From contig OY282370.1 of assembly GCA_958295745.1 (NCBI GenBank), positions 1,226,311 through 1,290,310 of the forward strand: DNA of 64,000 bases, in the 5' to 3' direction. The DNA is from an uncultured Acidimicrobiia bacterium (GTDB taxonomy: Bacteria > Actinomycetota > Acidimicrobiia > Spongiisociales > Spongiisociaceae). The notes beneath the pieces were generated by a model. It saw only the letters and a program-made list of their open reading frames with translations. It ran no database searches and had not been told where the DNA came from. This document shows, piece after piece, positions 1 through 64,000 of this stretch; positions within the stretch are counted from its first letter, which is position 1, and each line of letters opens with the position of its first letter. Position numbers and translations under genes: made by a program.

Positions 1-3000
1 CCTCGGCAACCGTGGAACCCAACGACAAGCTGATCACCGAATCGTCGTCGGTGATGGTCAGGGTGGTGTCATCCACCGTATAGTCGCCGGCCGTCCCGCC
101 CGCCAGCACCGTCTCCGGCAGCTCAGCAACGGTGTCCTGGGTGAACCCGTAGCCGGTCAGAGCCGCGGTGTTGCTGGACACCGCCCCGGCGGGGATGGTT
201 ACGGTGAGGGGAGTCCCGGGCGAGGTCAAATCCCCGGCCTCGGCGGTGGCGTCCCCGCTGGTTGCGGCATCCAGAGTAACGGTGAGCGGCGCGGTCAGCT
301 CCGAGGAGGTAGCGGCGAAATTGGCCTGGGCCGACACGGTATTCAGGCTGTCGCCCTCGGTTCCTCCGGTGTAGGCCGACCCGGATTGGGTAAGAGTCCA
401 GGCGAGCTGGTGGTCGTCGTCGGCGATGAGCAGGGTAACCGGGTCGATGTCCGGGGACCCGGCGGGGGGATTGCCGTCGATGACCAGCCCTTCCTCGTTC
501 TTGGAACCGGTTCCATCCTCCACCTGATCGTCGTCGTTGATGGTCAGGGACAGTGTCTGGGGCCCGCTGGTGAAGCCTCCGACCGGGATGGTCACCGTGG
601 TGGGGGTGTAGGAATAGTCGTCGGCGTCGGCCCCGTTGGCGGCAGCGGGGGTCACCGTGACTGCCACCGCGATGGCCGAATTGACGGAGGAGGAGGTAAC
701 CGACGCGTCGAACTTGGCGGTGATGGTAAGGGACGGATTGTCGTCCTCATCCACCGCGGTGTCGCTCAGTACCAGCAGCACCTTGGAGTCGGGATCGATG
801 ATGGGCAGGTCGGTGTCGGCCACCGTGAACCCGGCGGCGCTCCCGGTGAAGCGGATGGTTTCGTTGTCTTCCGCCCTGTTGTCGCTGTTGGGGGTGATGG
901 TAACGGTGCCGGAGTCGGCGCTGCGCTGCCCCGCCTGGATAGTCACCGTGACTGAAGACGAGGAGCGGGTGTAGTCCTGGGTCGCTCCTAAGTCGGCGGT
1001 CCCTCCGGTGTCCCCGACCGTCACCGTCACCGTCACGTCCTCGGCCAGGTCGGTGGCGTCGGCGTCCAGCGTAGCTTTGACCCGCAGGGCGGTGGCCCCG
1101 TCGTCCTCGCCGATGGAAGCCACGGCGTTGTCAGAGGAATCTATGAAGGTAAGGGTGATCCCCCGGTCCTGGTCCTCGATGGAAACCACCGCCGGGTCCA
1201 CCTGGAACCCGCTCAAAACCCCGGTCACCCCCACCGTTTCGGCGTCCTCGGCCCGGTCGTCGGCAACGGCCGTCAGGTCGAAGGCGGCGGTTGCGGTCTT
1301 CGACCCGGCGGGGATCGTCACCTGGAAGGGCGTCGAGGCGGGAGTGGAGGAATAGTCCGCGGCCTCGGCCGTGTAATCCCCGGCGTCCGACACCGACAGA
1401 GCCACGGTGTGCCCGCCCGCGGGCGCCGCCTCCCCGACAGCGGCGGTGACGATAACGGTATCGGTGTCCCCCTCATCGACCGAGCCGTCGTCCACAGACA
1501 GGTCCACGTCGTCGTCCACGATGGTGACCTTGGTGTCCACCACATTGGAGAACTCCATGGAGGTCCCGGACACGGCCAGGGTTTCATCGGGTTCCACCGT
1601 CCGGTCGTCGGCCACTTTGATACGCAGGGTGACCGGAGCGGAGGTGCGCGACCCGTCGGGCAACGTGACGTCCACGCTCGTCAACTCGTCTCCGGAGGCG
1701 TCCACCAGCTGGAAGTCATCACCGGGATCGCCCCCCTGGTCGGCTTTGTTGGAGTCGCTGGTCTCCTTGAGCGACAAGGTGATGGTCCCCCCGCCGGGCT
1801 GAATCGGAAGATCGGCGGGCATGGCGGCGGTTACTGTCACCTCAATGATATCGCCGGCCTCCGCCAGGACGGTTTGGAGGCCGGAGGTGCCGGGGTCGGT
1901 GTCCACATTCAAGGCGACCGGGAGATCATTGTCCTCGATGGTCAGCTGGTCCGGGTTGACCGTGAACTCGGTGGACTGAACCCCCGTCACCACCCCGGTG
2001 ACGTTGATGGTTTCATCGTCTTCCAAGTCGCGGTCGTCAATGATCTCCACTTGCAGAAGCGCGGGGAGGGTGACGCTGTTTTGCCCGGCCGGGATGGTGA
2101 GAGGCAGCGGGGTTTCCTCGGTGTTGCTGTTTGGGTCCCCGTAGGTTCGGTCCCAGTAGTCCACGCCTTTACCGTCGGCGGTTCCATCTTCAACAGTGAC
2201 ACCGACGACCGTGTCGGCGGCCAGGACGGCGGTTCCGGGGTAGGAAGCTTTGATGTAGACATTTACCCAGCCGGCGGATTCGGCCAATACCGACAGGTCA
2301 TCACCATCTTCGGCGTCGAGCAGCGTGAGGTCGATCTCCGATACCTGGTCGTTGTCGATGATGGTGATGGATGCGGGCATTATGTTGAACTCGGGGTTGC
2401 CCGCCGCGGGGGCGGGGGCGGCGGAGTAGACGGTCAGGGTTTCGGGATCTTCGTTGGCGATGGTGTCGTCTTCGACCCGCAGCCGGAAGGTGGCAGAACC
2501 GGTGGTCCGCCCGGCGGGGATGGTCAACGGCAACGTAAAGTCGTTGGGGACCGGAGTCGTCTCACCAGCTCTCAGGATATTGAAGTCGGTGCCTATAAGG
2601 GCGGTGTCGCCGGGGATACGGGGGGTAGTAAGCGGCTGGCCGTCCGGCCCGAGGATGGACCTCCCGTCGTGGACGATGGGGATTCCACCACTGGGACCCC
2701 GTCCGCCCAAGCGGAGGGTGAGGACGGTGTCCACGGAGCGGACTGCCCCCGGCCCGAAGGAGGCGGTCACCGTGAAATCAGTCACCTCATCGCCTTCCCG
2801 CACCATCCCCGTCCAGGCCGCGGCCCCCCCGACTGCCTCGTCGGAGGGAGTGGGCGCCACCTGCAGAGTCGCAAACGCGGGGGCAATGTCGTTGTCGGTG
2901 ATGGTCAACGCGGCGGGGACCACCCAGAACTTCCTATCCGGGTAGTCCGGATAAGGCAGATCGTACGGACCGACCACCTTCCCCAACAAGGTGATCTGCT

Positions 3001-6000
3001 CGTCCGGCTCGCTCACCCGGTCATCCAACAACGTCAGATCGAACGATGCCTCCCCGGCCTGCTCCCCGGCCGGAATGACAACCACCACATAATCCACAAA
3101 CTCATAATCATCCGCCGCCCGGGCCTCGGTAGTCCCCTCACTGTCCCCGTCCCCCACCTGCACCCGCACCCTGGTATCCACCGGCCGGACCGGTCCATCA
3201 GCCGACACGAACGCCGCCCGCACCTCGACCCGATTGTCGTCGCTGCCTTCCCGCAGCGCCTCCGCCGGGGAAACCACACTCAAACGGATAGTGCGCTGGA
3301 CCACATCGTTGTCCAGGATCACCACCCGCGACTGCTGCCCCACCGCGTTGACGACCAGGGCCTCCCCGCCCACCGGCGAGACCGCCGTCCCCGACACCTG
3401 CACCGCGTCGTAGACAGCCTGTCCACCCACCCGGGCCACCCCCTCCGCCACCTGGTCGTCCACCATCGTCAAATCGAAGGTAACCGAACCGCTCGCCGCA
3501 TCCGCCGGGACCACCAGCCGCAGATCCTCCTCCGCCACCGGCAGATAATCCGGCCCCCCCGGCTCGGTGCCGCTCAAAGCCAGCTGGATAACCGTGTCCA
3601 CCCCTATCCGGGCATCACCCTTGGTGCGGGCGGTAACTGTCACCGCCTCCGGAGCGGCCGCCCCCTCCGCCACGAACGGCGGGGAAACCGACAGATCATA
3701 AGCGGGCAGCGCAGAATCGTTGTCGGCAATGTGGATGACCGCCGGGGTAACGGAGTAGTCAGAGGTGGAACCCACGATCTGCAGGTTCTCCGTGGTCTCC
3801 ACCGCCTTATCATCCGCCAACGACACCCGCACCGTCCCCACCGCGCTGCGGGCGCCGCCCGGAATGGTCAGGGTCAACGGGTCGTTCCTGGTATTCAGCA
3901 CCACGCTCTGCACCGCGTAATCACTCGAAGAAGCCGCCCGGGACACCTCCCCGTCCCACTCCCGCAGCTTCCCTTCTGCGCCGCTCAGGGTGATGACGGT
4001 GTCGGTGACCGGCAGGTCATCGTCGTCCACCGAGGACGGGAAGGCCGCCCGCACCTCCACGGCCAACGGCCCCGCCACCCCGGGGTTCCCATCGTCGTCC
4101 AGCAGGTCGGCCAGCTGAGCATTCACATCCTCGTCCAGCTCGAGCTCTCTCCTCCCACCGCCGCTGGTAAAGGTCAAAACAATGGCGCTGGGCTCCGAAT
4201 CCCTGATCGTCACCGTATCCGAACCAACCTCGAACCCGGCCGCCGTCCCCCGGATGACAAAGGTCTCGTCCCCCTCCACCGCCGAATCATCGAACACATC
4301 GAAGTCCAGTTTCGATGGACTGCGCAGCCAGATGGCCGACCCGGTGTCCCCGGCCGAGATGACCGCCTCCCCCACCCCCAGCGGCCCGCTCCCGTCGGTG
4401 TCCTTGAACACCAGGCTGTAATCCGAGGGGTCGTCGGGGTCGTCCGGTCCGGGCGTCTCCGACTCGGCCGATCCGTCCTCCGCCGACAGGGTCACCACCG
4501 TATCGGTCAACCGAGCAGCAGCGCCCTCCGGGAAGGCCAGAGCCACCAGCAAAGCCAAATCCGAGCCCGCACCCTCGCTCACCCAACCCGACCCCGACCC
4601 GGCGCCGGACGGAGTCACCTCCAAAGCGATCACATTCGAGGCGACATCATCATCGACGATCCGCAGCCGGGCAGAAGGCGAACCGGACTTACCCAGGACA
4701 GGCGGCAGACCCGCCGCCTCCACCACGATGTCCTCACCCTCCCCCTCATCCAGGTTGTCATCCAACACCTCCAGCTCAAAGGAGTTGAAGGAGGTGGTTA
4801 CGCTGCTCTCCCCGGCCGGAATGACAACCGACCTACGATTCAGCAACGACGGCGGGGTGTCACTGCCCGGAATCGCCAGCTGCACCGAACCCACCGTACA
4901 TGATGCGCCTAACTGAGGACAGTCGTCGGTGGAGCCGACAAGGGTAAACACCTCCGCCCCCTCGTGTTCGGCGTCGTCCACCACCCGCAGCCGCAGGGTA
5001 GCCCGGACTTCTATATCAGTGATGTCGACGCTAAATCCTCTGTTGAATATCGGCCGGTTGGTTTCACCTTGACGGGCCGAAACAATCCTATAATCCCTAT
5101 TCGTAGCCGAATCCCCCTCTGCGCCCACCGTCACCTTGACCGTAGTGTCGGTGTGGAAAGTTGAGCGACGGCTGATGGACAAGTCCACATCCACCACCGA
5201 CCCCTCGGCCAGAACAGAGCTCCCGGCGAACGAACCCTCGGCCAGAACACTCCCGACGACCTCGATATCTACCCACTCTCCGTCGGTATTCACCGGGGTT
5301 TCATCCGGCAGCGCCGGCGGCGGGGACGGGGCGTCACTGCCCGGAATCGTAAACTGCACCGAACCCACCGAACACGAACCGGACTGAGGGCAGTTGCTGG
5401 TGGTGCCGGAAATGGTAAAGGTCTCCGCCCCCTCCCATTCGGCGTCGTCCACCACCCGCAGCGTCATCCGCAATGGGGCTCCGCTCCCTTGTCTCCGTAT
5501 GGTAACGGCAACCCGGCCGTCGGATACCGGCAGGCTGGTGCCGGAATGATGTAATCCCGTTCGGGCCGACACCAACTCGACATCCGAACCCGAGGCCGTA
5601 TCCCCCGCCGCCCCCACCGACAAAACGACCGGAACATCGGAGGTGTAGAGAGCGCCAATACGATCGACGTTAAAGCCCACTTCCACTAGCGACCCCTCGG
5701 TTAGAGCAGGGATTCTCCCGAAAGTAAAGATATTGATCCAATCCCCGGGGGTCCTCACCGGGGCCGCGCCCGGCTGCAACGGCGGCGGCGGCAACACCTC
5801 GTAGTCGTAAAGGCTGCTGGCTACGCCGTCGGCGGCGAACCGCGCCTCCTCCACGTCGCTGGCATCACCAATCAAGCGCAGCTCGAACGGGACATCAGCC
5901 GGGAAAACCCCGGGGGCGCCGTCGGCATCCACCAGTCGGGCGGTCACGTTCACAGTCTGCTCCCCGGCGCCCTCGGCCACGCTCTCCTTGTCCAGCTGCA

Positions 6001-9000
6001 GCCGCAGCGCGGGGGCCGGGTCGTCGTCGGTGATCTCCAGGATCACCGGATCCGCCGTCCAACCCTCCAAGGTGGTTCCCACCCGCACCCACTCACTCCC
6101 CGACTCCCCCAGCACCACGGCGGATTCGGTGATGTTGTCCCCCATGATCGGCAGGTCGAACGTCACCGCGCCGCTCAGCTGCCCGGCCGGAATGGTCACC
6201 ATCATCACACCCGCCGCCTGGCCCAGAACCGGCGCCGGAGTCACCTGGGTGGGCGTCCCGTAATCCACCCCGGCCTGCGCCCACCCCAGCAGCGCGTTCC
6301 CGTCGCTGTCGGTCTCCCCCGACAACACCAACGGAACAACCAGATCCGAGGACAAGACGATCTTGCCCTGCTCCACAGTCCCCAAGTGGGCGGTAGCCGT
6401 TATCCGCACCGTATGGTCCGCGTCGCCCTCCACCACTTTCACCGGGGACAGGGTGAAGTCCAAGACGGTGGGCATCTGGTCGGTCAGATCCCAAATCTCC
6501 ACCCTGGTGTCCGCCACTTCCAGATCTGATTCGCCCGACCGGGCAACCGAACCAACGATGGACAGCCACTCGGTGCGGGAAACGTCGATCCGCGCCGAAC
6601 GGCCCGGTCGGGGGGTGGCGGTGTATTCGGTCTCACCCGCCACGTCGTCATCCACCACCCGCAGTCGGAAGGAACCGTCGGCGCTGACCTCCCCCGCCGG
6701 GATGCGAATGGTCAGGTAACCCTCTGCGTCCAACCCGGCAACCGAGTAATCCTCCCCCGGCACGGCCCCGTCGCCCTCGGCCCCCACCGACACCCGCACC
6801 ACCGTCTCCCGATCCCGCACCACCGTGTCGCCGTCCGCCCTGCCGGTCAAAGCAGCGGTAACCGTCACCGCAACCTCCGCCGGCGTCAGCGCAAACTCCG
6901 TCGTCACCGAACGCTCCGGCGCCTCCCGAACCTGGGGGGTGTCCACCGTCAACTTCACCGACACCGGATCGTCGTCGGTGACGCGCAGCACCGCCGAGTT
7001 GACCTTGTACCGCTGCGGAACTTCAGCGTTCTCCTGCTGGGCCAACCCGAAAGCCTCGAACGTCTCCGTATCCTCCGCCACTCCATCGTCCACCAGGGAC
7101 AGCTCGCCCACCTCGATCGACGCGCTGGAACGACCCGCCGGAATGGTCAAAGTGAACTGCGACCGCTCCAACAGCTCGTAGTCCACCCCCTCCGCGGCCG
7201 AACCGCCGCCCAGGAACACCGTCACCTCGGTGTCGGTCAACACACTGAGCCGGGCAGGCCACCCGGCGGTCAACACCAACGGAACCGTACCCGCCGACTC
7301 ATCCACCACCCCCCGGCTGAACCGCAGATCCAGCTCCCCGGCCGCCTCCTCATCATCGACGATCAACAAAGTGGCCGGATCCACCTGATACCCGACGGCG
7401 GCGCCCCCCACCGTCACCGACTCGTTCCCCTCCACCAACCGATCATCTACCACCCGCAGCTCCAGCTCGCCGGCGCCGACCATGGACCCGGCCGGGATGG
7501 TTATCGACGCGCTCCCCAAGGTGAAATCATCGTCCAGCTCGGCCACGCTCAACGTCTCCGACAGCTCCAGCTCCACCGTCCGGTCCTCGGTCAGAACCGG
7601 GCAGGTCCCGGCCTGCCGGCAATACAGCTGGGCCCTCACCGCGACCCGCACCGTCCCATCCCCCTCCCCCACCTCACTCCGACCGAAGGTCAGGTCGATC
7701 CCATCCGGCGCCGCCGCTCCGTCCGGGTCCTTCAGGGTCAACACCGCAGGTATCACATTCTCGCCCCCCGAGGATGTCCCGGACACCACCAGCGACTCCA
7801 CCCCCTCCACCCGGTTGTCGGCTGCCGCGGTGATGGTCGCCAGCACCGGAGGCTTCCCTCCTGGGGGCAAATACGACACCGTGAAGTCGTTGGCGGAGGC
7901 GGTGCCGCCCCCCATCGACAACGTGACCGTGGGAGGATCATCAGGGTCGACCAGCCCCTGATCCGGCGGCGAATCAACCGTAACGAAATAGGTGCGGCCC
8001 GCAGAACCTTCCGGTATCGGCAGGGTGGCGGGCTCCACGGTCAACAGGGCCGGGATCAACGTCAGAACCAAATCAGTAGGCGCCCGGTCATCGTCGGTAA
8101 TGGTCAGCTCCCGGTAGAGGACATGCTGTCCGGCCACAGCCGCCACCGTCACCCGCTCCGCCCCCTCCACCAACCGATCACCGACCACCGCAAAATCGAA
8201 CTTGCCCTCGGCGCGGTTCTGACCGGCCGGGATGACAACCACAAAATCGGCCACCGCGGTGTAATCCGCCCCCGCCGACGCCTTCCCCTCCTCGCCGCCG
8301 TCCGCAGCCCCCGTAACACTGACCGTCACCCGGGTATCCTCGGTCCGAGCCTTGCCCCCGGCAAAACCAACGGTAACCCCCACCTCGGTGGTCCCCGAGC
8401 TTTCCTCGACCGCCGCCGTATCCAACGTCATCTCCAAAACGGCATCGCCGTCGTCGTCGGTGATCTCCACCTGCCCGGCGGTGATGGACCACGGGAGGAC
8501 CAACGGGACGTAGCCGGCGGATGTCCACTGCATCGGATCCGAACCGGAGATGACCAGCGTCTCCGACCCCTCGGCTACCAGGTCGTCGCGCAGCGACAGG
8601 CTGAAAGCAGCCGAACCGGAAGAGCGGCCCGCCGGGATGACAATTGTGAAGTCGGGCACCGTCCCGTAGTCGGTCCCCTCAGTGGTGGTATCCCCCGACC
8701 CGCCGCCCACCGAAACGGTGATACGGGTGTCGGCATTGACGGGCTGAACCGAGGACAAGTCGGCGGTGACTGTCACCTTCACCGTGCCGTCCGTTTCCGC
8801 CACCGACCCAGGACTGGCGGACAAAGCAATCCCTGCCCGGCTCCCGCTGGCAAGGATCTGCACCGGCCGGTCATACAGGGTCAGGCCGTTCACCGTCCCA
8901 TCCACCCGGAAGGTCTCGATCGGTTCCACCAAACCATCGGCTACGACATCCAACGAGAACGAGGCACTCGCATGGATCTGGCCGGCCGGAATGGTGACCG

Positions 9001-12000
9001 TAAACGGCGCCGGTGGAACGAAGTCCGCGCCGGGCACGGCCGGAACCAACCCGGCCCGACCCGCGGCCGCCTCCAACGACACCCGCACCGTGGTATCGGT
9101 GGGGAGGGCAACCGTAGAGGGAACAAACGTCGGCAAGTTGACCACCTCTTGGTCGCCCCCTGAGAGACTGTACGAACAACGGCCCACACCGAACTCGTCG
9201 AGCGGACAGGGAATAGTCTGCTCCACTCCATTGCTATCGGTGTAAGTATGAGTAACAGGGGCCGCAATCCAGGTCCCCAGACGGGCGGTAACCCCCACCT
9301 GCTGCGGCGCTGACCTCTCCGAAACCGACGCAGGTGCGAGCTCCAGCTGAACGCCGGTAGGGGCGGCGCCCTCATCGTCGGTTATGGTCAGAACCCCATC
9401 GACCAAGCTGTAACCGTAGGGCGGGTCGCCGACCAGCCGGATGGTCTCCGAACCCTCGGCCAAGATGTCGTCGAGCACCTCTACCCGTATCTGCCGTCCA
9501 ACCGAGTCGAACCAACCGGCCGGGATAGTCAAAGTAAGGGTCGGGGACGCGGTGTAATCACCGCTGTCGGCGGTGCCGTCCACGAACCGCACATTCCGTA
9601 TCACCAGGTCCCGGGTAGGCGCCGAGGACCCCTGCGGCAGGGAGGCGGTTACCAAGATATCGGTGAAGTTCCGGCCCCCACCCCCCTCGCTCACAGCAGC
9701 CGGGGAGAAAGTGAGGATGATCGGGTGGCGGTCGGCGATGGTTATCTCCGCCGGATCGACGCCGTCCTCGAACACGAACCCGTTGGGGGAGGGAGTGCTG
9801 ACGGCGGCAACCCACAGGCTTTCATCCCCTTCCTGCACCGCGTCGCCGATGACCTCCAACCGGAAGGAAGCCGTGGCGGAGGTCTGTCCGGACGGGATGC
9901 TGATGGTGGGCGCGGCCGAGATCGGATCGCCGGAGGCGTCCACCAACCTGTAGTCCACCCCGGCGGAGGCGGTGACTGGCCGTATCTCCAACGGGACCGC
10001 GGTTGCCACATCCAAACCGGCCGGGTTGCCGCCCTCCCGGGTGAAGGAAGCGGTAACGGTGACCTCGACCACCCCGTCGGCCTCGCTCACCGCCGGCTTG
10101 TCCACCGCCAGATCGATCCCGGCGGGGCGGCGGCCCCACTCGTCATCCACGATCGTCACAACCCGATGCCTGAACGCATAAGTAGGAGCGTTTATGGATC
10201 TGACGGTGATGCTGATGGTACGGGGGTTGGTGTTCACCACCTGGTCGCTGTAATTCTGGCCGACAGAGACCGCAACCGGGATTCCACCGCTGCTGTCTCT
10301 TGCAACGATGTTGAATTGAACATCGCGGCTCCCGACTCTCGCATAAATGTTATTGATCGCAGTGGGCACCGCATATCCATTTTCGGTGCGGACGGGACCC
10401 ACGCTCACTTGGGGGTTGTTTTGTTCCTCGTTGATGCTGATGGGGTTCACATCGACAGTGAGTATCCGGTCGTGGACGGGGATGGTGATGACGGCGGGGT
10501 CGATGGTGAACCCGTCCGCGGAACTCGACACCACTATCGTCTCCTCCCGCTCCAGCTGGTCGCTGTCGCTGTTGACCGTCAGATCGAACGTGGCGGTGCC
10601 GGAAGAGGCCCCGGAGGCGATGGTGATCGTTCCCAGGGAGGCGGCGGTGAAATCGGCCGCCTGGGCGGTGCCGGGCGCCACGGTGAGCGGCAGAGACAGG
10701 GTGCGCTGGGCGGTGACACCGGAGGGCAGGGTGGCGGTGACGGTCACCGTGCGGCTGGTAACACCCTCGGCAACGGTGGTCTGGGTGCCGGCGGTTCCGC
10801 CGTCGGTGTCCACCGTCAGGTCAGCCACCAAGTCCGCGTCGGTGATGGTAACAGTAGGACCCGGGGGCCTAGCGCATGGCGTTCGAGGACAATTGGGAAA
10901 GAAAGCGAAGGTCTCATCACCCTCCGCAAAATTGTCGGCTAAAACCCGTACCTGGATGTTCCTGGTTACGCTGTGCTGGCCGGCTGGCAGAACAATTGCC
11001 GTATTCCTACTTATTCCAAGTACCCCGTAATCAGCAGGGTTGAACCCAAAGTAAGCCCCTATAGCAGACGATCCGGGCAACGTGAGCCACGGGTACAAAA
11101 GATGATTACTTCCCGACGCCGACTGGCCATCAGGAACAGAGATAGTCATAGTCGCGTTGTAAACGGTAGTGGTGTCCCTCTCCTGAAACCGGTCGGGGTT
11201 CACCGACCAAACCACGCCCGAGGCCGCGGTCGGGTCGTTGGCGGGAATGGTCACCACGGCCGGGCTGACGTAGTAGCCGGCGCCGGGAGCAACCCCGGTG
11301 ATGGAAAACGTCTCGGCGCCCTCTCTTGCCGCGTCTTCCGGCGCCGTCAAGCTCAGCTGGGCGGCGGCGCTTTCCTCTCCCGCGGGAATGGTTATCACCT
11401 GATGGACGGGAGCGAAATCGGCGCCCGCCGTCGCGGTGCCTCCGGCGGTGGTCACCTCCAGCCTCAAACCGCCGGAGGGGGCCTCTCGCCCGGACGGGAG
11501 GGAGGCGGTCAGTGTCACCGAACTGGTGCTGCCCTCGGACAGGGTGGCGGGGTCAACGCTGAGGGTTACCGTGCTGGCGCAGTCCTCCACCCCTTCGTAG
11601 GCGGTCTGGGCAACGTCCAAGGTCACCCCGCTGCGTAAGGCGGTCGGCAGCGGGCCGGTCAGGCCGTTGTTGCAGAAACTGAAGGCGGTGAGCGAGGTCA
11701 GGCCCCCCAAGGCAGACGGGATGGTCCCGGACAGCTGGTTCTCGGAGATATTCAGGGAGGTGAGCGCGGTCAGGCGCCCCAGGGCGGCCGGGATGGTCCC
11801 GGTCAGTTCATTGGTCGACAAGTCCAGGGAGGTCAACCCGGTGCGGCTGCCCAAAACGGCGGGGATGCCGCCGGTCAGCTGGTTGCCTGACAGATCCAGG
11901 GCAGTCAACCCGCTCGGCAGGGCGGTGGGGATATTACCGGTCAGCTGGTTGCCGGACAGATCCAGGGAGGTCAGCGCGCCCGGCAGGACGGTGGGGATAT

Positions 12001-15000
12001 TACCGGTCAACCGGTTATCGGATAGATCCAGGACGCTCAGGGAGGGCAGCTGGTTCAGAGCGGGGACGGTCCCGGCGATGCTGTTTTCCTGATCGGCGGC
12101 GGACAGGTCCAGGCCGGTAACCCGTTTGGCGCCGTCCGGAGTGGCTACGGTAACCCCCGGCCAACTATCGATGGAGGTGGACCCGTTCCAGTTGCGCAGC
12201 GGGTGTCCGGTGGGGAGGCGGCCGTTGGCCGGGTTGCCGGTCCAGTGATTACGGATCCCCACCAAAACCTTGCATTGCTTGGTCAAGTCGGGGTTGCCCG
12301 CCGGGACCACGGTGGTGGTGTCGCAGATAGCCGGGTCCAACGCGGCGTGGGCGTCGTTGTTGGCGATAGTGACCTCGGCCGAGCCGATCGTGAACGAGGC
12401 CAGAGTTCCGGTGATGGTGAAGTGCTTGTCCGGGGCTACGGCCGCGTCCTCCAAAGTGGTCAGGTCGAATGAGGCGCTGCCGGTGCGCTCACCGGCGGGG
12501 ATGGTCACCGTCTGGCCGGTCACGAGGGTGTATTCCCTTCCGGGCTGTGCGGGGGTGGCGGCGCTGGTCAGGTCCAAAGCGACGGTGGTAGCCGAGCTGC
12601 GGGTGGCGCGGTTGGCCCGGAAGGAGGCGGTGACGGTAATGGTGGTGGTGGAACCCTCCGGCACCGTAGCCGGGCTGACAGCCAGGTCGATGTTGGCCGG
12701 AGCGGTCGCATCGTCGTCGGTGATGATGAGCGAGGTTCCGGCCACCGCCGCCTCGCCGTTGCGGCCGACGATCGATATGGTCTCCTCCGGCTCGGGAAAC
12801 GAGTCGTTGAAGAGCGTGAGGGTGAAGGTTCCGACGGCGGAGACCTGCCCGGCGGGGATGGTGATCTCGAACGGGGTAACCGCCGTGTAATCACCGGCGC
12901 CTCCCTGGACGGCTTCGGCGGTCCCATCGACCACCGATACGGCCACCACCGTGTCGGAGGAGGGCAGGGGCGGCTGGCCCGCACCTCCGAAACCCACCAG
13001 GGAGGCGGTAACGGAAACAGCGGAGGCCGAGGCGCCCTCCGTGTGGGTCTGGGTGTCGACGCTCAGCTCCACCGCCCGGCGGCAGTCCGAAACCGGCCGC
13101 AGGCGGGAAGCGAACGGCCCGTGCGCAAATCCGGCGTCGGTCGGCGAGTCCTCCAGGACTATCCACCGGCTCCGCAGGCCGCTGGGCAGACTCCCGGTGA
13201 GGTCGTTGCCGCAGAAGCTGAACCTCCGCAGGGACCCGCCCGAACCAAACGGCGAGTAGGCCAGACCGCCGATTGAATCCGGTATGACGCCGGTCAAACG
13301 GTTGTCGTCCAGATGCAGCCGCTCCAGGCCGGTGAGCCTTCCCATCGTGGAGGGGATGAAACCGGTCAACAGGTTGTTACCCAGATCCAGCCGCTCCAGG
13401 CCGGAAAGGTTCCCCATCGTGGAGGGGATGAAACCGGTCAACAGGTTGTTACCCAGATCCAGCCGCTCCAGGCCGGACAAAGAACCCAACCCGGACGGGA
13501 TCACCCCCGACAGCTGGTTGTCGGCCAAACTCAGGAAGGTCAGGGAGGTGAGGGCATCGACCCCGGAGGTTATAGACCCCGTCAGGCTGTTACCGCTCAA
13601 ATCCACACTCGTCAAACCGGTCAGAGCGCTCCAAGCCGGAATAGAACCCGACAAACCATTCCCGCTCAAATCCACACTGGTCAAAGAAGTCAAAGCGCTC
13701 CAAGCCGGAATAGACCCCGACAACCGGTTGCCGCTCAAATCCACACTCGTCAAACCGGTCAGAGCGCTCCAAGCCGGAATAGAACCCGACAAACCATTCC
13801 CGCTCAAATCCACACTCGTCAAACCGGTCAGAGCGCTCCAAGCCGGAATAGAACCCGACAAACCATTCCCGCTCAAATCCACACTCGTCAAACCGGTCAA
13901 GGCGCTCCAAGCCGGAATAGAACCGGTCAACCGGTTGTCGCTCAGGTCCAGGCTCTTGAGGAGGGCGCCGAAGTCACCCAGCCAGGTCGGCAGACTCGAC
14001 AGCCGGTTGCCGCTCAGGTCCAGGTTCTCCAACGACAGCAGACCCGTAAAGTTGTCCTCGTCGGGACTCCAGTCCGCCGGTATCCCTCCGGTAAACTGGT
14101 TCCCGCTCAAGTCCAGGCTGACCAAAGCGTCCAAATAACCCAAAACAGCCGGCAACGCCCCCCGTATCTGGTTGTCGCTCAAGTCCAGGCTGGTCAGAGT
14201 GGCGAGCCAATCCAATCCCTCCGGGAAACTCGTCAACCGGTTGCCGCTCAGATCCAAATCAGACAAAGAGTCCAAAGAGGTCATATCCCCCACTTCCGTC
14301 AACCGGTTGCCGCTCAAGCGCAGAACATACAATCCCGTGAAGTTGTCCAGCACCGAGAACGGAAGCACCCCCGCCAGGTTGTTCCCACTCAAATCCAGGT
14401 TGGTCAGATCGGCCCCCAAATCACCGAGGGCGGCGGGGATGGTCCCGTTCACTCCCCCGTCGGAAAGATCTAGCCTCGACACTTCCCCGCTCCCCAACAA
14501 GGTCACCCCCGGCCAGGTGCCGATCAGCCCGGTACCCCACGACCGCAGCTCGTGGCCGCTCGGCAGACCGGCGTTGTCCGGGTTGCCCAGCCAATGGTTC
14601 CTGATTGCGACCAACGTCTCGCAGCTTGCCACCCGGACCGCATTGGTGGACGGACTCGTCACCCACGTACCGTCCGAACAGCCGGCCGGATCCAGGGCCG
14701 CAGTCCCGGAGTCGTTGCCGGCGATGGTGATCACGGCGGGAATGACCGGAGTCGTAGAGCCGGACAGGACGCCGGAGACGGTGATGGTCTCGTCTCCTTC
14801 GGCGATGGCGTCGGGCTTCACGGTCAGGTCGAAGGTGGTGGTCCCGGAGGAGTCGCCTTCGGCGATGGAAATATCAGCCGGGGCGGCGGCGGTGAAGTCT
14901 TTGGACGCCCCCAGCTCGGCGGTTCCGCCCGCCACCGTGACCGTGACCGTATTCCCCCCGACCGGGGCGGTCATCCCGGTGGGCAGGGAAGCGGTGACGG

Positions 15001-18000
15001 TGATAGAAGTAACGGCATCGGCCGCGCCTTCGGTAACCACCGCCGGGCTCACCCGCAGCACCGCCGACGTCGGGTCGGAGGGCGCCGCCGCCGGGTCGGT
15101 GATGGTGAGCCGGGTCGGGTTGACAACCAGCCCGGTTGCCCGGCCGGAAACGGTCAGGGTCTCCGGGCTCTCGCCGGCCCCGTCACCGAGTATGACCAAG
15201 CTGAACGGAACGGAGACGCTGGTCGAACCGGCGGGGATGGTCAGGGTCAGGTTGTCCCGGGGCAGGAAGTCGACCCGGGAGGCGGCCGTATCCCCGGCCG
15301 CTGCTCCTACTGATATGTTGATCACTGTGTCCTGGGTGCGGGCGGCGGTGCCTACCGGGAAGGCGGCCTGCAGGGCGGCGGTGAACGTCCGGGACCCGGA
15401 GGCGGGTTCGACGGCGGTGGCCGGGGACAGGGACAGATCGACGACGGTGGAGACGGGGTCGCTGGCCAGGATGGTGAAGGCGGCCGGTTTGACCACGTAC
15501 CCGGCTGCCGACCCGGTGAGGGCCACGGTTTCGGCGGCCTCGGATATCCGGTCGTCCCGCACGGTTATGGCCAGGGCGCCGTCGGCGGTGCGGGTGTTGG
15601 CCGGGATGGTGATGACCAGGGTTTGGGGGGCGGTGTAGTCCCCGGCCTCTGATTCATCCACTCCGGTGGTGGTCGGGTCATCGGCCGGGTTGCGGGCGGC
15701 GGAATCCTCGGCGCCTCCCACCGTAACCGTAACCGTGGTGGGCGAGTCGGGCGGGGTTACCCCGGCTTCGAAGGCCGCGGTGACCGTGGTGCTCACCAGC
15801 CCGGCGGTCTCCGCCGCCTCATCGGGAGAGATGCTGAGCTCGATCCCGGAGTCGTTGTCGGTGATGGTGAGGGAAGCGTTGTCCACCGGAACGACAGCCC
15901 CGGTGGAGATGGTTCCCACCAGGCTGATGGTCTCGTCGGGCTCCCCGGTCACCAGATCGTCCACCACCTCCAGACCGAAGGAAGCGGAACCGCTCCGGCC
16001 GCCGGGCGGGATCACGATGCGCACCGACTCGGCGGACGTATAGTCCTGCCCCCGAACGGCGGTGCTGAGCAGGACGGCTTGGCCCCCTATGGCCACATCC
16101 ACCACCGTCCGGGTGGTGACCGCAGACGCCCCCTCCGGGAAAGCCGCCGTGACGGTCACCACCCGGGCTCCGGCGTCCTCCGCCAGGCTGGTCTGCGCCC
16201 CGGAGGTGGCCGGGTCGGCGTCGGCGGTCAACACCAGCCGCTGGGGGGAGTCGTCGGCGTCGGTGAGGGTAAGGGTGCGGCGGGCGGCGTCCACCGTCAA
16301 CGGGGCCGTTGCGGAAGCGGCCACGGTCAGGGTCTCATCCGGTTCGTCCAGCTGGTCATCCGTACCGGCCAGAACAAACGCCGCCGACCCCTCGTTGCTG
16401 CCGGCCGGGATGGTGAGCGTGAAGTCGGCCACCACCTCATAGTCCGTCCCGGACACGGCCGAGTCCCGCTCCACCGCCGGGGTATCCGGATCATCGGCGT
16501 TGCCCACCGTGAAAGAAACCACCGTGTCCCGGCTCAGCACCCCGCCGTCGGCCAAGGAAGCGGCTACCTCCACCCCGATATCTCCGGCGCTCTCCTCCGC
16601 GGTAGTCGGGTTCAGGGTCCATTCCACCTCAGAGGGGGCGCCGCCGTCGTCGTCCACTATCCCTATCTCCGCCCCGATCACCGCCACCCCGACGGCCGAG
16701 CCGACCACAGACAAGGTCTCCACCCCGGCCTCCGCATTCGAGTCATCGACCGGGGTCAGGGTCACCACCGTCGAGGCGCTCCGCTTCCCGGCCGGAATCG
16801 TCACCGACAGCACGGTCGGGTTGTCCTTGTCGGTTATAGCCGCCTGCGTGGACCCCACCGAACAGTCCCCCCGGCCCAGGCCGACGCTGCAGTCACGGGT
16901 CGTCCCGGAAACAGTGAATGTCTCCACCCCTTCGTATTCTCGATCCTCGAAGATCACCATCTCCAGGTCGACCGAGGCGCTGTTGTCCCCGGCCGGGATC
17001 ACCAGCTCCTGGGTCCTCCCGCCCACCACCTCATAATCCCCGCCGGAGGCCAAAGAACCGATCTGCGCCGTATCCCCGGCCGCTCCCACCCGCAGACTCA
17101 CCCGCGTCGGCCGGGTGCTGGTCACCCCCGGGGCGAAGGAAGCAGTAACCGTCACAGTGGGATCTGATATCTCCTCCAACGGAGTGGCCGCCCCGGTGGT
17201 CAAACGCACCCGCCCGCTGGGCGGCGGCGCCTGGAAAGCCTGGCCGTTCGGATCCTGGAAGGTGAAATCTCCGGTGGCGCCCAAAGCGGCGGTTCCGCCC
17301 ACCAGGGTGAAGAACACCTCGGTCTCCTCCCCCGACAGGTTCCTGCCCAAACCGCCGTATGCGGGCCGGGTGGCGGTGATGGTCACCTCGGTGGCCCCGG
17401 CGTCCTCCGCCGCCAACTTCGGGGAGGAGCTCAACGTCACCCCCCGGGCGCACGCTGCCACTTCCTGATAAGCCGCGGCCGACCCGGAGGGGAATCCGAC
17501 CAGCTCCACCCCGGAACGAAGCAGGGCGGGCAGGGGCCCGGTGATCCCGTTGCCGCAGAACCCGAACCGGGACAACGAACCGCCCCCCGACGCCGCCAAA
17601 TTGCCCCACGCAGCCGGAACGGAACCGGTGAGCCGGTTGCCCGAAACCAGGAGAACCTCCAGCTTCCTGCTGCCTCCCAGGGCGGCGGGAAGGGAACCGG
17701 TGATCCGGTTGCCGGACAAGTCCAAGTGGGTGAGCCCGGCCATCGCCTCCAAACCGGTGGGAAAAGCGGCGGACATTCCCACATCGGACATGTCCAGATA
17801 AGTCACCTTGTTCCACTGGGACGGCCAGCCTGTACTTATCCCCAAAGTGGAGGCGCCGTTCGAGTGGGTATCCGGATACAGGTTCGGGTTGCCGCCCACA
17901 TCGAAATGGGTAATCTCGGTCAACCCTATGAGGGCGGCGTCAAGAGCCCCGGTCAACCGGTTGTCACCCACCGCCAGCCTCTTCAACTTGGTCAGATCAC

Positions 18001-21000
18001 CCAGCTCGCCGGGGATGGAACCGGTCAGCCGGTTCCCGCCCAAGTCGAGCATCCGCAGCTCGGTGAGATCCCCCAGGGCGGTCGGGATGGGACCTGTCAG
18101 CAGGTTGCCGGACAAATCCAATCTCCGCAGACTGGTCAAATCCCCCAGACCGGCGGGGATGGTTCCGGTGAGCCGGTTGCCGGACAAGTCGAGCCGGGTC
18201 ATATCGATGAAGTCGGCAAAAGCAGCCGGGATGGGGCCTCGCAGCCGGTTGCCGGACAAGTCCAGATGGATCAACCCCGACCCGGTCCAGGCGGCGGGAA
18301 TCGAACCGGTGAGCCGGTTGTCGGCCAAGTGCAGATGCTGCAGATCAGACAACCGGGACACCCAGGCCGGGAACGTACCCGACAGCCGGTTGCCGGACAA
18401 CCGCAGCTCTTCCAGGCCGGACAACGACGCCCACGAGGACGGAATCACTCCCGACAGCCGATTGCCGCTCAAGTCCAAATGGGTAAGCGACGTCAGCGGC
18501 CTCCTCCAACTAGGTAGCCCTCCCGAGAAATCATTGCGGCTCAAGTCCACATATTCCAACAAAGCCGAATCCGACAACCAGGTAGGCGCCGCACCCGAGA
18601 ACCCGTTACCGGACAGATCCAGATGAACCATTTCCCGCCAGTCCAACCCGTCGTTGATCGGCCCCGACAAAAGATTGTTTCTCAAATCCAGATAAGACAG
18701 ATCCCACAAACCCAGCCGCACATCACTGTCCGTCGGGTCGGTACGCGGACGGAACGCCGTTGGGATCCCCCCCGTAAGCCGGTTGCCCCCCAAATCCAAA
18801 TGAGACAACCCCAACAAACCGCCCCACCCGGCCGGAATGCCGCCGGAGAACCCGTTACCGGACAGATCCAAATGAACCAGCTCCGACATACCTGACAATG
18901 CCGGCAAAGAACCCGACAAGCCGGCGCCGCTCACGTCCAACACCTCGATGCCGGCGGCGATGCCGGTGGGCCAAGCGGACAGCGAGCTGCCTCCCACCCG
19001 CAGCTCCGTCAAACCCGTCCAGGAAGTCACATCCAGAGCCCCCAGCGACAGGTCATTGCCCGACAGGTCCAAATGGGTCAAACCGGACGACAACACCCCG
19101 GCCGGAACGGCCCCGGTCAACCGGTTGCCCCCCAAATCCAAACTGCGCAGCTCCGACAAATCACCGATCTGAGCGGGGACGGAGCCCGCAATCTCGTTCG
19201 GCGCCGCCTCGGCGCTGGGAGGAATCGGATGAGCATCGGCTATTGCATATGTATAGATAAAATTCGGAAATACATAATTACGGTTATAGGTGAGCGACTG
19301 CGGCGGAACCAACCCCTCCAGGCCCTGGTTGTGCAGGTTCAAGCCCACCACCCGCAACACGCCCCCCACCTCCTCCACCGTCACCCCCGGCCAGCTCCTG
19401 ACATCCCGGGTCTCGAACACGCTCCGGGCCTGCTGGCCTGAGAAGACTAAGTTCTGCCGCCCAGTGTCCAGCCTCCTCACGCCCCAAGTCCGCAGCACAT
19501 GGGTCTCATCCACACCATTGGTAGCCGAATCGTCCGCCGGCAAACCCTGATTGGCCGAGTTGCCGGTGAAGTGATTGCGGACGGCCACCAACGCCTGGCA
19601 GTCGGCGATCAAACCGGTGTTGGTCGTGTCCTCCACATAGGTCCCGTCCGCGCAGAGGGCCGCGTTCAAGTCGGCGATGCCGCTGTCGTCGTCGGTGATG
19701 GTGATGGTGAACTCGCTAGGCGTCACAGTGAACGCGGACGAGGGGCGAACCGCCCGTAGGATGACCGTCTTGTCTTCCTCGACGTTCGTGTCCTGGGGAA
19801 TAGCGATCGTCACGTCCGCGGTACCCGACGACTGACCGTTCGGTATGAGCAAATTGACAGTGGCCAAGGCGGTGTAGTCGTTGTCGGCGGAGCTGGCGGT
19901 GCCGTCCACCAGATTCAACTGGACAACGGTGCCGGCGAAGGTCGTCTGACCGGCCAGGAACGAAGCCGTAACCGTAACCGTCTGGTCACTGCCCCCCTCC
20001 GCCACCACGGTCTGGTCGACGCTCAGCTCGATGACCATGATGCTGTCGTCGTCGGTGATGGTCAACACCGCCGGGACCACCGCCAACGGCCCGGCGGGGG
20101 CGGAGGCTGTGCCGGACGGGCTGAGAACCCGCACCGTCTCACCCGGATCGTCCACCCCGTCGGCGGCCGCGGCCATCTGGAAGGTTCCGGTGTGGCTGGA
20201 GGCGCCGGCCGGAATGGTGATCGTGAAATCGGGGACGGCGGTGAAGTCGCTCACCGCCCCGGCGGTGCCGGACGCCACCGAAATCGGCACTACCACCCCG
20301 GCGGCGGGCAAAGCAGGCTGGTTCAAGCCCGCTCCGAAACCGGTCAGGGCGGCGGTGACCTCGATCTCCGTTGACATTCCCTCTTTCGCACTGGTCGGGG
20401 AAAGGGTGAGAACGACCCTGCTGTCCCCATCCAGGATGGCCGCCTCGGACCCGAACACCAGCTCCCCGACGGCAGCACCGGACACGACCAACGTCTCCGG
20501 CCCCTCGAACCCGGCGTCATCCGCCGCGGTAACGTTCACCGCGGTCGAACCCGAGCGGCGGCCCGCCCCGATGACCACCGTGAAGTCCCCCACCGCCGTG
20601 AAGTCGACCCCCTCCGTCGCCGTCCCCGCCCCCACCGACACGGCAACCGTGGTGTCGGCGCCCGGCAACGCAGGCTGCCCCACCCCTCCGTAACCGACCA
20701 GCTCGGCGGTGACGGTGACCGCGGTGGTCCCTCCTTCGGGTACCCCGACCGGGCTCACCCGCAGCGCAATCCCCCGGCGGCAGCCCTCCACCCCCGTTGT
20801 CGCGTCATAACCGGGCAGGGTGACCCCGGAGGCCAGACCGGCGGGCAGGGCGCCGGTAAAGCCGTTGCCGCAGAACCCGAATTCGGTCAACGCCGTCAGC
20901 GAACCCAACCTAGACGGAATAAAACCCGTCAACTGATTATCACTCACATCCAAACTCGTCAACGCCGCCAGCAAACCCAACCCGGACGGAATCGAACGGG

Positions 21001-24000
21001 TCAACCGGTTACCGCTCAAATCCAAACTCGTCAGAGCAGAAAGCGAATCCAACCCAGACGGAATAGAACCCAACAACCGATTATCACTCACATCCAAACT
21101 CGTCAGAGCAGCCAGCAAACCCAACCCAGACGGAATGGGACCCGTCAACCGGTTACCGCCCAAATCCAAACTCGTCAGAGCAGAAAGCGAAACCAACCCA
21201 GACGGAATAACACCCGACAACCGGTTATCACTCACATCCAAACTCGTCAGGGCTCTCAACCCCGTCAAAGACAGAATCGAACCCGACAACCGGTTACCGC
21301 CCAAATCCAAACTCGTCAACGCAGAAAGCGAAACCAACCCAGACGGAATAACACCCGTCAACCGGTTGCCGCCCAAATCCAAACTCGTCAACGCAGTCAA
21401 AGAAGTCAGATCACCCGGAAGGGTCCCCGCCAAACTCCCATCGGACAGGTCCAGCCCGGTAACCCGCCCCCCGCTGACCGTCACCCCCGGCCAAGTCCCC
21501 ACCAAACCGCTCCCCCACGACCGCAGCTCGTGGTCACTGAGCAGACCGGAGTTGTCCGGGTTGCCCAACCAATGATTGGCGACAGCTACCAGCGCCTCGC
21601 AGTCATCGCTCAACGTCGAATCCGAGGCAGCCGCCCAGGTGCCGTCCGAACACCCGCCGGTCCCCAAAGAAGAACCCGCCGCGTCGCTGCCCGCAATCGT
21701 CACTGCGGTCGGAACCACCACCCGACCGGATGCCGTCCCGGCCACGGTGATCACCTCGGCGCCCTCCGCATCCGAATCATCGACCACCGCCAGCGTGAAA
21801 TCAACCGATCCGGCGCGCGCCCCCGCCGCAATGGTTACCGCAAACGGATCAGGGACAACCGTGGTGAAATCCTCATCCGACCCCTCCTCCGCCTGGCCTT
21901 CCCCCGAACCCCCCGCCGCCGTCAACACCACCGTGATGGGTCCCCCGGCAGGAGCGGCCTCCCCCGACGGCAAAGCCGCGGTAACCGTAACCACACTCGA
22001 ACCGGAACCCTCCTCCACCACCCCCGGAGAAACCGACAAACTGACAGCCGTGTCATCGTCATACAGAACAAACGACGCCGGCACCACATTGAAGGTAGGA
22101 GCCGACCCCGAAAACACCACCGACTCCGAACCCTCCCGACTCCGATCATCTATCGGAGACAACACCAGATCCAAACCGGCGCTCCGCCGGCCCGCCGGAA
22201 TGACGACCTGGAACGGCCCCGCCCCGCCCTCACCGTCGACCAACGAATAATCCACCCCGGCCGCCGCCGATCCCCCCGCCGTAGACAAGGTAACCACCGC
22301 AGCCGACCGCAGCCGACTCACGCCCTCCCGCAAAGTAGCCGTAACCCGCACCGGCGCCGGACCGCCGTCCTCCGCCGCCGACGAACGACTCACCGACAGC
22401 AAGATATCCTCCGCGTCGTCATCCACGATCGTCACCGTCGGATAACCCGCCGCCCAGGTGGAAAGGATCCCGAATCCGGTGTAAATCGGTGATTCGACCT
22501 CGAACGCAGCCCCCGCCTCGATGATCAACCTCTCTGCGCCCTCCGCCGCCGCATCATCGACCACGGTCAACTCGAAAGAAGCCGAGGCTTCATTGGACCC
22601 CGCCGGAACAGTAATGGTGAAGCTGCTCGGAGCAGCCGAAAAATCGCCGCTCCCGGCCGTGTCCGCCGCCACCGACAGCGGGATCACCCGCGCGGTCGTG
22701 CGGGTCGAATCGCTCGGAATCACAGCGGTGACCGTCACCGTGGTAGTCCGGGAAGAACCCCCCGAACCGCTGTCCTCGCTGACCCGATGCGGGCTGACCG
22801 ACAAAGTGACCCGGTTGTCATCATCCTCGATGGTGACCGTGTGGGACGAACCCGTCATCCCCGGAGCGGACGCCGACACCGAGAAGGTCTCGTCCCCCTC
22901 CGCCAAGTCGTCATCGATTACGAGCATCTCGATAACACCGGAGACGGTGCGGGCATCTGTGGGCGACTCGATCTCCAGCTCGATCTCCCTCGCCGCCCTT
23001 GCCAGCACGAAGTCGCTCCCCGCCGCCGCCGTCTGGCCCCAGGTGGCCGTTCCGCCCTCCACGCTCAAGGTAATGGTGGTTTTGCTGGTGAGCGGGGTTA
23101 CCCCCGCCGCCAAACCCACCTCGTAACTCAACCGAGCTTCAGCGGTGCCCTCGGCTAGAGCAACCGTGTCCAGGCTGAAGAACAACACATCGTCGTTGTC
23201 GGTGATGATGACATCGGCCGCGCTGACCGCAAAGCCCACCAGACCGGTATTCGTTCCCGGCGGGATAGCACCAACCGCCGGACCCGGAGGCGGGGCGATC
23301 TCCCGCCCGATGATCCGCACCGTTTCATCACCCTCCACCACAGTGTCATCGACCACTGTCAGGTCGAAGGAACCGGTCGCCTTGGTCTCGCCTGCCGGAA
23401 TGGTGATGTTGAACTTGGCGACCGCCGCGAAATCATCGGGGGCGGTGGCGTACTGGGCGAAGTCGGCCAGCTCCACCTCCACCACCGTCGGGTTGGTGCG
23501 GGCCGCCTGGTCGGCATATTCGGCGGTGACCGTCACCGTGGTGGCGCCGCTGTCCTCCTCCACCCGCAGCACATCCGACCGCAGGTTGATAGCCGGAGCG
23601 ACCGGGTCGGGTGCGGTGTCATCGTCGGCGATGGCGATAAAAGAGGAGGCGATGGTGAACCCGGCGGCCGAACCGGAAACCTTTATCGTCTCGTCATCCG
23701 TGTCGTCGTCGGAGGCCGTAACCAGGGTGAACTCCTTGGTCACCGGGTTGGAGGACGAAGTGAAGGGGGCCTGCTCGCTGGCCGTGATGGTGACCGTGGT
23801 GGAGACGGCGGTGAAATCAGCCGACTCGGCCGTACCCCCGGCGGCGGTCCCATCCGCCGACAAAGACACCGACACCGCAACGTCCTCGGTGATCGGATCC
23901 TCCCCCGCCGCCAGCGACACCGACGCCGTCATCGCGGTGGACGCATCCTCCGCCGCCCGGGAGGGGGTAACCGCCAAGGTCAACGCTTTGGGCAAAACGG

Positions 24001-26017
24001 TCGGGGTGGGGTCGGCGGTGGGGTCGGCGATGGACAGGGCTATGGAGGCGGAACGATATACGGACACCGCGGAGAAGGTGTCCGCTTCGATGGTATCGCC
24101 CGGGGTTTCGGGGTCCGGCACGTCCGGGTCCCGCTGCGAAACCGACAACACCCCCAAGGTAACGGTCTCCCCCGCCTCCGCCGCGGTGTCCGCAAACGCG
24201 TTCAGGGTGATGTCGGCCGAACCGCTGCGGGAACCCGCCTCGATCTCTATATCGAAATCCGGGATGGTCTCGTAGTCGGCCCCCGCCGTGGATTCGTCCG
24301 CCCCCGCCGTCGCCGTCGACGACCCCGACAGAACCCCCGCCCGCACCTTCAGATCCCGGTCGGGGGCGTCGGCGCCGGTGGGCAGGGAGGCGGTTACCTC
24401 GATGGTTTCCGATGAACCCTCGTCAGCCGAGTCCGGATCGGCGGAGAGCGTGATCCAATTGTCGTCGTCGGTGATGGCCAGGTAAACCGGATAAACATCG
24501 AACCGGTCCGATTCTGCCCGCACGCTCACCCGCTGGTGGCCCTCCGGGGCGGTGTTGTCGGTGGGGGTGAAGGTGAACGTGCCGCTCCCCGACCGGGCGT
24601 CGGCCGGGATGGTGACGGTGAACTCGGGCACCGCCGTGAAATCACCGGCGTCCCCCTCCACGTTGACGGTGACCTCGGTGGCCTCGCTCGATGTAAAACC
24701 CTCCGGCAGGGAAGCGGTAACGGTTACGGTCTGGGCCCCGCCCCCCTCGGCTATCTCCGTCTTGTCCAAGGCCAGCTGGATGGCGGCGTCGTCTTCGAGG
24801 ATGGTCAAGGAGGCGGAGGCGACCGCCAAGCCGGGATCGGAGTTGCCCCCGCTTATGGTCAGGGTCTTATCGGGGCTGGCAGCCGTGTTGTCGGTGATGG
24901 GGATGCTCAGGGTTGCGGTGCCTTCATAGTGATAGGCGGGGATGGTGAAGGTGAGAGAAGCCGGGCGGGTGTAGTCGGTCCCCGCCGTTGCCGTATCGTC
25001 GTCCGCCCCCGCCGTGACGGTCACCCAGGTGTCCTCGGTCCGGCGCTTCCCCTCCGGGAAGGCTGCGGTCACCTCGATCGAGGCGGTCCCTGTGTCCTCG
25101 TCCACCTCGGTCGGGTCCAGGCTCAGGCTGATGGAGCCGGGGGCGAATACCTCGTCCTCGTCGTCGGCAATGTCGATCGACGCCTCGGTAACGGAACCGT
25201 TGCCCAGCCCGGAGGAGGAACCGGTCACCTGGACCGAGCGGTCGGCGGTCTGATTGATGAAGTCGTCCTTCGGCGCCAGGTCGAATGTGGTGGAGCCTGA
25301 GGTCCGACCGGCGGGGATGCTGATGCTCAAGGCCGAGTCGTCCACCGTGTCGAAGTGGGTTCCCTCCGTAGTGCCCGCCCCCGCCTCCACCGCCAGGTTC
25401 ACGGTAGTTGCGTTCGGCGAGGAATGATCGAGGGCGGCGGTGACCGTGATCGTCTCCGAATCGCCGTTCTCATCCACCTCGTCCGGCGAAACGCTGAGCG
25501 CGGCGGAGTTGTCGCCGTCCACGATGGTGACCAGCAGCGGGGTTATCTGTAGCGAGGTGTCCGACGAGAGGGAGCCCGTGATGCGGAGCACCTCCGGGCC
25601 CTCCACCACCGCGTCGGCAAGGACGTTTATGGTAACGGCTGCGCTCTTCTTGGTGCCGGCGTCCTCGGTTCCATCAACGGTAATGGTATTGGAGACGGAT
25701 GAGTAGTCATTGGAGGAAGCCTGCGCCGCGGGCAGGGAGGAGAGGTCGCCGCCGCCATCGGTTACCGCGAGCTGTATGGTACCCGCGGGGAGGTTTGCCG
25801 ACAGTTCGGCTTCCACATCTACGCTGAACCCGGTGCTGCCGCTCGAAGGCTCCTGCAGGGAGGAATCATGAGCGCTGTCCGCAAACCGGAGCGTAATACT
25901 CCCGGTGGACTGGGCCTGCGCCGCCTGGTAGGGCAAGTTGGGGAACAGCGAACCCACCAGGCCGAACGCGACCAAGAGCAACAGAAATCGATATCCGGGT
26001 TTCCGGCTGATCATCAT
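1..26017 (-). CDS. Giant secreted Calx-beta / leucine-rich-repeat surface protein (C-terminus cut by window edge)
   Basis: One frame stays open from the ATG at 26017 to base 1 with no stop, giving at least 8,672 residues. The N-terminus (MMISRKPGYR, then LLLLVAFGLVGSLF, then an AQAQS-type cleavage region near residue 36) is a Sec signal peptide. Most of the chain is repeats of about 100-110 residues ending in ITDDD/ITDND and carrying TVTAxF, TIPAGxxSG and DDxxxEGxET segments, the Calx-beta pattern (Ca2+-binding beta-sandwich of adhesins and the Na/Ca exchanger). I estimate some sixty copies by eye. Four capped LRR blocks interrupt them at about residues 1452-1752, 2116-2862, 3772-4316 and 4559-4819. 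Likely an exported adhesin or surface fibre. No SLH, LPXTG or other anchor is visible because the C-terminus is missing. A second in-frame ATG follows at 26014. The best Shine-Dalgarno-like stretch, AAGGGAG, lies about 16 nt upstream, further than usual. Confidence 0.93.
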   Translation of the reverse strand, partial: MMISRKPGYRFLLLLVAFGLVGSLFPNLPYQAAQAQSTGSITLRFADSAHDSSLQEPSSGSTGFSVDVEAELSANLPAGTIQLAVTDGGGDLSSLPAAQASSNDYSSVSNTITVDGTEDAGTKKSAAVTINVLADAVVEGPEVLRITGSLSSDTSLQITPLLVTIVDGDNSAALSVSPDEVDENGDSETITVTAALDHSSPNATTVNLAVEAGAGTTEGTHFDTVDDSALSISIPAGRTSGSTTFDLAPKDDFINQTADRSVQVTGSSSGLGNGSVTEASIDIADDEDEVFAPGSISLSLDPTEVDEDTGTASIEVTAAFPEGKRRTEDTWVTVTAGADDDTATAGTDYTRPASLTFTIPAYHYEGTATLSIPITDNTAASPDKTLTISGGNSDPGLAVASASLTILEDDAAIQLALDKTEIAEGGGAQTVTVTASLPEGFTSSEATEVTVNVEGDAGDFTAVPEFTVTIPADARSGSGTFTFTPTDNTAPEGHQRVSVRAESDRFDVYPVYLAITDDDNWITLSADPDSADEGSSETIEVTASLPTGADAPDRDLKVRAGVLSGSSTATAGADESTAGADYETIPDFDIEIEAGSRSGSADITLNAFADTAAEAGETVTLGVLSVSQRDPDVPDPETPGDTIEADTFSAVSVYRSASIALSIADPTADPTPTVLPKALTLAVTPSRAAEDASTAMTASVSLAAGEDPITEDVAVSVSLSADGTAAGGTAESADFTAVSTTVTITASEQAPFTSSSNPVTKEFTLVTASDDDTDDETIKVSGSAAGFTIASSFIAIADDDTAPDPVAPAINLRSDVLRVEEDSGATTVTVTAEYADQAARTNPTVVEVELADFAQYATAPDDFAAVAKFNITIPAGETKATGSFDLTVVDDTVVEGDETVRIIGREIAPPPGPAVGAIPPGTNTGLVGFAVSAADVIITDNDDVLFFSLDTVALAEGTAEARLSYEVGLAAGVTPLTSKTTITLSVEGGTATWGQTAAAGSDFVLARAAREIELEIESPTDARTVSGVIEMLVIDDDLAEGDETFSVSASAPGMTGSSHTVTIEDDDNRVTLSVSPHRVSEDSGSGGSSRTTTVTVTAVIPSDSTRTTARVIPLSVAADTAGSGDFSAAPSSFTITVPAGSNEASASFELTVVDDAAAEGAERLIIEAGAAFEVESPIYTGFGILSTWAAGYPTVTIVDDDAEDILLSVSRSSAAEDGGPAPVRVTATLREGVSRLRSAAVVTLSTAGGSAAAGVDYSLVDGEGGAGPFQVVIPAGRRSAGLDLVLSPIDDRSREGSESVVFSGSAPTFNVVPASFVLYDDDTAVSLSVSPGVVEEGSGSSVVTVTAALPSGEAAPAGGPITVVLTAAGGSGEGQAEEGSDEDFTTVVPDPFAVTIAAGARAGSVDFTLAVVDDSDAEGAEVITVAGTASGRVVVPTAVTIAGSDAAGSSLGTGGCSDGTWAAASDSTLSDDCEALVAVANHWLGNPDNSGLLSDHELRSWGSGLVGTWPGVTVSGGRVTGLDLSDGSLAGTLPGDLTSLTALTSLDLGGNRLTGVIPSGLVSLSALTSLDLGGNRLSGSILSLTGLRALTSLDVSDNRLSGVIPSGLVSLSALTSLDLGGNRLTGPIPSGLGLLAALTSLDVSDNRLLGSIPSGLDSLSALTSLDLSGNRLTRSIPSGLGLLAALTSLDVSDNQLTGFIPSRLGSLTALTEFGFCGNGFTGALPAGLASGVTLPGYDATTGVEGCRRGIALRVSPVGVPEGGTTAVTVTAELVGYGGVGQPALPGADTTVAVSVGAGTATEGVDFTAVGDFTVVIGAGRRSGSTAVNVTAADDAGFEGPETLVVSGAAVGELVFGSEAAILDGDSRVVLTLSPTSAKEGMSTEIEVTAALTGFGAGLNQPALPAAGVVVPISVASGTAGAVSDFTAVPDFTITIPAGASSHTGTFQMAAAADGVDDPGETVRVLSPSGTASAPAGPLAVVPAVLTITDDDSIMVIELSVDQTVVAEGGSDQTVTVTASFLAGQTTFAGTVVQLNLVDGTASSADNDYTALATVNLLIPNGQSSGTADVTIAIPQDTNVEEDKTVILRAVRPSSAFTVTPSEFTITITDDDSGIADLNAALCADGTYVEDTTNTGLIADCQALVAVRNHFTGNSANQGLPADDSATNGVDETHVLRTWGVRRLDTGRQNLVFSGQQARSVFETRDVRSWPGVTVEEVGGVLRVVGLNLHNQGLEGLVPPQSLTYNRNYVFPNFIYTYAIADAHPIPPSAEAAPNEIAGSVPAQIGDLSELRSLDLGGNRLTGAVPAGVLSSGLTHLDLSGNDLSLGALDVTSWTGLTELRVGGSSLSAWPTGIAAGIEVLDVSGAGLSGSLPALSGMSELVHLDLSGNGFSGGIPAGWGGLLGLSHLDLGGNRLTGGIPTAFRPRTDPTDSDVRLGLWDLSYLDLRNNLLSGPINDGLDWREMVHLDLSGNGFSGAAPTWLSDSALLEYVDLSRNDFSGGLPSWRRPLTSLTHLDLSGNRLSGVIPSSWASLSGLEELRLSGNRLSGTFPAWVSRLSDLQHLHLADNRLTGSIPAAWTGSGLIHLDLSGNRLRGPIPAAFADFIDMTRLDLSGNRLTGTIPAGLGDLTSLRRLDLSGNLLTGPIPTALGDLTELRMLDLGGNRLTGSIPGELGDLTKLKRLAVGDNRLTGALDAALIGLTEITHFDVGGNPNLYPDTHSNGASTLGISTGWPSQWNKVTYLDMSDVGMSAAFPTGLEAMAGLTHLDLSGNRITGSLPAALGGSRKLEVLLVSGNRLTGSVPAAWGNLAASGGGSLSRFGFCGNGITGPLPALLRSGVELVGFPSGSAAAYQEVAACARGVTLSSSPKLAAEDAGATEVTITATRPAYGGLGRNLSGEETEVFFTLVGGTAALGATGDFTFQDPNGQAFQAPPPSGRVRLTTGAATPLEEISDPTVTVTASFAPGVTSTRPTRVSLRVGAAGDTAQIGSLASGGDYEVVGGRTQELVIPAGDNSASVDLEMVIFEDREYEGVETFTVSGTTRDCSVGLGRGDCSVGSTQAAITDKDNPTVLSVTIPAGKRSASTVVTLTPVDDSNAEAGVETLSVVGSAVGVAVIGAEIGIVDDDGGAPSEVEWTLNPTTAEESAGDIGVEVAASLADGGVLSRDTVVSFTVGNADDPDTPAVERDSAVSGTDYEVVADFTLTIPAGSNEGSAAFVLAGTDDQLDEPDETLTVAASATAPLTVDAARRTLTLTDADDSPQRLVLTADADPATSGAQTSLAEDAGARVVTVTAAFPEGASAVTTRTVVDVAIGGQAVLLSTAVRGQDYTSAESVRIVIPPGGRSGSASFGLEVVDDLVTGEPDETISLVGTISTGAVVPVDNASLTITDNDSGIELSISPDEAAETAGLVSTTVTAAFEAGVTPPDSPTTVTVTVGGAEDSAARNPADDPTTTGVDESEAGDYTAPQTLVITIPANTRTADGALAITVRDDRISEAAETVALTGSAAGYVVKPAAFTILASDPVSTVVDLSLSPATAVEPASGSRTFTAALQAAFPVGTAARTQDTVINISVGAAAGDTAASRVDFLPRDNLTLTIPAGSTSVSVPFSLVILGDGAGESPETLTVSGRATGLVVNPTRLTITDPAAAPSDPTSAVLRVSPAVVTEGAADAVTSITVTASLPTGMTAPVGGNTVTVTVAGGTAELGASKDFTAAAPADISIAEGDSSGTTTFDLTVKPDAIAEGDETITVSGVLSGSTTPVIPAVITIAGNDSGTAALDPAGCSDGTWVTSPSTNAVRVASCETLVAIRNHWLGNPDNAGLPSGHELRSWGTGLIGTWPGVTLLGSGEVSRLDLSDGGVNGTIPAALGDLGADLTNLDLSGNNLAGVLPFSVLDNFTGLYVLRLSGNRLTEVGDMTSLDSLSDLDLSGNRLTSFPEGLDWLATLTSLDLSDNQIRGALPAVLGYLDALVSLDLSGNQFTGGIPADWSPDEDNFTGLLSLENLDLSGNRLSSLPTWLGDFGALLKSLDLSDNRLTGSIPAWSALTGLTSVDLSGNGLSGSIPAWSALTGLTSVDLSGNGLSGSIPAWSALTGLTSVDLSGNRLSGSIPAWSALTSLTSVDLSGNGLSGSIPAWSALTGLTSVDLSGNSLTGSITSGVDALTSLTFLSLADNQLSGVIPSGLGSLSGLERLDLGNNLLTGFIPSTMGNLSGLERLDLGNNLLTGFIPSTMGRLTGLERLHLDDNRLTGVIPDSIGGLAYSPFGSGGSLRRFSFCGNDLTGSLPSGLRSRWIVLEDSPTDAGFAHGPFASRLRPVSDCRRAVELSVDTQTHTEGASASAVSVTASLVGFGGAGQPPLPSSDTVVAVSVVDGTAEAVQGGAGDYTAVTPFEITIPAGQVSAVGTFTLTLFNDSFPEPEETISIVGRNGEAAVAGTSLIITDDDATAPANIDLAVSPATVPEGSTTTITVTASFRANRATRSSATTVALDLTSAATPAQPGREYTLVTGQTVTIPAGERTGSASFDLTTLEDAAVAPDKHFTITGTLASFTIGSAEVTIANNDAHAALDPAICDTTTVVPAGNPDLTKQCKVLVGIRNHWTGNPANGRLPTGHPLRNWNGSTSIDSWPGVTVATPDGAKRVTGLDLSAADQENSIAGTVPALNQLPSLSVLDLSDNRLTGNIPTVLPGALTSLDLSGNQLTGNIPTALPSGLTALDLSGNQLTGGIPAVLGSRTGLTSLDLSTNELTGTIPAALGRLTALTSLNISENQLSGTIPSALGGLTSLTAFSFCNNGLTGPLPTALRSGVTLDVAQTAYEGVEDCASTVTLSVDPATLSEGSTSSVTLTASLPSGREAPSGGLRLEVTTAGGTATAGADFAPVHQVITIPAGEESAAAQLSLTAPEDAAREGAETFSITGVAPGAGYYVSPAVVTIPANDPTAASGVVWSVNPDRFQERDTTTVYNATMTISVPDGQSASGSNHLLYPWLTLPGSSAIGAYFGFNPADYGVLGISRNTAIVLPAGQHSVTRNIQVRVLADNFAEGDETFAFFPNCPRTPCARPPGPTVTITDADLVADLTVDTDGGTAGTQTTVAEGVTSRTVTVTATLPSGVTAQRTLSLPLTVAPGTAQAADFTAASLGTITIASGASSGTATFDLTVNSDSDQLEREETIVVSSSADGFTIDPAVITIPVHDRILTVDVNPISINEEQNNPQVSVGPVRTENGYAVPTAINNIYARVGSRDVQFNIVARDSSGGIPVAVSVGQNYSDQVVNTNPRTISITVRSINAPTYAFRHRVVTIVDDEWGRRPAGIDLAVDKPAVSEADGVVEVTVTASFTREGGNPAGLDVATAVPLEIRPVTASAGVDYRLVDASGDPISAAPTISIPSGQTSATASFRLEVIGDAVQEGDESLWVAAVSTPSPNGFVFEDGVDPAEITIADRHPIILTFSPAAVSEGGGGRNFTDILVTASLPQGSSAPTRDLVIRNVRFVDGTADSGDYTASPTLTLTIPAGWFDSVGRQIRVEVLDDILAEGSETIRLVGDPPYGYSLVDGVLTITDDEGAAPTGVQLELAPASVSERSAPQQVGVTARLGTWIAAPVTHTYTDSNGVEQTIPCPLDEFGVGRCSYSLSGGDQEVVNLPTFVPSTVALPTDTTVRVSLEAAAGRAGLVPAVPGADFVPPAPFTVTIPAGQIHASASFSLDVVADGLVEPIETFRVDGTVNGLTLYDRPVQILASGSRAGIALSASPGSVAETDGTVKVTVTADLSSVQPVNADTRITVSVGGGSGDTTTEGTDYGTVPDFTIVIPAGRSSGSAAFSLSLRDDLVAEGSETLVISGSDPMQWTSAGYVPLVLPWSITAGQVEITDDDGDAVLEMTLDTAAVEESSGTTEVGVTVGFAGGKARTEDTRVTVSVTGAADGGEEGKASAGADYTAVADFVVVIPAGQNRAEGKFDFAVVGDRLVEGAERVTVAAVAGQHVLYRELTITDDDRAPTDLVLTLIPALLTVEPATLPIPEGSAGRTYFVTVDSPPDQGLVDPDDPPTVTLSMGGGTASANDFTVSYLPPGGKPPVLATITAAADNRVEGVESLVVSGTSSGGENVIPAVLTLKDPDGAAAPDGIDLTFGRSEVGEGDGTVRVAVRAQLYCRQAGTCPVLTEDRTVELELSETLSVAELDDDFTLGSASITIPAGSMVGAGELELRVVDDRLVEGNESVTVGGAAVGYQVDPATLLIVDDEEAAGELDLRFSRGVVDESAGTVPLVLTAGWPARLSVLTDTEVTVFLGGGSAAEGVDYELLERSQFTLTIPAGRSSASIEVGELSLVDDGVAEDTETFEAFGLAQQENAEVPQRYKVNSAVLRVTDDDPVSVKLTVDTPQVREAPERSVTTEFALTPAEVAVTVTAALTGRADGDTVVRDRETVVRVSVGAEGDGAVPGEDYSVAGLDAEGYLTIRIPAGEVSADGSFRLRVVDDDVAGETEYTATPRPGRSARIDVSRTEWLSIVGSVARSGESDLEVADTRVEIWDLTDQMPTVLDFTLSPVKVVEGDADHTVRITATAHLGTVEQGKIVLSSDLVVPLVLSGETDSDGNALLGWAQAGVDYGTPTQVTPAPVLGQAAGVMMVTIPAGQLSGAVTFDLPIMGDNITESAVVLGESGSEWVRVGTTLEGWTADPVILEITDDDPAPALRLQLDKESVAEGAGEQTVNVTARLVDADGAPGVFPADVPFELRLIGDASDVEEARFAADGVASSLYDYEVLPPPPLQPGAAPVRTPGDWINIFTFGRIPALTEGSLVEVGFNVDRIGALYTSDVPVVLSVGAAGDTASGSDVELVSARTGLHHSGTSLPVSDGRVAVTIRRQGSGAPLRMTLRVVDDAEWEGAETFTISGTTSNCPQSGSCSVGSVQFTIPGSDAPSPPPALPDETPVNTDGEWVDIEVVGSVLAEGSFAGSSVLAEGSVVDVDLSISRRSTFHTDTTVKVTVGAEGDSATNRDYRIVSARQGETNRPIFNRGFSVDITDIEVRATLRLRVVDDAEHEGAEVFTLVGSTDDCPQLGASCTVGSVQLAIPGSDTPPSLLNRRSVVIPAGESSVTTSFNSFELEVLDDNLDEGEGEDIVVEAAGLPPVLGKSGSPSARLRIVDDDVASNVIALEVTPSGAGSGSGWVSEGAGSDLALLVALAFPEGAAARLTDTVVTLSAEDGSAESETPGPDDPDDPSDYSLVFKDTDGSGPLGVGEAVISAGDTGSAIWLRSPSKLDFDVFDDSAVEGDETFVIRGTAAGFEVGSDTVTIRDSEPSAIVLTFTSGGGRRELELDEDVNAQLADLLDDDGNPGVAGPLAVEVRAAFPSSVDDDDLPVTDTVITLSGAEGKLREWDGEVSRAASSSDYAVQSVVLNTRNDPLTLTIPGGARSAVGTVRVSLADDKAVETTENLQIVGSTSDYSVTPAVIHIADNDSALPAYDLSVSPPFVAEGAAAPEAVTVTARTKGDARIGVDTVIQLALSGTEPGGPDYLPVAEEDLRLVVPADAASGSVTFDLTMVDDQVAEGVARVGGQAVYDAVQVSGTAVSPVGGEALVVNAVGQQSRVVILDNDVVQRTIRLSVVSPAEALREGSDDNRVEVRAAFVSADGPVRPVDTRVRVQVGDGDSEGTTEARAADDYEFVDYVVVVIPAGEQAGEASFDLTLLDDRVSEPDEQITLLGKVVGPYDLPYPDYPDRKFWVVPAALTITDNDIAPAFATLQVAPTPSDEAVGGAAAWTGMVREGDEVTDFTVTASFGPGAVRSVDTVLTLRLGGRGPSGGIPIVHDGRSILGPDGQPLTTPRIPGDTALIGTDFNILRAGETTPVPNDFTLPLTIPAGRTTGSATFRLRVEDDTIANEDPETLTVYSAAPAPAAGNPEFNIMPASITIIDNDQVSEIDLTLLDAEDGDDLSVLAESAGWVNVYIKASYPGTAVLAADTVVGVTVEDGTADGKGVDYWDRTYGDPNSNTEETPLPLTIPAGQNSVTLPALLQVEIIDDRDLEDDETINVTGVVTGVQSTEFTVNPDQLTIEDNDLPVALNVDTDPGTSGLQTVLAEAGDIIEVTVTAAMPADLPIQPGGGTITLSLKETSDSNKADQGGDPGDDFQLVDASGDELTSVDVTLPDGSRTSAPVTLRIKVADDRTVEPDETLAVSGTSMEFSNVVDTKVTIVDDDVDLSVDDGSVDEGDTDTVIVTAAVGEAAPAGGHTVALSVSDAGDYTAEAADYSSTPASTPFQVTIPAGSKTATAAFDLTAVADDRAEDAETVGVTGVLSGFQVDPAVVSIEDQDRGITLTFIDSSDNAVASIGEDDGATALRVKATLDADATDLAEDVTVTVTVGDTGGTADLGATQDYTRSSSSVTVTIQAGQRSADSGTVTITPNSDNRAEDNETIRFTGSAAGFTVADTDLPIIDPDSKVLLVLSDTAVDEDDNPSLTITAKFDASVTSSSVNSAIAVAVTVTPAAANGADADDYSYTPTTVTIPVGGFTSGPQTLSLTINDDDQVEDGTGSKNEEGLVIDGNPPAGSPDIDPVTLLIADDDHQLAWTLTQSGSAYTGGTEGDSLNTVSAQANFAATSSELTAPLTVTLDAATSGDATAEAGDLTSPGTPLTVTIPAGAVSSNTAALTGYGFTQDTVAELPETVLAGGTAGDYTVDDTTLTITDDDSVISLSLGSTVAE
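11560..12340 (-). repeat. LRR block 4 of the giant protein (shortest block)
   Basis: Encodes about residues 4559-4819. The N-cap has CKVLVGIRNHWTGN, LRNWNG and SWPGVTV. Roughly seven LRRs follow (LDLSGNQLTGNIPTALP type), then the C-cap FSFCNNGLTGPLPTAL with partner Cys in VEDCAST. Calx-beta repeats resume at once and continue to the window edge. Confidence 0.85.
13070..14700 (-). repeat. LRR block 3 of the giant protein
   Basis: Encodes about residues 3772-4316. The N-cap has CETLVAIRNHWLGN, LRSWGTG and TWPGVTLL. LRRs of the LDLSGNRLTG type follow, including a run of nearly identical 23-residue units. The C-cap has FSFCGNDLTGSLPSGL, with a partner Cys about 40 residues on (SDCRR). The order N-cap, LRRs, C-cap, Calx-beta matches the other three blocks. 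Confidence 0.85.
13594..13930 (-). repeat. Five tandem 69-bp LRR units
   Basis: Five 69-bp units encode the 23-residue LRR SGSIPAWSALTGLTSVDL followed by SGNGL. Copies differ at only a few bases; the shared segment ctccaagccggaatag recurs every 69 bp. The high DNA identity, not just protein identity, indicates recent tandem duplication or gene conversion. Copy number is therefore a likely site of strain variation. Confidence 0.9.
17430..19670 (-). repeat. LRR block 2 of the giant protein (largest block)
   Basis: Encodes about residues 2116-2862. The N-terminal cap has CQALVAVRNHFTGN followed by WPGVTVEEV. It is followed by over twenty LRRs such as LDLSGNRLTGSIPAELG-like units, less uniform than block 1. 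The C-cap reads FGFCGNGITGPLPALL with a partner Cys in VAACARG, then the next Calx-beta repeat begins. An insertion between N-cap and first repeat (LTYNRNYVFPNF and following) is unique to this block. Confidence 0.85.
20760..21660 (-). repeat. LRR block 1 of the giant protein (capped plant-type LRRs)
   Basis: Encodes about residues 1452-1752. It opens with a cap containing two cysteines and the motif CEALVAVANHWLGN, followed by LRSWG and TWPGVTV. About ten 24-residue LRRs follow with the consensus LTSLDVSDNQLTGxIPSxLG. It closes with FGFCGNGFTGALPAGL and a second Cys (VEGCRR), then runs straight into the next Calx-beta repeat. The LTGxIP core is the plant-specific LRR class. Several DNA units are near-identical 72-mers, so expansion looks recent. 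Confidence 0.85.
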
Positions 26018-26070
26018 TTGGGGACCGGTTCCACTCCCTTGGATTGCCGCGGGGCGTTCGACCACCGCAC

Positions 26071-26105
26071 ACTATAGCCTATTCCCCCAATCTACCCCCC
26101 CCCCC
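26071..26105 (-). promoter_or_regulatory. Putative promoter of the giant gene with a G11 tract at the -35 position
   Basis: On the minus strand a TATAGT -10 element lies at 26076-26071. Directly upstream, 18 nt separate it from an uninterrupted run of 11 G (26105-26095), which occupies the place of the -35 hexamer. Transcription would start near 26064, leaving a leader of about 47 nt before the ATG at 26017. A second AT-rich element, TATAAT, lies at 26155-26150. No experiment supports either; the assignment is by pattern only. Confidence 0.4.
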
Positions 26106-26236
26106 GCAGTTGGGAGTGGAAATATTTCAAAGTGCCTCTCCAACCTGGGATTATAGCCAGCAGCAACAGCTTCGGCTGGTGTAGCGGTCGTCAGCGCCGG
26201 GTCGGGGGCGATGCGGGCTGTTCGGCTGCCGCAGAC

Positions 26237-27007
26237 CTATCGGGAGTACATGGCGTCCAGCACGGCGGCCAGCTTCGTATCCAGGTAGCGGGAGCGGGCG
26301 GTCCGGATGAAGTGATCCTCGATGCCGTGCAGGGCTTCGGCGATGCCCCCGGCCATGGCCCCGATCGTGTCGGAGTCGCCTCCGATGGATATGGCGTTGC
26401 GCACCCCGTCCTCGAAGCTGTCGGACTCCAACGCGCAGATGATGGATTCGGGCACCGAGCCCTGGCATGACACGTCGAATTTGTAATCCGGCCGTATCTC
26501 GTCCACAGATCTATCCATGTCGTAGCCGTACTCCTCGGCGATGACGTCACGGATGGCCTCGGCGGGGCGCCCGTTCAGAGCCAGCCAGACGGAATGAGCA
26601 ACCGCCAGAGCACCCTTGATGCCTTCCGGATGGTTGTGGGTGATCTCGGTGATGCGCTCTGTTGCAGCCAGCGCCGCGTCCAGATCCCCCCGGTTCAGAT
26701 ATGCGGCGGGCGACACCCGCATCCCGGCGCCATTGCCGTAACTACAGTAGGGCTCAGGGTGATCGGAATCCCTCCACCACCTGAACCAGCGTCCGTAACC
26801 CCTCCCGTGATACTCACGGCACCACGCCTGCAAAGTGGTTGCCGGATCCCGTCCGTTCATCAGAATGTCCGCCATAGCAACCGTACAAACCGTATCATCG
26901 GTGAACCGGCACCAGTCATGCCAGAACTCGAAGTCCTTGCTCTTGCAGTCCTTCCCCCTCCCCTCGAATCGAGACCCAACAATGTCCCCAATGACCGCTC
27001 CGTACAT
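26237..27007 (-). CDS. ADP-ribosylglycohydrolase family protein
   Basis: A 256-residue protein of the ADP-ribosyl-[dinitrogen reductase] hydrolase (DraG/ARH) family, which removes ADP-ribose from proteins or from O-acetyl-ADP-ribose using two Mg2+ ions. Visible family motifs are GDIVGSRFEG near the start, FTDDTVCTVAMAD (metal-binding TDDT at 36-39), GNGAGMRVSPAAYL, and GGDSDTIGAMAGGIAEA near the C-terminus (metal-binding DSDT). The ATG at 27007 is chosen over one 30 nt upstream because AGGAGG lies 7 nt before it. It lies upstream of the giant surface gene on the same strand (219-bp gap) and is divergent from the HigA-like gene. No ADP-ribosyltransferase partner is visible. Confidence 0.88.
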   Translation of the reverse strand: MYGAVIGDIVGSRFEGRGKDCKSKDFEFWHDWCRFTDDTVCTVAMADILMNGRDPATTLQAWCREYHGRGYGRWFRWWRDSDHPEPYCSYGNGAGMRVSPAAYLNRGDLDAALAATERITEITHNHPEGIKGALAVAHSVWLALNGRPAEAIRDVIAEEYGYDMDRSVDEIRPDYKFDVSCQGSVPESIICALESDSFEDGVRNAISIGGDSDTIGAMAGGIAEALHGIEDHFIRTARSRYLDTKLAAVLDAMYSR

Positions 27008-27068
27008 AGGTTGTCCTCCTACTCCTAATCCCAGCATAGGAACCCCAGAAAATGTAGCATCTACCTAT

Positions 27069-27377
27069 ATGTCCATCGACTACCCCACCCACCCAGGTCT
27101 CAGCATCAAGGAAGGATGCCTAGGAGACGAGCTGACCGTAACCGAGGCCGCCCACCTCCTCGGCGTAACCCGCCGCACCCTATCCCGGATAATCGACGGG
27201 CGCTCCAGCATCTCCCCAGAAATAGCGATCCGCTTAGAGAAAGCCGGATGGTCCGACGCAGACTTCTGGATGCGCCGCCAAGCCTCCCACGACCAAGCGC
27301 AAGCAAGCAAACACAAGACCAGACCACCGTCAGCCCCCACCAAACACCCACCCCGACAACCGAAGCGACCCAGCTAG
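27069..27377 (+). CDS. higA: HigA-like XRE-family antitoxin / regulator, orphan
   Basis: A 102-residue protein opening with MSIDYPTHPGLSIKEGCLG, the HPG..L.E.L...G pattern of HigA antitoxins. A helix-turn-helix follows (LTVTEAAHLLGVTRRTLSRI, then SSISPEIAIRLEKA and a WMRRQ segment). The last third is a basic, proline-rich tail that HigA proteins usually lack. HigA normally represses its operon and neutralises the mRNA-cleaving toxin HigB, encoded just upstream. No HigB reading frame exists here; the upstream gene is the divergent ADP-ribosylglycohydrolase. No clear ribosome-binding site precedes the ATG, so it may be leaderless. The stop codon lies inside the start of repeat copy 1. Confidence 0.8.
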   Translation: MSIDYPTHPGLSIKEGCLGDELTVTEAAHLLGVTRRTLSRIIDGRSSISPEIAIRLEKAGWSDADFWMRRQASHDQAQASKHKTRPPSAPTKHPPRQPKRPS

Positions 27378-27650
27378 AACGCGAAAACCGCCGCCATGCG
27401 CCGCCGCCCTCTGGGCCCAGCCCCCACCTCCACCGCTCAGATCGTTACCTCGGTACCGGCGCGTGGGCCGGGCTCCCGGCCTAGGGGCGCCGGGCGAGAA
27501 TCCCGATATGATCACCGCCCTCTCTAGAACTCGGCAGCGATGTTTATGTTTTGGTATCCAACACTATATAGCATATCTGTGACATGATCAACCCCCTTCT
27601 GGAACAAGCTACCCCGAATATCCAACTCGGTCCTGCAGGCCTCTCGTCGC
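27371..27650. repeat. ~275-bp direct repeat, copy 1
   Basis: Imperfect direct copy of 28786-29059. The last ~145 bp are nearly identical; the rest has substitutions and small indels. It fills most of the gap between the HigA-like stop and the first coiled-coil gene (27378-27869). It contains a minus-strand promoter-like pair, a GC hairpin at 27475-27494 and a 13-codon minus-strand mini-frame starting at 27585. No gene of normal length is credible here. The remaining 27651-27869 holds nothing I recognise. Confidence 0.85.
27563..27591 (-). promoter_or_regulatory. Sigma70-like promoter in repeat copy 1
   Basis: On the minus strand TTGATC (27591-27586) is followed after exactly 17 bp by TATAGT (27568-27563). 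The same pair with the same spacing is conserved in the second repeat copy. The predicted transcript would start near 27556 and run through the repeat's GC hairpin toward the convergent HigA-like gene. Confidence 0.4.
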
Positions 27651-27869
27651 CGCCGACCCACCGCTATGACCGGAACACACGAACTGCGAGGACGTCTATC
27701 ACACGCGCCGTCGCGGACAACCCCTTACCGCCCTGGACTCCGACAGATGAACCCTGCCTCGGCGCAGACGACCCAACCGCTCCGGCTATCTCAGATCTCA
27801 AGGTTGCGTACGCCGCCGGTCATCTTGCCGAGGAACAAGGAACAAGGACAACCTCCCCGAATATCACAC

Positions 27870-28220
27870 CTAGAGGTTGTTGTTGATCAGGATCGCCACC
27901 ACGCCGACGGTGGCGACATGCCCCGCCACTATCGCGCCGAACAGCCAGTAGGTGGCGGCGGAAAGGCGCCGCTCGAATTCGGTGGCTTGGCGTTCGGATT
28001 CGGTGGCTTGGCGTTCGAGGGCGACGCGGAAGTCGGCGGTTTGGCGTTCGCGGGCGGCGTTGTGCTCGGCGGCGTGGCGTTCAAGGGTGGCGGCGTGCTC
28101 GGCGGATTGGCGTTCGAGAGCAATCAGTATGTCGGAGACCGCCTGGGTGATCTCTCCCCGGAGTTCGGCTTTCGTAGTGTCGTCCTTGGCATCCACCAGC
28201 GCTTCTGTTACCGCCGTCAC
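27870..28220 (-). CDS. Small coiled-coil, tail-anchored protein (paralog A)
   Basis: A 116-residue protein of unknown function. After MTAVTEALVDAKDDTTKAEL it is a long charged helix rich in Glu, Arg and Ala, with the 11-residue units ALERQSAEHAA, TLERHAAEHNA, ARERQTADFRV and ALERQATESER, typical of a coiled coil. It ends in one hydrophobic segment (LFGAIVAGHVATVGVVAILI) and the tail NNNL. That predicts a coiled-coil protein anchored by its C-terminus; it resembles DUF1640-like proteins in shape only. The GTG at 28220 is chosen because AGGAGG lies 6 nt upstream; a TTG at 28226 abuts that site and is unlikely. It is a tandem duplicate of 28306-28611. Confidence 0.75.
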   Translation of the reverse strand: MTAVTEALVDAKDDTTKAELRGEITQAVSDILIALERQSAEHAATLERHAAEHNAARERQTADFRVALERQATESERQATEFERRLSAATYWLFGAIVAGHVATVGVVAILINNNL

Positions 28221-28249
28221 GTCCAACCTCCTTTCTAGGGGTACTTCCC

Positions 28250-28255
28250 ACTATA
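28250..28255 (-). promoter_or_regulatory. -10-like element before coiled-coil paralog A
   Basis: TATAGT on the minus strand inside a ~35-bp segment (ggtacttcccactatagcgg plus flank) that is repeated before paralog B at the same distance (~30 nt) from the GTG. No -35 match is evident. The conserved position before both genes is the support. Confidence 0.4.
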
Positions 28256-28305
28256 GCGGAGTCCTGGTCATCGGAGGGCGAGTGCCCCCGCTGCTTTTAG
28301 AGCAG

Positions 28306-28611
28306 TTAGAGGTTGTTGTTGATCAGGATCGCCAACACGCTGATGGTGGCGGCATGCCCCGCCAGTATCGCGCCGAGCAGCCGGTAGGTGGCGGTGGAGA
28401 TGCATCGCTCGATGGTGGCGGCGTGGCGTTCGAGGGCGGCGTGGATCTCGGCGGCGTGGCGTTCGAGGGCGGCGTGGAAGTCGGCGTTTTGGCGTTCGAG
28501 GGCGGCGTGGAAGTCGGCGTTTTGGCGTTCGAGGGCGGCGCGGCGCTCGGCGGTTATGCGTTCGAGGGTGGCGCGGCGTTCGGCGGTTATGCGTTCGAGG
28601 GTGGCGTTCAC
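28306..28611 (-). CDS. Small coiled-coil, tail-anchored protein (paralog B)
   Basis: A 101-residue paralog of the preceding gene. The N-terminal half is nearly pure 11-residue repeats (TLERITAERRA twice, ALERQNADFHA twice, ALERHAAEIHA), a regular Glu/Arg/Ala coiled coil whose repeats are also near-identical in DNA. The C-terminus RLLGAILAGHAATISVLAIL, then INNNL, matches paralog A. The GTG start at 28611 has GAGG about 9 nt upstream. The two genes share promoter-like and leader segments, so they arose by tandem duplication together with their control regions. Function unknown. The conserved element is the membrane tail, while coil length varies. Confidence 0.75.
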   Translation of the reverse strand: MNATLERITAERRATLERITAERRAALERQNADFHAALERQNADFHAALERHAAEIHAALERHAATIERCISTATYRLLGAILAGHAATISVLAILINNNL

Positions 28612-28640
28612 GCCCGAACCTCTTTCTTGGGGTACTTCCC

Positions 28641-28646
28641 ACTATA
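28641..28646 (-). promoter_or_regulatory. -10-like element before coiled-coil paralog B
   Basis: TATAGT on the minus strand, in the second copy of the ~35-bp segment found before paralog A. It would give a leader of about 23 nt, as for A. Confidence 0.4.
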
Positions 28647-28785
28647 GCGGAGTCCCGGTCATCGGAGGGTTGGCGCCTCCGGTGCTTTTGGGAGCGGTTG
28701 CAGGCCTCCGGCTATCCCGGCGGGGCTGATTGGAGGCCCGAATCGGAGCAGTAGGGAAGGGTCCGGTGGATCCTCGGCAATATCA

Positions 28786-29059
28786 CAGCTAGAACGCGAA
28801 AATCGCAACCACGCGCCGCCGCCCTCCGGGCCCAGCCCCCACCTCCACCGCTCAGATCGTTATCTTGGTACCGGCGCGTGGGCCGGGTCCCGGCCTGGGG
28901 GGCCGGGCGGGATCCCGATATGATCACCGCCCTCTCTAGAACTCGGCAGCGATGTTTATGTTTTGGTATCCAACACTATATAGCATATCTGTGACATGAT
29001 CAACCCCCTTCTGGAACAAGCTGCCCCGAATATCCAACTCGGTCCTGCAGGCCTCTCGC
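28786..29059. repeat. ~275-bp direct repeat, copy 2
   Basis: Second copy of the element at 27371-27650. Together the copies bracket the two coiled-coil genes. It fills much of the 583-bp gap 28612-29194. It contains a GC hairpin at 28889-28907 (CCCGGCC, loop, GGCCGGG). The copy 1 hairpin uses different bases but still pairs, hinting at selection for structure. The rest of the gap (28647-28785, 29060-29194) shows nothing recognisable. Confidence 0.85.
28975..29003 (-). promoter_or_regulatory. Sigma70-like promoter in repeat copy 2
   Basis: TTGATC (29003-28998), 17-bp spacer, TATAGT (28980-28975) on the minus strand. The predicted start near 28968 lies some 350 nt before paralog B, so it could drive a leader RNA or a small RNA rather than the gene directly. 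Confidence 0.4.
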
Positions 29060-29194
29060 CGCCGACGCCGCCTCGACCCCCGACGTTCCGGATGGGGGCA
29101 AGCCGACGCGGGCGGGCCGGTCTTCGAAGCCCGCCTCCGGCAGGCGAGGCCGGTTTCGCACGGAAACATAGCCCTATCCCTTGGAACCACCCAT

Positions 29195-31678
29195 CTAGAC
29201 GTCCAGGGCGCGGACTAGGAAAGAAGCGATCTGGCCGCGGAGCACCGGGGCGTCGGGGCAGTAGTTGCGGCCCGGCCCCTTCGAGCAGCCCCGGGTGACC
29301 CCGGCGGCGAGCACACCCTCCACCGCGGCGGAGTAGGACGCCTCGGGCGGCGCGTCGGCGAACACCCCGGCCGGCGCCGGCACCGCGGCGATGCCGTCGA
29401 AAGCCCTGGTGAGGAACACCGCCATCTGGGCCCGCGTCACCGCCTCGTCGGGCCGGAAGGTCCCGTCGTCGAAGCCGCCGGTGATCCCCAGCTCCGCCAG
29501 CTTCTCCACGTAGGGCCGGTACCACGCGTCGGCGGCCACGTCGGGAAACGGCGGCCGGCCGGCGCCCCCTTCCCCGTCCCCGACCGTTTCGCCCGTCGCG
29601 AGCACGAGGAACTTGGCCATCTGGGCCCGCGTCACCGGCCGGTCCGGGCAGTACCGCTTCCGCGCCGGGTCGCAGCCTCCCGTAACCCCCAGCTCGACCA
29701 GCCTCTCGATGCTCGCCTCATGCGCGCTGCCGTCGTCGTCGGCGAAGGTTCCCTCGTAGGGGTTGGCAACCCACACCCTGAAGCTGTCGCCGACCCGCTC
29801 GGTCACCTCCACCCGGAACCCCTCGACCGTCAGCTCCTCGCCCGGCCCGTACACGTGGTCCGTCAGCTCCTCGACCGGGCGGTCGTCCTCCAATCCGGGC
29901 GGGGGGACCTGGCGGGTGCGCCGGTTTGCCGAGGTGCACGGGAACCGGTCCTGTTCCTGGGGCGCGGCGGCCGCATCGCAGGCGGAGGCCCGCTGGTCGA
30001 TCAGGTAGACCTCGACGCCTTCGGCGGGGAGGCCGGCGTCGTAGCCCTTGGCGACGCGGGCGCCCAGCGAGACGAAGCGGCCCGGCCCGCCCGCCGGGAG
30101 TGCGAGCATCTGGAGGCCCTCCCCGCCCACCGGGCCCAGCAGGTAACCGGCGGACCGATCGCCGTGGACCGCCGCGTCGTCCGGATCGATCCAACCCGCC
30201 GCATACCTGTTCACCGCGATAGTGCCCACCACGAGCCCGTTCATCCCCAGGCCGGGATCGTCGGGGCCGCCGCTGACCATGTCCATGGGGTTGTTGTACT
30301 CGTCCTCGTCGGATGCGCCGGAATCGTCGGCCCCCAGACCGAACGAGTGCGGCCACCCCAGGGCGTGGCCTATCTCGTGGGCCGCGGTGTCGAGACCCAC
30401 ATGATCCGGATGGAGGCAACGATCGCAATAGGCCGATATCGGCAGCACCGCGCCGGCCCTCAGCCACAGGAACCGCCGGTTCTCCGGGAAGGGCTGGGCG
30501 TCGATCTGCCAGAGCCCGTCCTCGTGGGCGCTCGCGTACCTTCCTTGAGAACCGGAACTCCACTTCGTGTTCTTGTCGAGGACGATCAGAGCCCCGTCCG
30601 CCCCGCCCTCTGAGGCCTCGGCGACCTTGTCCTCGCACCCGTACCCGTCCGCACCGTCCGACGAAACCCCGGCGTCGGCCCGGACCGCCCCGCCCTCTAC
30701 GAACTCCGGCCGGTATCTGCCCTCCGACAGCCATGAGAAATACGGTGTGACCTGCTCGTTGAGCAGGGCTGCCGTGTTCTTGGGATCGATGATCTCGCCG
30801 CCGTCCGCCGCGTCGCACACCCAGACCTCCCAGGTATCGGTCCCGAGCGAATCGGCCCGGGCGTACCGATGGCCGGCGATGAGGCCGAGCGGGTCGAAAT
30901 CTTCCCGGTTGGCCGTAGACAGCTCCGAAGCGAACAGCCCCCGGCCTTCCCGGTTCACCGCCGCCGCGATCACTCGGTACAGCCTGTAGTTCTCCAGCCC
31001 CGTGATGGTGTGGCTTCCGGCGTCGGCGGGCAGCGCCCCGCCCGACCTCGTCCACGAACCGGCCGCAACCGAACCGGCCGCATCCGAACCGGCCGTCCGA
31101 TACCAGACTTCGTAACCCTCGACCGGCGCCCCGCCGCGGTCGGCCGGCGGCGCCCAGGCCACCGTCACCGAGCCGAGGCCCTCTCCCACAGTGCGCAGCT
31201 CGCTCGGTGGGTCCGGCGGACGGGCGCCGCCCAGACCGGCGCCGGGGCGGGCCAGCACGACGTCTTCGGACCAGCCGCCGTCCAGCGTCATCACCGTTAC
31301 CTCGTACCAGACGCCGTTGTCGAGACCCGAGACCGTACCTTCGCGGGCGCCCCCGCCGAGGTCCCCTCCGACCAGGTAATAGTAAGAGCCGCCCACCGCC
31401 GGCTCGGACCCGGGTTCGACAGCCGCCCGGCGGTAGAGCACCCGGTATCCCGTCGGAGGCGGGCGGCCCTCCTCTGGCTCGGGCGCATCCCAGACCACCG
31501 TCACCGACTCCTCCCCCGCGTCCACTGCCCGCACGTTGGCGGGCCCGGCGGGCGGCTCGGGATCATCGGACTGCGCCGGGGCGGCCGCCGGGAGGAAGAG
31601 CATCGCCGCCGCCGCGGCCAGCACCGCCGCCCGCCGCCGCCGCCCGGACCCGGCCGAGCAACGGAACGAAGACGTCAC
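29195..31678 (-). CDS. Secreted metzincin-like zinc protease with FN3 and SLH domains
   Basis: About 827 residues. A signal peptide (RRRRAAVLAAAAAMLFLPAA, cleavage near AQS) is followed by two fibronectin type III domains (about 45-155 and 165-270) and a catalytic region with HEIGHALGWPH at 434-444. This is the HExxHxxGxxH zinc site of metzincins, and NPMDM shortly after is a plausible Met-turn. The last ~180 residues are three SLH repeats (GGCDPARKRYCPDRPVTRAQ, GGFDDGTFRPDEAVTRAQMA, RGCSKGPGRNYCPDAPVLRG) that bind cell-wall polymers. The third has Leu-Arg in place of the usual Thr-Arg. The GTG at 31678 is chosen because it starts the signal peptide just past the upstream aminotransferase stop. 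Role inferred: cell-wall-bound extracellular protease. Confidence 0.85.
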   Translation of the reverse strand: MTSSFRCSAGSGRRRRAAVLAAAAAMLFLPAAAPAQSDDPEPPAGPANVRAVDAGEESVTVVWDAPEPEEGRPPPTGYRVLYRRAAVEPGSEPAVGGSYYYLVGGDLGGGAREGTVSGLDNGVWYEVTVMTLDGGWSEDVVLARPGAGLGGARPPDPPSELRTVGEGLGSVTVAWAPPADRGGAPVEGYEVWYRTAGSDAAGSVAAGSWTRSGGALPADAGSHTITGLENYRLYRVIAAAVNREGRGLFASELSTANREDFDPLGLIAGHRYARADSLGTDTWEVWVCDAADGGEIIDPKNTAALLNEQVTPYFSWLSEGRYRPEFVEGGAVRADAGVSSDGADGYGCEDKVAEASEGGADGALIVLDKNTKWSSGSQGRYASAHEDGLWQIDAQPFPENRRFLWLRAGAVLPISAYCDRCLHPDHVGLDTAAHEIGHALGWPHSFGLGADDSGASDEDEYNNPMDMVSGGPDDPGLGMNGLVVGTIAVNRYAAGWIDPDDAAVHGDRSAGYLLGPVGGEGLQMLALPAGGPGRFVSLGARVAKGYDAGLPAEGVEVYLIDQRASACDAAAAPQEQDRFPCTSANRRTRQVPPPGLEDDRPVEELTDHVYGPGEELTVEGFRVEVTERVGDSFRVWVANPYEGTFADDDGSAHEASIERLVELGVTGGCDPARKRYCPDRPVTRAQMAKFLVLATGETVGDGEGGAGRPPFPDVAADAWYRPYVEKLAELGITGGFDDGTFRPDEAVTRAQMAVFLTRAFDGIAAVPAPAGVFADAPPEASYSAAVEGVLAAGVTRGCSKGPGRNYCPDAPVLRGQIASFLVRALDV

Positions 31679-31752
31679 GTATACGTCCCGGCGCGGCGGC
31701 CCGATGTGCGGCCTGGTGCTGCGGCCTAGTGTGCGGCCCCGATGGGCCGGCC

Positions 31753-33120
31753 TCATGCCAACAGGCCCTCGGCGCGCAGCTCGGACTCCACCCGCTCCAG
31801 GCTCTGTTGGATTACCTCTACCACCCAAACGCCCTCCTCGGCGGTCATGACCAGCGGCGGCGACAGGATCACATGCCGGCGGAGGGGGCGCACGATCAGG
31901 CCCCGGCTGCGGCAGTGGGCCTCCACCCGGCCCGCCGCTCCGGTCTCGGGCGGGAAGGTCTCCCGGGTGTTCTTGTCCGCCACCAGCTCGACCGCGGCCA
32001 TGAAGCCCATCCCCCGCACCTCTCCCACCAGAGGCGACCCGCCGAGATCGCGCAGCCGGTCCTGGAACCCGGCCCCCACCCGGTCCACGCGCCCGCAGAT
32101 GTCCTCCCGCTCCATGATCTCGATGTTCATCAGCCCGGCCGCGCAGCACACCGGATGCCCCGAATGAGTGAACCCGTGGGCGTATACGGCGGAGGGGTCG
32201 GCGGAGCTGCTGATCACCTCGTAGATCCGGTCGGACACCAGAGCGGCCGCCAGCGGCTGGTACCCCGAGCTGATCCCCTTGCCCAGGGTGATCACGTCGG
32301 CTTCCATCCCGAACACCGGCTCGGCCGCCATGAAATGGCCCAACCGTCCGAACCCGGTCACCACCTCGTCGGCGATCACGAAGATGTCGTTGGCCCGGCA
32401 TATCTCCACCATCCGGGCGTGGTAACCCTCAGGAGGCACGATCACCCCGCCCGCCCCCAGGATCGGTTCGAGGATGAAGCAGGCGATGTTGTCGGCGCCC
32501 AGCCGGGTGATGAGCCGCTCCATTTCGTCCCCCAGGTAGTCGACGAAATGGCCGCCTTCGAGGCCCTCGGGGGCGCGGTAGGGGTAGGGCGAGGCGGCCC
32601 GATGGACCACGTCCACCACATGGAACAGGTCGTGGTAGTTGCCGCCGGAGAAGGTCAGCGAGGCCGCCAGATAGGTAGAGCCGTGATAGGAGTTGTCGAC
32701 GCTGATCACGAAGCGCTTGCTGTCCCGCCCCTGCAGCCGGAAGTAGTGGTGGACGGTGCGCACCGCCGTCTCGTTGGCGATCGACCCGCCGGTGCTGAAG
32801 AAGACCCGGTTGAAGCCGTCGGGGGCCAGCTCCGTGAGCTTGGCGGCCAGCTCGGCGGAGGGCAGGTTGGCGTTGCGGGCGAAGATCTGCCCGTAGCTCA
32901 TCCGTCCGGCCTGTTCCCGGATGGCCTCCACCATCTCCTCCCGCCCGTAGCCGACGTTGACGCACCACAGGCCGGCGTTGGCGTCGAACAGGCGGTTGCC
33001 GCGGGCGTCCTCCAGATAGCACCCGTCGCCGCCCACGTACATGTCGTCCGGGGTGACCTCGGTGGCGGCCAGTTGGCTGAAGGGGTGGATGACGTGGGCG
33101 CGGTCCTGCCCGATGGCCAA
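31753..33120 (-). CDS. Class III (omega) PLP-dependent aminotransferase
   Basis: A 455-residue fold-type I aminotransferase of class III, the usual length. Motifs: STGGSIANETAV (phosphate/PLP cup, 109-120), NSYHGSTY (143-150), EPILGAGG (218-225), DEVVTGFGR (Asp251 pairs with the pyridine N) and LGKGISSGYQPL with the PLP lysine at 281. Members transfer amino groups between omega-amino acids or amines and pyruvate or 2-oxoglutarate; substrate cannot be read from sequence. The N-terminus RAHVIHPFSQ matches family starts. The only good in-frame start is the TTG at 33120, 20 nt after the hydrolase stop; its ribosome-binding site is weak, so translation may be coupled. Same-strand order is hydrolase, aminotransferase, protease. 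Confidence 0.88.
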   Translation of the reverse strand: MAIGQDRAHVIHPFSQLAATEVTPDDMYVGGDGCYLEDARGNRLFDANAGLWCVNVGYGREEMVEAIREQAGRMSYGQIFARNANLPSAELAAKLTELAPDGFNRVFFSTGGSIANETAVRTVHHYFRLQGRDSKRFVISVDNSYHGSTYLAASLTFSGGNYHDLFHVVDVVHRAASPYPYRAPEGLEGGHFVDYLGDEMERLITRLGADNIACFILEPILGAGGVIVPPEGYHARMVEICRANDIFVIADEVVTGFGRLGHFMAAEPVFGMEADVITLGKGISSGYQPLAAALVSDRIYEVISSSADPSAVYAHGFTHSGHPVCCAAGLMNIEIMEREDICGRVDRVGAGFQDRLRDLGGSPLVGEVRGMGFMAAVELVADKNTRETFPPETGAAGRVEAHCRSRGLIVRPLRRHVILSPPLVMTAEEGVWVVEVIQQSLERVESELRAEGLLA

Positions 33121-33140
33121 GCGGTAGGAGGCGTCCGAGC

Positions 33141-35189
33141 TCAGAGGAACCCCCGCGGCGTCGAGCAGTACCAGGTCCGAGAGAAGCGGAGCATCCCGTC
33201 GGTGCGCACCTCCACCGCGGTGACCCCATGGAAGTCGTCGCGGCCGCCGGACACGCGGCTGGTCGTCTTGACCTCGGTGGCGGAGGCGCCGTGGTCCACC
33301 TCGAAGCGATAGTCCGATTCGACGCTGGAGCGGGCCGGGTCCGTCCGGTCGGCGGACGCCCGGAACTCGACGTGCGTGTAGACCCGGGAACCGTTGTCGT
33401 GGACGGCGCCGCCGCCCAGGGAGATAACCGCGCCTACCTTGGCGCCGGACAGGTCCTCCACCATCTCCCAACGGAGGGGTTCGGCGGCGCCCAACGGCTC
33501 GGGCAGTGGATGGGCGGGCCGGTAGTCGGGGGCTGGGAGGCCGGAGTCGGACCGCCCCACCACCGGGAGGGTGATCCGCGAAGGGTGATCGGCGTCCATG
33601 TGAAGGGTGTTGACGGCCTGTTCCGGCAGCGGCCACACCAGGGGGAAATCGGAGCTCGAGACCAGCACCCCGATCCGGTGACCGGCCCCGAACACGTAGG
33701 AGGCGGGTTCCATCTCGATGTTCAGCTCGTACACCCGCCCCGGTTCGAGGGGTTCGGGCTCGGTGCGGGAGTTTCGCTGGGAGGCGTTCCGGATGACCCT
33801 GGACACGAGCGCCCAGGGGCCGTCCGGATGGACATCCACCAGCTTGACCGAGAAGGCGGTCACTTCGGCGGTCGAGGAGACGAACAGGGACGCTTGGGGG
33901 AAGCCGGTCGCCTCGAGGTCGGCCTCGAGGGGAGGCCCCATGAACACGAGCGAGGCGGCCGCCTCCCGGCGCTGATCGAGGGGCAGCCCGGTGTCCTGGC
34001 CGAATCCGGTGATCAGCCCCATCGTCGAGAAACCCACCGCCGGGTCGTAGTCGTAGGAGACGCTCCCGCCGCCGCCCGCCCCGGTCTCGGCCCCGGTCTC
34101 GGCCCCGGGCGCATCCTCCGAGAGCCGCCCGTCCGACCGGAGATAGAATGTCTCGGCCTCGGCCCTGGCCAAGGGCCACTCGCCCTCGCTGCGCCAGCAA
34201 CCGGCGGCGGTCTCCCTCCTGGCGGCGGGTTCGTCGTAACCCCGCACCCACACGGCGATGGGAGGTTCGTCGGCGATGCCGGTGTCCTCCCCCTTCAGGT
34301 GAAGGTCGAACCACCGGACGATCTCGTGGAGGTGGTCCACCCGCGGCCCCGGAGAACCTATGTTGGGGGCGATGTGCAAATAGGGGCCCATCATCAGCTT
34401 CTTGGGGACGCCGGGCGCCAGCCCCCGGTAGATGTGGAAGGGGTCCGACACGAAGATGTCGTGCCAACCGCCGATGATGAAGGCGGCGCACCGGATGTTC
34501 CCGAGTCCGTACCGGACCGATCCCTCATGCCATACCGGGCCGTCCACCGGGTTGCTCATCCAGGTGTTCAACCAGGGCCGGTTGCCGGCCAGATGCTCCT
34601 CCCATATCTCCAGCCAGGCGCCCTCCGGGTCGGCGGCCGGGGGCGCTCCGGCCAGCGCGGTCATCATGGCGTTGTAGGCCCCCGACCAGATGGAAGTCTG
34701 CCACATCCCTCCGGGGTGGCTGTTCTCGTAGAGGTCCCACCCCGCATAGATCGGTGCGATGGCCTTCAGGTGCGGGGGGGCTTGGGCGGCGGTGAGGAGG
34801 GCCGAGTAGCCGCCGTAGGACACCCCTGTCATCGCCACCGACCCGTCGCACCACGGCTGGGTGGCCAGCCACTCCACCGCGTCGTAGCCGTCCTCCCATT
34901 CCTGGAGGCGCAGCATCCGGTCGCACACCCCTCCCGAAGCGCCCGTCCCGCGCACGTCGAGCAGGGCGGTGATATATCCGTGGGCGGCGAAGTAGTCGGC
35001 GCGGGGAACGGTGAGCGCCCGGAGCATGTCGTCCTTGCGGTACGGGTAGTACTTGATGATGACGGGGGCCGGGTCGTCCGTCTCGGGCAGGAACAGGTCG
35101 CAGGACAGCTCCACCCCGTCCCGCATCGGTATGCGGACGTTGGGCCGGGTTCGCGCCGGGGCGGGTCTTTCCTCGAGCCAGGCGGTCAT
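33141..35189 (-). CDS. CocE/NonD-family (peptidase S15-like) alpha/beta hydrolase
   Basis: A 682-residue hydrolase of the X-Pro dipeptidyl-peptidase/CocE family, acting on esters or amides. The nucleophile elbow is TGVSYGGYSA (Ser124), with acid in GGWHDIF (Asp244) and base in GPYLHIA (His272). An oxyanion Tyr may lie in KYYPYRKDD. The C-terminal half is the jelly-roll domain typical of the family (SYVFGAGHRIGVLVSSSDFP). No signal peptide, so cytoplasmic. It is the first gene of the minus-strand trio with the aminotransferase and the protease. An amide- or ester-bearing amine substrate feeding the aminotransferase is a reasonable but unproven link. No strong ribosome-binding site is seen before the ATG. 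Confidence 0.88.
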   Translation of the reverse strand: MTAWLEERPAPARTRPNVRIPMRDGVELSCDLFLPETDDPAPVIIKYYPYRKDDMLRALTVPRADYFAAHGYITALLDVRGTGASGGVCDRMLRLQEWEDGYDAVEWLATQPWCDGSVAMTGVSYGGYSALLTAAQAPPHLKAIAPIYAGWDLYENSHPGGMWQTSIWSGAYNAMMTALAGAPPAADPEGAWLEIWEEHLAGNRPWLNTWMSNPVDGPVWHEGSVRYGLGNIRCAAFIIGGWHDIFVSDPFHIYRGLAPGVPKKLMMGPYLHIAPNIGSPGPRVDHLHEIVRWFDLHLKGEDTGIADEPPIAVWVRGYDEPAARRETAAGCWRSEGEWPLARAEAETFYLRSDGRLSEDAPGAETGAETGAGGGGSVSYDYDPAVGFSTMGLITGFGQDTGLPLDQRREAAASLVFMGPPLEADLEATGFPQASLFVSSTAEVTAFSVKLVDVHPDGPWALVSRVIRNASQRNSRTEPEPLEPGRVYELNIEMEPASYVFGAGHRIGVLVSSSDFPLVWPLPEQAVNTLHMDADHPSRITLPVVGRSDSGLPAPDYRPAHPLPEPLGAAEPLRWEMVEDLSGAKVGAVISLGGGAVHDNGSRVYTHVEFRASADRTDPARSSVESDYRFEVDHGASATEVKTTSRVSGGRDDFHGVTAVEVRTDGMLRFSRTWYCSTPRGFL

Positions 35190-35210
35190 GGGTCAGGAGA
35201 CTACACCGGG

Positions 35211-35412
35211 GTGTCGAATGTTCCCCGCCGTGCAGGTCTTCGGGCTTGTACTGGCGGGGATTATCTATGTTTCGAGGGGGCCCGGTTGGGGGGTGGATGG
35301 GTCATGCGTCGCTTGCCCGTCCGTCCTCGACCCGCCTATAATGGTGTCGAATGTTCCCCGCCGTCCGAGTCTCCGACTCGCACTGGCGGGGATTTATCTA
35401 TATGGCAAGGCC
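35211..35412. repeat. Two copies of a ~70-bp hairpin-forming intergenic repeat
   Basis: The segments at about 35211-35280 and 35343-35408 share gtgtcgaatgttccccgccg at one end and ctggcggggat(t)tatctat at the other. Each folds with CCCCGCC pairing to GGCGGGG; the second also has an inner GAGTC/GACTC pair. They lie upstream of the CocE-type hydrolase gene. Function unknown; an intergenic repetitive-element class is plausible. Confidence 0.6.
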
Positions 35413-35584
35413 CCCTAAGAGGGCGCGCGGATAGGTGCTCACCTGGGAAAACACTGCTTGCGGCGGTTGATGAGCCCACAGCCATAGCCAGGGGTTCCGA
35501 ACTGGATCCTGACCGGCGTCTACGAACAGAAACGGCCGCGGTCCGCCTATCCGCTAAGCCGAGGTTTTTCGCGTTCTCCCGCCG

Positions 35585-35604
35585 AAAAACCCGGCTTCGC
35601 CGGG
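35585..35604 (-). terminator. Rho-independent terminator (minus strand)
   Basis: CCCGGC-GAA-GCCGGG followed by TTTTT on the minus strand: a perfect 6-bp GC stem with a 3-nt loop and a T run. It could end a transcript from the promoter-like pair at 35840-35812 or read-through from the giant gene at 36143-42430. Confidence 0.6.
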
Positions 35605-35805
35605 CCCTGCCCCCGCCGCCACCAAACCACCGTCTTCGGGCTGCGGGGGGCGTGTTACCACCGCCCGTGCCCGATGCGTTTTCAGCCACAGCTACTTCGT
35701 ACCGCTCCGCCCTTCGGTCGCCTGCCTGCCTGCGGGAGGCGGTCGGCCTGGGCGGTTCGATTCCTCTCTGATCGCAGTATCCGGATTCACTGCGATATCT
35801 GCTCG
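35585..35805 (-). ncRNA. Candidate small RNA between a promoter-like pair and a terminator
   Basis: The 800-bp gap 35190-35992 has no convincing gene. On the minus strand it does hold TTGGCG (35840-35835), a 17-bp spacer, TATAGT (35817-35812), a perfect hairpin ATCGCAGT/ACTGCGAT just after the predicted start, and the terminator at 35604-35585. That outlines an RNA of about 220 nt. I match it to no known RNA family. A small reading frame overlaps it but has no coding hallmarks. Confidence 0.3.
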
Positions 35806-35811
35806 TACAAC

Positions 35812-35840
35812 ACTATACAACAGTAATGAGACAACGCCAA
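35812..35840 (-). promoter_or_regulatory. Sigma70-like promoter upstream of the candidate small RNA
   Basis: TTGGCG, exact 17-bp spacer, TATAGT on the minus strand, predicted start near 35805. It points away from the giant gene at 36143 and toward the terminator at 35604. Confidence 0.4.
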
Positions 35841-35992
35841 TACCCTTCCGGCGCCAATCCAAAACTTTTTTGGCGATCTTCCCCCTTAAGTCATAGAGGC
35901 AGGAAAAGGTCGATGGCCGACCGCGTTGTTCGTCGGATATGGCGCCGCCGGCTCAACGCCGCTGACTACAGGCTGATGCAGGACAAACGAAA

Positions 35993-36099
35993 CTACACCC
36001 GGCCATAGGGCAAGGGGTCGTCGGAGGCGAACTTGCGCAGGACGTTGCCGGTGATCCTCGAGACGTTGTTGTCGTAACCGTTGTGGGAGAGCCCGGCGC
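35993..36099 (-). pseudogene. 3'-terminal fragment of the dimethylformamidase-like gene
   Basis: A 93-bp stretch (36007-36099) is identical to the last codons of the gene at 42778-45024. In that gene's frame it reads on past KFASDDPLP as YGRV and a TAG at 35995-35993, whereas the intact gene stops right after DDPLP. This fragment therefore probably holds the original end of the dimethylformamidase-like gene, and the intact copy's end was created when the intervening 6.7 kb arrived. It has no start and is not expected to be expressed as protein. Confidence 0.75.
36007..36099. repeat. 93-bp perfect direct repeat, left copy
   Basis: Identical over 93 bp to 42780-42872. The two copies bracket a 6.68-kb segment whose only large gene is the second giant surface protein. 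The arrangement resembles the direct repeats left by site-specific or homologous insertion at a gene's 3' end. No integrase gene is present between them. Confidence 0.9.
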
Positions 36100-36142
36100 C
36101 CTGGATTGGTGGGGTGCCGGGCCGGGTTGGGGGGTGGATAGG

Positions 36143-39100
36143 TTATGTGCTGGTTGGGGTGGTGGCGGGGGCGAGGTCGATGGCTCTGACGAAGAACGAG
36201 GCCATCTGTGCTCGGGTTACGGGTTGGGTGGGGCAGTAGTCGAGGGGGGTGGTGGAGCATCCTTTGGTTACTCCCGCCGCGTACATTCCTTCTATGGCTG
36301 CTATGACGGCGGGGTCGAGGCCTTCGGTGTCGTTGAAGAGGCCTGCGGGGGTTTCCACCGATGTGAGGTGGGGGAAAGCGGCGATCATCATCGTTGCCAT
36401 GTCGGCTCGGGTGACCACCCCGCCGGGGTTGAACATCCCGTCGGGCGCGGTGAACGCTCCGACCGAGACCACCCACTGGGCGAAGGCGCGGAACCATTCG
36501 TCGGCGGCTACATCGGTGAGCTCTATCCCTTGGGGGGCTTGAATCGTCCAGCGTAGGGAGACGGCCCGGTACAGGAAAGCGGACATCTGTCTTCTGGTGA
36601 CCCGATCCCCGGGGCAGTATTTGGTGGGGTCTTGGGCGTCGCAGCCGAGGGTGATCCGCCATCCGGCGATGCGTTCGATGTTGGCCTGGTGGCTGTTGCC
36701 GTCGTCGTCGCAGAACCGGCCCTGGCATACCGGCGCGGGAGGGGCGGGGGGTTGGACCGGGGGCGGAGCACCGCCGCCTCCACCTCCTCCACCGCCTCCA
36801 CCGCCTCCGCCCCCTCCACCTCCTCCACCGCCGGTGTCGCCGTCGTCGGTGATCGTCAAGGCGGTCGCAGAGACGGTGAACCCGGAGGCGGCGCCGGTAA
36901 CGGAAACCGTTTTGCTGTTGCCGGGGGTGGTGTCGTTGACGGCTCTGATGGTGAAGGTTCTCGTCCCTGACAGGCTGCCGGCGGGGATGGTGATCCGGAG
37001 AGTGGCCGGGCTCAGATTGGTGTAGCCGTTCCCCGACGCGGCGCCGCCTCCTACCGTTACGTTGACGGTCACGGCCTCGGTCAGTACCTTGGAACCCGAC
37101 AGACGGGCGGTAACCGTCCTGGTGACGGTGCCTGCGTTTTCGGACACCGACGACTGATTCAACGACAGCCGTATCCGGGTCGGTCGGTTGTCGTTGTCCT
37201 GAATGGTGAAGGTAACGGGTGCGATGTCGAACCCGGCCGCGGTGCCGGTTACCCGCAGCGTCTCGTCCCCCTCGGCGATGTTGTCGTCGTATGAACCGGC
37301 CAAGTTCAGACCGAACACATCGCCGGCGTTGTTCTGGACGCTCGGCAGGAAAATGTCATAGACGGGTGTTGCCAGAATGGCGTAGTCGTCTCCGGCGGTG
37401 GCGGTGCCGTCCGAGACGGTGACCCGCACCACCCGGGGGGTGGTGGAGGTAGCCGTCCCGGGATACGAAACCCGTACCCGTACCTGCGGGTGGGTTCCCT
37501 CCCGGGCTGTGGTCAAAGGGTCATCGGAGGCGTCCACCAGGGACAAGATGATGTCGTTGTCGGTGATGGTCAGATCGTCGGAGTTCACGGTCGTGAAACC
37601 CAGACCGGTGAGGCCCGCCCCCAGGGCGCCGGCGTGCACCGATGTGTTTTCGGACCCTTCCACCGCCTCGTCGTCGATGATATCGAGGTCGAACTCGGCG
37701 GTCCCGGCCGTGCTGTACGCCCCGATAGTCACCGACGGCGACACCGGCTCGTAATCGGTTCCCGACGCTGCGGTGTCTCCCGACGCTCCGCCCACCGCGA
37801 GCGGCACCGTCACCGACCGGGGCAGCGTCTTGCCCCCCGCCAAGGCGGCCCGCACCCGCACCCGCACGGTTCCGTCGCCTTCTCCTACCCCTTCCAGGTC
37901 CTGGCCCTCGTCGGACTGTAGAGTCAACCCGATAGTGGTCGGTGCGGTGTCGTTGTCGGTGATTCCAAAACCGGCCGACACCACCTCATAGACAACAGAG
38001 TTGATGGTAACGTCGCCGCCTTCTATCACTACTGTCTCCGCTGTGCTCCCCTCCGCGACGTCGTCGTCGTTCAACACCACCGTGAACGTTGCCGTCCCCG
38101 ATGAAGCACCGGCGGCGATGTGAACAGCCAAACCATGATCGGTCGGGGGCGCCGGGGTTTGGCTTGTTGGGTAGGAAACCTGAAAGTCTTCCCCCACCCC
38201 CCAGCCGGCGCCGTCCGCGTCCAGCACCGCGGTGCCGCCCACCGCGTTCACTCCCACCACTACCCCGCCCGAAGGTGCGGTAACACCCGACGGCAAAGAG
38301 GCCGAAATCTGCACCGTAACCGTCCCGGCTGCTTCCCCCACCGAGGATTGAACACCCGACGTTGCGGTATCCGCGTCGTCCACCGCCAGGGTGATTCCCC
38401 GGTTGGGGTCGGCGATGTTGACCGCCGCCGGGTCCACCACCAACGTCTGCCCGCCGATCGATGCCGACCCGGTCAACTTACCCGTCTCCACCCCCTCCGT
38501 GTTGCTGTCGGTAGCCGCGGTCAGATTGAACGTGGCGCTCCCGCTCAACGCCCCCGCCGGGATCACAACCGTCACCTGATCACCCGTGGCGTCGGTAGTG
38601 AAATCACCCGACCCGCCCAGGGTGGCGCCGCCGGTTCCGTCACCCGACGCGATCTGCACCGTCACCGTCGTGTCCGACGTCAAGATCGTGGATGAACCCT
38701 TGAACCGGGCGGTTACCCTCACCTCCCCCGTGGCGCCCTCCACCACCGTCCCCGGCGATACCGACAACACAATCCCTGAGTCGTCATCGGTAACCGTTAC
38801 CTCGGCCGCAGTGGTTTCCCGGGTCTCGCCTCCCAGCACATAACTCCCCGCCAGATGCAGCGTTTCCGGCCCCTCCACCACCGTGTCATCGGTGATCGAC
38901 AGGCCCGGCAGCGACACCGCCCCAGCACCCGGGCTGGCAACCCCCGTGCTCGGAATCGTCACCGACAAAGCAGGATTCGGCGGCGTATACGAAAAATCGT
39001 CCGCTCCCGCAGTCCCCGCTGATGGTGACCCCAACGTAACTACCGTATCCGAACTCAAACTGTTGGTGGTTACCCCGGTCGGAAACGAAGCCGTAACCGA

Positions 39101-42100
39101 CAGACCCGAACCGTCCCCGCCCTCGGAAACCGTCCCGGAAGAGGTCAACACCACCGCAGTATCCACCCTGTCCACGATCGTCGCCTCGGCCCGAACCACC
39201 GTAAACCCATCCACCGCTTCGCCGTCCGTCGTTGCGCTTTCCAGCGTCACGTAAAACACCTTGGGCGGCTCCGCTGCTGTGTCCGACCTGATATTGACAC
39301 CGAAACCGACATTTCCTGAAACAGCACCCGCACCGATATTGATAAACCGTCTATTAGACAACGTACTATCATCGAGACTGTGAAAACCATCCGCAGGGCC
39401 GGCCCCCATCGCGGCGGTGCCGTCCTCTGTTGTCAACCGCATCCTCAGATTGCTGCTGTAAGTAGAAGTTTCACCGCTGAACCTGGCCGTCGCGATCCTG
39501 GAAACCCCGGCCTGTGCTGTTCCTTCCTCATACACCGGATCATTCAAAGTCACCGTAACCGTCCGGTCGGCATCAGTAATCACCAAACTGGTCGGCCTTA
39601 CCGCATACCCCGCAGATGTTCCCGTGAAACGGATCGTCTCATGATCCTCGGTAACCGTATCCCCGACAGGCGTGATCGTAATGTCGGCGGTTCCGCTGGT
39701 AGAACCATCAGGGATCGTAACAGTAATCGCCGAGGCCGAAGCGGTGTAATCATCCGACGCGTCAGCGGTGCTGCCCAACGCGCCCACCGACACCGACACA
39801 TCCAAGTTACTACCGCTCGGCGCCGTACCCACCGCAGCCGTAACCCGCACCGTCTGCGCCCCCCCGTCCTCACCCAGCGCCGCAAGAGCCACCGGAGGAG
39901 ACTGGGTGTCGGTCAAAGAAAGCGTAATCTCCGAACCCGGATCCATGATCCTCAACGAAGTATCCGTAACAGTCACCGCCGCGCCGCCCACATTCACCGT
40001 CCCGTACGCCGACAACGTCACCGTCTCCCCGCCGGCCTCGACCGCGCCGTCATCCACAGCCGTCAACTGAAAAGTCTTGCTGCCGCTGGTCCGACCCGCC
40101 GGGATCCTGACCGTCAACCGCCCATTGGAATCCAAACCCGAAGTAGTAAAATCAGTTGTCGCCGTAGCCGTCCCACCCGCCACCTGCACCACAACATCCG
40201 TGGGCGACGTCAAAACCGACGTGCTGCCCGCGAACTCGGCCACCACCGTCACCGACTGCGCATCCCCGCTCTCCGCCACTACCCCCGGCGACACCGACAA
40301 ACTGATATCAGCATCATCATCAGACACCGTCACCAGCCTCTCCCGCTCCTCAAACGTAACCACCTGGGCAGCACCCGCAGCAAGAGACGGCCTACCCACG
40401 ATCCGCAACCGCTCCGGCCCCTCCACCACACTGTCATCGACAACAGCCAACCCCCTCAAAATCACCGAAGAACCACCATCGACTGCAGCATCACCCGCGT
40501 CGATAGTCAACGAATGCAACGACGTGTACGAAAACTCATCGGCGCTCAAAAACCCTATCCCCGGATCCGTCTCCTCCACCACCGAAAAGTCTACCGTCGT
40601 ATCAGAAGTCAACAAAGAACGAGGTTCACCAAATAAACCACGAGCGTGCATCCCGGCCTCAGTCGACACATCAGTCCCGGACGAACCCTCCGCCACCGTA
40701 ACATCATCACCACCGTAACTGATCTGCACATCATCATCGATAATCAAAGCCTGCGCATTGACAACCGTAAACCCTTCCACCGGTCTCACACCTATCCTGA
40801 AGGTCTCGTCCGGCTCCGCGATATCGTCAACCCAGGAGCTAAGGTTCTGCCCCGAGTCAAAACCGCCGGTCCCGTATAATGTCCCGCTAGTAATGGACAC
40901 ATATTTGGGAGAAGCCCACCACTCTTTCAATTCAGTATAAACATCGTTGTGTGAGCCTCTATCTTCCCCATAAGCTACTTCAGCAGTCTCACTGAAGGCA
41001 TCTATTCGCATCTGCAGATTACTACTGTATGTGGATGAAGTAACCCCTTCAAAACTAACTGTAAACTGTGGCAAAGGGCCAACATTACAATACCGACATT
41101 GATCGGTATTCCCCACTGAATCCGTACCTTCATAAATAGTTATGGGAGAGTCCAAGGTAACGACAATGGTACGGTCGGCGTCGGTAATCTGCAGGTCGGC
41201 CTGGTTCACGGTGTACCCCGTGGCCGAACCGGTGAAACGGATGATCTCGTGGTCTTCGGTAACCCGATCCGACAGAGGAGTGAACGACAGAACGCCCGAA
41301 GACCCGCCGGTCTCCCCGGAACTGATCGTAACGCTCGCAGCGGCGGCGGTGGTGGTGTAATCCCCTCCCGCCCCGGCGGTAGCAGTGGTACCGGTATCGG
41401 CGATAGTGACCGTCACCTCGATATCGGCGGGCGCGGGCGCCGGAACCGCAGCCGTCACCCGCACTTCCTGTGTTCCATCGTCCTCGCCCAGCCCGGTCAA
41501 CACAACAGGCGGGTCGGCATCGTCGGTGAAACCGAGCGACACCACCGCATCATGAATAGACATCTCCGCTCCGGTCACCGACACCCCCGCCGATGTTCCC
41601 GAAAGCTCCACCTTCTCCCCCCCGGCCTCGGCGTCAGCATCCACATGAGCCCGCAAATCGAACGACCCCGAACCGCTCACATCCCCCGCCCCGATAGTTA
41701 CCGTGAACTCATTACCCGTCTGATCAGTCGAAAAATCACCCGTCTGCGACAACGTCGACCACGTACCCAAAGTCGCCCCGTCCCCTCCCGAACCCCCCGC
41801 CGCCGACACCACCACATCCGTTCCCGCCGCCAGATCCGACGCCGACGCCCCCGTAAACGCCGCCGTCACCGTCACCGTCTGCGCACCGTCATATTCCAGC
41901 ACCGCCGACTTGTCCAACGACAACGTAACGCTGTCATCGTCGTCATCGGTAACCGGCAAATTAGCATCAGCAATCGTGTAACTCGTAGCACCCGTAGCAG
42001 TAGCAGAAAAAACGATCGTCTCGTCGCCCTCCACACGCGTGTCGGACAACGCAGTCACCGTCAAAGCCGGCGAATACCCTATCGTGTCTCCCACCCCGAT

Positions 42101-42430
42101 CGATATCGTCGTCGACGACGCCGAAGCCGTGTAATCATTCCCCGCACCCGACGCAGCCGTACTCCCCGCAGCCCCAACCGTCACCGAAACCGACACCGCC
42201 GACCCCGTAACCGCCGCCGAAGCCGTCGCCACCACCCGCACCGTCTGCGCCCCGCCCTCTTCAGACACCCCTGTAACGGCCGACGCAGGACTCCCCCCAT
42301 CATCGAAACTCAAAGTAATCGACGCAGACTGCCCCACCACCCCAACGGGCGCAACCGGCAACACCCCCACCACCAAACCAACCAACAACCCCCACCCCAA
42401 CCAACGCCTCGACATAGACCGCCCCATCAT
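36143..42430 (-). CDS. Giant Calx-beta repeat surface protein with C-terminal SLH anchor
   Basis: A complete 2,095-residue secreted protein. Signal peptide MSRRWLGWGLLVGLVVGVLP, cleavage near VVGQS. The body is about sixteen Calx-beta-type repeats (ITLSxDD..., TVTIxAGxxSG, DDxxxEGxETIxxxG, ITDxDxxI). A run of about 22 glycines and the proline linker APPPVQPPAPPAP lead to three SLH repeats at about 1901-2095, each with paired cysteines (LGCDAQDPTKYCPGDRVTRR; KGCSTTPLDYCPTQPVTRAQ). Such a protein would hang from the cell wall and bind Ca2+; adhesion is the usual guess. GGAGG lies 7 nt before the ATG at 42430. The SLH sequence pattern matches the protease at 29195-31678. The whole gene sits between the 93-bp direct repeats. 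Confidence 0.92.
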   Translation of the reverse strand: MMGRSMSRRWLGWGLLVGLVVGVLPVAPVGVVGQSASITLSFDDGGSPASAVTGVSEEGGAQTVRVVATASAAVTGSAVSVSVTVGAAGSTAASGAGNDYTASASSTTISIGVGDTIGYSPALTVTALSDTRVEGDETIVFSATATGATSYTIADANLPVTDDDDDSVTLSLDKSAVLEYDGAQTVTVTAAFTGASASDLAAGTDVVVSAAGGSGGDGATLGTWSTLSQTGDFSTDQTGNEFTVTIGAGDVSGSGSFDLRAHVDADAEAGGEKVELSGTSAGVSVTGAEMSIHDAVVSLGFTDDADPPVVLTGLGEDDGTQEVRVTAAVPAPAPADIEVTVTIADTGTTATAGAGGDYTTTAAAASVTISSGETGGSSGVLSFTPLSDRVTEDHEIIRFTGSATGYTVNQADLQITDADRTIVVTLDSPITIYEGTDSVGNTDQCRYCNVGPLPQFTVSFEGVTSSTYSSNLQMRIDAFSETAEVAYGEDRGSHNDVYTELKEWWASPKYVSITSGTLYGTGGFDSGQNLSSWVDDIAEPDETFRIGVRPVEGFTVVNAQALIIDDDVQISYGGDDVTVAEGSSGTDVSTEAGMHARGLFGEPRSLLTSDTTVDFSVVEETDPGIGFLSADEFSYTSLHSLTIDAGDAAVDGGSSVILRGLAVVDDSVVEGPERLRIVGRPSLAAGAAQVVTFEERERLVTVSDDDADISLSVSPGVVAESGDAQSVTVVAEFAGSTSVLTSPTDVVVQVAGGTATATTDFTTSGLDSNGRLTVRIPAGRTSGSKTFQLTAVDDGAVEAGGETVTLSAYGTVNVGGAAVTVTDTSLRIMDPGSEITLSLTDTQSPPVALAALGEDGGAQTVRVTAAVGTAPSGSNLDVSVSVGALGSTADASDDYTASASAITVTIPDGSTSGTADITITPVGDTVTEDHETIRFTGTSAGYAVRPTSLVITDADRTVTVTLNDPVYEEGTAQAGVSRIATARFSGETSTYSSNLRMRLTTEDGTAAMGAGPADGFHSLDDSTLSNRRFINIGAGAVSGNVGFGVNIRSDTAAEPPKVFYVTLESATTDGEAVDGFTVVRAEATIVDRVDTAVVLTSSGTVSEGGDGSGLSVTASFPTGVTTNSLSSDTVVTLGSPSAGTAGADDFSYTPPNPALSVTIPSTGVASPGAGAVSLPGLSITDDTVVEGPETLHLAGSYVLGGETRETTAAEVTVTDDDSGIVLSVSPGTVVEGATGEVRVTARFKGSSTILTSDTTVTVQIASGDGTGGATLGGSGDFTTDATGDQVTVVIPAGALSGSATFNLTAATDSNTEGVETGKLTGSASIGGQTLVVDPAAVNIADPNRGITLAVDDADTATSGVQSSVGEAAGTVTVQISASLPSGVTAPSGGVVVGVNAVGGTAVLDADGAGWGVGEDFQVSYPTSQTPAPPTDHGLAVHIAAGASSGTATFTVVLNDDDVAEGSTAETVVIEGGDVTINSVVYEVVSAGFGITDNDTAPTTIGLTLQSDEGQDLEGVGEGDGTVRVRVRAALAGGKTLPRSVTVPLAVGGASGDTAASGTDYEPVSPSVTIGAYSTAGTAEFDLDIIDDEAVEGSENTSVHAGALGAGLTGLGFTTVNSDDLTITDNDIILSLVDASDDPLTTAREGTHPQVRVRVSYPGTATSTTPRVVRVTVSDGTATAGDDYAILATPVYDIFLPSVQNNAGDVFGLNLAGSYDDNIAEGDETLRVTGTAAGFDIAPVTFTIQDNDNRPTRIRLSLNQSSVSENAGTVTRTVTARLSGSKVLTEAVTVNVTVGGGAASGNGYTNLSPATLRITIPAGSLSGTRTFTIRAVNDTTPGNSKTVSVTGAASGFTVSATALTITDDGDTGGGGGGGGGGGGGGGGGGGGGAPPPVQPPAPPAPVCQGRFCDDDGNSHQANIERIAGWRITLGCDAQDPTKYCPGDRVTRRQMSAFLYRAVSLRWTIQAPQGIELTDVAADEWFRAFAQWVVSVGAFTAPDGMFNPGGVVTRADMATMMIAAFPHLTSVETPAGLFNDTEGLDPAVIAAIEGMYAAGVTKGCSTTPLDYCPTQPVTRAQMASFFVRAIDLAPATTPTST
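36770..36836 (-). repeat. Poly-glycine simple-sequence tract
   Basis: About 67 bp of imperfect (CCNCCN) repeat on the plus strand encodes the ~22-residue glycine run between the Calx-beta repeats and the Pro-rich/SLH anchor. Such tracts change length by slippage in steps of three, which would vary the spacer without breaking the frame. Confidence 0.8.
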
Positions 42431-42777
42431 CGACCCTCCTCCAATCCAACCCCCCCGGGTGCACCGGAGGTGCAGAAGCCGACTGATAATAACAAACGTT
42501 TGAGGCTTCCACCACCGATATATGTCAAAATCACAAACGGACCCCGACGTTGGACTCCACCCAGCCGATCCCCCTACGGCGCAACAGCTCCATCACCGCC
42601 GGAAACAGGATCATGTGAGCGCCGGAAAGAACAGACAACCCACGGCGCGGGAAAATGACATCGATGTGTTTTCATCGACGGTCGGCTTAGCGCCGGCGGC
42701 CTCCCGGCATGACTACGGACGTCGGTATTCTGATGTCGCAGATACAGACCTGAAACCGGCCCTCCTCGGCTAACCGG
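42431..42777 (-). promoter_or_regulatory. Upstream region of the second giant gene
   Basis: The 347 bp between the dimethylformamidase-like stop and the giant ATG holds no convincing gene. On the minus strand I see a consensus -35 TTGACA at 42528-42523 without a good -10 at standard distance, an AT-rich TATTAT at 42491-42486, and a perfect 10-bp palindrome CAAACGTTTG at 42494-42503 that could be an operator. A 27-codon frame (42614-42531) may be debris. Confidence 0.3.
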
Positions 42778-45024
42778 TCAGGGCAAGGGGTCGTCGGAGG
42801 CGAACTTGCGCAGGACGTTGCCGGTGATCCTCGAGACGTTGTTGTCGTAACCGTTGTGGGAGAGCCCGGCGCTCCAGGCTATGGACCCGGTGGAGAACAC
42901 CGCCCCTCCGTTCGGATATTCGAAGAGCACCATGTCCGCCCGCACCAGATCGTTGGTGGTGCCGGTCTGCTCTGAGTTCATGTGCATCACCTCCTCCACC
43001 ACGTGGTGGAAAGTGTCGTCGAACTCGGTGGCCGAAGCCAGCAATAGGGCGTGGGCGGGCGTTCCCAGGTCGTGATCCAGGCGGTCCACTTCGTAACCGG
43101 CCACTCCCCACCCCAGGTTCAAGGTGTCGAAGTCGCCGATCGCCTCGTCGTCTCCTATCCCCTCGAAGACGAAGGCGGCCCTGGGGTCGAAGCTGTCCGG
43201 AAGCCGGTGATAGGCGGCGTTGACCCCGTTGCCCCCCTGGGCGGTCATGCCGACCCCCACCAGCTTCTGCGGCGCCCGGTTGCGGAACCGCCACAGACCT
43301 CCCGGCTCTCCCGTGGTGCTGTGGTGGGACTCTTCGTGCTCCGTCCTCCACGAGCCGGTGCCGTTCCAGCGCCGCACTTCGATCACGTGGGGCCGCTCCG
43401 GGTCCACCGAGGTGACCCAGTAGAGGCCGTTGCCCCCCAGGTACATGAAACGGCCCCCGCCGTTCAGGTAGACCTCCAGCGCCGCCAGCATGTCCTCGGT
43501 CCAGTATTCGGGGTGGGTGCTGGTTACCACCACCTTGTATCCGGAGAGCAGGTCGGCCCCGTCGAAATGCACGTCCTCGTCGGTGATCACGTCGTGCTCG
43601 AATCCGCGGCTCTCCATCCAGTCGATCTCGTGGAGGTCGGCCGACAGCAGGGCCGGCGCCCCCAGACCCGCCCCCAGCGTCCGCTGCTTGTTGTTGGGGC
43701 GGAAATTGAGGACCGGCTTGAGGATCGATGAGTAGCAGATGCCGCTCCCGTCGGTGTGGAGGTCGTACAACCCCCCCAACTTGTTGTCGACCATGTAGTG
43801 CTCGGCGGGGAGAAGGGGGAAGTCGATCTTCCTCCCCTTCCCCTCCATGTATTCGACCAGGACCGGGTTGTTGGCCAGGTGCTCGTTGGCGTAGGCCATA
43901 TAGGTGTAGGTGCTGAGCAGGAAGGCGATCCGGGCGGTGGGGGCCCCGGTCTTGGGGCGCACCGCGAACGGGAGGTAGTCCTCGGCGTCCTCGGTGGAGA
44001 CGCGGAAGGCGTACACGGCGCTCTTCAGGTCTTCGGGGATGGTGTACTCGAAATCCACCTCCCAGCCGGCGTCCTCCAGGTCGTCGTTGTTGAAGCGGAT
44101 GGCGGCGTACTGCTCGGGAGCATGCTTGAAATCCACCGCTCGGCCGGTCCAGTTGTGGCCGGTTACAGCGCGGGTGGGCATGTTGACGACTTTTCCGTGG
44201 AGGCCGTTGGGGGAGGTGTCCGTGACGGCGGTTGCGGCGAAGTCCCGTCCGAAGTCCCAGGCCGCCGCCAAGTCGGGATCACCGGATACCCGGGCGCCGT
44301 TCTCCCGCCAGCGGGCGATTTCCTCGGCGCCGGCCGCCCGCCCCAGGATCACCGGGTTGTCGATCTTCCCATTGTAGAGCCCGGCCGGCTTCCCGCCCCG
44401 CCTGTAGCCGGCTATCACCAGGTCGGCGCCGTTCTCGGCAGGGCCGCCGGGCGTTGCCGGGCCGGAGGTTTCCGCCGCCGTGTCCATGAGCGGCCACCGG
44501 TCGAGCGGGCGCTGGTAGAGGCGCAACGAGCCTTCCTCGGCGTCATACACCCCGGCGGCGAAGTACCACTTGGCGGCCTGGAGGGGCACGCCGCTGCCGA
44601 GCGCCTCGACCCCTTTGCCGCCGCCGTGGCCGACCCGCACGGAGAGGGCGCCCTCTTCGTCTATGAAGAGCCCGTAGCCGGCACCTTCGTCCTCGTCCCA
44701 TTTGGTGACCACGCCTTGGAGGCCCTGGTCGGGGGTGGTGGGGTATATCCAGGCCTGGATGGTGAAGCTCCCCACCGCCAGACGGGGATGGTCGGGCGCC
44801 GCCGCATACGAACCGGGTGTCAGTTCCTGCACCCGGCCCGGGTATTCGCCGTTGGCCGGGGATTCGACCATCTCCATCTTGGTTCCGGGGCCCCTGGGGT
44901 GGTCGTCGCCGTTGATGACGCGCACCAGCTGGGCGCTATAGCCGGGCTTCCGGCAGCTCACCATGAAGCGGATGGTCTCCCCCGGCTGGGCGCCCCACTT
45001 GTCGGAATAGCCGACGATCTCCAT
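42778..45024 (-). CDS. N,N-dimethylformamidase large (beta) subunit-like amidohydrolase with LamG insertion
   Basis: A 748-residue relative of the catalytic subunit of N,N-dimethylformamidase, a mononuclear-iron amidohydrolase. The N-terminus IVGYSDKWGAQPGETIRFMV matches the family. A LamG/concanavalin-like domain (FTIQAWIYPTTPDQG, WYFAAGVYD, DNPVILGRA) spans about residues 80-290, followed by the catalytic part. THPEYW at 503-508 contains the His504 and Glu506 expected near the iron; upstream tyrosines around GSGICYSS may be further ligands. The real substrate may be another small amide. GGAGG lies 6 nt before the ATG. No small alpha subunit is nearby. The final residues look replaced: the fragment at 35993 suggests an original end PYGRV. 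It is divergent from the SDR gene across a repeat-bearing control region. Confidence 0.82.
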   Translation of the reverse strand: MEIVGYSDKWGAQPGETIRFMVSCRKPGYSAQLVRVINGDDHPRGPGTKMEMVESPANGEYPGRVQELTPGSYAAAPDHPRLAVGSFTIQAWIYPTTPDQGLQGVVTKWDEDEGAGYGLFIDEEGALSVRVGHGGGKGVEALGSGVPLQAAKWYFAAGVYDAEEGSLRLYQRPLDRWPLMDTAAETSGPATPGGPAENGADLVIAGYRRGGKPAGLYNGKIDNPVILGRAAGAEEIARWRENGARVSGDPDLAAAWDFGRDFAATAVTDTSPNGLHGKVVNMPTRAVTGHNWTGRAVDFKHAPEQYAAIRFNNDDLEDAGWEVDFEYTIPEDLKSAVYAFRVSTEDAEDYLPFAVRPKTGAPTARIAFLLSTYTYMAYANEHLANNPVLVEYMEGKGRKIDFPLLPAEHYMVDNKLGGLYDLHTDGSGICYSSILKPVLNFRPNNKQRTLGAGLGAPALLSADLHEIDWMESRGFEHDVITDEDVHFDGADLLSGYKVVVTSTHPEYWTEDMLAALEVYLNGGGRFMYLGGNGLYWVTSVDPERPHVIEVRRWNGTGSWRTEHEESHHSTTGEPGGLWRFRNRAPQKLVGVGMTAQGGNGVNAAYHRLPDSFDPRAAFVFEGIGDDEAIGDFDTLNLGWGVAGYEVDRLDHDLGTPAHALLLASATEFDDTFHHVVEEVMHMNSEQTGTTNDLVRADMVLFEYPNGGAVFSTGSIAWSAGLSHNGYDNNVSRITGNVLRKFASDDPLP
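42780..42872. repeat. 93-bp perfect direct repeat, right copy (3' end of dimethylformamidase-like gene)
   Basis: The right copy lies inside the 3' end of the gene at 42778-45024 and covers its final ~30 codons. It is identical to 36007-36099 and diverges immediately on both sides. Confidence 0.9.
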
Positions 45025-45101
45025 TTGTGACCTCCACGTCAGACGGCGATCGCAGGCAGGCGACCGATCCTCCCGATGACGATACCCCTTGCTCCCTGTT
45101 C

Positions 45102-45133
45102 TTTCAATGGAACCTCTCTTTCGATGGAACCTC
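45102..45133. promoter_or_regulatory. Candidate operator: two direct repeats TTTCRATGGAACCTC
   Basis: Two 15-bp repeats (45102-45116 and 45119-45133, period 17) differ by one base. Each contains the partial palindrome TTC-N4-GAA. They lie in the 168-bp divergent region between the dimethylformamidase-like gene and the SDR gene, where a shared regulator would bind. The regulator is not in the window in any obvious form. Confidence 0.4.
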
Positions 45134-45192
45134 GCCGGGCAATCCCCTGCAGTACTCTTCTACCCGTACCGAGCAGGAGCACAGAGCACAGG

Positions 45193-46029
45193 ATGAACCC
45201 GTCCGACACGGACCTACTGGATCTCACCGGGCGGGTGGCGGTGGTGACCGGCGCCGCTTCCGGACAGGGCAAAGCCGCCGCCCTGAGGCTGCACCGGGCG
45301 GGCGCTTCGGTGGCCGCCCTGGACCTCGACGCGGAGGGTCTGGCCTCCCTGGGGAACGGCATCATGACCCTGACGGTGGACACCTCCGACCCCGCAGCGG
45401 TGGAGGAGGCCTTCGACGAGATACGCCGGTCCCTGGGGCCGGCCTACATCCTGGCCGCCGCGGCCGCCGTATGGGCCGGATGGAACAGCATCCTCGACCT
45501 CGACTACCGCGATCTGGAGCGCATCTTCCGTATCAACACCTTCGGAACGCTCTACTGCGTCAAGAACGCCGCCCGCCACATGACCGAGGCTGGCCGAGGC
45601 GGCCGCATCGTTATGTGGTCGTCGATCGCCGCGGCCCGCGGCCAGCCCCATGACATCCCCTACACGGGCAGCAAGGCCGCCCTCGAAGGGATGGCCCGGG
45701 CCATATCCGGCGAGCTCGCCCCTCGCGAGATAACCGTGAACGTGATCGCCCCCGGCGCCATCGACACCCCGATGCTGGGCGATGCCGACCTGAGCTTCTA
45801 CGACACCGTGCTGCCCGGCCGGCGGGTCGGCGTCCCCGAGGAGGTAGCCGAGATGGTGGCCTGGCTGTGCTCGCCGCGTTCCCGGTTCGTTACCGGGGCG
45901 GTGATCCCCATCGACGGCGGGGTGGCGGCGGTCAACGGCCCCTGGATGCTGTCCCGGACTATCCGCTCCGCCGACCCCGCCCTCGTCGACGCCCTGAAAG
46001 CAGACATCTACCCGGCAGACCGCGAATAG
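45193..46029 (+). CDS. Short-chain dehydrogenase/reductase (SDR)
   Basis: A 278-residue classical SDR, a cytosolic NAD(P)-dependent oxidoreductase. Motifs: cofactor loop TGAASGQG (19-26), Asp in ALDLD that favours NAD(H), Asn115 in FRINTFGT, and catalytic Ser around 143-144 (WSSIAA), Tyr157 and Lys161 (YTGSK). The usual NNAG after strand 4 is replaced by AAAAAVW, a noticeable departure. IDTPML and VTGAVIPIDGG are typical C-terminal SDR segments. The ATG at 45193 gives normal family length. First gene of the plus-strand group with the phosphotriesterase-family and DUF3237 genes, suggesting a shared catabolic role, for example oxidising an alcohol intermediate. Confidence 0.88.
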   Translation: MNPSDTDLLDLTGRVAVVTGAASGQGKAAALRLHRAGASVAALDLDAEGLASLGNGIMTLTVDTSDPAAVEEAFDEIRRSLGPAYILAAAAAVWAGWNSILDLDYRDLERIFRINTFGTLYCVKNAARHMTEAGRGGRIVMWSSIAAARGQPHDIPYTGSKAALEGMARAISGELAPREITVNVIAPGAIDTPMLGDADLSFYDTVLPGRRVGVPEEVAEMVAWLCSPRSRFVTGAVIPIDGGVAAVNGPWMLSRTIRSADPALVDALKADIYPADRE

Positions 46030-46105
46030 CGGCGAACAGCGGCAACCTCGGCGCACGTCATAGGCGCACGTCATACTTGATACTTGGATAGTCGAAGGAG
46101 GCGGA

Positions 46106-47077
46106 ATGACCAATCGAGTGATGACCGTGACCGGCCCGGTGGATGTGGACGACTTGGGCCTCACCCTCATGCACGAACACATATTCCTCGACCTGATGCG
46201 GGACGCCTGGGTCTTCACCAACATCCTGAACGACCCCGAGCTGGCCGACCTCGAGCTGGATCTGCTGCGGAAGGCGGGGGGCGTCACCCTGGTCGACCTC
46301 ACCTCCAAGGGCCTCCGGGAGTACGACAATCCGCTCCTGTTCGACCAAGACCTGAGCCGCCTTCCCCATCCGTCGGCGGTGCGGCGGGCGGCGGAGCGGA
46401 GCGGGCTGAACATCATCCTGGGCGCCGGCTGGTATCACGAGAACTACTACCAGCCCCGGCTCTGGAAGATGACCACCGACGAGATCGCCGAGGAGATGAT
46501 CCGAGAGGTCCGGGAGGGGGTCGAGGGCACCGATGTGCGGGCCGGGATCATCGGGGAGATCGGCGCCCAATACAACCGTCTGTCGGCCATCGAGGAACGG
46601 GTGCTGCGGGCCGCCGCCCGCGCCCAGATAGAGACCCGTGTAGGGCTGACCACCCACACCACCAGGGGCATCGGCGGCTTGGAGCAGCTCGATATCCTCG
46701 AGCAGGAAGGCGTAGACCTGCGGCGGGTGGTGGTGGCCCACTCCGGCGGTCAGCCCTACCCGGAGTACCACGCCCGGATCGCCCGCCGAGGCGCCCATGT
46801 CTCCTTCGACCGGATGGGCAGCCTGCCGGAGATGAGCGAGTTCCACCGCAACCGGATCCTGCGCAACATCCGCAAGCTGATAGACGACGGCCACTTGGAG
46901 AAGATCGTCCTGTCGCACGATGTCTGCTACGCCGACGATCTGACCGTCTACGGAGGCTTCGGCTACGCCTGGCTCCTGGTAGAAGGGCAGGAGATGCTGG
47001 AGCGTGAGATCGGCCTGACGGAGGACCAGTGGCAACAGATCATGGTAGAGACCCCCAAGCGCATCCTGGCCGGCTGA
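46106..47077 (+). CDS. Phosphotriesterase-family amidohydrolase (Glu-bridged subtype)
   Basis: A 323-residue amidohydrolase-superfamily (beta/alpha)8 barrel of the phosphotriesterase/lactonase family. Metal ligands: LMHEH (His23, His25), GEIG with Glu151 where phosphotriesterase has the carbamylated Lys, THTTRG (His184), VAHSGG (His212) and LSHDV (Asp272). A bridging Glu occurs in the E. coli phosphotriesterase-homology protein, so this is probably a lactonase or carboxylester hydrolase rather than a true phosphotriesterase. A perfect AAGGAGG lies 6 nt before the ATG. It follows the SDR gene by 76 bp; an SDR making a lactone that this enzyme opens would be chemically sensible, but that is inference. 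Confidence 0.87.
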   Translation: MTNRVMTVTGPVDVDDLGLTLMHEHIFLDLMRDAWVFTNILNDPELADLELDLLRKAGGVTLVDLTSKGLREYDNPLLFDQDLSRLPHPSAVRRAAERSGLNIILGAGWYHENYYQPRLWKMTTDEIAEEMIREVREGVEGTDVRAGIIGEIGAQYNRLSAIEERVLRAAARAQIETRVGLTTHTTRGIGGLEQLDILEQEGVDLRRVVVAHSGGQPYPEYHARIARRGAHVSFDRMGSLPEMSEFHRNRILRNIRKLIDDGHLEKIVLSHDVCYADDLTVYGGFGYAWLLVEGQEMLEREIGLTEDQWQQIMVETPKRILAG

Positions 47078-47179
47078 ATACCCTCCCGGATGCCTTCCTT
47101 TCGGCCGGCCTGCCCGTTAGGTTCGGCGAATCCATAGACTGGCGCCAAGCCAACCGCCGCAGCCGACGAAGGGAGCATC

Positions 47180-47587
47180 ATGCCCGGCCTCGAACACTTC
47201 TGCCATATGGAGCTCACCTTCGAGATGAAGATCATCGGGGCTGTACCGTCCGGATTGCGCGCCGATGCGTATTTTCAAGGCGCCGCTTCCGGCCCCCATT
47301 GGGAGGGCGAGATACCGGTGGAAGGGGTGGACTACGTGACCATCCGTTCTGACGGCAACCTGAACCTCGACCTGCGGGCCACCATGGGCTCGGGGGAGGA
47401 CATGATCGCCTACCGGGGCACGGGGGTATCCATCAGTACCGGGGAGAACAGCGCCGAGCCCCGCGAGCTGATCACCTTCGAGACCGCAAGCGAGAAGTTC
47501 GCCTGGCTGAACCGCGAGATCGCCGTCGGCCTAGGCCGCAACGAAGGCCCCGACTTGGTTATAGACTTCTACCTGGTCCGCCCCTGA
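47180..47587 (+). CDS. DUF3237 family protein
   Basis: A 135-residue protein matching the UPF0311/DUF3237 pattern: an N-terminal FEMKIIGAVPSGLRADAY strand region, EGEIPVEGVDYVTIRSDGN, MIAYRGTGVS and a C-terminal FAWLNREIAVGLGR. Family members are small beta-barrel proteins of unknown activity, often beside catabolic oxidoreductases. GAAGGGAG precedes the ATG. Third in the SDR - phosphotriesterase-family - DUF3237 group (102-bp gap), and convergent with the DUF433-like gene. Confidence 0.85.
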   Translation: MPGLEHFCHMELTFEMKIIGAVPSGLRADAYFQGAASGPHWEGEIPVEGVDYVTIRSDGNLNLDLRATMGSGEDMIAYRGTGVSISTGENSAEPRELITFETASEKFAWLNREIAVGLGRNEGPDLVIDFYLVRP

Positions 47588-47669
47588 CCCCGGTCGTTCT
47601 CCGGTCAGCCCAACCCTGTTCGCCGACAAGCCGCATCCATTCCTAGAACCACTGCGATCTATGAATAGG

Positions 47670-48398
47670 TCAGGCAGCCCGTCTGGATGCGACACGCACC
47701 ACATCCTCCAGCTGGTCGCCGGGCACCCCGAACTCATCTGAAACGTCGGCGAGGGACTCACCCGCCCAGAACCGCTCCAGCACGTCGGACACCCGCGCCC
47801 CTCCGGCCCGGAAGATCGGAGATCCGAATGACATAGCGGGGTCCACGACCACTTCGGCATGCCGGTAGGCGGGTACCCGGATCAGCGTGGGGTAACCATC
47901 CTCGCCGTAGACGATTCGCTCCAGGTAATCCAGAACGACCTCGCCGAAGACGTGCTGTCCGCTACGAACCGCCGCCAGACGGGAGGGCAACCCCCCGCCG
48001 AGATGCGCCTCTGCGTAATCGAAAAAAAGCTCGGCGCCGTCGGTGTACAACCTCTTCGACGCCAACGCATAGTCCAACCCGATCTCGTCCTTCAGAGCCT
48101 GCAGCGCCGGCCTGATCCTCTGCATGGGCACCCCGCTGCGGCGCATCGCCGCGAGCACCAACGCCTCGGCGAGGCCCACGAACGGAATCGACGGCCGGCC
48201 GCGTCCCGACGGCGGCATATAGGTCACAGCGGCCGACCCCTTGGTCCAGCGAGACAGGGTCTGTACCGGTACATCCACGATACGGGCCGCTTCAGTCACC
48301 GCATAGAGCGGCACCCGAAACCTGAGACGATCGAAGTCCAGCGCCAACCTCCCACTCTCCGATCCCCCTATCAGGCTAATCACCCCACCCGTATACAT
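47670..48398 (-). CDS. DUF433-like DNA-binding protein (regulator or antitoxin)
   Basis: About 242 residues. The N-terminal part VPLYAVTEAARIVDVPVQTL, then SRWTKG, is a MerR/excisionase-like helix-turn-helix. The C-terminal ~75 residues (SFGSPIFRAGGARVSDVLER, then FWAGESLADVSDEFGVP) are a DUF433 domain, usually the antitoxin partner of a PIN-like DUF5615 toxin. No DUF5615 gene adjoins. It could be a solitary regulator or the survivor of a toxin-antitoxin pair. The start is uncertain: the ATG at 48398 lacks a ribosome-binding site, and a GTG at 48383 or an upstream start cannot be excluded. It lies between the catabolic genes and the restriction-modification genes. Confidence 0.7.
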   Translation of the reverse strand: MYTGGVISLIGGSESGRLALDFDRLRFRVPLYAVTEAARIVDVPVQTLSRWTKGSAAVTYMPPSGRGRPSIPFVGLAEALVLAAMRRSGVPMQRIRPALQALKDEIGLDYALASKRLYTDGAELFFDYAEAHLGGGLPSRLAAVRSGQHVFGEVVLDYLERIVYGEDGYPTLIRVPAYRHAEVVVDPAMSFGSPIFRAGGARVSDVLERFWAGESLADVSDEFGVPGDQLEDVVRVASRRAA

Positions 48399-48449
48399 CT
48401 GGAAACACGCCGTCCAACCGGGCCGTTCATCACACGAGCCGCATTGACG

Positions 48450-48600
48450 GCGAGCGCCGAACAGACCGGGACGGTGCGCGGGAAGCCTGGATTCCGCCCC
48501 GACATCCTGATCGTGCATCGGGCGGGCAGCCGCTCATCATCGAAACCGAGGTACATCCGGCCTCGACCGTCGAGCAGGACGCCGTGCTGTCTCTGCACGT
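48450..48600 (+). pseudogene. Possible frameshifted remnant of a restriction-type nuclease domain
   Basis: One plus-strand frame reads GFRPDILIVHRAG. Shifting frame at that point gives GQPLIIETEVHPASTVEQDA. Joined, they resemble the (R)PD..I...G...I.E.E..P..TVE.DA pattern of PD-(D/E)XK-like domains in restriction-associated proteins. No start or complete domain exists. The match is from memory of the pattern and is weak. Confidence 0.25.
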
Positions 48601-48717
48601 CCGACGCCCGCTGACCAGGGGTTATGGTCACCGGTCGACGGGCCGCCGGCGTCTTGCTCGGCGCCTTTCCCAGGTTCTGTCTCACCCGTTGGGTATGGTG
48701 ATGTCGAAAGGAGGAAA

Positions 48718-49581
48718 ATGGTGACTGTCACCCGTCGGATAGTGGGCAATGCCGCGCGGCGGCGAAAGCGCATGATCGCCTTCGGCTGGTACGGGGGCAA
48801 GTTCAGCCATCTCAATTTCATCCTTCCGAACCTGCCGGAGGACGACCGCCATTTCTGTGATGTGTTCGGCGGGTCGGCGGCGGTGATCATCAACCGCCGT
48901 CCTGCGCCGGTCGAGACGTACAACGACATCGACTCAGAGGTAGTGAACTTTTTCAGGGTTTTACGGGATCCGGATACCAGCGATCAGCTGATCAAGGCCA
49001 TAGCCTTGACGCCTTTTTCACGAGAGGAGCTGGTGAGGGCTTTGGAGCTCTCCGCCGATCCGTTGGAGCGGGCGAGGCGGTTTTTCGTGCGGGCGCGCCA
49101 GACCCGGACGGGGTTGGCGCAGACTTCTTCCGAAGGCAGGTGGGCGCATTGTCTGCTGACTTCTCGGGCCGGGATGGCCGGCGCCGTGTCGCGGTGGTTG
49201 GGTTCGGTGGAGGGTTTGTCGGAGATCGTTCAGCGTTTGCAGCGAATCCAGATCGAGAACGCCCCCGCCTTGGAGATCATACAGCGTTATGATTCGGCCG
49301 ATACCCTTTTTTATATAGATCCGCCCTATGTGCATGATGCCCGCGGTGATTCCAAGGCTTATGGGGTGGAGATGAGCGATGATGATCATCGGGAGCTTGC
49401 CGGGTTGTTGTTGGAGATAGAAGGCAGGGCGGCGGTGTCCGGTTATCGCACTGCTTTGTACGATGATCTGTTTGGATCATGGCGTCGAGTGGATGCAGAC
49501 CCCAAGACCTGTCATTCGGTTAGGCAACCGAGACAAGAGTCACTGTGGGTCAACTACGACGACGGCGGCGTTCTTCTCTGA
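48718..49581 (+). CDS. D12-class DNA adenine-N6 methyltransferase
   Basis: A 287-residue DNA adenine methylase of the MT-D12 (Dam/DpnM/EcoRV) class, which transfers methyl from S-adenosylmethionine to adenine N6. Motifs in order: FGWYGGK (22-28, motif X), DVFGGSAAV (48-56, motif I), YNDID (68-72) and DPPY (201-204, catalytic motif IV). AGGAGG lies only 3-4 nt before the ATG at 48718; the next codon is GTG at 48721, and Met19 just before the first motif is an alternative. It is followed after 42 bp by a restriction-enzyme gene, so the pair is read as a type II restriction-modification system in which this enzyme protects host DNA. Confidence 0.88.
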   Translation: MVTVTRRIVGNAARRRKRMIAFGWYGGKFSHLNFILPNLPEDDRHFCDVFGGSAAVIINRRPAPVETYNDIDSEVVNFFRVLRDPDTSDQLIKAIALTPFSREELVRALELSADPLERARRFFVRARQTRTGLAQTSSEGRWAHCLLTSRAGMAGAVSRWLGSVEGLSEIVQRLQRIQIENAPALEIIQRYDSADTLFYIDPPYVHDARGDSKAYGVEMSDDDHRELAGLLLEIEGRAAVSGYRTALYDDLFGSWRRVDADPKTCHSVRQPRQESLWVNYDDGGVLL

Positions 49582-49623
49582 ACCGGTCATCGTATTCTGA
49601 GTAGTCTGCCAGAGTGTTTTGCG

Positions 49624-50718
49624 ATGAAGGTAATGGACAATACGGAGGCAGCCAGTTGGCTGGACAAATCGTGGCGAGCTATCGTGGCAGAATCCAATTT
49701 GGAGTCTGACCCTGAGATAGATATCATTCAGAATTCTAGCTATGTCTCTATCAGATATGTTCTGATTACACAGTTGTTGGGTAAATTCGCGGATGGAAGC
49801 CGTGATGCGTTGTGTCTGCAGAGGGGTGCTAGGGAGAGGGCTGCCGAGGAAGGGCGGTGGGATCCTCGGAGTTTCTGCGCCCGTGTAGTGGTTCCTTGGG
49901 TTCAACGTACCGACAATGTGTTGGGAACCAGCACCGATCCGTATGTGAGTAAGCCTTTGCGTAGGCGGCGGATCGATGAATGGTCTACACCGTTGAAGGC
50001 GCGAGACGAGTGGGACAGGGTAGAGCGTGTTCTACGAGAGGTGCAGGACCGTGACGATCCGGCTTTTACCGAGCAGACCTTGCGGAGATGTCTAGCTAGT
50101 ATTGCCCGACGGTATCTTGAGCTCGACATCGAATATGCTATTCCGGTTCGGGTTAGCTACTCACAGTTGATCTCTGCTGTAGAGCGGTTTCTAGATGCCA
50201 AGAGTGGAGGAGAGCGTCCGCTGATTGTTGCCTCTGCATTATTACGGATTCTAGGCAACCAATTCGGCCTTTTCGATGAGGTGACAAGACAGGGTATCAA
50301 TGAACCTGATGATCCTAAGGGATCTCCAGGAGATATCCTTTGTTATCTGTTGACGAAGGATGCGAAGGTTCTCATACTGGCTATTGAGGTAAAAGACCTG
50401 GAACTTACACTGGTAGATGTGAATGCTACGATCCAGAAAGCACGCAGGCAAAAGTTGGCCGATATATTGTTTATCTCTCCTGATATATCCTCTAAGGATA
50501 GAGCGGTGGTGGAAGACAGATTTTTCGAGGAATGGGCCAAGGGCCTCAACCTCTACCAGCTACCTTTGCTAGATATCCTGAGAGTGTTGGCGGCATTGTC
50601 AGGCGAAGGTATACGCCCGGTGCTGCTCAAAGAGATCGGGGACGAAATCAACCGGTCTGCCTCCCAGCCTGCCCTCAGAACGGCTTGGGCCGACGTCCTG
50701 CGTTCAACGGTGGGGTAA
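49624..50718 (+). CDS. SacI-family type II restriction endonuclease
   Basis: A 364-residue protein resembling the SacI restriction-enzyme family. The likely PD-(D/E)XK site is Asp237 (GSPGDILCYL) with Glu255-Val-Lys257 (LAIEVKDLEL), the right spacing for this fold. The N-terminal half includes LGKFADGSRDALCLQRGARE and FCARVVVPWV, typical of the family. The prototype cuts GAGCTC; specificity here cannot be read from sequence. Base composition is visibly more AT-rich than the flanking metabolic genes and codon use is less biased, suggesting recent transfer. It pairs with the adenine methylase 42 bp upstream. Confidence 0.72.
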   Translation: MKVMDNTEAASWLDKSWRAIVAESNLESDPEIDIIQNSSYVSIRYVLITQLLGKFADGSRDALCLQRGARERAAEEGRWDPRSFCARVVVPWVQRTDNVLGTSTDPYVSKPLRRRRIDEWSTPLKARDEWDRVERVLREVQDRDDPAFTEQTLRRCLASIARRYLELDIEYAIPVRVSYSQLISAVERFLDAKSGGERPLIVASALLRILGNQFGLFDEVTRQGINEPDDPKGSPGDILCYLLTKDAKVLILAIEVKDLELTLVDVNATIQKARRQKLADILFISPDISSKDRAVVEDRFFEEWAKGLNLYQLPLLDILRVLAALSGEGIRPVLLKEIGDEINRSASQPALRTAWADVLRSTVG

Positions 50719-50740
50719 TGACTGCTTCTAGGGCGATCCC

Positions 50741-50926
50741 TTACTTCTTTTGAGGGTCGGTAGCAGAGGATGACTTTCCCTTGCTGGGGCTGCTGACACT
50801 CGGCTGAGGCTTGATCTTGGCTAACCAATCTGCCGGAGGCGGCTCAACCTCGCTGGGCAGAACATCAGCACCCATGTAGCCTTGGCTGGGCTTTCTAGAT
50901 GAGTGTCGCTTTGCCTTTTTACCCAT
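50741..50926 (-). CDS. Small basic protein overlapping the DUF6338 gene
   Basis: A 61-residue, Lys/Ser/Pro-rich protein (MGKKAKRHSSRKPSQGYMGA ...). The ATG at 50926 is preferred because AAGGAG lies 8 nt upstream. Its first bases ATGGGTAA also carry the stop of the DUF6338 gene, so the two overlap by 8 nt and are probably translated together. No known domain. A basic, low-complexity chain could bind nucleic acid or its membrane partner; this is a guess. Confidence 0.6.
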   Translation of the reverse strand: MGKKAKRHSSRKPSQGYMGADVLPSEVEPPPADWLAKIKPQPSVSSPSKGKSSSATDPQKK

Positions 50927-51563
50927 AGTCTCTACTCCTTTCACTAGGCTGGAACTCCATATATTCTACCTCATCCCAACGGATAAGCAAACCGCGAGAT
51001 TTATCCAGCTCATCTGGTTGTAGTTTACCAGCATCATCCACTGTAACAACATGAGCTAAATATATGTCTTGTGATGCAGGGTAGCCTGCCACATAAGAGC
51101 CTTGCCCATAAAATCCCATTTTTGATTCACCAGATTTTGTTTGCAAATAAACCCAACCCGATAATCCTTTACGGCCAAACAAGCGGTCCCAAGCGCGAGG
51201 AGCAGGATATCCACCTGCTAAAAACCTAACCCACCTATACCACTTATATTCTGATTTGCGAGTAGCCCATCCTGCAAATAAACCGGCAGACAGCGGTACT
51301 ATCACATATATTGCTACGCCTGGCCAAACCAATAAATTAACATACTCGCCTTTAATTATCTGATCCCAGTATGAGGACCACAAGTGATAAGTCAAAGGAA
51401 GAACAAGGATATGAAATAAAGTCGCAAAGCGTGCAAAACGTAAGAGATTATTCTTGATGCCTGTAGTCCATCTCTCGGCTAATAGTTCAAAGGACCAACT
51501 AAACATAGTACCTGGTAAAATGGCTAACCAGATTATAAACAGCGTTTGTAAGTTATCGGCCAT
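50919..51563 (-). CDS. DUF6338 family membrane protein
   Basis: A 214-residue protein with about three N-terminal membrane helices (LFIIWLAILPGTMFSW, FATLFHILVLPLTYHLW, LVWPGVAIYVIVPLSAGLFA). A cytosolic domain follows, containing WVYLQTKSGESKMGFYGQGS, the segment SQDIYLAHVVTVDDAGKL and LLIRWDEVEYMEF. This resembles DUF6338 proteins, whose function is unknown. GGAAGG precedes the ATG. The DNA is distinctly AT-richer than the neighbouring peptidase gene. Position beside a restriction-modification pair and low GC suggest it belongs to the same acquired segment. Confidence 0.7.
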   Translation of the reverse strand: MADNLQTLFIIWLAILPGTMFSWSFELLAERWTTGIKNNLLRFARFATLFHILVLPLTYHLWSSYWDQIIKGEYVNLLVWPGVAIYVIVPLSAGLFAGWATRKSEYKWYRWVRFLAGGYPAPRAWDRLFGRKGLSGWVYLQTKSGESKMGFYGQGSYVAGYPASQDIYLAHVVTVDDAGKLQPDELDKSRGLLIRWDEVEYMEFQPSERSRDYG

Positions 51564-51845
51564 TTTCCTTCCTGGTTAGTTGCTTTTGGAGGGTAGACCT
51601 CAGGTTGTCGATCCCTTGAAACAACTACGGCCACCGATATACGGTGACCGTAGGACTCGCCGACGGAGCAATACTCAGACGGTCAATGATGAGTATATAC
51701 CCAACAACCGCGCGAGCGCAATCTGCGAAGGGGCCTCTACCGCCGCTCGACGGCTCCGCAGGCCGCGCGTCCGCCGGTGCAGTCCTCGGCCCCGTAGGCG
51801 TCAGGTTTGGCGTACACATGCTCGACAAGTCCGCACGAACAGGGA

Positions 51846-54824
51846 TCAGGCGGGGGTCTCCGGGGCTCTGATTATCTCGATGCGGTCTCCTTGGCCGTAG
51901 AGATCGGCGGCCAGCTCTTGGACGGCGGCGGCATCGATCTCCCTGAGTTCCGCAAGCAGGCGGTCGGACGTGGGCAGATCGTCGTCGTCTAGATAGAGGC
52001 GGCTTACCAGCACCGCCAGCAGGTCGGCGTTGGAGAAGAAGCCGTAGTCTCTCTCCAACACTGCTTTGGCCTGTTGGAGCTCCCCGGTGGAAAGACCCTC
52101 GGCTGCGACATCGGCGAGGATCGACAGTACCTCGGCGTGGATCTCTTCGAGGCGGTCGGGGTCGGAGGTAACCGTGATCTCGGACAAGATCACCGGTCGG
52201 GGAGTCCGCAGGGCACCCACAGATACGGGGGTGTTGTAGGAGGCGCCCAATTCCTCGCGTATACGCTGGAAGAGGCGGCTGTCCAACACCCTCTCCAGTA
52301 CGGCCGCCGCAACCACCTCGGAGGTCGTCACCGGGCGCTCGGCCTCGTGGTAGAGATCCAAGACGGCGCTCTCGTCCTCCCCGACCGCCACCTCGCGCCG
52401 CACCACGCCGCCGGGTTTGGCAGGCCGTCGGTCGATATAGGTTTCGGCCTCGCCCGCCGGGAGGGTGCCTATGTAATGGCGGGCCCAGAGCTCGACTTCG
52501 GCTAGGTCGATGTCCCCCACCACCGCCACGACCATGTTGTCCACGTCCCCCAGCCGCCCCCGGTAGATGTCCAGCAAATAATCGGCGGTGAGCGATTCGA
52601 GCTGCTCCCGCGTCGCCGCCGGACGGTGCCATTCCGCTTCGTAGCGGGCCTCGTTGTATGCCGTCCAGGCCTGCCAACCGGGGTTGACCTCGGCCAGCGA
52701 GGTGCGTATCTCGGCTTCGTTGAGCGCCTGACGGAAGGACACCTCGTCCACTCGCGGAGCGGTCACCAACAGGTGCAGCAGCTGGAAGAGGATATGAGCG
52801 TCATCGGATGAGGCCCGCCCGCTGAACCCTTCCACGGTCTCACCTATGAAGGCATCGACGGCGGCGTTTCTCTCATCGAGGAAACGGTTGAGCTGCGGCT
52901 TGGTCAAGTCGCCCAACCCGCTGCCCGTCACCGCGCCCACCGCCCTGGGCGACAAGGCTCGGGCGCCGGGTTCGAGCAGGGACCAGCCGCCCAGCGAGAG
53001 AGTCTGGAGATCGACGGTCCCCACGTCGATATCGGAGTACACGAACATCACCCGGGCGCCGTTCGCGAATTCCCATTCGACCCCGTCCAGAACGGGCAGA
53101 TACCTGACGGCTGTCGGTTCGGCGGGGCTGGGCGCCACCATCAGCTCTTCGATGTCGGGGGCGATCCTCGGAGGCTCGCTGCGGGGGGAGGCGGCCGAAA
53201 TGGCCGCTTCCAACTCGGCCTCGGTAGGAATGCTGTCGGCGTCGGGTCCGACCGCGATCACTATCGGCCCGGCCCGCTCCATAAGCCATCGATAATGATC
53301 GGTCAGATCCTCGGGGGTCAGCTCGTCGAGCAGGGCCGTTATCCGCTCGAAACGGTCCACGGCGGTGCCGACGTCGGCCCCGTACAGAAAATGGGAGGTG
53401 TAGCGCTGCGCGAACTGTTGGTCGTTGGCAGTTGAGGAGCGCTCGAGCTGGTACTCCAGATCAGCAAAGAGCTGCTCTACGGCGTGTTCGAGGTCTGCAT
53501 CGGTGAAACCGTGTTCCTGCGCCGTCAGCAAAACCGACCAATAATCGGCCGAGGCCGTGTCTAGGTTCTCGCCCTGCCAGTTGGTCCCGTAATAGCGCAG
53601 CGACCGGTTGTGGGTGAAGCTATGGAAGTCGGGTCGGTCCACCTGGTAGAGGTCGCCCCGGTAGTAGGCCTCGTCCAAGCGGTTGCGAATCATCTTCTGT
53701 ATGAGGTCCTCCATGACCAGCTGTCTTTCCCCCCCGTAGGTTCCGGCGTCTACGAGCGGTATTGGAATGTCGAGCGAGATGTAGGAGAAGCCCTGGCCTT
53801 CGTCCACGACCGTGTAATAGGACGGTCGGGGGTCGGGCGCGGTCTCGGGTACCTCCAGAGGCGGGGCGCCGCCGGCCGGGAGTGACCCGAAGTGCTCCGT
53901 TACCAGGGCTTCCAGATCATCTACCGGCCAATCTCCCACCGCCACCACCGCCATGTTCGAGGGAACGTACCAAGTCTCGTAGTAAGACCGCAGATCGTCG
54001 GCCGTCATCGACTCGATGGAGTCTTCGCCGCCAAGCGGATCGCGGCCCTCGAAGGGCGTCCCCTGCGTATATATACGGTCGAATTGGGAGGAAACGTAGC
54101 CGTAACTGGTCTCACGGGCGGACCGCATCTCGTCGAGCACCACGCCGCGCTCCGTCTCGACCAGGCCGGGATCTAGGGTGGCTGCGTGGGCCATCTGCGA
54201 CAGGGCGTGGAAGGCGATGGTTACGTTGGCGGGCGCGTCGGGCGCCAGGGTGAGGTCGTAGACGGTCTCCTCGTAGCCTGCGTATGCGTTCAGATCGGGG
54301 CCGAGCTCCACGCCGAGGTCGCGCAGGATCAGCTCCAGGGAGTTGCCGGTGTAGGAGGAGGTGCCCCGGAACAGCATGTGCTCCAGGAAATGGGCGGTGC
54401 CCAGACCCGGTGCGGGTTCGTTGATCGACCCGGCCTTTACGACGAGCCGTATGCTGAGGCTCCCGCCCGGCCGGTCGTTGTACCGCAGGTAGTAGGTGAG
54501 GCCGTTGTCGAGGACGCCTACACGCAGCTCCGGGTCGGCGGGCAGGGGATCGGCGGGCTCGTGGAACTCCGGTTCGGCGGGCTCTTCGGGCGCGGTCGTG
54601 ACAACCTCGGGTTCGGGGGCGGACTCCTCCGGCGGCGCCTGGGTGGTCGTGGTGGATTCGGGCGGCGGCAGGGCGGTGATGGTGGTGGTGGTCTCCGCAG
54701 GAATCGTGCCGAAGGTGGGATCGGAGCTTTCCGACGAACACGACACCGCGGCCAAGGCGGCCAGCGCCGGCAAAACCAGCAACACCCCGATGCGTCGGAT
54801 ACGGCCGACATGGCCCTCCGGCAT
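51846..54824 (-). CDS. M16-family zinc metallopeptidase, predicted lipoprotein
   Basis: A 992-residue double-domain M16 (pitrilysin/PqqL-like) protease. Signal LLVLPALAALAAVSC makes Cys29 the likely lipidated residue, followed by a Thr/Pro/Glu-rich stalk to about residue 95. The inverted zinc motif HFLEH at 145-149 supplies His145, His149 and catalytic Glu148; the third ligand is probably in ETERGVVLDEM. A second, inactive M16 half follows (LGASYNTPVSVGAL near the C-terminus is the substrate-contacting segment). It acts outside the membrane on peptides. The ATG at 54824 follows the RraA-like stop TAG by one base, implying coupling. The 282-bp gap to the DUF6338 start holds nothing I recognise. 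Confidence 0.9.
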   Translation of the reverse strand: MPEGHVGRIRRIGVLLVLPALAALAAVSCSSESSDPTFGTIPAETTTTITALPPPESTTTTQAPPEESAPEPEVVTTAPEEPAEPEFHEPADPLPADPELRVGVLDNGLTYYLRYNDRPGGSLSIRLVVKAGSINEPAPGLGTAHFLEHMLFRGTSSYTGNSLELILRDLGVELGPDLNAYAGYEETVYDLTLAPDAPANVTIAFHALSQMAHAATLDPGLVETERGVVLDEMRSARETSYGYVSSQFDRIYTQGTPFEGRDPLGGEDSIESMTADDLRSYYETWYVPSNMAVVAVGDWPVDDLEALVTEHFGSLPAGGAPPLEVPETAPDPRPSYYTVVDEGQGFSYISLDIPIPLVDAGTYGGERQLVMEDLIQKMIRNRLDEAYYRGDLYQVDRPDFHSFTHNRSLRYYGTNWQGENLDTASADYWSVLLTAQEHGFTDADLEHAVEQLFADLEYQLERSSTANDQQFAQRYTSHFLYGADVGTAVDRFERITALLDELTPEDLTDHYRWLMERAGPIVIAVGPDADSIPTEAELEAAISAASPRSEPPRIAPDIEELMVAPSPAEPTAVRYLPVLDGVEWEFANGARVMFVYSDIDVGTVDLQTLSLGGWSLLEPGARALSPRAVGAVTGSGLGDLTKPQLNRFLDERNAAVDAFIGETVEGFSGRASSDDAHILFQLLHLLVTAPRVDEVSFRQALNEAEIRTSLAEVNPGWQAWTAYNEARYEAEWHRPAATREQLESLTADYLLDIYRGRLGDVDNMVVAVVGDIDLAEVELWARHYIGTLPAGEAETYIDRRPAKPGGVVRREVAVGEDESAVLDLYHEAERPVTTSEVVAAAVLERVLDSRLFQRIREELGASYNTPVSVGALRTPRPVILSEITVTSDPDRLEEIHAEVLSILADVAAEGLSTGELQQAKAVLERDYGFFSNADLLAVLVSRLYLDDDDLPTSDRLLAELREIDAAAVQELAADLYGQGDRIEIIRAPETPA

Positions 54825-54825
54825 C

Positions 54826-55590
54826 CTACCGCTCCCTCTTCGGGGACCCGGACCGCCTTGCGCCCAAATCTGCACGCAGCCGGGCGACGGCCGCGTCGGA
54901 CTCGGCGGCCGCCTCGGAGAACCCTTTCCGGGTTTTGGCGCCGGGGCCGTTCAGATAATCCAGCACGATGGCTTCGGCGGCTGTGAACTCCCCGGCCGCC
55001 TCCGCCGCTTCTGAGGCGATGGATCGGGGGATGCTGGTCACCCCGTTTCGGTCGCCGTGGAGCAGGTCGCCCTGGTCCACCACCAGTCCGCCCACCCGCA
55101 CCTGCAGCCCGACATGGAGGGTGCGGCAATAGCCGTGGGCGCTGATCGTGGATCCGGTGAAGACCGGGAAGTCGACGGCGCGCACCTGATCCAGGTCACG
55201 GCCCGCCCCGTTCGTCACCAACCCGACCGCTCCGAAGGCCCTATAAGTGGTGCACATGACCTCACCGAACACCGCCGCGGCGGGCGGGTCGTCCAGGTCC
55301 TGATAGACCACCACCGGCGGGCCGTCCAGCTCCTCGAAAACCTCGATCTGGTCCTCCAGCGAACCGTATACGTCCTTCCCGGACGGCAACCCCGCCGAAC
55401 GGAAGGCGGCGGTGGCGGCCAGGCCCACCATCGGGGCCATATCCGGGAAAGCGCAGCGAATCCGGTGATCCATGTAGCCCCGATCGCGAGGCCGCACTTC
55501 GAACAGCTCGATCACGTTGCATATGGTCGGGGTGTCGAACTGCCCGAGGCGGGCGAGGGTCGATGGGGTTATCGGCGCTTCTTCTGACAT
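54826..55590 (-). CDS. RraA-like / HMG-aldolase-type family protein
   Basis: A 254-residue protein of the RraA-like fold (formerly annotated as demethylmenaquinone methyltransferase). Members include divalent-metal 4-hydroxy-4-methyl-2-oxoglutarate / oxaloacetate lyases and the RNase E inhibitor RraA. Motifs: LGQFDTPTICNVIE, FGEVMCTTYRAFGAVGLVTN, GAGRDLDQVR (metal/substrate Arg-Asp) and VDQGDLLHGDRNGV. With dehydrogenase and keto-acid enzymes as neighbours, an aldolase or decarboxylase role in small-acid catabolism is likelier than RNase control. It is divergent from the Ldh_2 gene, with a 97-bp intergenic region where both promoters must lie. Confidence 0.86.
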   Translation of the reverse strand: MSEEAPITPSTLARLGQFDTPTICNVIELFEVRPRDRGYMDHRIRCAFPDMAPMVGLAATAAFRSAGLPSGKDVYGSLEDQIEVFEELDGPPVVVYQDLDDPPAAAVFGEVMCTTYRAFGAVGLVTNGAGRDLDQVRAVDFPVFTGSTISAHGYCRTLHVGLQVRVGGLVVDQGDLLHGDRNGVTSIPRSIASEAAEAAGEFTAAEAIVLDYLNGPGAKTRKGFSEAAAESDAAVARLRADLGARRSGSPKRER

Positions 55591-55687
55591 CCCGTTGCTT
55601 CCTGGCGGCCCGTTGCTTCCGTATCTCTGTCCGGCGGGCGTTGCCAGTGTACAGTCTGATATTCCTTATCAGGAAGGACGGCGAAGG

Positions 55688-56749
55688 GTGTGGGAGATCC
55701 TCGGCGGCGACCTGGAAAGGGTCATCATCACCGCTCTCGAGGCCGCGGGGGCGCCGGAGAAGACCACCCGGCTGGTGGCCCGTCATCTGGTCGACAACGA
55801 CGTTATAGGCCATCATTCCCATGGCGTGATGAGGCTGCGGGAGTACGTCGACGCCATCGACCGGGGCAGTCTGATACCCGACGCCCGGCCCCGCATCACG
55901 GACGAATCGACTTCCACCGCCCGGATCGACGGCGGCTGGGCGTTCGGCCAGGCAGCGGCCGAATTCGCCGTGGATGTAGCTGTCCGCAAAGCCCGGGAAG
56001 CCGGGGTCAGCGCCGTGACCATCCGCCGGGTCTGCCACATCGGCCGCCTGGGCCGTTATGCGGAGATGGCGGCGGAGGCCGGGATGGCGGCCGTAATCTT
56101 CACCTGCGGCGGCGGACGCGGCATCAACCAGGCCCCGTTCGGCGGCCTCGACCGCAAGCTCAGCTCCAATCCGATCGCCTTGGCCTTCCCGTCCGAACTC
56201 GAAGGCCCGTATGTCGTGGACATGGCCACCTCGGCGGCGGCGGAAGGCAAGGTCCGCATGCATCGGGCCCAAGGCCGGGAAACCCCGGACGGATGGCTCA
56301 TCGATCGCAACGGCAACCCCACCACCGACCCCCGCGACCTCTACGACGGCGGCGCCCTGCTGCCGATGGGCCATACCGAAGGGCACAAGGGATACGCCTT
56401 GGCCTTCATGGTGGAGCTGTTCGGCGGCATCCTGTCGGGCGGCGGCGTGCCGGGAGACCCGGCCGATTCCTTCAGCAACGACTCGGTCTTCATCGTTCTC
56501 GATCCCGGACGGTTCGCACCCATCGACGAGCTGACGGGGCGCGCCGCCCGGATGACCGACCACATCAAGGACACCCGGCTGCGGGACCCCGCCCGGCCCG
56601 TCAAGTATCCGGGAGAGATCGAGGCCGCCGCCCGCACCGCCAACCGCAACGAACCCATCCGGCTCCCGGAGGCCACCCGGGACGGCATCCTCTCCGTGTT
56701 GCGGGATCTCTCACTTCCCGAACCCGCCGCCCTCCGCCGCGGGCTCTGA
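55688..56749 (+). CDS. Ldh_2 (malate/L-lactate/ureidoglycolate) family dehydrogenase
   Basis: A 353-residue NAD(P)-dependent 2-hydroxyacid dehydrogenase of the Ldh_2 family, a fold unrelated to ordinary malate dehydrogenases. Motifs: DNDVIGHHSHGVMRL (catalytic His), GVSAVTIRRVCHIGRLGRYA, FGGLDRKLSSNPIALAFP, MATSAAAEGKVRMHRAQG and GHKGYALAFMVELFGGILSG. The GTG at 55688 gives the usual family length and is closely preceded by purine-rich AGGAAGG. Interconverts a 2-oxoacid and a 2-hydroxyacid, fitting the adjacent RraA-like and E1-like genes. Substrate within the family cannot be assigned. Confidence 0.88.
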   Translation: MWEILGGDLERVIITALEAAGAPEKTTRLVARHLVDNDVIGHHSHGVMRLREYVDAIDRGSLIPDARPRITDESTSTARIDGGWAFGQAAAEFAVDVAVRKAREAGVSAVTIRRVCHIGRLGRYAEMAAEAGMAAVIFTCGGGRGINQAPFGGLDRKLSSNPIALAFPSELEGPYVVDMATSAAAEGKVRMHRAQGRETPDGWLIDRNGNPTTDPRDLYDGGALLPMGHTEGHKGYALAFMVELFGGILSGGGVPGDPADSFSNDSVFIVLDPGRFAPIDELTGRAARMTDHIKDTRLRDPARPVKYPGEIEAAARTANRNEPIRLPEATRDGILSVLRDLSLPEPAALRRGL

Positions 56750-56763
56750 TCGTAAGCTGTGAA

Positions 56764-56796
56764 TATGGATCCGGATTTGGGGATATATGGATCCGG
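56764..56796. promoter_or_regulatory. Direct repeats TATGGATCCGG, 22-bp period
   Basis: Two identical 11-mers at 56764-56774 and 56786-56796, spaced by two helical turns, in the 165-bp gap before the AceE-like gene. Each is centred on the palindrome GGATCC. A regulator binding one face of the helix is possible. No clear promoter could be fixed beside them. Confidence 0.3.
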
Positions 56797-56914
56797 TAGG
56801 ATTCGACCGCGATCTTCTTTCCGAAGGAAGGCGGGCGATCATCTCGATGCGGGGCATCCGTAGGATGCACGTCAGATATTCGGATCCCCGCAGTTCCGAA
56901 CCACTGTCGAGCGC

Positions 56915-59257
56915 ATGACCGACGAGGCAACTCTCGAAGAGATAGAGCGGCGGGTGCTGTGGCTGGCCGTGCGCATGGTCGACCACGCCAACCGGGACCG
57001 CAGCACAGAGATCAAGGTGGGCGGCCACCAGGCGTCTTCGGCATCCCTGGTCTCGGTCATGACGGCTTTGTGGTTCGGGCACATAGGCGGCAACGACAAG
57101 GTGGCGGTCAAACCCCACGCCTCCCCTGTCTATCACGCCATCAAGTACCTGACCGGGGAGCTGAGCCGTTCCTACCTGACCGGGCTGAGGCGGCTCGGCG
57201 GGCTGCAGGCCTACCCGTCCCGAACGAAGGACCCCGACGTGGCCGACTTCTCCACCGGATCCGTAGGTTTGGGAGCGGTGGCGCCCTTGTTCTCGGCGGC
57301 CGCCCGGCGGTACGTGGAAACCAAATTCGGCCCGCTGGAACCGGCCCGTTTCATAGCGCTGCTGGGCGACGCCGAGCTGGACGAGGGCAACGTCTGGGAA
57401 GCCATCGCCGAGCCCGCCCTGGCCGGTTTGGGCAACGTGATGCTGGTGGTGGACGCCAACCGCCAGAGCCTCGACCGAGTGGTGCCGGACATCGCCGTGG
57501 GGCGGATGGCCAACGCCTTCGCGGCGGCCGGATGGCATGTGGCCCAGGCCAAGTACGGGCGGCGGCTCCAGCATCTCTTCGCCCGCCCGGGCGGGGCCGT
57601 GTTGAAGGAACACATCGACGGCATGTCCAACGAGCACTACCAGAGCCTGTTCCGCCTGCGCGGTTCCGATCTGAGGGACCGGTTCCTGTCGGGCGCCGCC
57701 CTAGGCGTGGCCGAAGCCGTCTCCGGGGTGAGCGACGAGGAGCTGCCTTCGGTGGTCCACGACCTGGCCGGACACGACTTGGCCGAGCTGATCGAATGTT
57801 TCCGTTCCTGCGATGCGGAGCGCGACCGCCCGAGCGTTGTGTTCGCCTTTACGGTCAAGGGCTACGGCCTGCCCTTCGCGGGTGATCCGCTCAACCACGC
57901 GGCTCTCCTCACCCCGGCCCAGATAGACGACCTGCGAACCCGCACCGGGTTGACCCCGGAAACCGAATGGGACCGCTTCGACCCCGACAGCCCCGCCGGG
58001 CGCCTGTGCGCCGGGGTGGGAGGCGAGATCAACAACCTGCCGCCGCCGCCCAAGCCCGTCCTGCCCCTCCCCCCCGCGGTGGGAACCTTTCCCCGCAAGG
58101 CCGCCGCGGCCAGGCCTCTCTCCACCCAGGACGCCTTCGGGCGGGTGCTGGTGCGCCTTTCCGATATCGACGGTGTGGCCGAGCGGTTGGTGACCGCATC
58201 ACCGGACGTGGCGATCTCGACCAACCTGGGAGGCTGGATCAACAGAACAGGGGTGTTCTCGCCCGACCGCCGGCCCGACTATTCCGCCGCCGAGGCGCTG
58301 CTGCGCTGGAAACCCGGCCCGGACGGCCGCCACATCGAGCTCGGCATCTCCGAGATGAACCTGTTCATGTTGCTGGGCCAGCTGGGCCTCTCGCACGAGC
58401 ATCACGGCGAGATGCTGCTGCCGATCGGCACCGTCTACGACCCCTTCGTCCTCCGGGGCTTGGACGCCTTCATCTACGGCGTATACGGCGGGGGGCGCTT
58501 CATCGTGGTCGGCACCCCGTCCGGCATCACCCTGGCCCCTGAGGGCGGCGCCCACCAATCGACTATCACCCCTTCGGTGGGAATGGAGCTGCCCGAGGTC
58601 GAGTTCGTGGAGCCGGCCTACGCTCAGGCGCTGGAGTGGCTGCTGATCCACTCCCTCCACCGGTTGGCCGATCCGGAGGGCGCCTCCTCCTATCTGCGCC
58701 TCAGCACCCGGCCCATCGACCAGAAACCCTTCTACGAAGCCCTCGAGTCGACGGGAGAAGACGCCCTACGCGCCGCTGTCCTGGCGGGCGGTTACCGGTT
58801 GCGTGAACCATCCGATCCGGCCCTGGTTCCGGTCATCCTCGCCGGGAGCGGCCCGGTCATACCGGAAATGCTGGCGGCGGCCGCCGAGCTGGAAGATGAA
58901 GGAGTCGGCGCGGCGGTGATCTCGATCACCAGCCTCCACCGGCTCTACCGGGGCTGGATACGCTCACTGCGGGATTCACAGTCCCGGCTGGTCAGGCCGC
59001 AGGACGATCATCACCTGGCCGCCCTCATCCCGCCGGAGCTGCGGCGGGCCCCGATCGTCACCGTGCACGACGCCGCCTCGCACACGATGGCCTGGCTGGG
59101 ATCCGTCTACGGGCAGCGGGTGGTCCCGCTCGGAGTGGACGACTTCGGGGAGTCGGGAACCATCCCCGAGCTGTACGACAAGTTCGGCCTGCAGGCGGAC
59201 CAGGTGGTCAACGCCGGCCTGGCCGCCCTCTCCGCCAACGGAGACCTAGACGGCTGA
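56915..59257 (+). CDS. AceE-like thiamine-diphosphate-dependent E1 / transketolase-like enzyme
   Basis: A 780-residue single-chain ThDP enzyme resembling homodimeric pyruvate dehydrogenase E1 (AceE). Segments: VGGHQASSASLVSVMTALWF and KPHASPVYHAIKYLTGEL (E1 N-domain), LLGDAELDEGNVWEAI with later VVDANRQSLD (ThDP/Mg site), TVKGYGLPFAG, ISEMNLFMLLGQLG (activating Glu region), APEGGAHQS, and a transketolase C-terminal domain. AceE is normally about 880-920 residues, so this one is shorter and may use another 2-oxoacid or act without the usual E2/E3, which are not nearby. It lies downstream of the Ldh_2 gene (165 bp) and shares its orientation. The ribosome-binding site is weak. Confidence 0.85.
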   Translation: MTDEATLEEIERRVLWLAVRMVDHANRDRSTEIKVGGHQASSASLVSVMTALWFGHIGGNDKVAVKPHASPVYHAIKYLTGELSRSYLTGLRRLGGLQAYPSRTKDPDVADFSTGSVGLGAVAPLFSAAARRYVETKFGPLEPARFIALLGDAELDEGNVWEAIAEPALAGLGNVMLVVDANRQSLDRVVPDIAVGRMANAFAAAGWHVAQAKYGRRLQHLFARPGGAVLKEHIDGMSNEHYQSLFRLRGSDLRDRFLSGAALGVAEAVSGVSDEELPSVVHDLAGHDLAELIECFRSCDAERDRPSVVFAFTVKGYGLPFAGDPLNHAALLTPAQIDDLRTRTGLTPETEWDRFDPDSPAGRLCAGVGGEINNLPPPPKPVLPLPPAVGTFPRKAAAARPLSTQDAFGRVLVRLSDIDGVAERLVTASPDVAISTNLGGWINRTGVFSPDRRPDYSAAEALLRWKPGPDGRHIELGISEMNLFMLLGQLGLSHEHHGEMLLPIGTVYDPFVLRGLDAFIYGVYGGGRFIVVGTPSGITLAPEGGAHQSTITPSVGMELPEVEFVEPAYAQALEWLLIHSLHRLADPEGASSYLRLSTRPIDQKPFYEALESTGEDALRAAVLAGGYRLREPSDPALVPVILAGSGPVIPEMLAAAAELEDEGVGAAVISITSLHRLYRGWIRSLRDSQSRLVRPQDDHHLAALIPPELRRAPIVTVHDAASHTMAWLGSVYGQRVVPLGVDDFGESGTIPELYDKFGLQADQVVNAGLAALSANGDLDG

Positions 59258-59644
59258 GCCTTGGCCGACATACGGGGTGAAGGACCCCCTCGGGAAAGCG
59301 GCGGGAAGGCACGGGGAAATTACATGCCTATTTTGGCCGTCCACACCTCGATGCCCGTCCGGGAACGTCGGACTTCTCTGTAATAGTATTGCGTCCCTTG
59401 ATATTCGAAGGGGAAGGGCTCTTCTCCAAGCCGGCCCCGGGTCAGGATAGGCCCAGCCTCGGTTCGAGCAGCTCCGCGTATTCACGCGGTATCTCGCAGT
59501 GCGCGGTGACCAGACTGTTGGATACCTGGCAAACCCCTATATCCGCCGCCGAGGCCAGGAATACTCCCATCGGACTCCCGGATAGCCAGCGATGTAGCAT
59601 GACCGCAGCACGAGAGTCGGTTTGGCCGCACGGGAGGATCACGG
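59258..59644. other. 387-bp intergenic region with no recognisable gene
   Basis: Between the AceE-like stop and the next start. Short frames exist on both strands but lack coding hallmarks. The last 20 bases hold the ribosome-binding site GGGAGG (7 nt before the ATG at 59645). No terminator-like hairpin with a T run was evident. Confidence 0.5.
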
Positions 59645-60952
59645 ATGGCAGAACACTCGCCGGGCATCGACTGCGAGGTGATGGAATCGACGCTCCGCTC
59701 CCTCGACCGTACCCCGCTTCCTCCGGGCGCCAAGGGGATTCCACCTCAACTAGAGGATGAACCCTGGACCCCGGCCCGGATAGGTGCGGCCGGCCTGAAC
59801 GCCCTCCGAGATCTGCCGACCCCCTTCGCGATCCTCCGGCAGAAGGCCCTCCGTCACAACGCCGAAGTGATGGGGCGGTACTGCGCCGACAACGATGTAC
59901 TGCTCGCACCCCACGGCAAGACGACGATGGCGCCGGCTCTATGGAAACTCCAGTTCGAGACCGGTACCTGGGCCCTCACTGTGGCCGTGCCGCATCAAGC
60001 GGTCACCGCCTACCGGTTCGGAGTGCGCCGCATCCTCCTCGCCAACGAAGCCGCCGACGCCGCCTCCATGGAACGCCTGGTCAGGCTGGCAGACCAACCC
60101 CAGGTCGAGCTGTACTGCTTCGTCGATTCGACGGCGGGGGTGCAGGCCTACCGGGCGGCCATGGACCGCACCGGGATCGAACCGGCCGGTCTCCGGTTCC
60201 TGATCGACGTCGGGGTGGCGAACGGGCGGACGGGATGCCGGAGCAAGGCGGAAGCCGAGGCGGTGGCACGGGAGATCCAAATATCCGGGGCCGGAGTGAT
60301 CGCCGGTATCGGCGCGTACGAAGGCCCGGTCGGCGAGGACCGGTCTCCCGAAACCATGGCCGCGCTCGATTCCTACCTCGAGTCGGTCGCCGATGTCTTC
60401 GGCGACTTCCACCGCATGGGGGTCTTCAACATCGACGGGCCGCCGGTGCTGACCATCGGAGGGTCGGAGCTCTTCGACGTGCTCCTCGGATACATACGAC
60501 CGGCCCTCGCCGCCATCGAGGACTACCGGCTGGTACTCCGGTCCGGCTGCTACCTGGTCCACGACCACGGCCACTACGCCGAAGCCGGACCCAGCACCCG
60601 GCCCGGTTGGGCCTACACCCCATTTCAAGGGGCGCTAGAGGTCGGCGCCACCGTCATATCCAGGCCCCAGCCGAACCTCGCCCTGCTCAACGTAGGGCGG
60701 CGGGACGTGGGCATGGACAAAGGTTCCCCCTCGGTCATCGCCCCCCTCCCCCCCGGCGGCAACCCCCTCCCCATCTACGCCCTGAACGACCAGCATGCCT
60801 TCGTCCACCCGCCGGACGCGGCGGCCCTCCCCGTAGGCACCCTCACCCGTGTGGGGATATCGCACCCCTGCACCACCCTCGACAAGTGGCGGGTGCTGCT
60901 CGTAACCGACGACGACTACAACATCGTCGACACCGCAACGACGATCTTCTGA
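59645..60952 (+). CDS. D-threonine aldolase / D-serine dehydratase-like PLP enzyme (fold type III)
   Basis: A 435-residue alanine-racemase-fold (DSD1-type) enzyme. The PLP lysine is Lys92 in APHGKTTMAP. The C-terminal D-serine-dehydratase-like domain has the His/Cys metal pair in NDQHAFVH and ISHPCTTLDKW. Other family segments are DVGVANGRTGCRS and LRSGCYLVHDHGHY. Members cleave or dehydrate D-3-hydroxy amino acids (D-threonine, D-3-hydroxyaspartate, D-serine) to glycine plus aldehyde, or to a 2-oxoacid. The 2-oxoacid product could feed the E1-like and Ldh_2 enzymes upstream. Start supported by GGGAGG at 7 nt. Confidence 0.87.
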   Translation: MAEHSPGIDCEVMESTLRSLDRTPLPPGAKGIPPQLEDEPWTPARIGAAGLNALRDLPTPFAILRQKALRHNAEVMGRYCADNDVLLAPHGKTTMAPALWKLQFETGTWALTVAVPHQAVTAYRFGVRRILLANEAADAASMERLVRLADQPQVELYCFVDSTAGVQAYRAAMDRTGIEPAGLRFLIDVGVANGRTGCRSKAEAEAVAREIQISGAGVIAGIGAYEGPVGEDRSPETMAALDSYLESVADVFGDFHRMGVFNIDGPPVLTIGGSELFDVLLGYIRPALAAIEDYRLVLRSGCYLVHDHGHYAEAGPSTRPGWAYTPFQGALEVGATVISRPQPNLALLNVGRRDVGMDKGSPSVIAPLPPGGNPLPIYALNDQHAFVHPPDAAALPVGTLTRVGISHPCTTLDKWRVLLVTDDDYNIVDTATTIF

Positions 60953-61031
60953 ACTCCGTCTCGCCGAACTACTCGCTCCGGCGCGGGCTTTGGTGTTCGA
61001 GGTTGTAACACAAACCCGGTAGGCTCAGGGA

Positions 61032-62867
61032 ATGGTCGAGACAGAGCATACCGAGCATCACGAGAAGGCCGCCATATTCGTCGAGCATCTGACGATCCGT
61101 AACTTCAGGGGGATTCGGAAACTCGACCTGCGCCTGCAACCGGGCCTCACCCTGCTCGTAGGGCGCAACAACGCTGGCAAGTCACGTATCCTGCGCGCCC
61201 TGCATGTGGCCGTAGGGGGTAAGCAGGCCAAACGTGATGACCTAACCGTAGGATCGAAAGGCAACGCCGAGATCGATGTGGTGATCGCTCCCCGGGCGGC
61301 AACGCCTCCTAGTGATTCCACCCCGCTCGCCTCAGAGACAAAAGACTCCGGTGAGGAGACCTTCGAAAAGTCGGTAGAACAACGGATAGGTGTACGGATC
61401 CCTCATATCTCCACCGAGCCAGAGCGCCAGCGGTTCGCGTGGCGAACAACTATCTCATCGATCAGCGAGGGTACCGGGGCCCGCAGCCGATCACTTGTAA
61501 TGACTTATGCGAACGGAGAATGGAATCCACTAGTAACCACCACCTTGACCACAGAACAGCGAAACCTCTTTGCCGCGGAGCTGGTGGACGCACAACGCGA
61601 CTTGGACACAGAACTCCGGCGTCCTGGCAGCGTGTTGCGCCGTATCCTGAACGATTTGAACGTACCAGAACAAGAGCGGGAAGAGCTGGAAGATCAGCTT
61701 GCCAAGTTAGGTGATGAAATCGTCAACCAAAGTCGCACTCTTCAGGAGTTCCATAAAACCCTCAAATCATTAAAAAGATATATGGATGCTATGGGGAATA
61801 CAAGAATCGACGCAGTGCCGGGCACTCTCGAAGAACTTGCCCGAACGGTAGGTGTGAGCTTCGATACAGGCCAGGGACAACTGGCAGCAAGACTGCAGGG
61901 ATCAGGGGCGCGCAGCCTTGCCTCTCTGCAGGTACAGGATCTGTTCTATCGTATACGTCTAGGAAGCGACGGCACCAGCTTACGTCCACACATGGTGACC
62001 CTGATCGAGGAACCCGAGTCCCATCTTCACCCCCACGCCATCTTCGAGTTGCCAAACTTGTTGGAGAACCAGTACCGCCAGGTCGTAGCCGCCACCCACT
62101 CACCGCAACTAGCTACAGTCGTTGACCCAGAAGCCCTGCGGCTGGTGCGGAAATCATCGAATGGAGATCACTTTGTCATCGATTTCGGTCCTGCCGAGGA
62201 GGAATATCCCGATACTCCTCGTACCAAGAGGCGACAGTTCCATGTACCGGAGATGGAAAAGCTGAAAAGGATGGTGGAGCGGCCGTTCGGAGATCTGTTG
62301 TTCGCAAGGGCCATCGTGATCGGCGATGGTGCTACCGAAAGGGCCTTTCTGCCGCCCGTACTACGCGACGCCTTGGGCCATATGGCACACGGTATATCAG
62401 TCGTAGATTCCACTGGAATGAACCCCAATCTTGTTGAGGCGGTGATAAAATTCTCTCGACACGTTGAAGTCCCTCTCCTAGTACTGGCTGACAACGACTC
62501 AGCAGGACGTAAGCATGTGAACCGACTCCTACAAAACAATAAGTTAGACTGTAACCAGGTCATATGGATACAAGGTGATCAGAATAACGGAAACGATGGT
62601 GTCAGCTTAGCAATAGAGCAGATGATGATCGACTTTGACCTAGAATTATGTCAACGGGCATGCCAAACCAACAATCTACCTTTCGACACCAAAGATATTG
62701 CTTTTAAATCTATGAAAAGTAACAAGGGAAGTATGGGGGTTGCCATTGCGGAGGCGTTCGTGAAGGCCTATCCATACACAGACCACAGACCGCAGTGGCC
62801 AAAATCTCTGAGAGAGTTGATTGAGTGGTTGCGCCGCAATCTTAGTGGTAAAAGAGAGGACAATTGA
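61032..62867 (+). CDS. gajA: Gabija GajA-like ATP-gated OLD-family nuclease
   Basis: A 611-residue protein. The N-terminal ABC-type ATPase has Walker A GRNNAGKS (44-51), a signature-like GSGARSL (290-296), Walker B VTLIEEPESHLHP (322-334) and switch His356 in ATHSPQ, with a coiled-coil stretch around 185-260. The C-terminal TOPRIM nuclease has IGDGATE (Glu436) and LADNDSAG (Asp487, Asp489). This is the architecture of GajA, the DNA-nicking subunit of the Gabija anti-phage system, and the next gene is the matching helicase. The last ~450 bp are AT-richer than the start. The gene has no operon link to the PLP-enzyme gene 79 bp upstream. A non-defence OLD nuclease is the alternative, made unlikely by the partner. 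Confidence 0.88.
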   Translation: MVETEHTEHHEKAAIFVEHLTIRNFRGIRKLDLRLQPGLTLLVGRNNAGKSRILRALHVAVGGKQAKRDDLTVGSKGNAEIDVVIAPRAATPPSDSTPLASETKDSGEETFEKSVEQRIGVRIPHISTEPERQRFAWRTTISSISEGTGARSRSLVMTYANGEWNPLVTTTLTTEQRNLFAAELVDAQRDLDTELRRPGSVLRRILNDLNVPEQEREELEDQLAKLGDEIVNQSRTLQEFHKTLKSLKRYMDAMGNTRIDAVPGTLEELARTVGVSFDTGQGQLAARLQGSGARSLASLQVQDLFYRIRLGSDGTSLRPHMVTLIEEPESHLHPHAIFELPNLLENQYRQVVAATHSPQLATVVDPEALRLVRKSSNGDHFVIDFGPAEEEYPDTPRTKRRQFHVPEMEKLKRMVERPFGDLLFARAIVIGDGATERAFLPPVLRDALGHMAHGISVVDSTGMNPNLVEAVIKFSRHVEVPLLVLADNDSAGRKHVNRLLQNNKLDCNQVIWIQGDQNNGNDGVSLAIEQMMIDFDLELCQRACQTNNLPFDTKDIAFKSMKSNKGSMGVAIAEAFVKAYPYTDHRPQWPKSLRELIEWLRRNLSGKREDN

Positions 62868-64000
62868 CAGTGGTTACTATCAGAGGCTCTCGCGAATATT
62901 CGCTAACCACAGAGCAACAGAAAATCGTGGAAAGTAAGGTACCTGCGGTGCTCGTCAAAGCCGCCGCGGGAACTGGCAAGACCGAGATACTGGCACGGCG
63001 GATTGAAAGCTTTCTTGATCAAGCCGACAACGGATACGCTCATGTGATGGCGATCACCTATACGACCCGAGCTGCCGACGAACTCAAGCGGCGTTTGAAA
63101 GCTAGAATTGGTGATCTGCCATCAAGGATAACAGCACAGACGATCCACGGCTTTGTCCACAACATGCTTCTCTATCATGGAACCCATGTAGGACTGCCCG
63201 TAGACTTTCAAGTGCTCTCCAACAATGAAGACCGCGTCGAGCTATTCCAACGGTTCAACGATACCAACTCGTATCCTGACGAGAAGCTCCTGTCGAAACT
63301 GGACTGGGCCCGGGCAAAAATGAGGGACCACCCACACCTCGAGCTGTGGCGGCGAGCCCTGAGCAATGCGGGTGCTGTGGACTTTAGCGAGATGCTGACC
63401 AAAGCATATGAACTGCTCCTGATACCAGCGTTCGCCCGTCTGTACGCGCGCGTCTATGGTTTGATCATCGTCGACGAAGCACAGAATCTCACGGAACAAC
63501 AATACCAGTTGATAACGGCTCTAGCCGGGTCGCCTGTCGATGTTGTCGGCCCGCGTATTCCGATCATGCTGCTGGGCGATCCCAAACAGTCCATCATCCA
63601 GTTCGCTGGCGCCGATAACACACTGATGGACCGATTCGCCAAGGAATACGATGCCAAAGAGTTCGCCCTAAACAAAAACTTCAGATCTGCGGAGAACCTA
63701 GCAACCCTGGCACGAAATGTTGCAAGGAAACTAGAGAACCAGAGCTTCGCAAACGATGAGAAACTTACATACCCGGCACCTGGACGCATAGAGATGCGGG
63801 AGTACCCGGACGAAAAGGCCGAAGGTACTTACATCGCCGATTGGGTGGACAGACTTCTACAGGAAGGACTGCCCCAAGAGGCACTGGGGAAGGATGAACA
63901 TTGTTATTTAACTCCCGAGGATATAGCTGTGCTGGCTCGTAGTTCATCGGCGCTGCGCTTTGCTAATTCATTCTTGAACGAGAGAGGTCATGAAACAGCA
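62864..64000 (+). CDS. gajB: Gabija GajB-like UvrD/Rep superfamily-1 helicase (C-terminus cut by window edge)
   Basis: The first 379 residues are present. Motifs: AAAGTGKT (33-40, Walker A), AITYTTRAADELKRRL (motif Ia), TIHGFVHNML, IIVDEAQNLT with DEAQ at 204-207 (motif II), MLLGDPKQSIIQFAG (motif III) and LNKNFRSAENLATLA (motif IV). The TTG at 62864 overlaps the GajA stop (TTGA) and has GAGAGG 4-5 nt upstream, pointing to coupled translation; a GTG at 62870 is the alternative. In Gabija, GajB senses DNA ends and activates or assists GajA. About a quarter of the protein lies beyond the window, judging by the usual length near 500 residues. Confidence 0.87.
   Translation, partial: MTVVTIRGSREYSLTTEQQKIVESKVPAVLVKAAAGTGKTEILARRIESFLDQADNGYAHVMAITYTTRAADELKRRLKARIGDLPSRITAQTIHGFVHNMLLYHGTHVGLPVDFQVLSNNEDRVELFQRFNDTNSYPDEKLLSKLDWARAKMRDHPHLELWRRALSNAGAVDFSEMLTKAYELLLIPAFARLYARVYGLIIVDEAQNLTEQQYQLITALAGSPVDVVGPRIPIMLLGDPKQSIIQFAGADNTLMDRFAKEYDAKEFALNKNFRSAENLATLARNVARKLENQSFANDEKLTYPAPGRIEMREYPDEKAEGTYIADWVDRLLQEGLPQEALGKDEHCYLTPEDIAVLARSSSALRFANSFLNERGHETA

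Follow-up and report, generated by a model that had tools for sequence, protein, structure and literature searches.

Giant gene and its upstream region

The stretch of DNA analyzed in this study (the window, 64,000 nt) lies on the chromosome contig, C1, of an uncultured Acidimicrobiia bacterium and carries on its minus strand a giant gene (2..26017) that runs off the window. The most likely start was ATG 26017, from which the protein begins MMISRKPGYRFLLLLVAFGLVGS and is signal-peptide-like; a GTG (26063..26065, minus strand) in the ORF list, 5 nt past the hexamer TATAGT, is a possible leaderless start. Counted from GTG 26065, the part of the gene inside the window encodes 8,688 aa, and its whole open frame in the genome is 10,646 aa. 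Pfam matches placed Calx-beta domains and leucine-rich repeats (LRR) in the first 2,000 residues and, beyond the window, S-layer homology (SLH) domains in the last 400 residues at the C-terminus (E 1.5e-23). Judged by this domain content and the signal-peptide-like start, the product is predicted to be surface-exposed, and the original prediction of a giant surface protein gene was upheld in that sense. The preceding gene (26237..27037, minus strand) encodes a protein of the ADP-ribosylglycohydrolase family (PF03747, Pfam). Also near the giant gene, on the minus strand, were a 2,095-aa Calx-beta/SLH ORF (36143-42430), with a G7 run 20 bp upstream of the start codon, and a 1,068-aa fn3/SLH ORF (29195-32401).

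On the minus strand, a G11 tract, the proposed slippage site (26095..26105; C11 on the plus strand; C1:1252407 in the C1 tract listing), was followed by an 18-bp spacer containing a G5 run (26077..26094) and by TATAGT (26071..26076), a candidate −10 element matching at 5/6 positions in a hexamer scan. Hexamers at spacers of 14-22 bp never matched TTGACA at more than 2/6 positions, and it was therefore fair to say, as had been claimed, that the tract replaces the −35 element; the described order of G11, 18 bp, and TATAGT was confirmed as well. The placement of the tract at the −35 position depends on this single −10 candidate, and a consensus scan of 25900-27200 found neither a sigma-70 promoter nor a terminator. 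An in-frame TAG (26074-26072, minus strand), read by hand and in agreement with a first start at 26065, lies inside TATAGT; the tract therefore cannot shift the frame of the giant gene, and a reading-frame switch was ruled out.

Further elements surround the tract. Upstream of it is an AT-rich block, TTTGAAATATTT, any role of which would be a guess, and a perfect TATAAT (26150..26155, minus strand), an alternative −10 for which no −35 was found by eye and which, if used, would make the tract part of the 5′ leader. A perfect 10-bp inverted repeat, with its upstream arm at 26112..26121 (TTCCACTCCC on the minus strand) and its downstream arm at 26029..26038 (GGGAGTGGAA on the minus strand), encloses the tract, TATAGT, and the ribosome site of the giant gene, the downstream arm overlapping a Shine-Dalgarno-like GGGAG; the repeat is weak, with a chance probability of 0.03-0.05. 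An Rfam scan of 25900-26400 gave no match, and the single-strand fold of the tract region was no better than that of shuffled sequences (z 0.62, DNA parameters).

A distinct class of G tracts on the chromosome

The window contained three G9 matches, compared with a mean of 9.15 expected from dinucleotide shuffles, and by that null the run was unsurprising. The shuffles overstate real runs, and this count was dropped as the deciding null in favor of the run-length distribution. Within 383,278 bases of C1, a sample made up of stretches picked around tracts and other loci, G/C runs of 5, 6, 7, and 8 numbered 1110, 263, 45, and 2. Across the whole of C1 (3,007,243 bases) there were 40 runs of at least 9, of which 7, 6, 20, and 7 had lengths of 9, 10, 11, and 12, and none was longer. 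A geometric fit to lengths 5-8, which overestimates length 8, predicted 20 runs of at least 9 and 0.9 of at least 11, compared with 40 and 27 observed. Because run lengths collapse by 8 and then show a second mode at 11, the G11 tract belongs to a distinct G9-12 class and exceeds the homopolymer length expected for its genome.

In all 40 C1 tracts the G residues lay on the G-rich strand of the tract's own chromosome arm, the G-rich strand presumably being the leading one. The minus strand carried the Gs of all tracts left of C1:1.26 Mb (22/22) and the plus strand those of all tracts beyond 1.49 Mb (18/18); the change of strand, at 1.25-1.50 Mb, agreed with the GC skew of both arms. Shorter C1 runs of 7-8 leaned to the same strand in 40/47 cases, indicating that the strand bias of the tracts is mostly general skew; given that background lean, the probability of the 40/40 placement was 0.0016.

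Tracts at surface and defense genes

The 40 tracts were sorted by hand, using the ORFs around each. Seventeen lay at the starts of 13 secreted or SLH surface genes and seven inside four restriction-modification (R-M) or defense genes, and the G9-12 tracts of this genome are thus concentrated at surface and restriction/defense genes, which are the usual targets of slippage switches. The remaining 16 were located away from any surface or defense gene and had no evident switch role; they included several past the ends of genes, such as dnaE-like, UvrD-like, and MIP genes, and two that preceded lipoprotein-like genes by ~250-300 bp. Tracts within 250 bp upstream of a start, or up to 75 bp inside it, were found for 12/39 SLH ORFs vs. 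0.17 expected, or for 6/33 once paralogues were collapsed; the 39 ORFs were derived from 58 domain matches, a list that does not include the window's own gene. An upstream tract was present for three of the five Calx-beta ORFs longer than 2,000 aa, 77, 172, and 191 bp from the starts of the 10,646-, 9,515-, and 5,055-aa giants, respectively, and the other two (2,947 and 2,149 aa) had no tract of at least 9. The tract of an LRR-SLH protein gene was 14 bp from its start.

Tracts were also present at seven near-identical SLH/Ig-like paralogues, four of them in a tandem array (C1:2732000-2750000). The promoters of these 7/9 close SLH paralogues read GGTTGC-G10-12-(T)AGTTATTGT and then a −10 resembling TATAAT or TACAAT, which was of the extended type (TGn) in 6/7. 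One of the remaining two paralogues had no run, and the other had an interrupted run and read TTGCGG, 17 bp, and TATGAT when counted by hand. TTGCGG matches TTGACA at 3/6 positions, and the spacers from it to the −10 in the seven SLH paralogues were 17, 18, 19, 19, 19, 20, and 20 bp. Among the internal evidence, these differences pointed most strongly to a tract length that varies and alters the spacing, as seen between paralogues rather than alleles. The 5,055-aa giant had a perfect TTGACA followed by N8, G11, and TATCTT (spacer 19), and none of the hexamers up to 45 bp from the tract of the 9,515-aa giant resembled a −10. The tract of the window's gene lay 18 bp from its candidate −10, vs. 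9-10 bp in the SLH paralogue type. The genes of the tandem array (L071) are SLH/Ig-like surface genes of ~4 kb each, and 3/4 of its promoters carried a second G9-11 tract ~105-140 bp further upstream.

Among the defense genes, a type ISP R-M gene with an ISP coupler and a Type_ISP_C domain (Pfam) was split into two frames at a G10 (C1:256589), the PADLOC profile PDLC03597 continuing across the split from 16-513 in the upstream ORF to 517-1391 in the downstream ORF. A PDC-M33A defense-candidate gene was similarly split at a G11 (C1:154576; profile 3-99, then 109-444); a relative at C1:1496694 kept one frame through its G11. A type IIG R-M gene (C1:2281052) was open in another frame past its tract, and its upstream part had no profile match. 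Such frame splits could be mimicked by an assembly length error. The type ISP R-M gene at C1:253566-256598 (L114) contained four G tracts, one splitting the helicase part and three at the C-terminal specificity region, and the second half of a Type_ISP_C domain was encoded directly upstream (L114:10203-10982), an arrangement hinting at specificity switching.

Tracts in related genomes

In two genomes of a sister genus (G012 and G013), a G10 occupied the aligned place ~60 bp before a giant Calx-beta gene; the DNA around it was 89% identical (~10% divergence), and no −10 was evident after it. The giant gene of another genome, G001, had no G or C run of at least 6 in the 1,600 bp around its start. 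The 28 loci with the best SLH matches in 14 other genomes of the family (L135-L148 and L150-L163) contained no G run of at least 7 and a single C7, and among the 30 SLH loci compared, tracts were found only in the pair from the source genome (L134, L149). The tract-free loci of the 14 relatives and of G001 suggested that the tracts are lineage-restricted.

The 40 genomes searched included no other genome of the same genus. Scans of viral contigs with the two promoters and the protein found no relative, a search of phage records gave no match, and a scan of genome contigs returned only distant SLH proteins, from an Oscillospiraceae MAG and Salsuginibacillus. Six WhiB matches in the source genome, shared among 14 controls by Corynebacterium rings only, pointed to Actinomycetota. 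Raw counts of G10+ runs in relatives (at least one in 32/59 genomes, and in 14/15 of family f1 including the source genome) were unusable, because many were at the ends of contigs or in unusual G/C clusters resembling short-read artefacts.

Proposed mechanism and alternative explanations

We estimate at about 0.6 the probability that the promoter region of the gene for the giant SLH-anchored protein contains, in G11, a contingency tract prone to slippage; this tract is probably a member of a group of on/off switches of a kind known from other bacteria. Replication slippage would add single Gs to the tract or remove them, altering promoter geometry, i.e., how far the −10 lies from upstream sequences, and the giant gene could thereby be strongly expressed, weakly expressed, or silent in a given cell. 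We infer that G11 slips and that TATAGT serves as the −10, and likewise which way expression is affected. With TATAGT as the −10, slippage would keep GGGGGG at the −35 position, leaving core spacing the same and changing only the upstream distance. The phase-variable promoter switch originally predicted was supported in part and indirectly, by the membership of the tract in a G9-12 class found at surface and defense genes and by tract lengths that differ between paralogues. The core spacing, which would stay unchanged, spoke against it, as did a promoter unlike the SLH type, the 16/40 C1 tracts away from surface and defense genes, the loci of relatives with no such run, and the G runs peaking at 9-14 in the contaminant-like contigs C2, C3, C4, and C8 of the assembly. 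These contigs (L103-L109 of the source genome, G000) had lower G+C, short ORFs, a G9+ run every few kb, and different flanks, and they probably belong to another organism binned with the genome; C2 and C3 have a repeated stretch in common.

The tract may instead be transcribed from a promoter at TATAAT (26155-26150), with G11 and the nearby G5 in the 5′ leader, where tract length would act on mRNA structure, on a G-quadruplex, or on the inverted repeat covering the Shine-Dalgarno-like site. The perfect hexamer upstream of the tract agrees with this explanation, as do the repeat spanning tract and ribosome site and the G10 of the two related species, which precedes the start by ~60 bp with no evident −10 after it. 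Since the hexamer has no −35 by eye, the fold does not surpass that of shuffles, and the repeat is itself within reach of chance, we regard a transcribed tract as unlikely. Slightly less likely again is neutral instability, by which runs on the G-rich strand would lengthen beyond 8 and stabilize at ~11 wherever selection permits, chiefly outside the coding sequence of housekeeping genes. Such growth would account for the 40/40 strand placement on both arms and for the 16/40 tracts without a surface or defense gene; the enrichment at SLH gene starts, the position between promoter elements in the SLH paralogues, the tracts within R-M coding sequence, and the tract kept in two related species speak against it.

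Errors in assembling homopolymers are a genuine concern for the tract lengths, and the length mode may be partly technical (platform), because the gap and the second mode recur in the foreign-looking contigs; database G-tract lengths can moreover be wrong, according to the passages of PMC9187656 on such tracts. It is nevertheless highly improbable that the tract lengths, and the class in part, are artefacts of sequencing or assembling long homopolymers, as artefacts would not cluster at SLH and R-M genes, and the G10 loci of G012 and G013 come from other assemblies. Extending the slippage-prone contingency tract to the whole chromosome, we tentatively propose, at somewhat less than even odds, a phasome of ~40 tracts (G9-12, G on the presumably leading strand, set point ~11) that would jointly vary a set of giant and tandemly duplicated SLH coat proteins by promoter spacers and several phage-defense genes by frame.

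Comparison with known systems and significance

Slippage switches have been studied mostly in host-associated pathogens and commensals. In the Bordetella fim promoters, a homopolymer replaces the −35 element upstream of the −10 and changes the distance to upstream sites. The window's homopolymer likewise lies upstream of a candidate −10 at the −35 place; unlike in fim, no activator site is known at its promoter. In Neisseria meningitidis, the porA, fetA, and opc tracts lie between the −10 and −35, according to the passages of PMC2791445 on these genes. The two cases have in common a homopolymer in the −35/−10 region of a surface protein gene. The porA-type layout, a tract between a recognizable −35 and −10, is not that of the window's tract, which lies at rather than between these elements; it was closely matched, in outline, by the SLH paralogues (with a weak TTGCGG) and the 5,055-aa gene (with TTGACA). 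N. meningitidis also belongs to another phylum.

Among actinomycetes, the pilus switches of Bifidobacterium breve resemble the present case in having G10-G11 tracts at surface genes, and the relevant passages of PMC9187656 report such tracts as mixed within one culture (37% G11, 59% G12). As described there, the tested tracts differ in being within coding sequence, acting by frame, and having had their slippage measured; the authors also mention further tracts in promoter spacers. In Streptomyces coelicolor, pglX carries a G tract in a phage-defense methyltransferase gene, according to the part of PMC4365076 that deals with it, similar to the R-M genes split here in concerning an actinomycete phage-defense gene; as given in that part, it differs in being a coding tract of 7-8 G and not at a surface gene. 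Literature searches on phase variation in Acidimicrobi- and on homopolymeric tracts with S-layer homology turned up no account of such a set.

The paralogous promoters, with spacers from 17 to 20 bp, provide a natural series for relating tract length to expression, and the fact that the tracts keep strictly to the G-rich strand opens a role of replication direction to testing. If the proposed switching is true, single cells would differ both in their coat and in their phage defense, and bet-hedging by slippage would extend to another part of the phylum, in an uncultured actinomycete with giant SLH proteins and restriction systems.

Follow-up and report, generated by a model that had tools for sequence, protein, structure and literature searches.

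The stretch of DNA analyzed here (the window; 64,000 nucleotides, G000:C1:1226311-1290310) lies within a 3.0-Mb contig of the 3.3-Mb genome of an uncultured Acidimicrobiia-type bacterium. Its minus strand carries an intact dimethylformamidase-like gene (DMFase-like gene; 42778-45024), the product of which has a Laminin_G_3 domain and a C-terminal domain like that of the N,N-dimethylformamidase beta subunit (Pfam DMFA2_C) and ends in DDPLP-stop. Downstream on the same strand is a giant gene (36143-42430) encoding a surface protein of 2095 amino acids with Calx-beta repeats, a poly-glycine stretch, and a C-terminal SLH domain, and the far side of the interval is formed by a gene for a peptidase S15/PepX-like hydrolase, also on the minus strand (33141-35189). 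The giant gene is bracketed by two copies of a 93-bp sequence, at 36007-36099 and 42780-42872, which lie in direct orientation with a spacing of 6773 bp. An earlier note on this DNA had described these repeats as perfect and as derived from the last codons of the DMFase-like gene, and both descriptions hold: 93/93 bases are identical, similarity breaks off abruptly at either side of both copies, and the right copy, in its native context on the minus strand, constitutes the last 31 codons of the gene. The left copy, likewise on the minus strand, is non-coding and begins 44 bp past the stop codon of the giant gene; it has no start codon of its own, and its reading frame runs on to YGRV-stop.

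A search of the whole 3.3-Mb genome returned no third copy of the 93 bp, and the only other match was a 56-bp stretch of 79% identity within a paralogous gene. In relatives from the same family, the orthologous 93 bp are identical to ours at only 74 to 81 of 93 positions (12 to 19 differences). Given this divergence, and given that one of our copies is non-coding, the presence of two identical copies is not due to chance, and the duplication must be recent on the scale of the family. Two other roles for the sequence were considered and rejected. It folds no better than shuffled sequence (z of 0.81), which speaks against a structured RNA, and it does not resemble the template and variable repeats of a diversity-generating system, as its two copies do not differ and the window genes examined include no reverse transcriptase.

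The giant gene is the only long gene between the repeats, and its product contains Calx-beta and SLH domains only. No integrase, excisionase, recombinase, or other element gene was found among the open reading frames (ORFs) of the interval, in keeping with the earlier observation that no integrase is on board. The best match to the giant protein is a paralogue, a 5055-aa ORF of the same genome, with 54% amino acid identity over the C-terminal half, and a search of 14 other genomes of the family with 308 aa from the non-SLH part of the giant protein gave no match. Numerous SLH genes and no fewer than four further giant ORFs, of about 2947, 5055, 9515, and 10646 aa, are present in the genome, at several loci of C1 and at 2-26065 of the window. 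No comparable flanking repeat was found at three other giant genes of the genome, and their flanks share with those of the giant gene studied here only an interspersed repeat; the proposal that giant genes of this kind form a recurring type of cassette is thus not supported by these three loci. The window does contain another short repeat (27371-27652 versus 28786-29064), in which 282-bp stretches are 95% identical, with 111 exact bases. It lies near two similar coiled-coil-like ORFs and is a recent duplication located between a further giant gene and the SLH gene that comes next.

The locus was compared with that of nine relatives, all of one family. In each of them the S15 hydrolase gene comes directly after the DMFase-like gene, at a distance of 221 to 1591 bp, and in none of the nine does this interval hold a giant gene. 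The contents of the gap differ: it is nearly empty in L030, holds a gene encoding an NYN-domain protein in L035 to L038 (Pfam PF01936, on the L037 homologue) and what by our reading of the translation is an AAA ATPase gene in L032, and contains fragments of both in L033. This interval between the DMFase-like and S15 genes is therefore a variable slot, with conserved flanking genes and contents that differ from relative to relative. Variable intergenic slots, or hot spots of gene content, are known for conserved flanking genes, varying contents, and fragments of former occupants; all three are present here, as known from one family and nine loci.

The DMFase-like orthologues of these nine genomes are 73 to 76% identical to ours at the amino acid level and also indicate where the gene natively ends. 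Eight of the nine have their stop codon at the position of the right copy's (seven end in DDPLP or DEPLP, one in DDALL), and the ninth ends in DDPLPNRP-stop. The YGRV terminus, which had been taken for the original end of the gene, occurs in 0/9 and must be given up as such; where the left 93 bp abut the 3' end of an NYN gene, the YGRV codons are simply the antisense of that gene's last codons. The proposed search for an empty site in relatives was accordingly successful in one respect and not in the other, as sites without the giant gene were found in all nine, but the expected DDPLPYGRV ending was found in none.

Comparison with the intact NYN genes of L035 to L038 also revealed remnants of one and the same NYN gene beside both repeats. 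At the left, an internally deleted NYN-domain gene on the plus strand (35913-36008) joins the first ~6 codons (MADRVV) to the last ~24 codons (..DKRNYTRP-stop) and is convergent with the DMFase-derived sequence; the identification of the six-codon start rests on a short match. At the right, a decayed and frameshifted middle piece of this NYN gene lies on the plus strand beside the copy (about 42685-42752) and matches the relatives' NYN genes with 79% identity over 67 bp (L036), 84% over 45 bp (L035), and 81% over 47 bp (L038). Farther inward from the right copy, after the decayed NYN piece, are degenerate 3' fragments, on the minus strand and with an internal deletion, of a putative gene for the B12-binding subunit of methylmalonyl-CoA mutase (42530-42648). 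These scraps match G000:C1:673927-674159 with 86% identity over 92 bp and 89% over 37 bp, and the gene at 674 kb of C1, read from its ORF, looks like one for a methylmalonyl-CoA mutase B12 subunit. The NYN gene that is intact in relatives is convergent there with the DMFase-like gene and ends ~79 to 120 bp past the DMFase stop codon. Since NYN pieces adjoin both 93-bp copies in native orientation, each side carries a native-type NYN/DMFase junction; the two repeats are thus remnants of one native junction that is present twice, with different decay, and with the giant gene in between.

These remnants bear directly on how the giant gene came to lie here. The earlier note had proposed the insertion of a 6.7-kb cassette with duplication of its target. 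That the giant gene is an addition to the locus stands, but a clean insertion that duplicated a 93-bp target does not, because NYN sequence native to the locus lies inside the right repeat, the NYN pieces differ on the two sides, and the mutase scraps are also inside.

Beyond the left copy, the broken NYN gene is followed by an interspersed repeat of ~478 bp, then by two hairpins, and finally by the S15/PepX hydrolase gene. The interspersed repeat (35412-35891) is non-coding and MITE-like and is present elsewhere in the genome in five near-full copies of 95 to 98% identity and many partial copies (L051-L068, L133), one copy (C1:118845-120798) being split by 1.48 kb that includes an IS110-family transposase gene. 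We rejected it as the cause of the 93-bp duplication, since it is dispersed in its own right and stops before reaching the left copy, with 115 bp in between. The hairpin is present as two plus-strand copies of 85% identity (35210-35268 and 35343-35401, within 35205-35405) and precedes the NYN gene in relatives. It is conserved in the intergenic regions of L030 to L038, with 16 pairs, of which 3 show two-sided changes, and is usually single there; two copies are found here and in G008. A dispersed mobile repeat was rejected, since this genome has two hairpins, both at this locus, and other genomes of the family have one or two, all but one of them at the locus. The hairpin is perhaps an mRNA leader or operator, and an Rfam search of 35000-36300 gave no match. 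In addition, 35278-35315 resembles the 3' flank of the giant gene at 36119-36156 (82%), and this likeness, together with the doubled hairpin, points to more than one rearrangement at the locus.

Insertion-duplication is the most likely cause of the layout and the best explanation we can offer, although our doubt about it is about as large as our confidence. In a Campbell-type insertion-duplication, a single homologous crossover yields a complete and a truncated copy of a gene, which form perfect direct repeats; the event requires no dedicated recombinase and can be reverted by RecA. At this locus too there are one intact and one truncated copy of the DMFase end, directly oriented and identical. 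The donor would have been a giant-bearing version of the locus, in the order DMFase 3' end, decayed NYN piece, mutase scraps, and giant gene, and the resident a version without the giant gene, in the order DMFase, internally deleted NYN gene, hairpin, and hydrolase. A crossover within the last 93 bp of the DMFase-like gene, either a single one with a circle or as an unequal exchange between alleles, would have placed the 93-bp DMFase end beyond the giant gene, presumably fused there to the resident NYN remnant. The unlike decay of the two NYN pieces would then have been inherited from two alleles, which agrees with a perfect match of the 93 bp. The order of the parts is plain from the sequence; what we infer from it are the crossover and the nature of the 93 bp, which we take to be a scar rather than a site that a dedicated recombinase would recognize. 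Unlike the plain Campbell-type case, both flanks here are decayed and only 93 bp of homology remain. A donor from this locus would be expected to carry NYN sequence of the locus, and such a piece is present in the right flank, but the search of the 14 family genomes with the giant-protein query yielded no donor, the small contigs of the assembly hold no alternative allele, and the orthologue search results include no second genome of the genus. The second copies of the hairpin and of the giant gene's 3' flank are imperfect, and one crossover does not explain them.

It is improbable, but worth weighing, that the giant gene instead arrived by site-specific integration at a gene 3' end, with the element's own 93 bp restoring the DMFase-like gene and displacing the old end, and with an integrase that acted in trans or has since been lost. 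Prophage e14 of E. coli is integrated in this manner at the 3' end of the protein-coding gene icd, where a displaced 163-bp icd' fragment remains (PMC6379469). The geometry of our locus agrees with that of e14, as a whole gene, an insert, and a displaced 3'-end copy followed by the old flank are arranged in the same order with direct repeats, the insert would be lost if the copies recombined, and sites without the giant gene exist in relatives. The locus differs from e14/icd in having no integrase or phage gene, with neither a tyrosine nor a serine recombinase in the would-be element, and in that both copies are flanked by pieces of one third gene, the NYN gene. On the supposed element side, the sequence continues into a decayed NYN remnant native to the locus. 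In addition, the supposed old gene end, YGRV, matches the gene end of none of the nine element-free genomes, and the three other giant genes have no similar flanks.

About equally improbable is break repair that inserted the giant gene with a long target duplication, of about 0.4 kb (the NYN 3' half plus 93 bp of DMFase), followed by independent small deletions in both NYN copies. Such a duplication would explain the NYN pieces on both flanks; the genome encodes Ku, so end joining is possible, and the left copy meets the NYN stop codon through a possible 2-bp (AG) overlap. However, several deletions are needed in both flanks, yet the non-coding left 93 bp remained unchanged, and we know of no donor copy of the giant gene. 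It is likewise improbable that a break next to the giant gene was patched with 93 bp templated by the DMFase end, in an event unrelated to the arrival of the giant gene: this would account for just 93 bp being involved and for their sharp ends, and short recent duplications are also present at 27.4-29.1 kb of the window, but the landing of the patch beside the NYN 3' end in native convergent orientation would have to be a coincidence. An assembly artefact in which two strain haplotypes were misjoined in the metagenome assembly is very unlikely, for although the layout reads like two haplotypes end to end, the estimated contamination of the assembly is 3.97%, and the relatives are MAGs, the window lies inside a 3.0-Mb contig, the repeat and its flanks are native to the locus and not random, and 93 bp is, to our knowledge, no default k-mer size.

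Overall, the locus is an intricate but otherwise ordinary scar of rearrangement that includes a giant gene. It illustrates how a lineage-specific giant surface gene can occupy a gap whose contents differ among relatives and leave a scar made of a gene end, and a perfect gene-end repeat alone is no proof of a mobile cassette. Because the repeat is perfect, the giant gene should be prone to loss by ordinary recombination: RecA-mediated recombination between the copies is predicted to delete 6773 bp, including the giant gene, from time to time, and joining of the flanks in a script showed that the DMFase-like gene would then end in DDPLPYGRV. The earlier suggestion that the giant gene could be lost through its repeats is thus supported as a possibility, with the loss through RecA being a prediction, while a dedicated excision system is not supported. 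Such repeat-mediated loss would be a way, open to testing, in which this uncultured bacterium could vary its surface. The broader notion that giant surface genes of this bacterium are exchanged between strains as circles without a recombinase, which integrate and are lost through homology to short stretches of neighbouring gene ends and thereby vary the surface reversibly, strikes us as highly improbable.

Several further observations were made in this genome. Contigs C2, C3, C5, and C6 of G000 each contain the same two weak matches 7239 bp apart, and a 9-kb stretch of C5 that we read consists of one long NHL-type ORF; these contigs may be redundant or contaminating. Within the window, a gene for a D12-class adenine methyltransferase adjoins one for a SacI-type restriction endonuclease (48718-50718), forming a type II restriction-modification pair. 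At the end of the window (61032-64000) are adjacent genes for an OLD-like ATPase/TOPRIM protein and a UvrD-like helicase, with best matches to GajA and GajB, and they are likely a Gabija anti-phage system cut by the window end.
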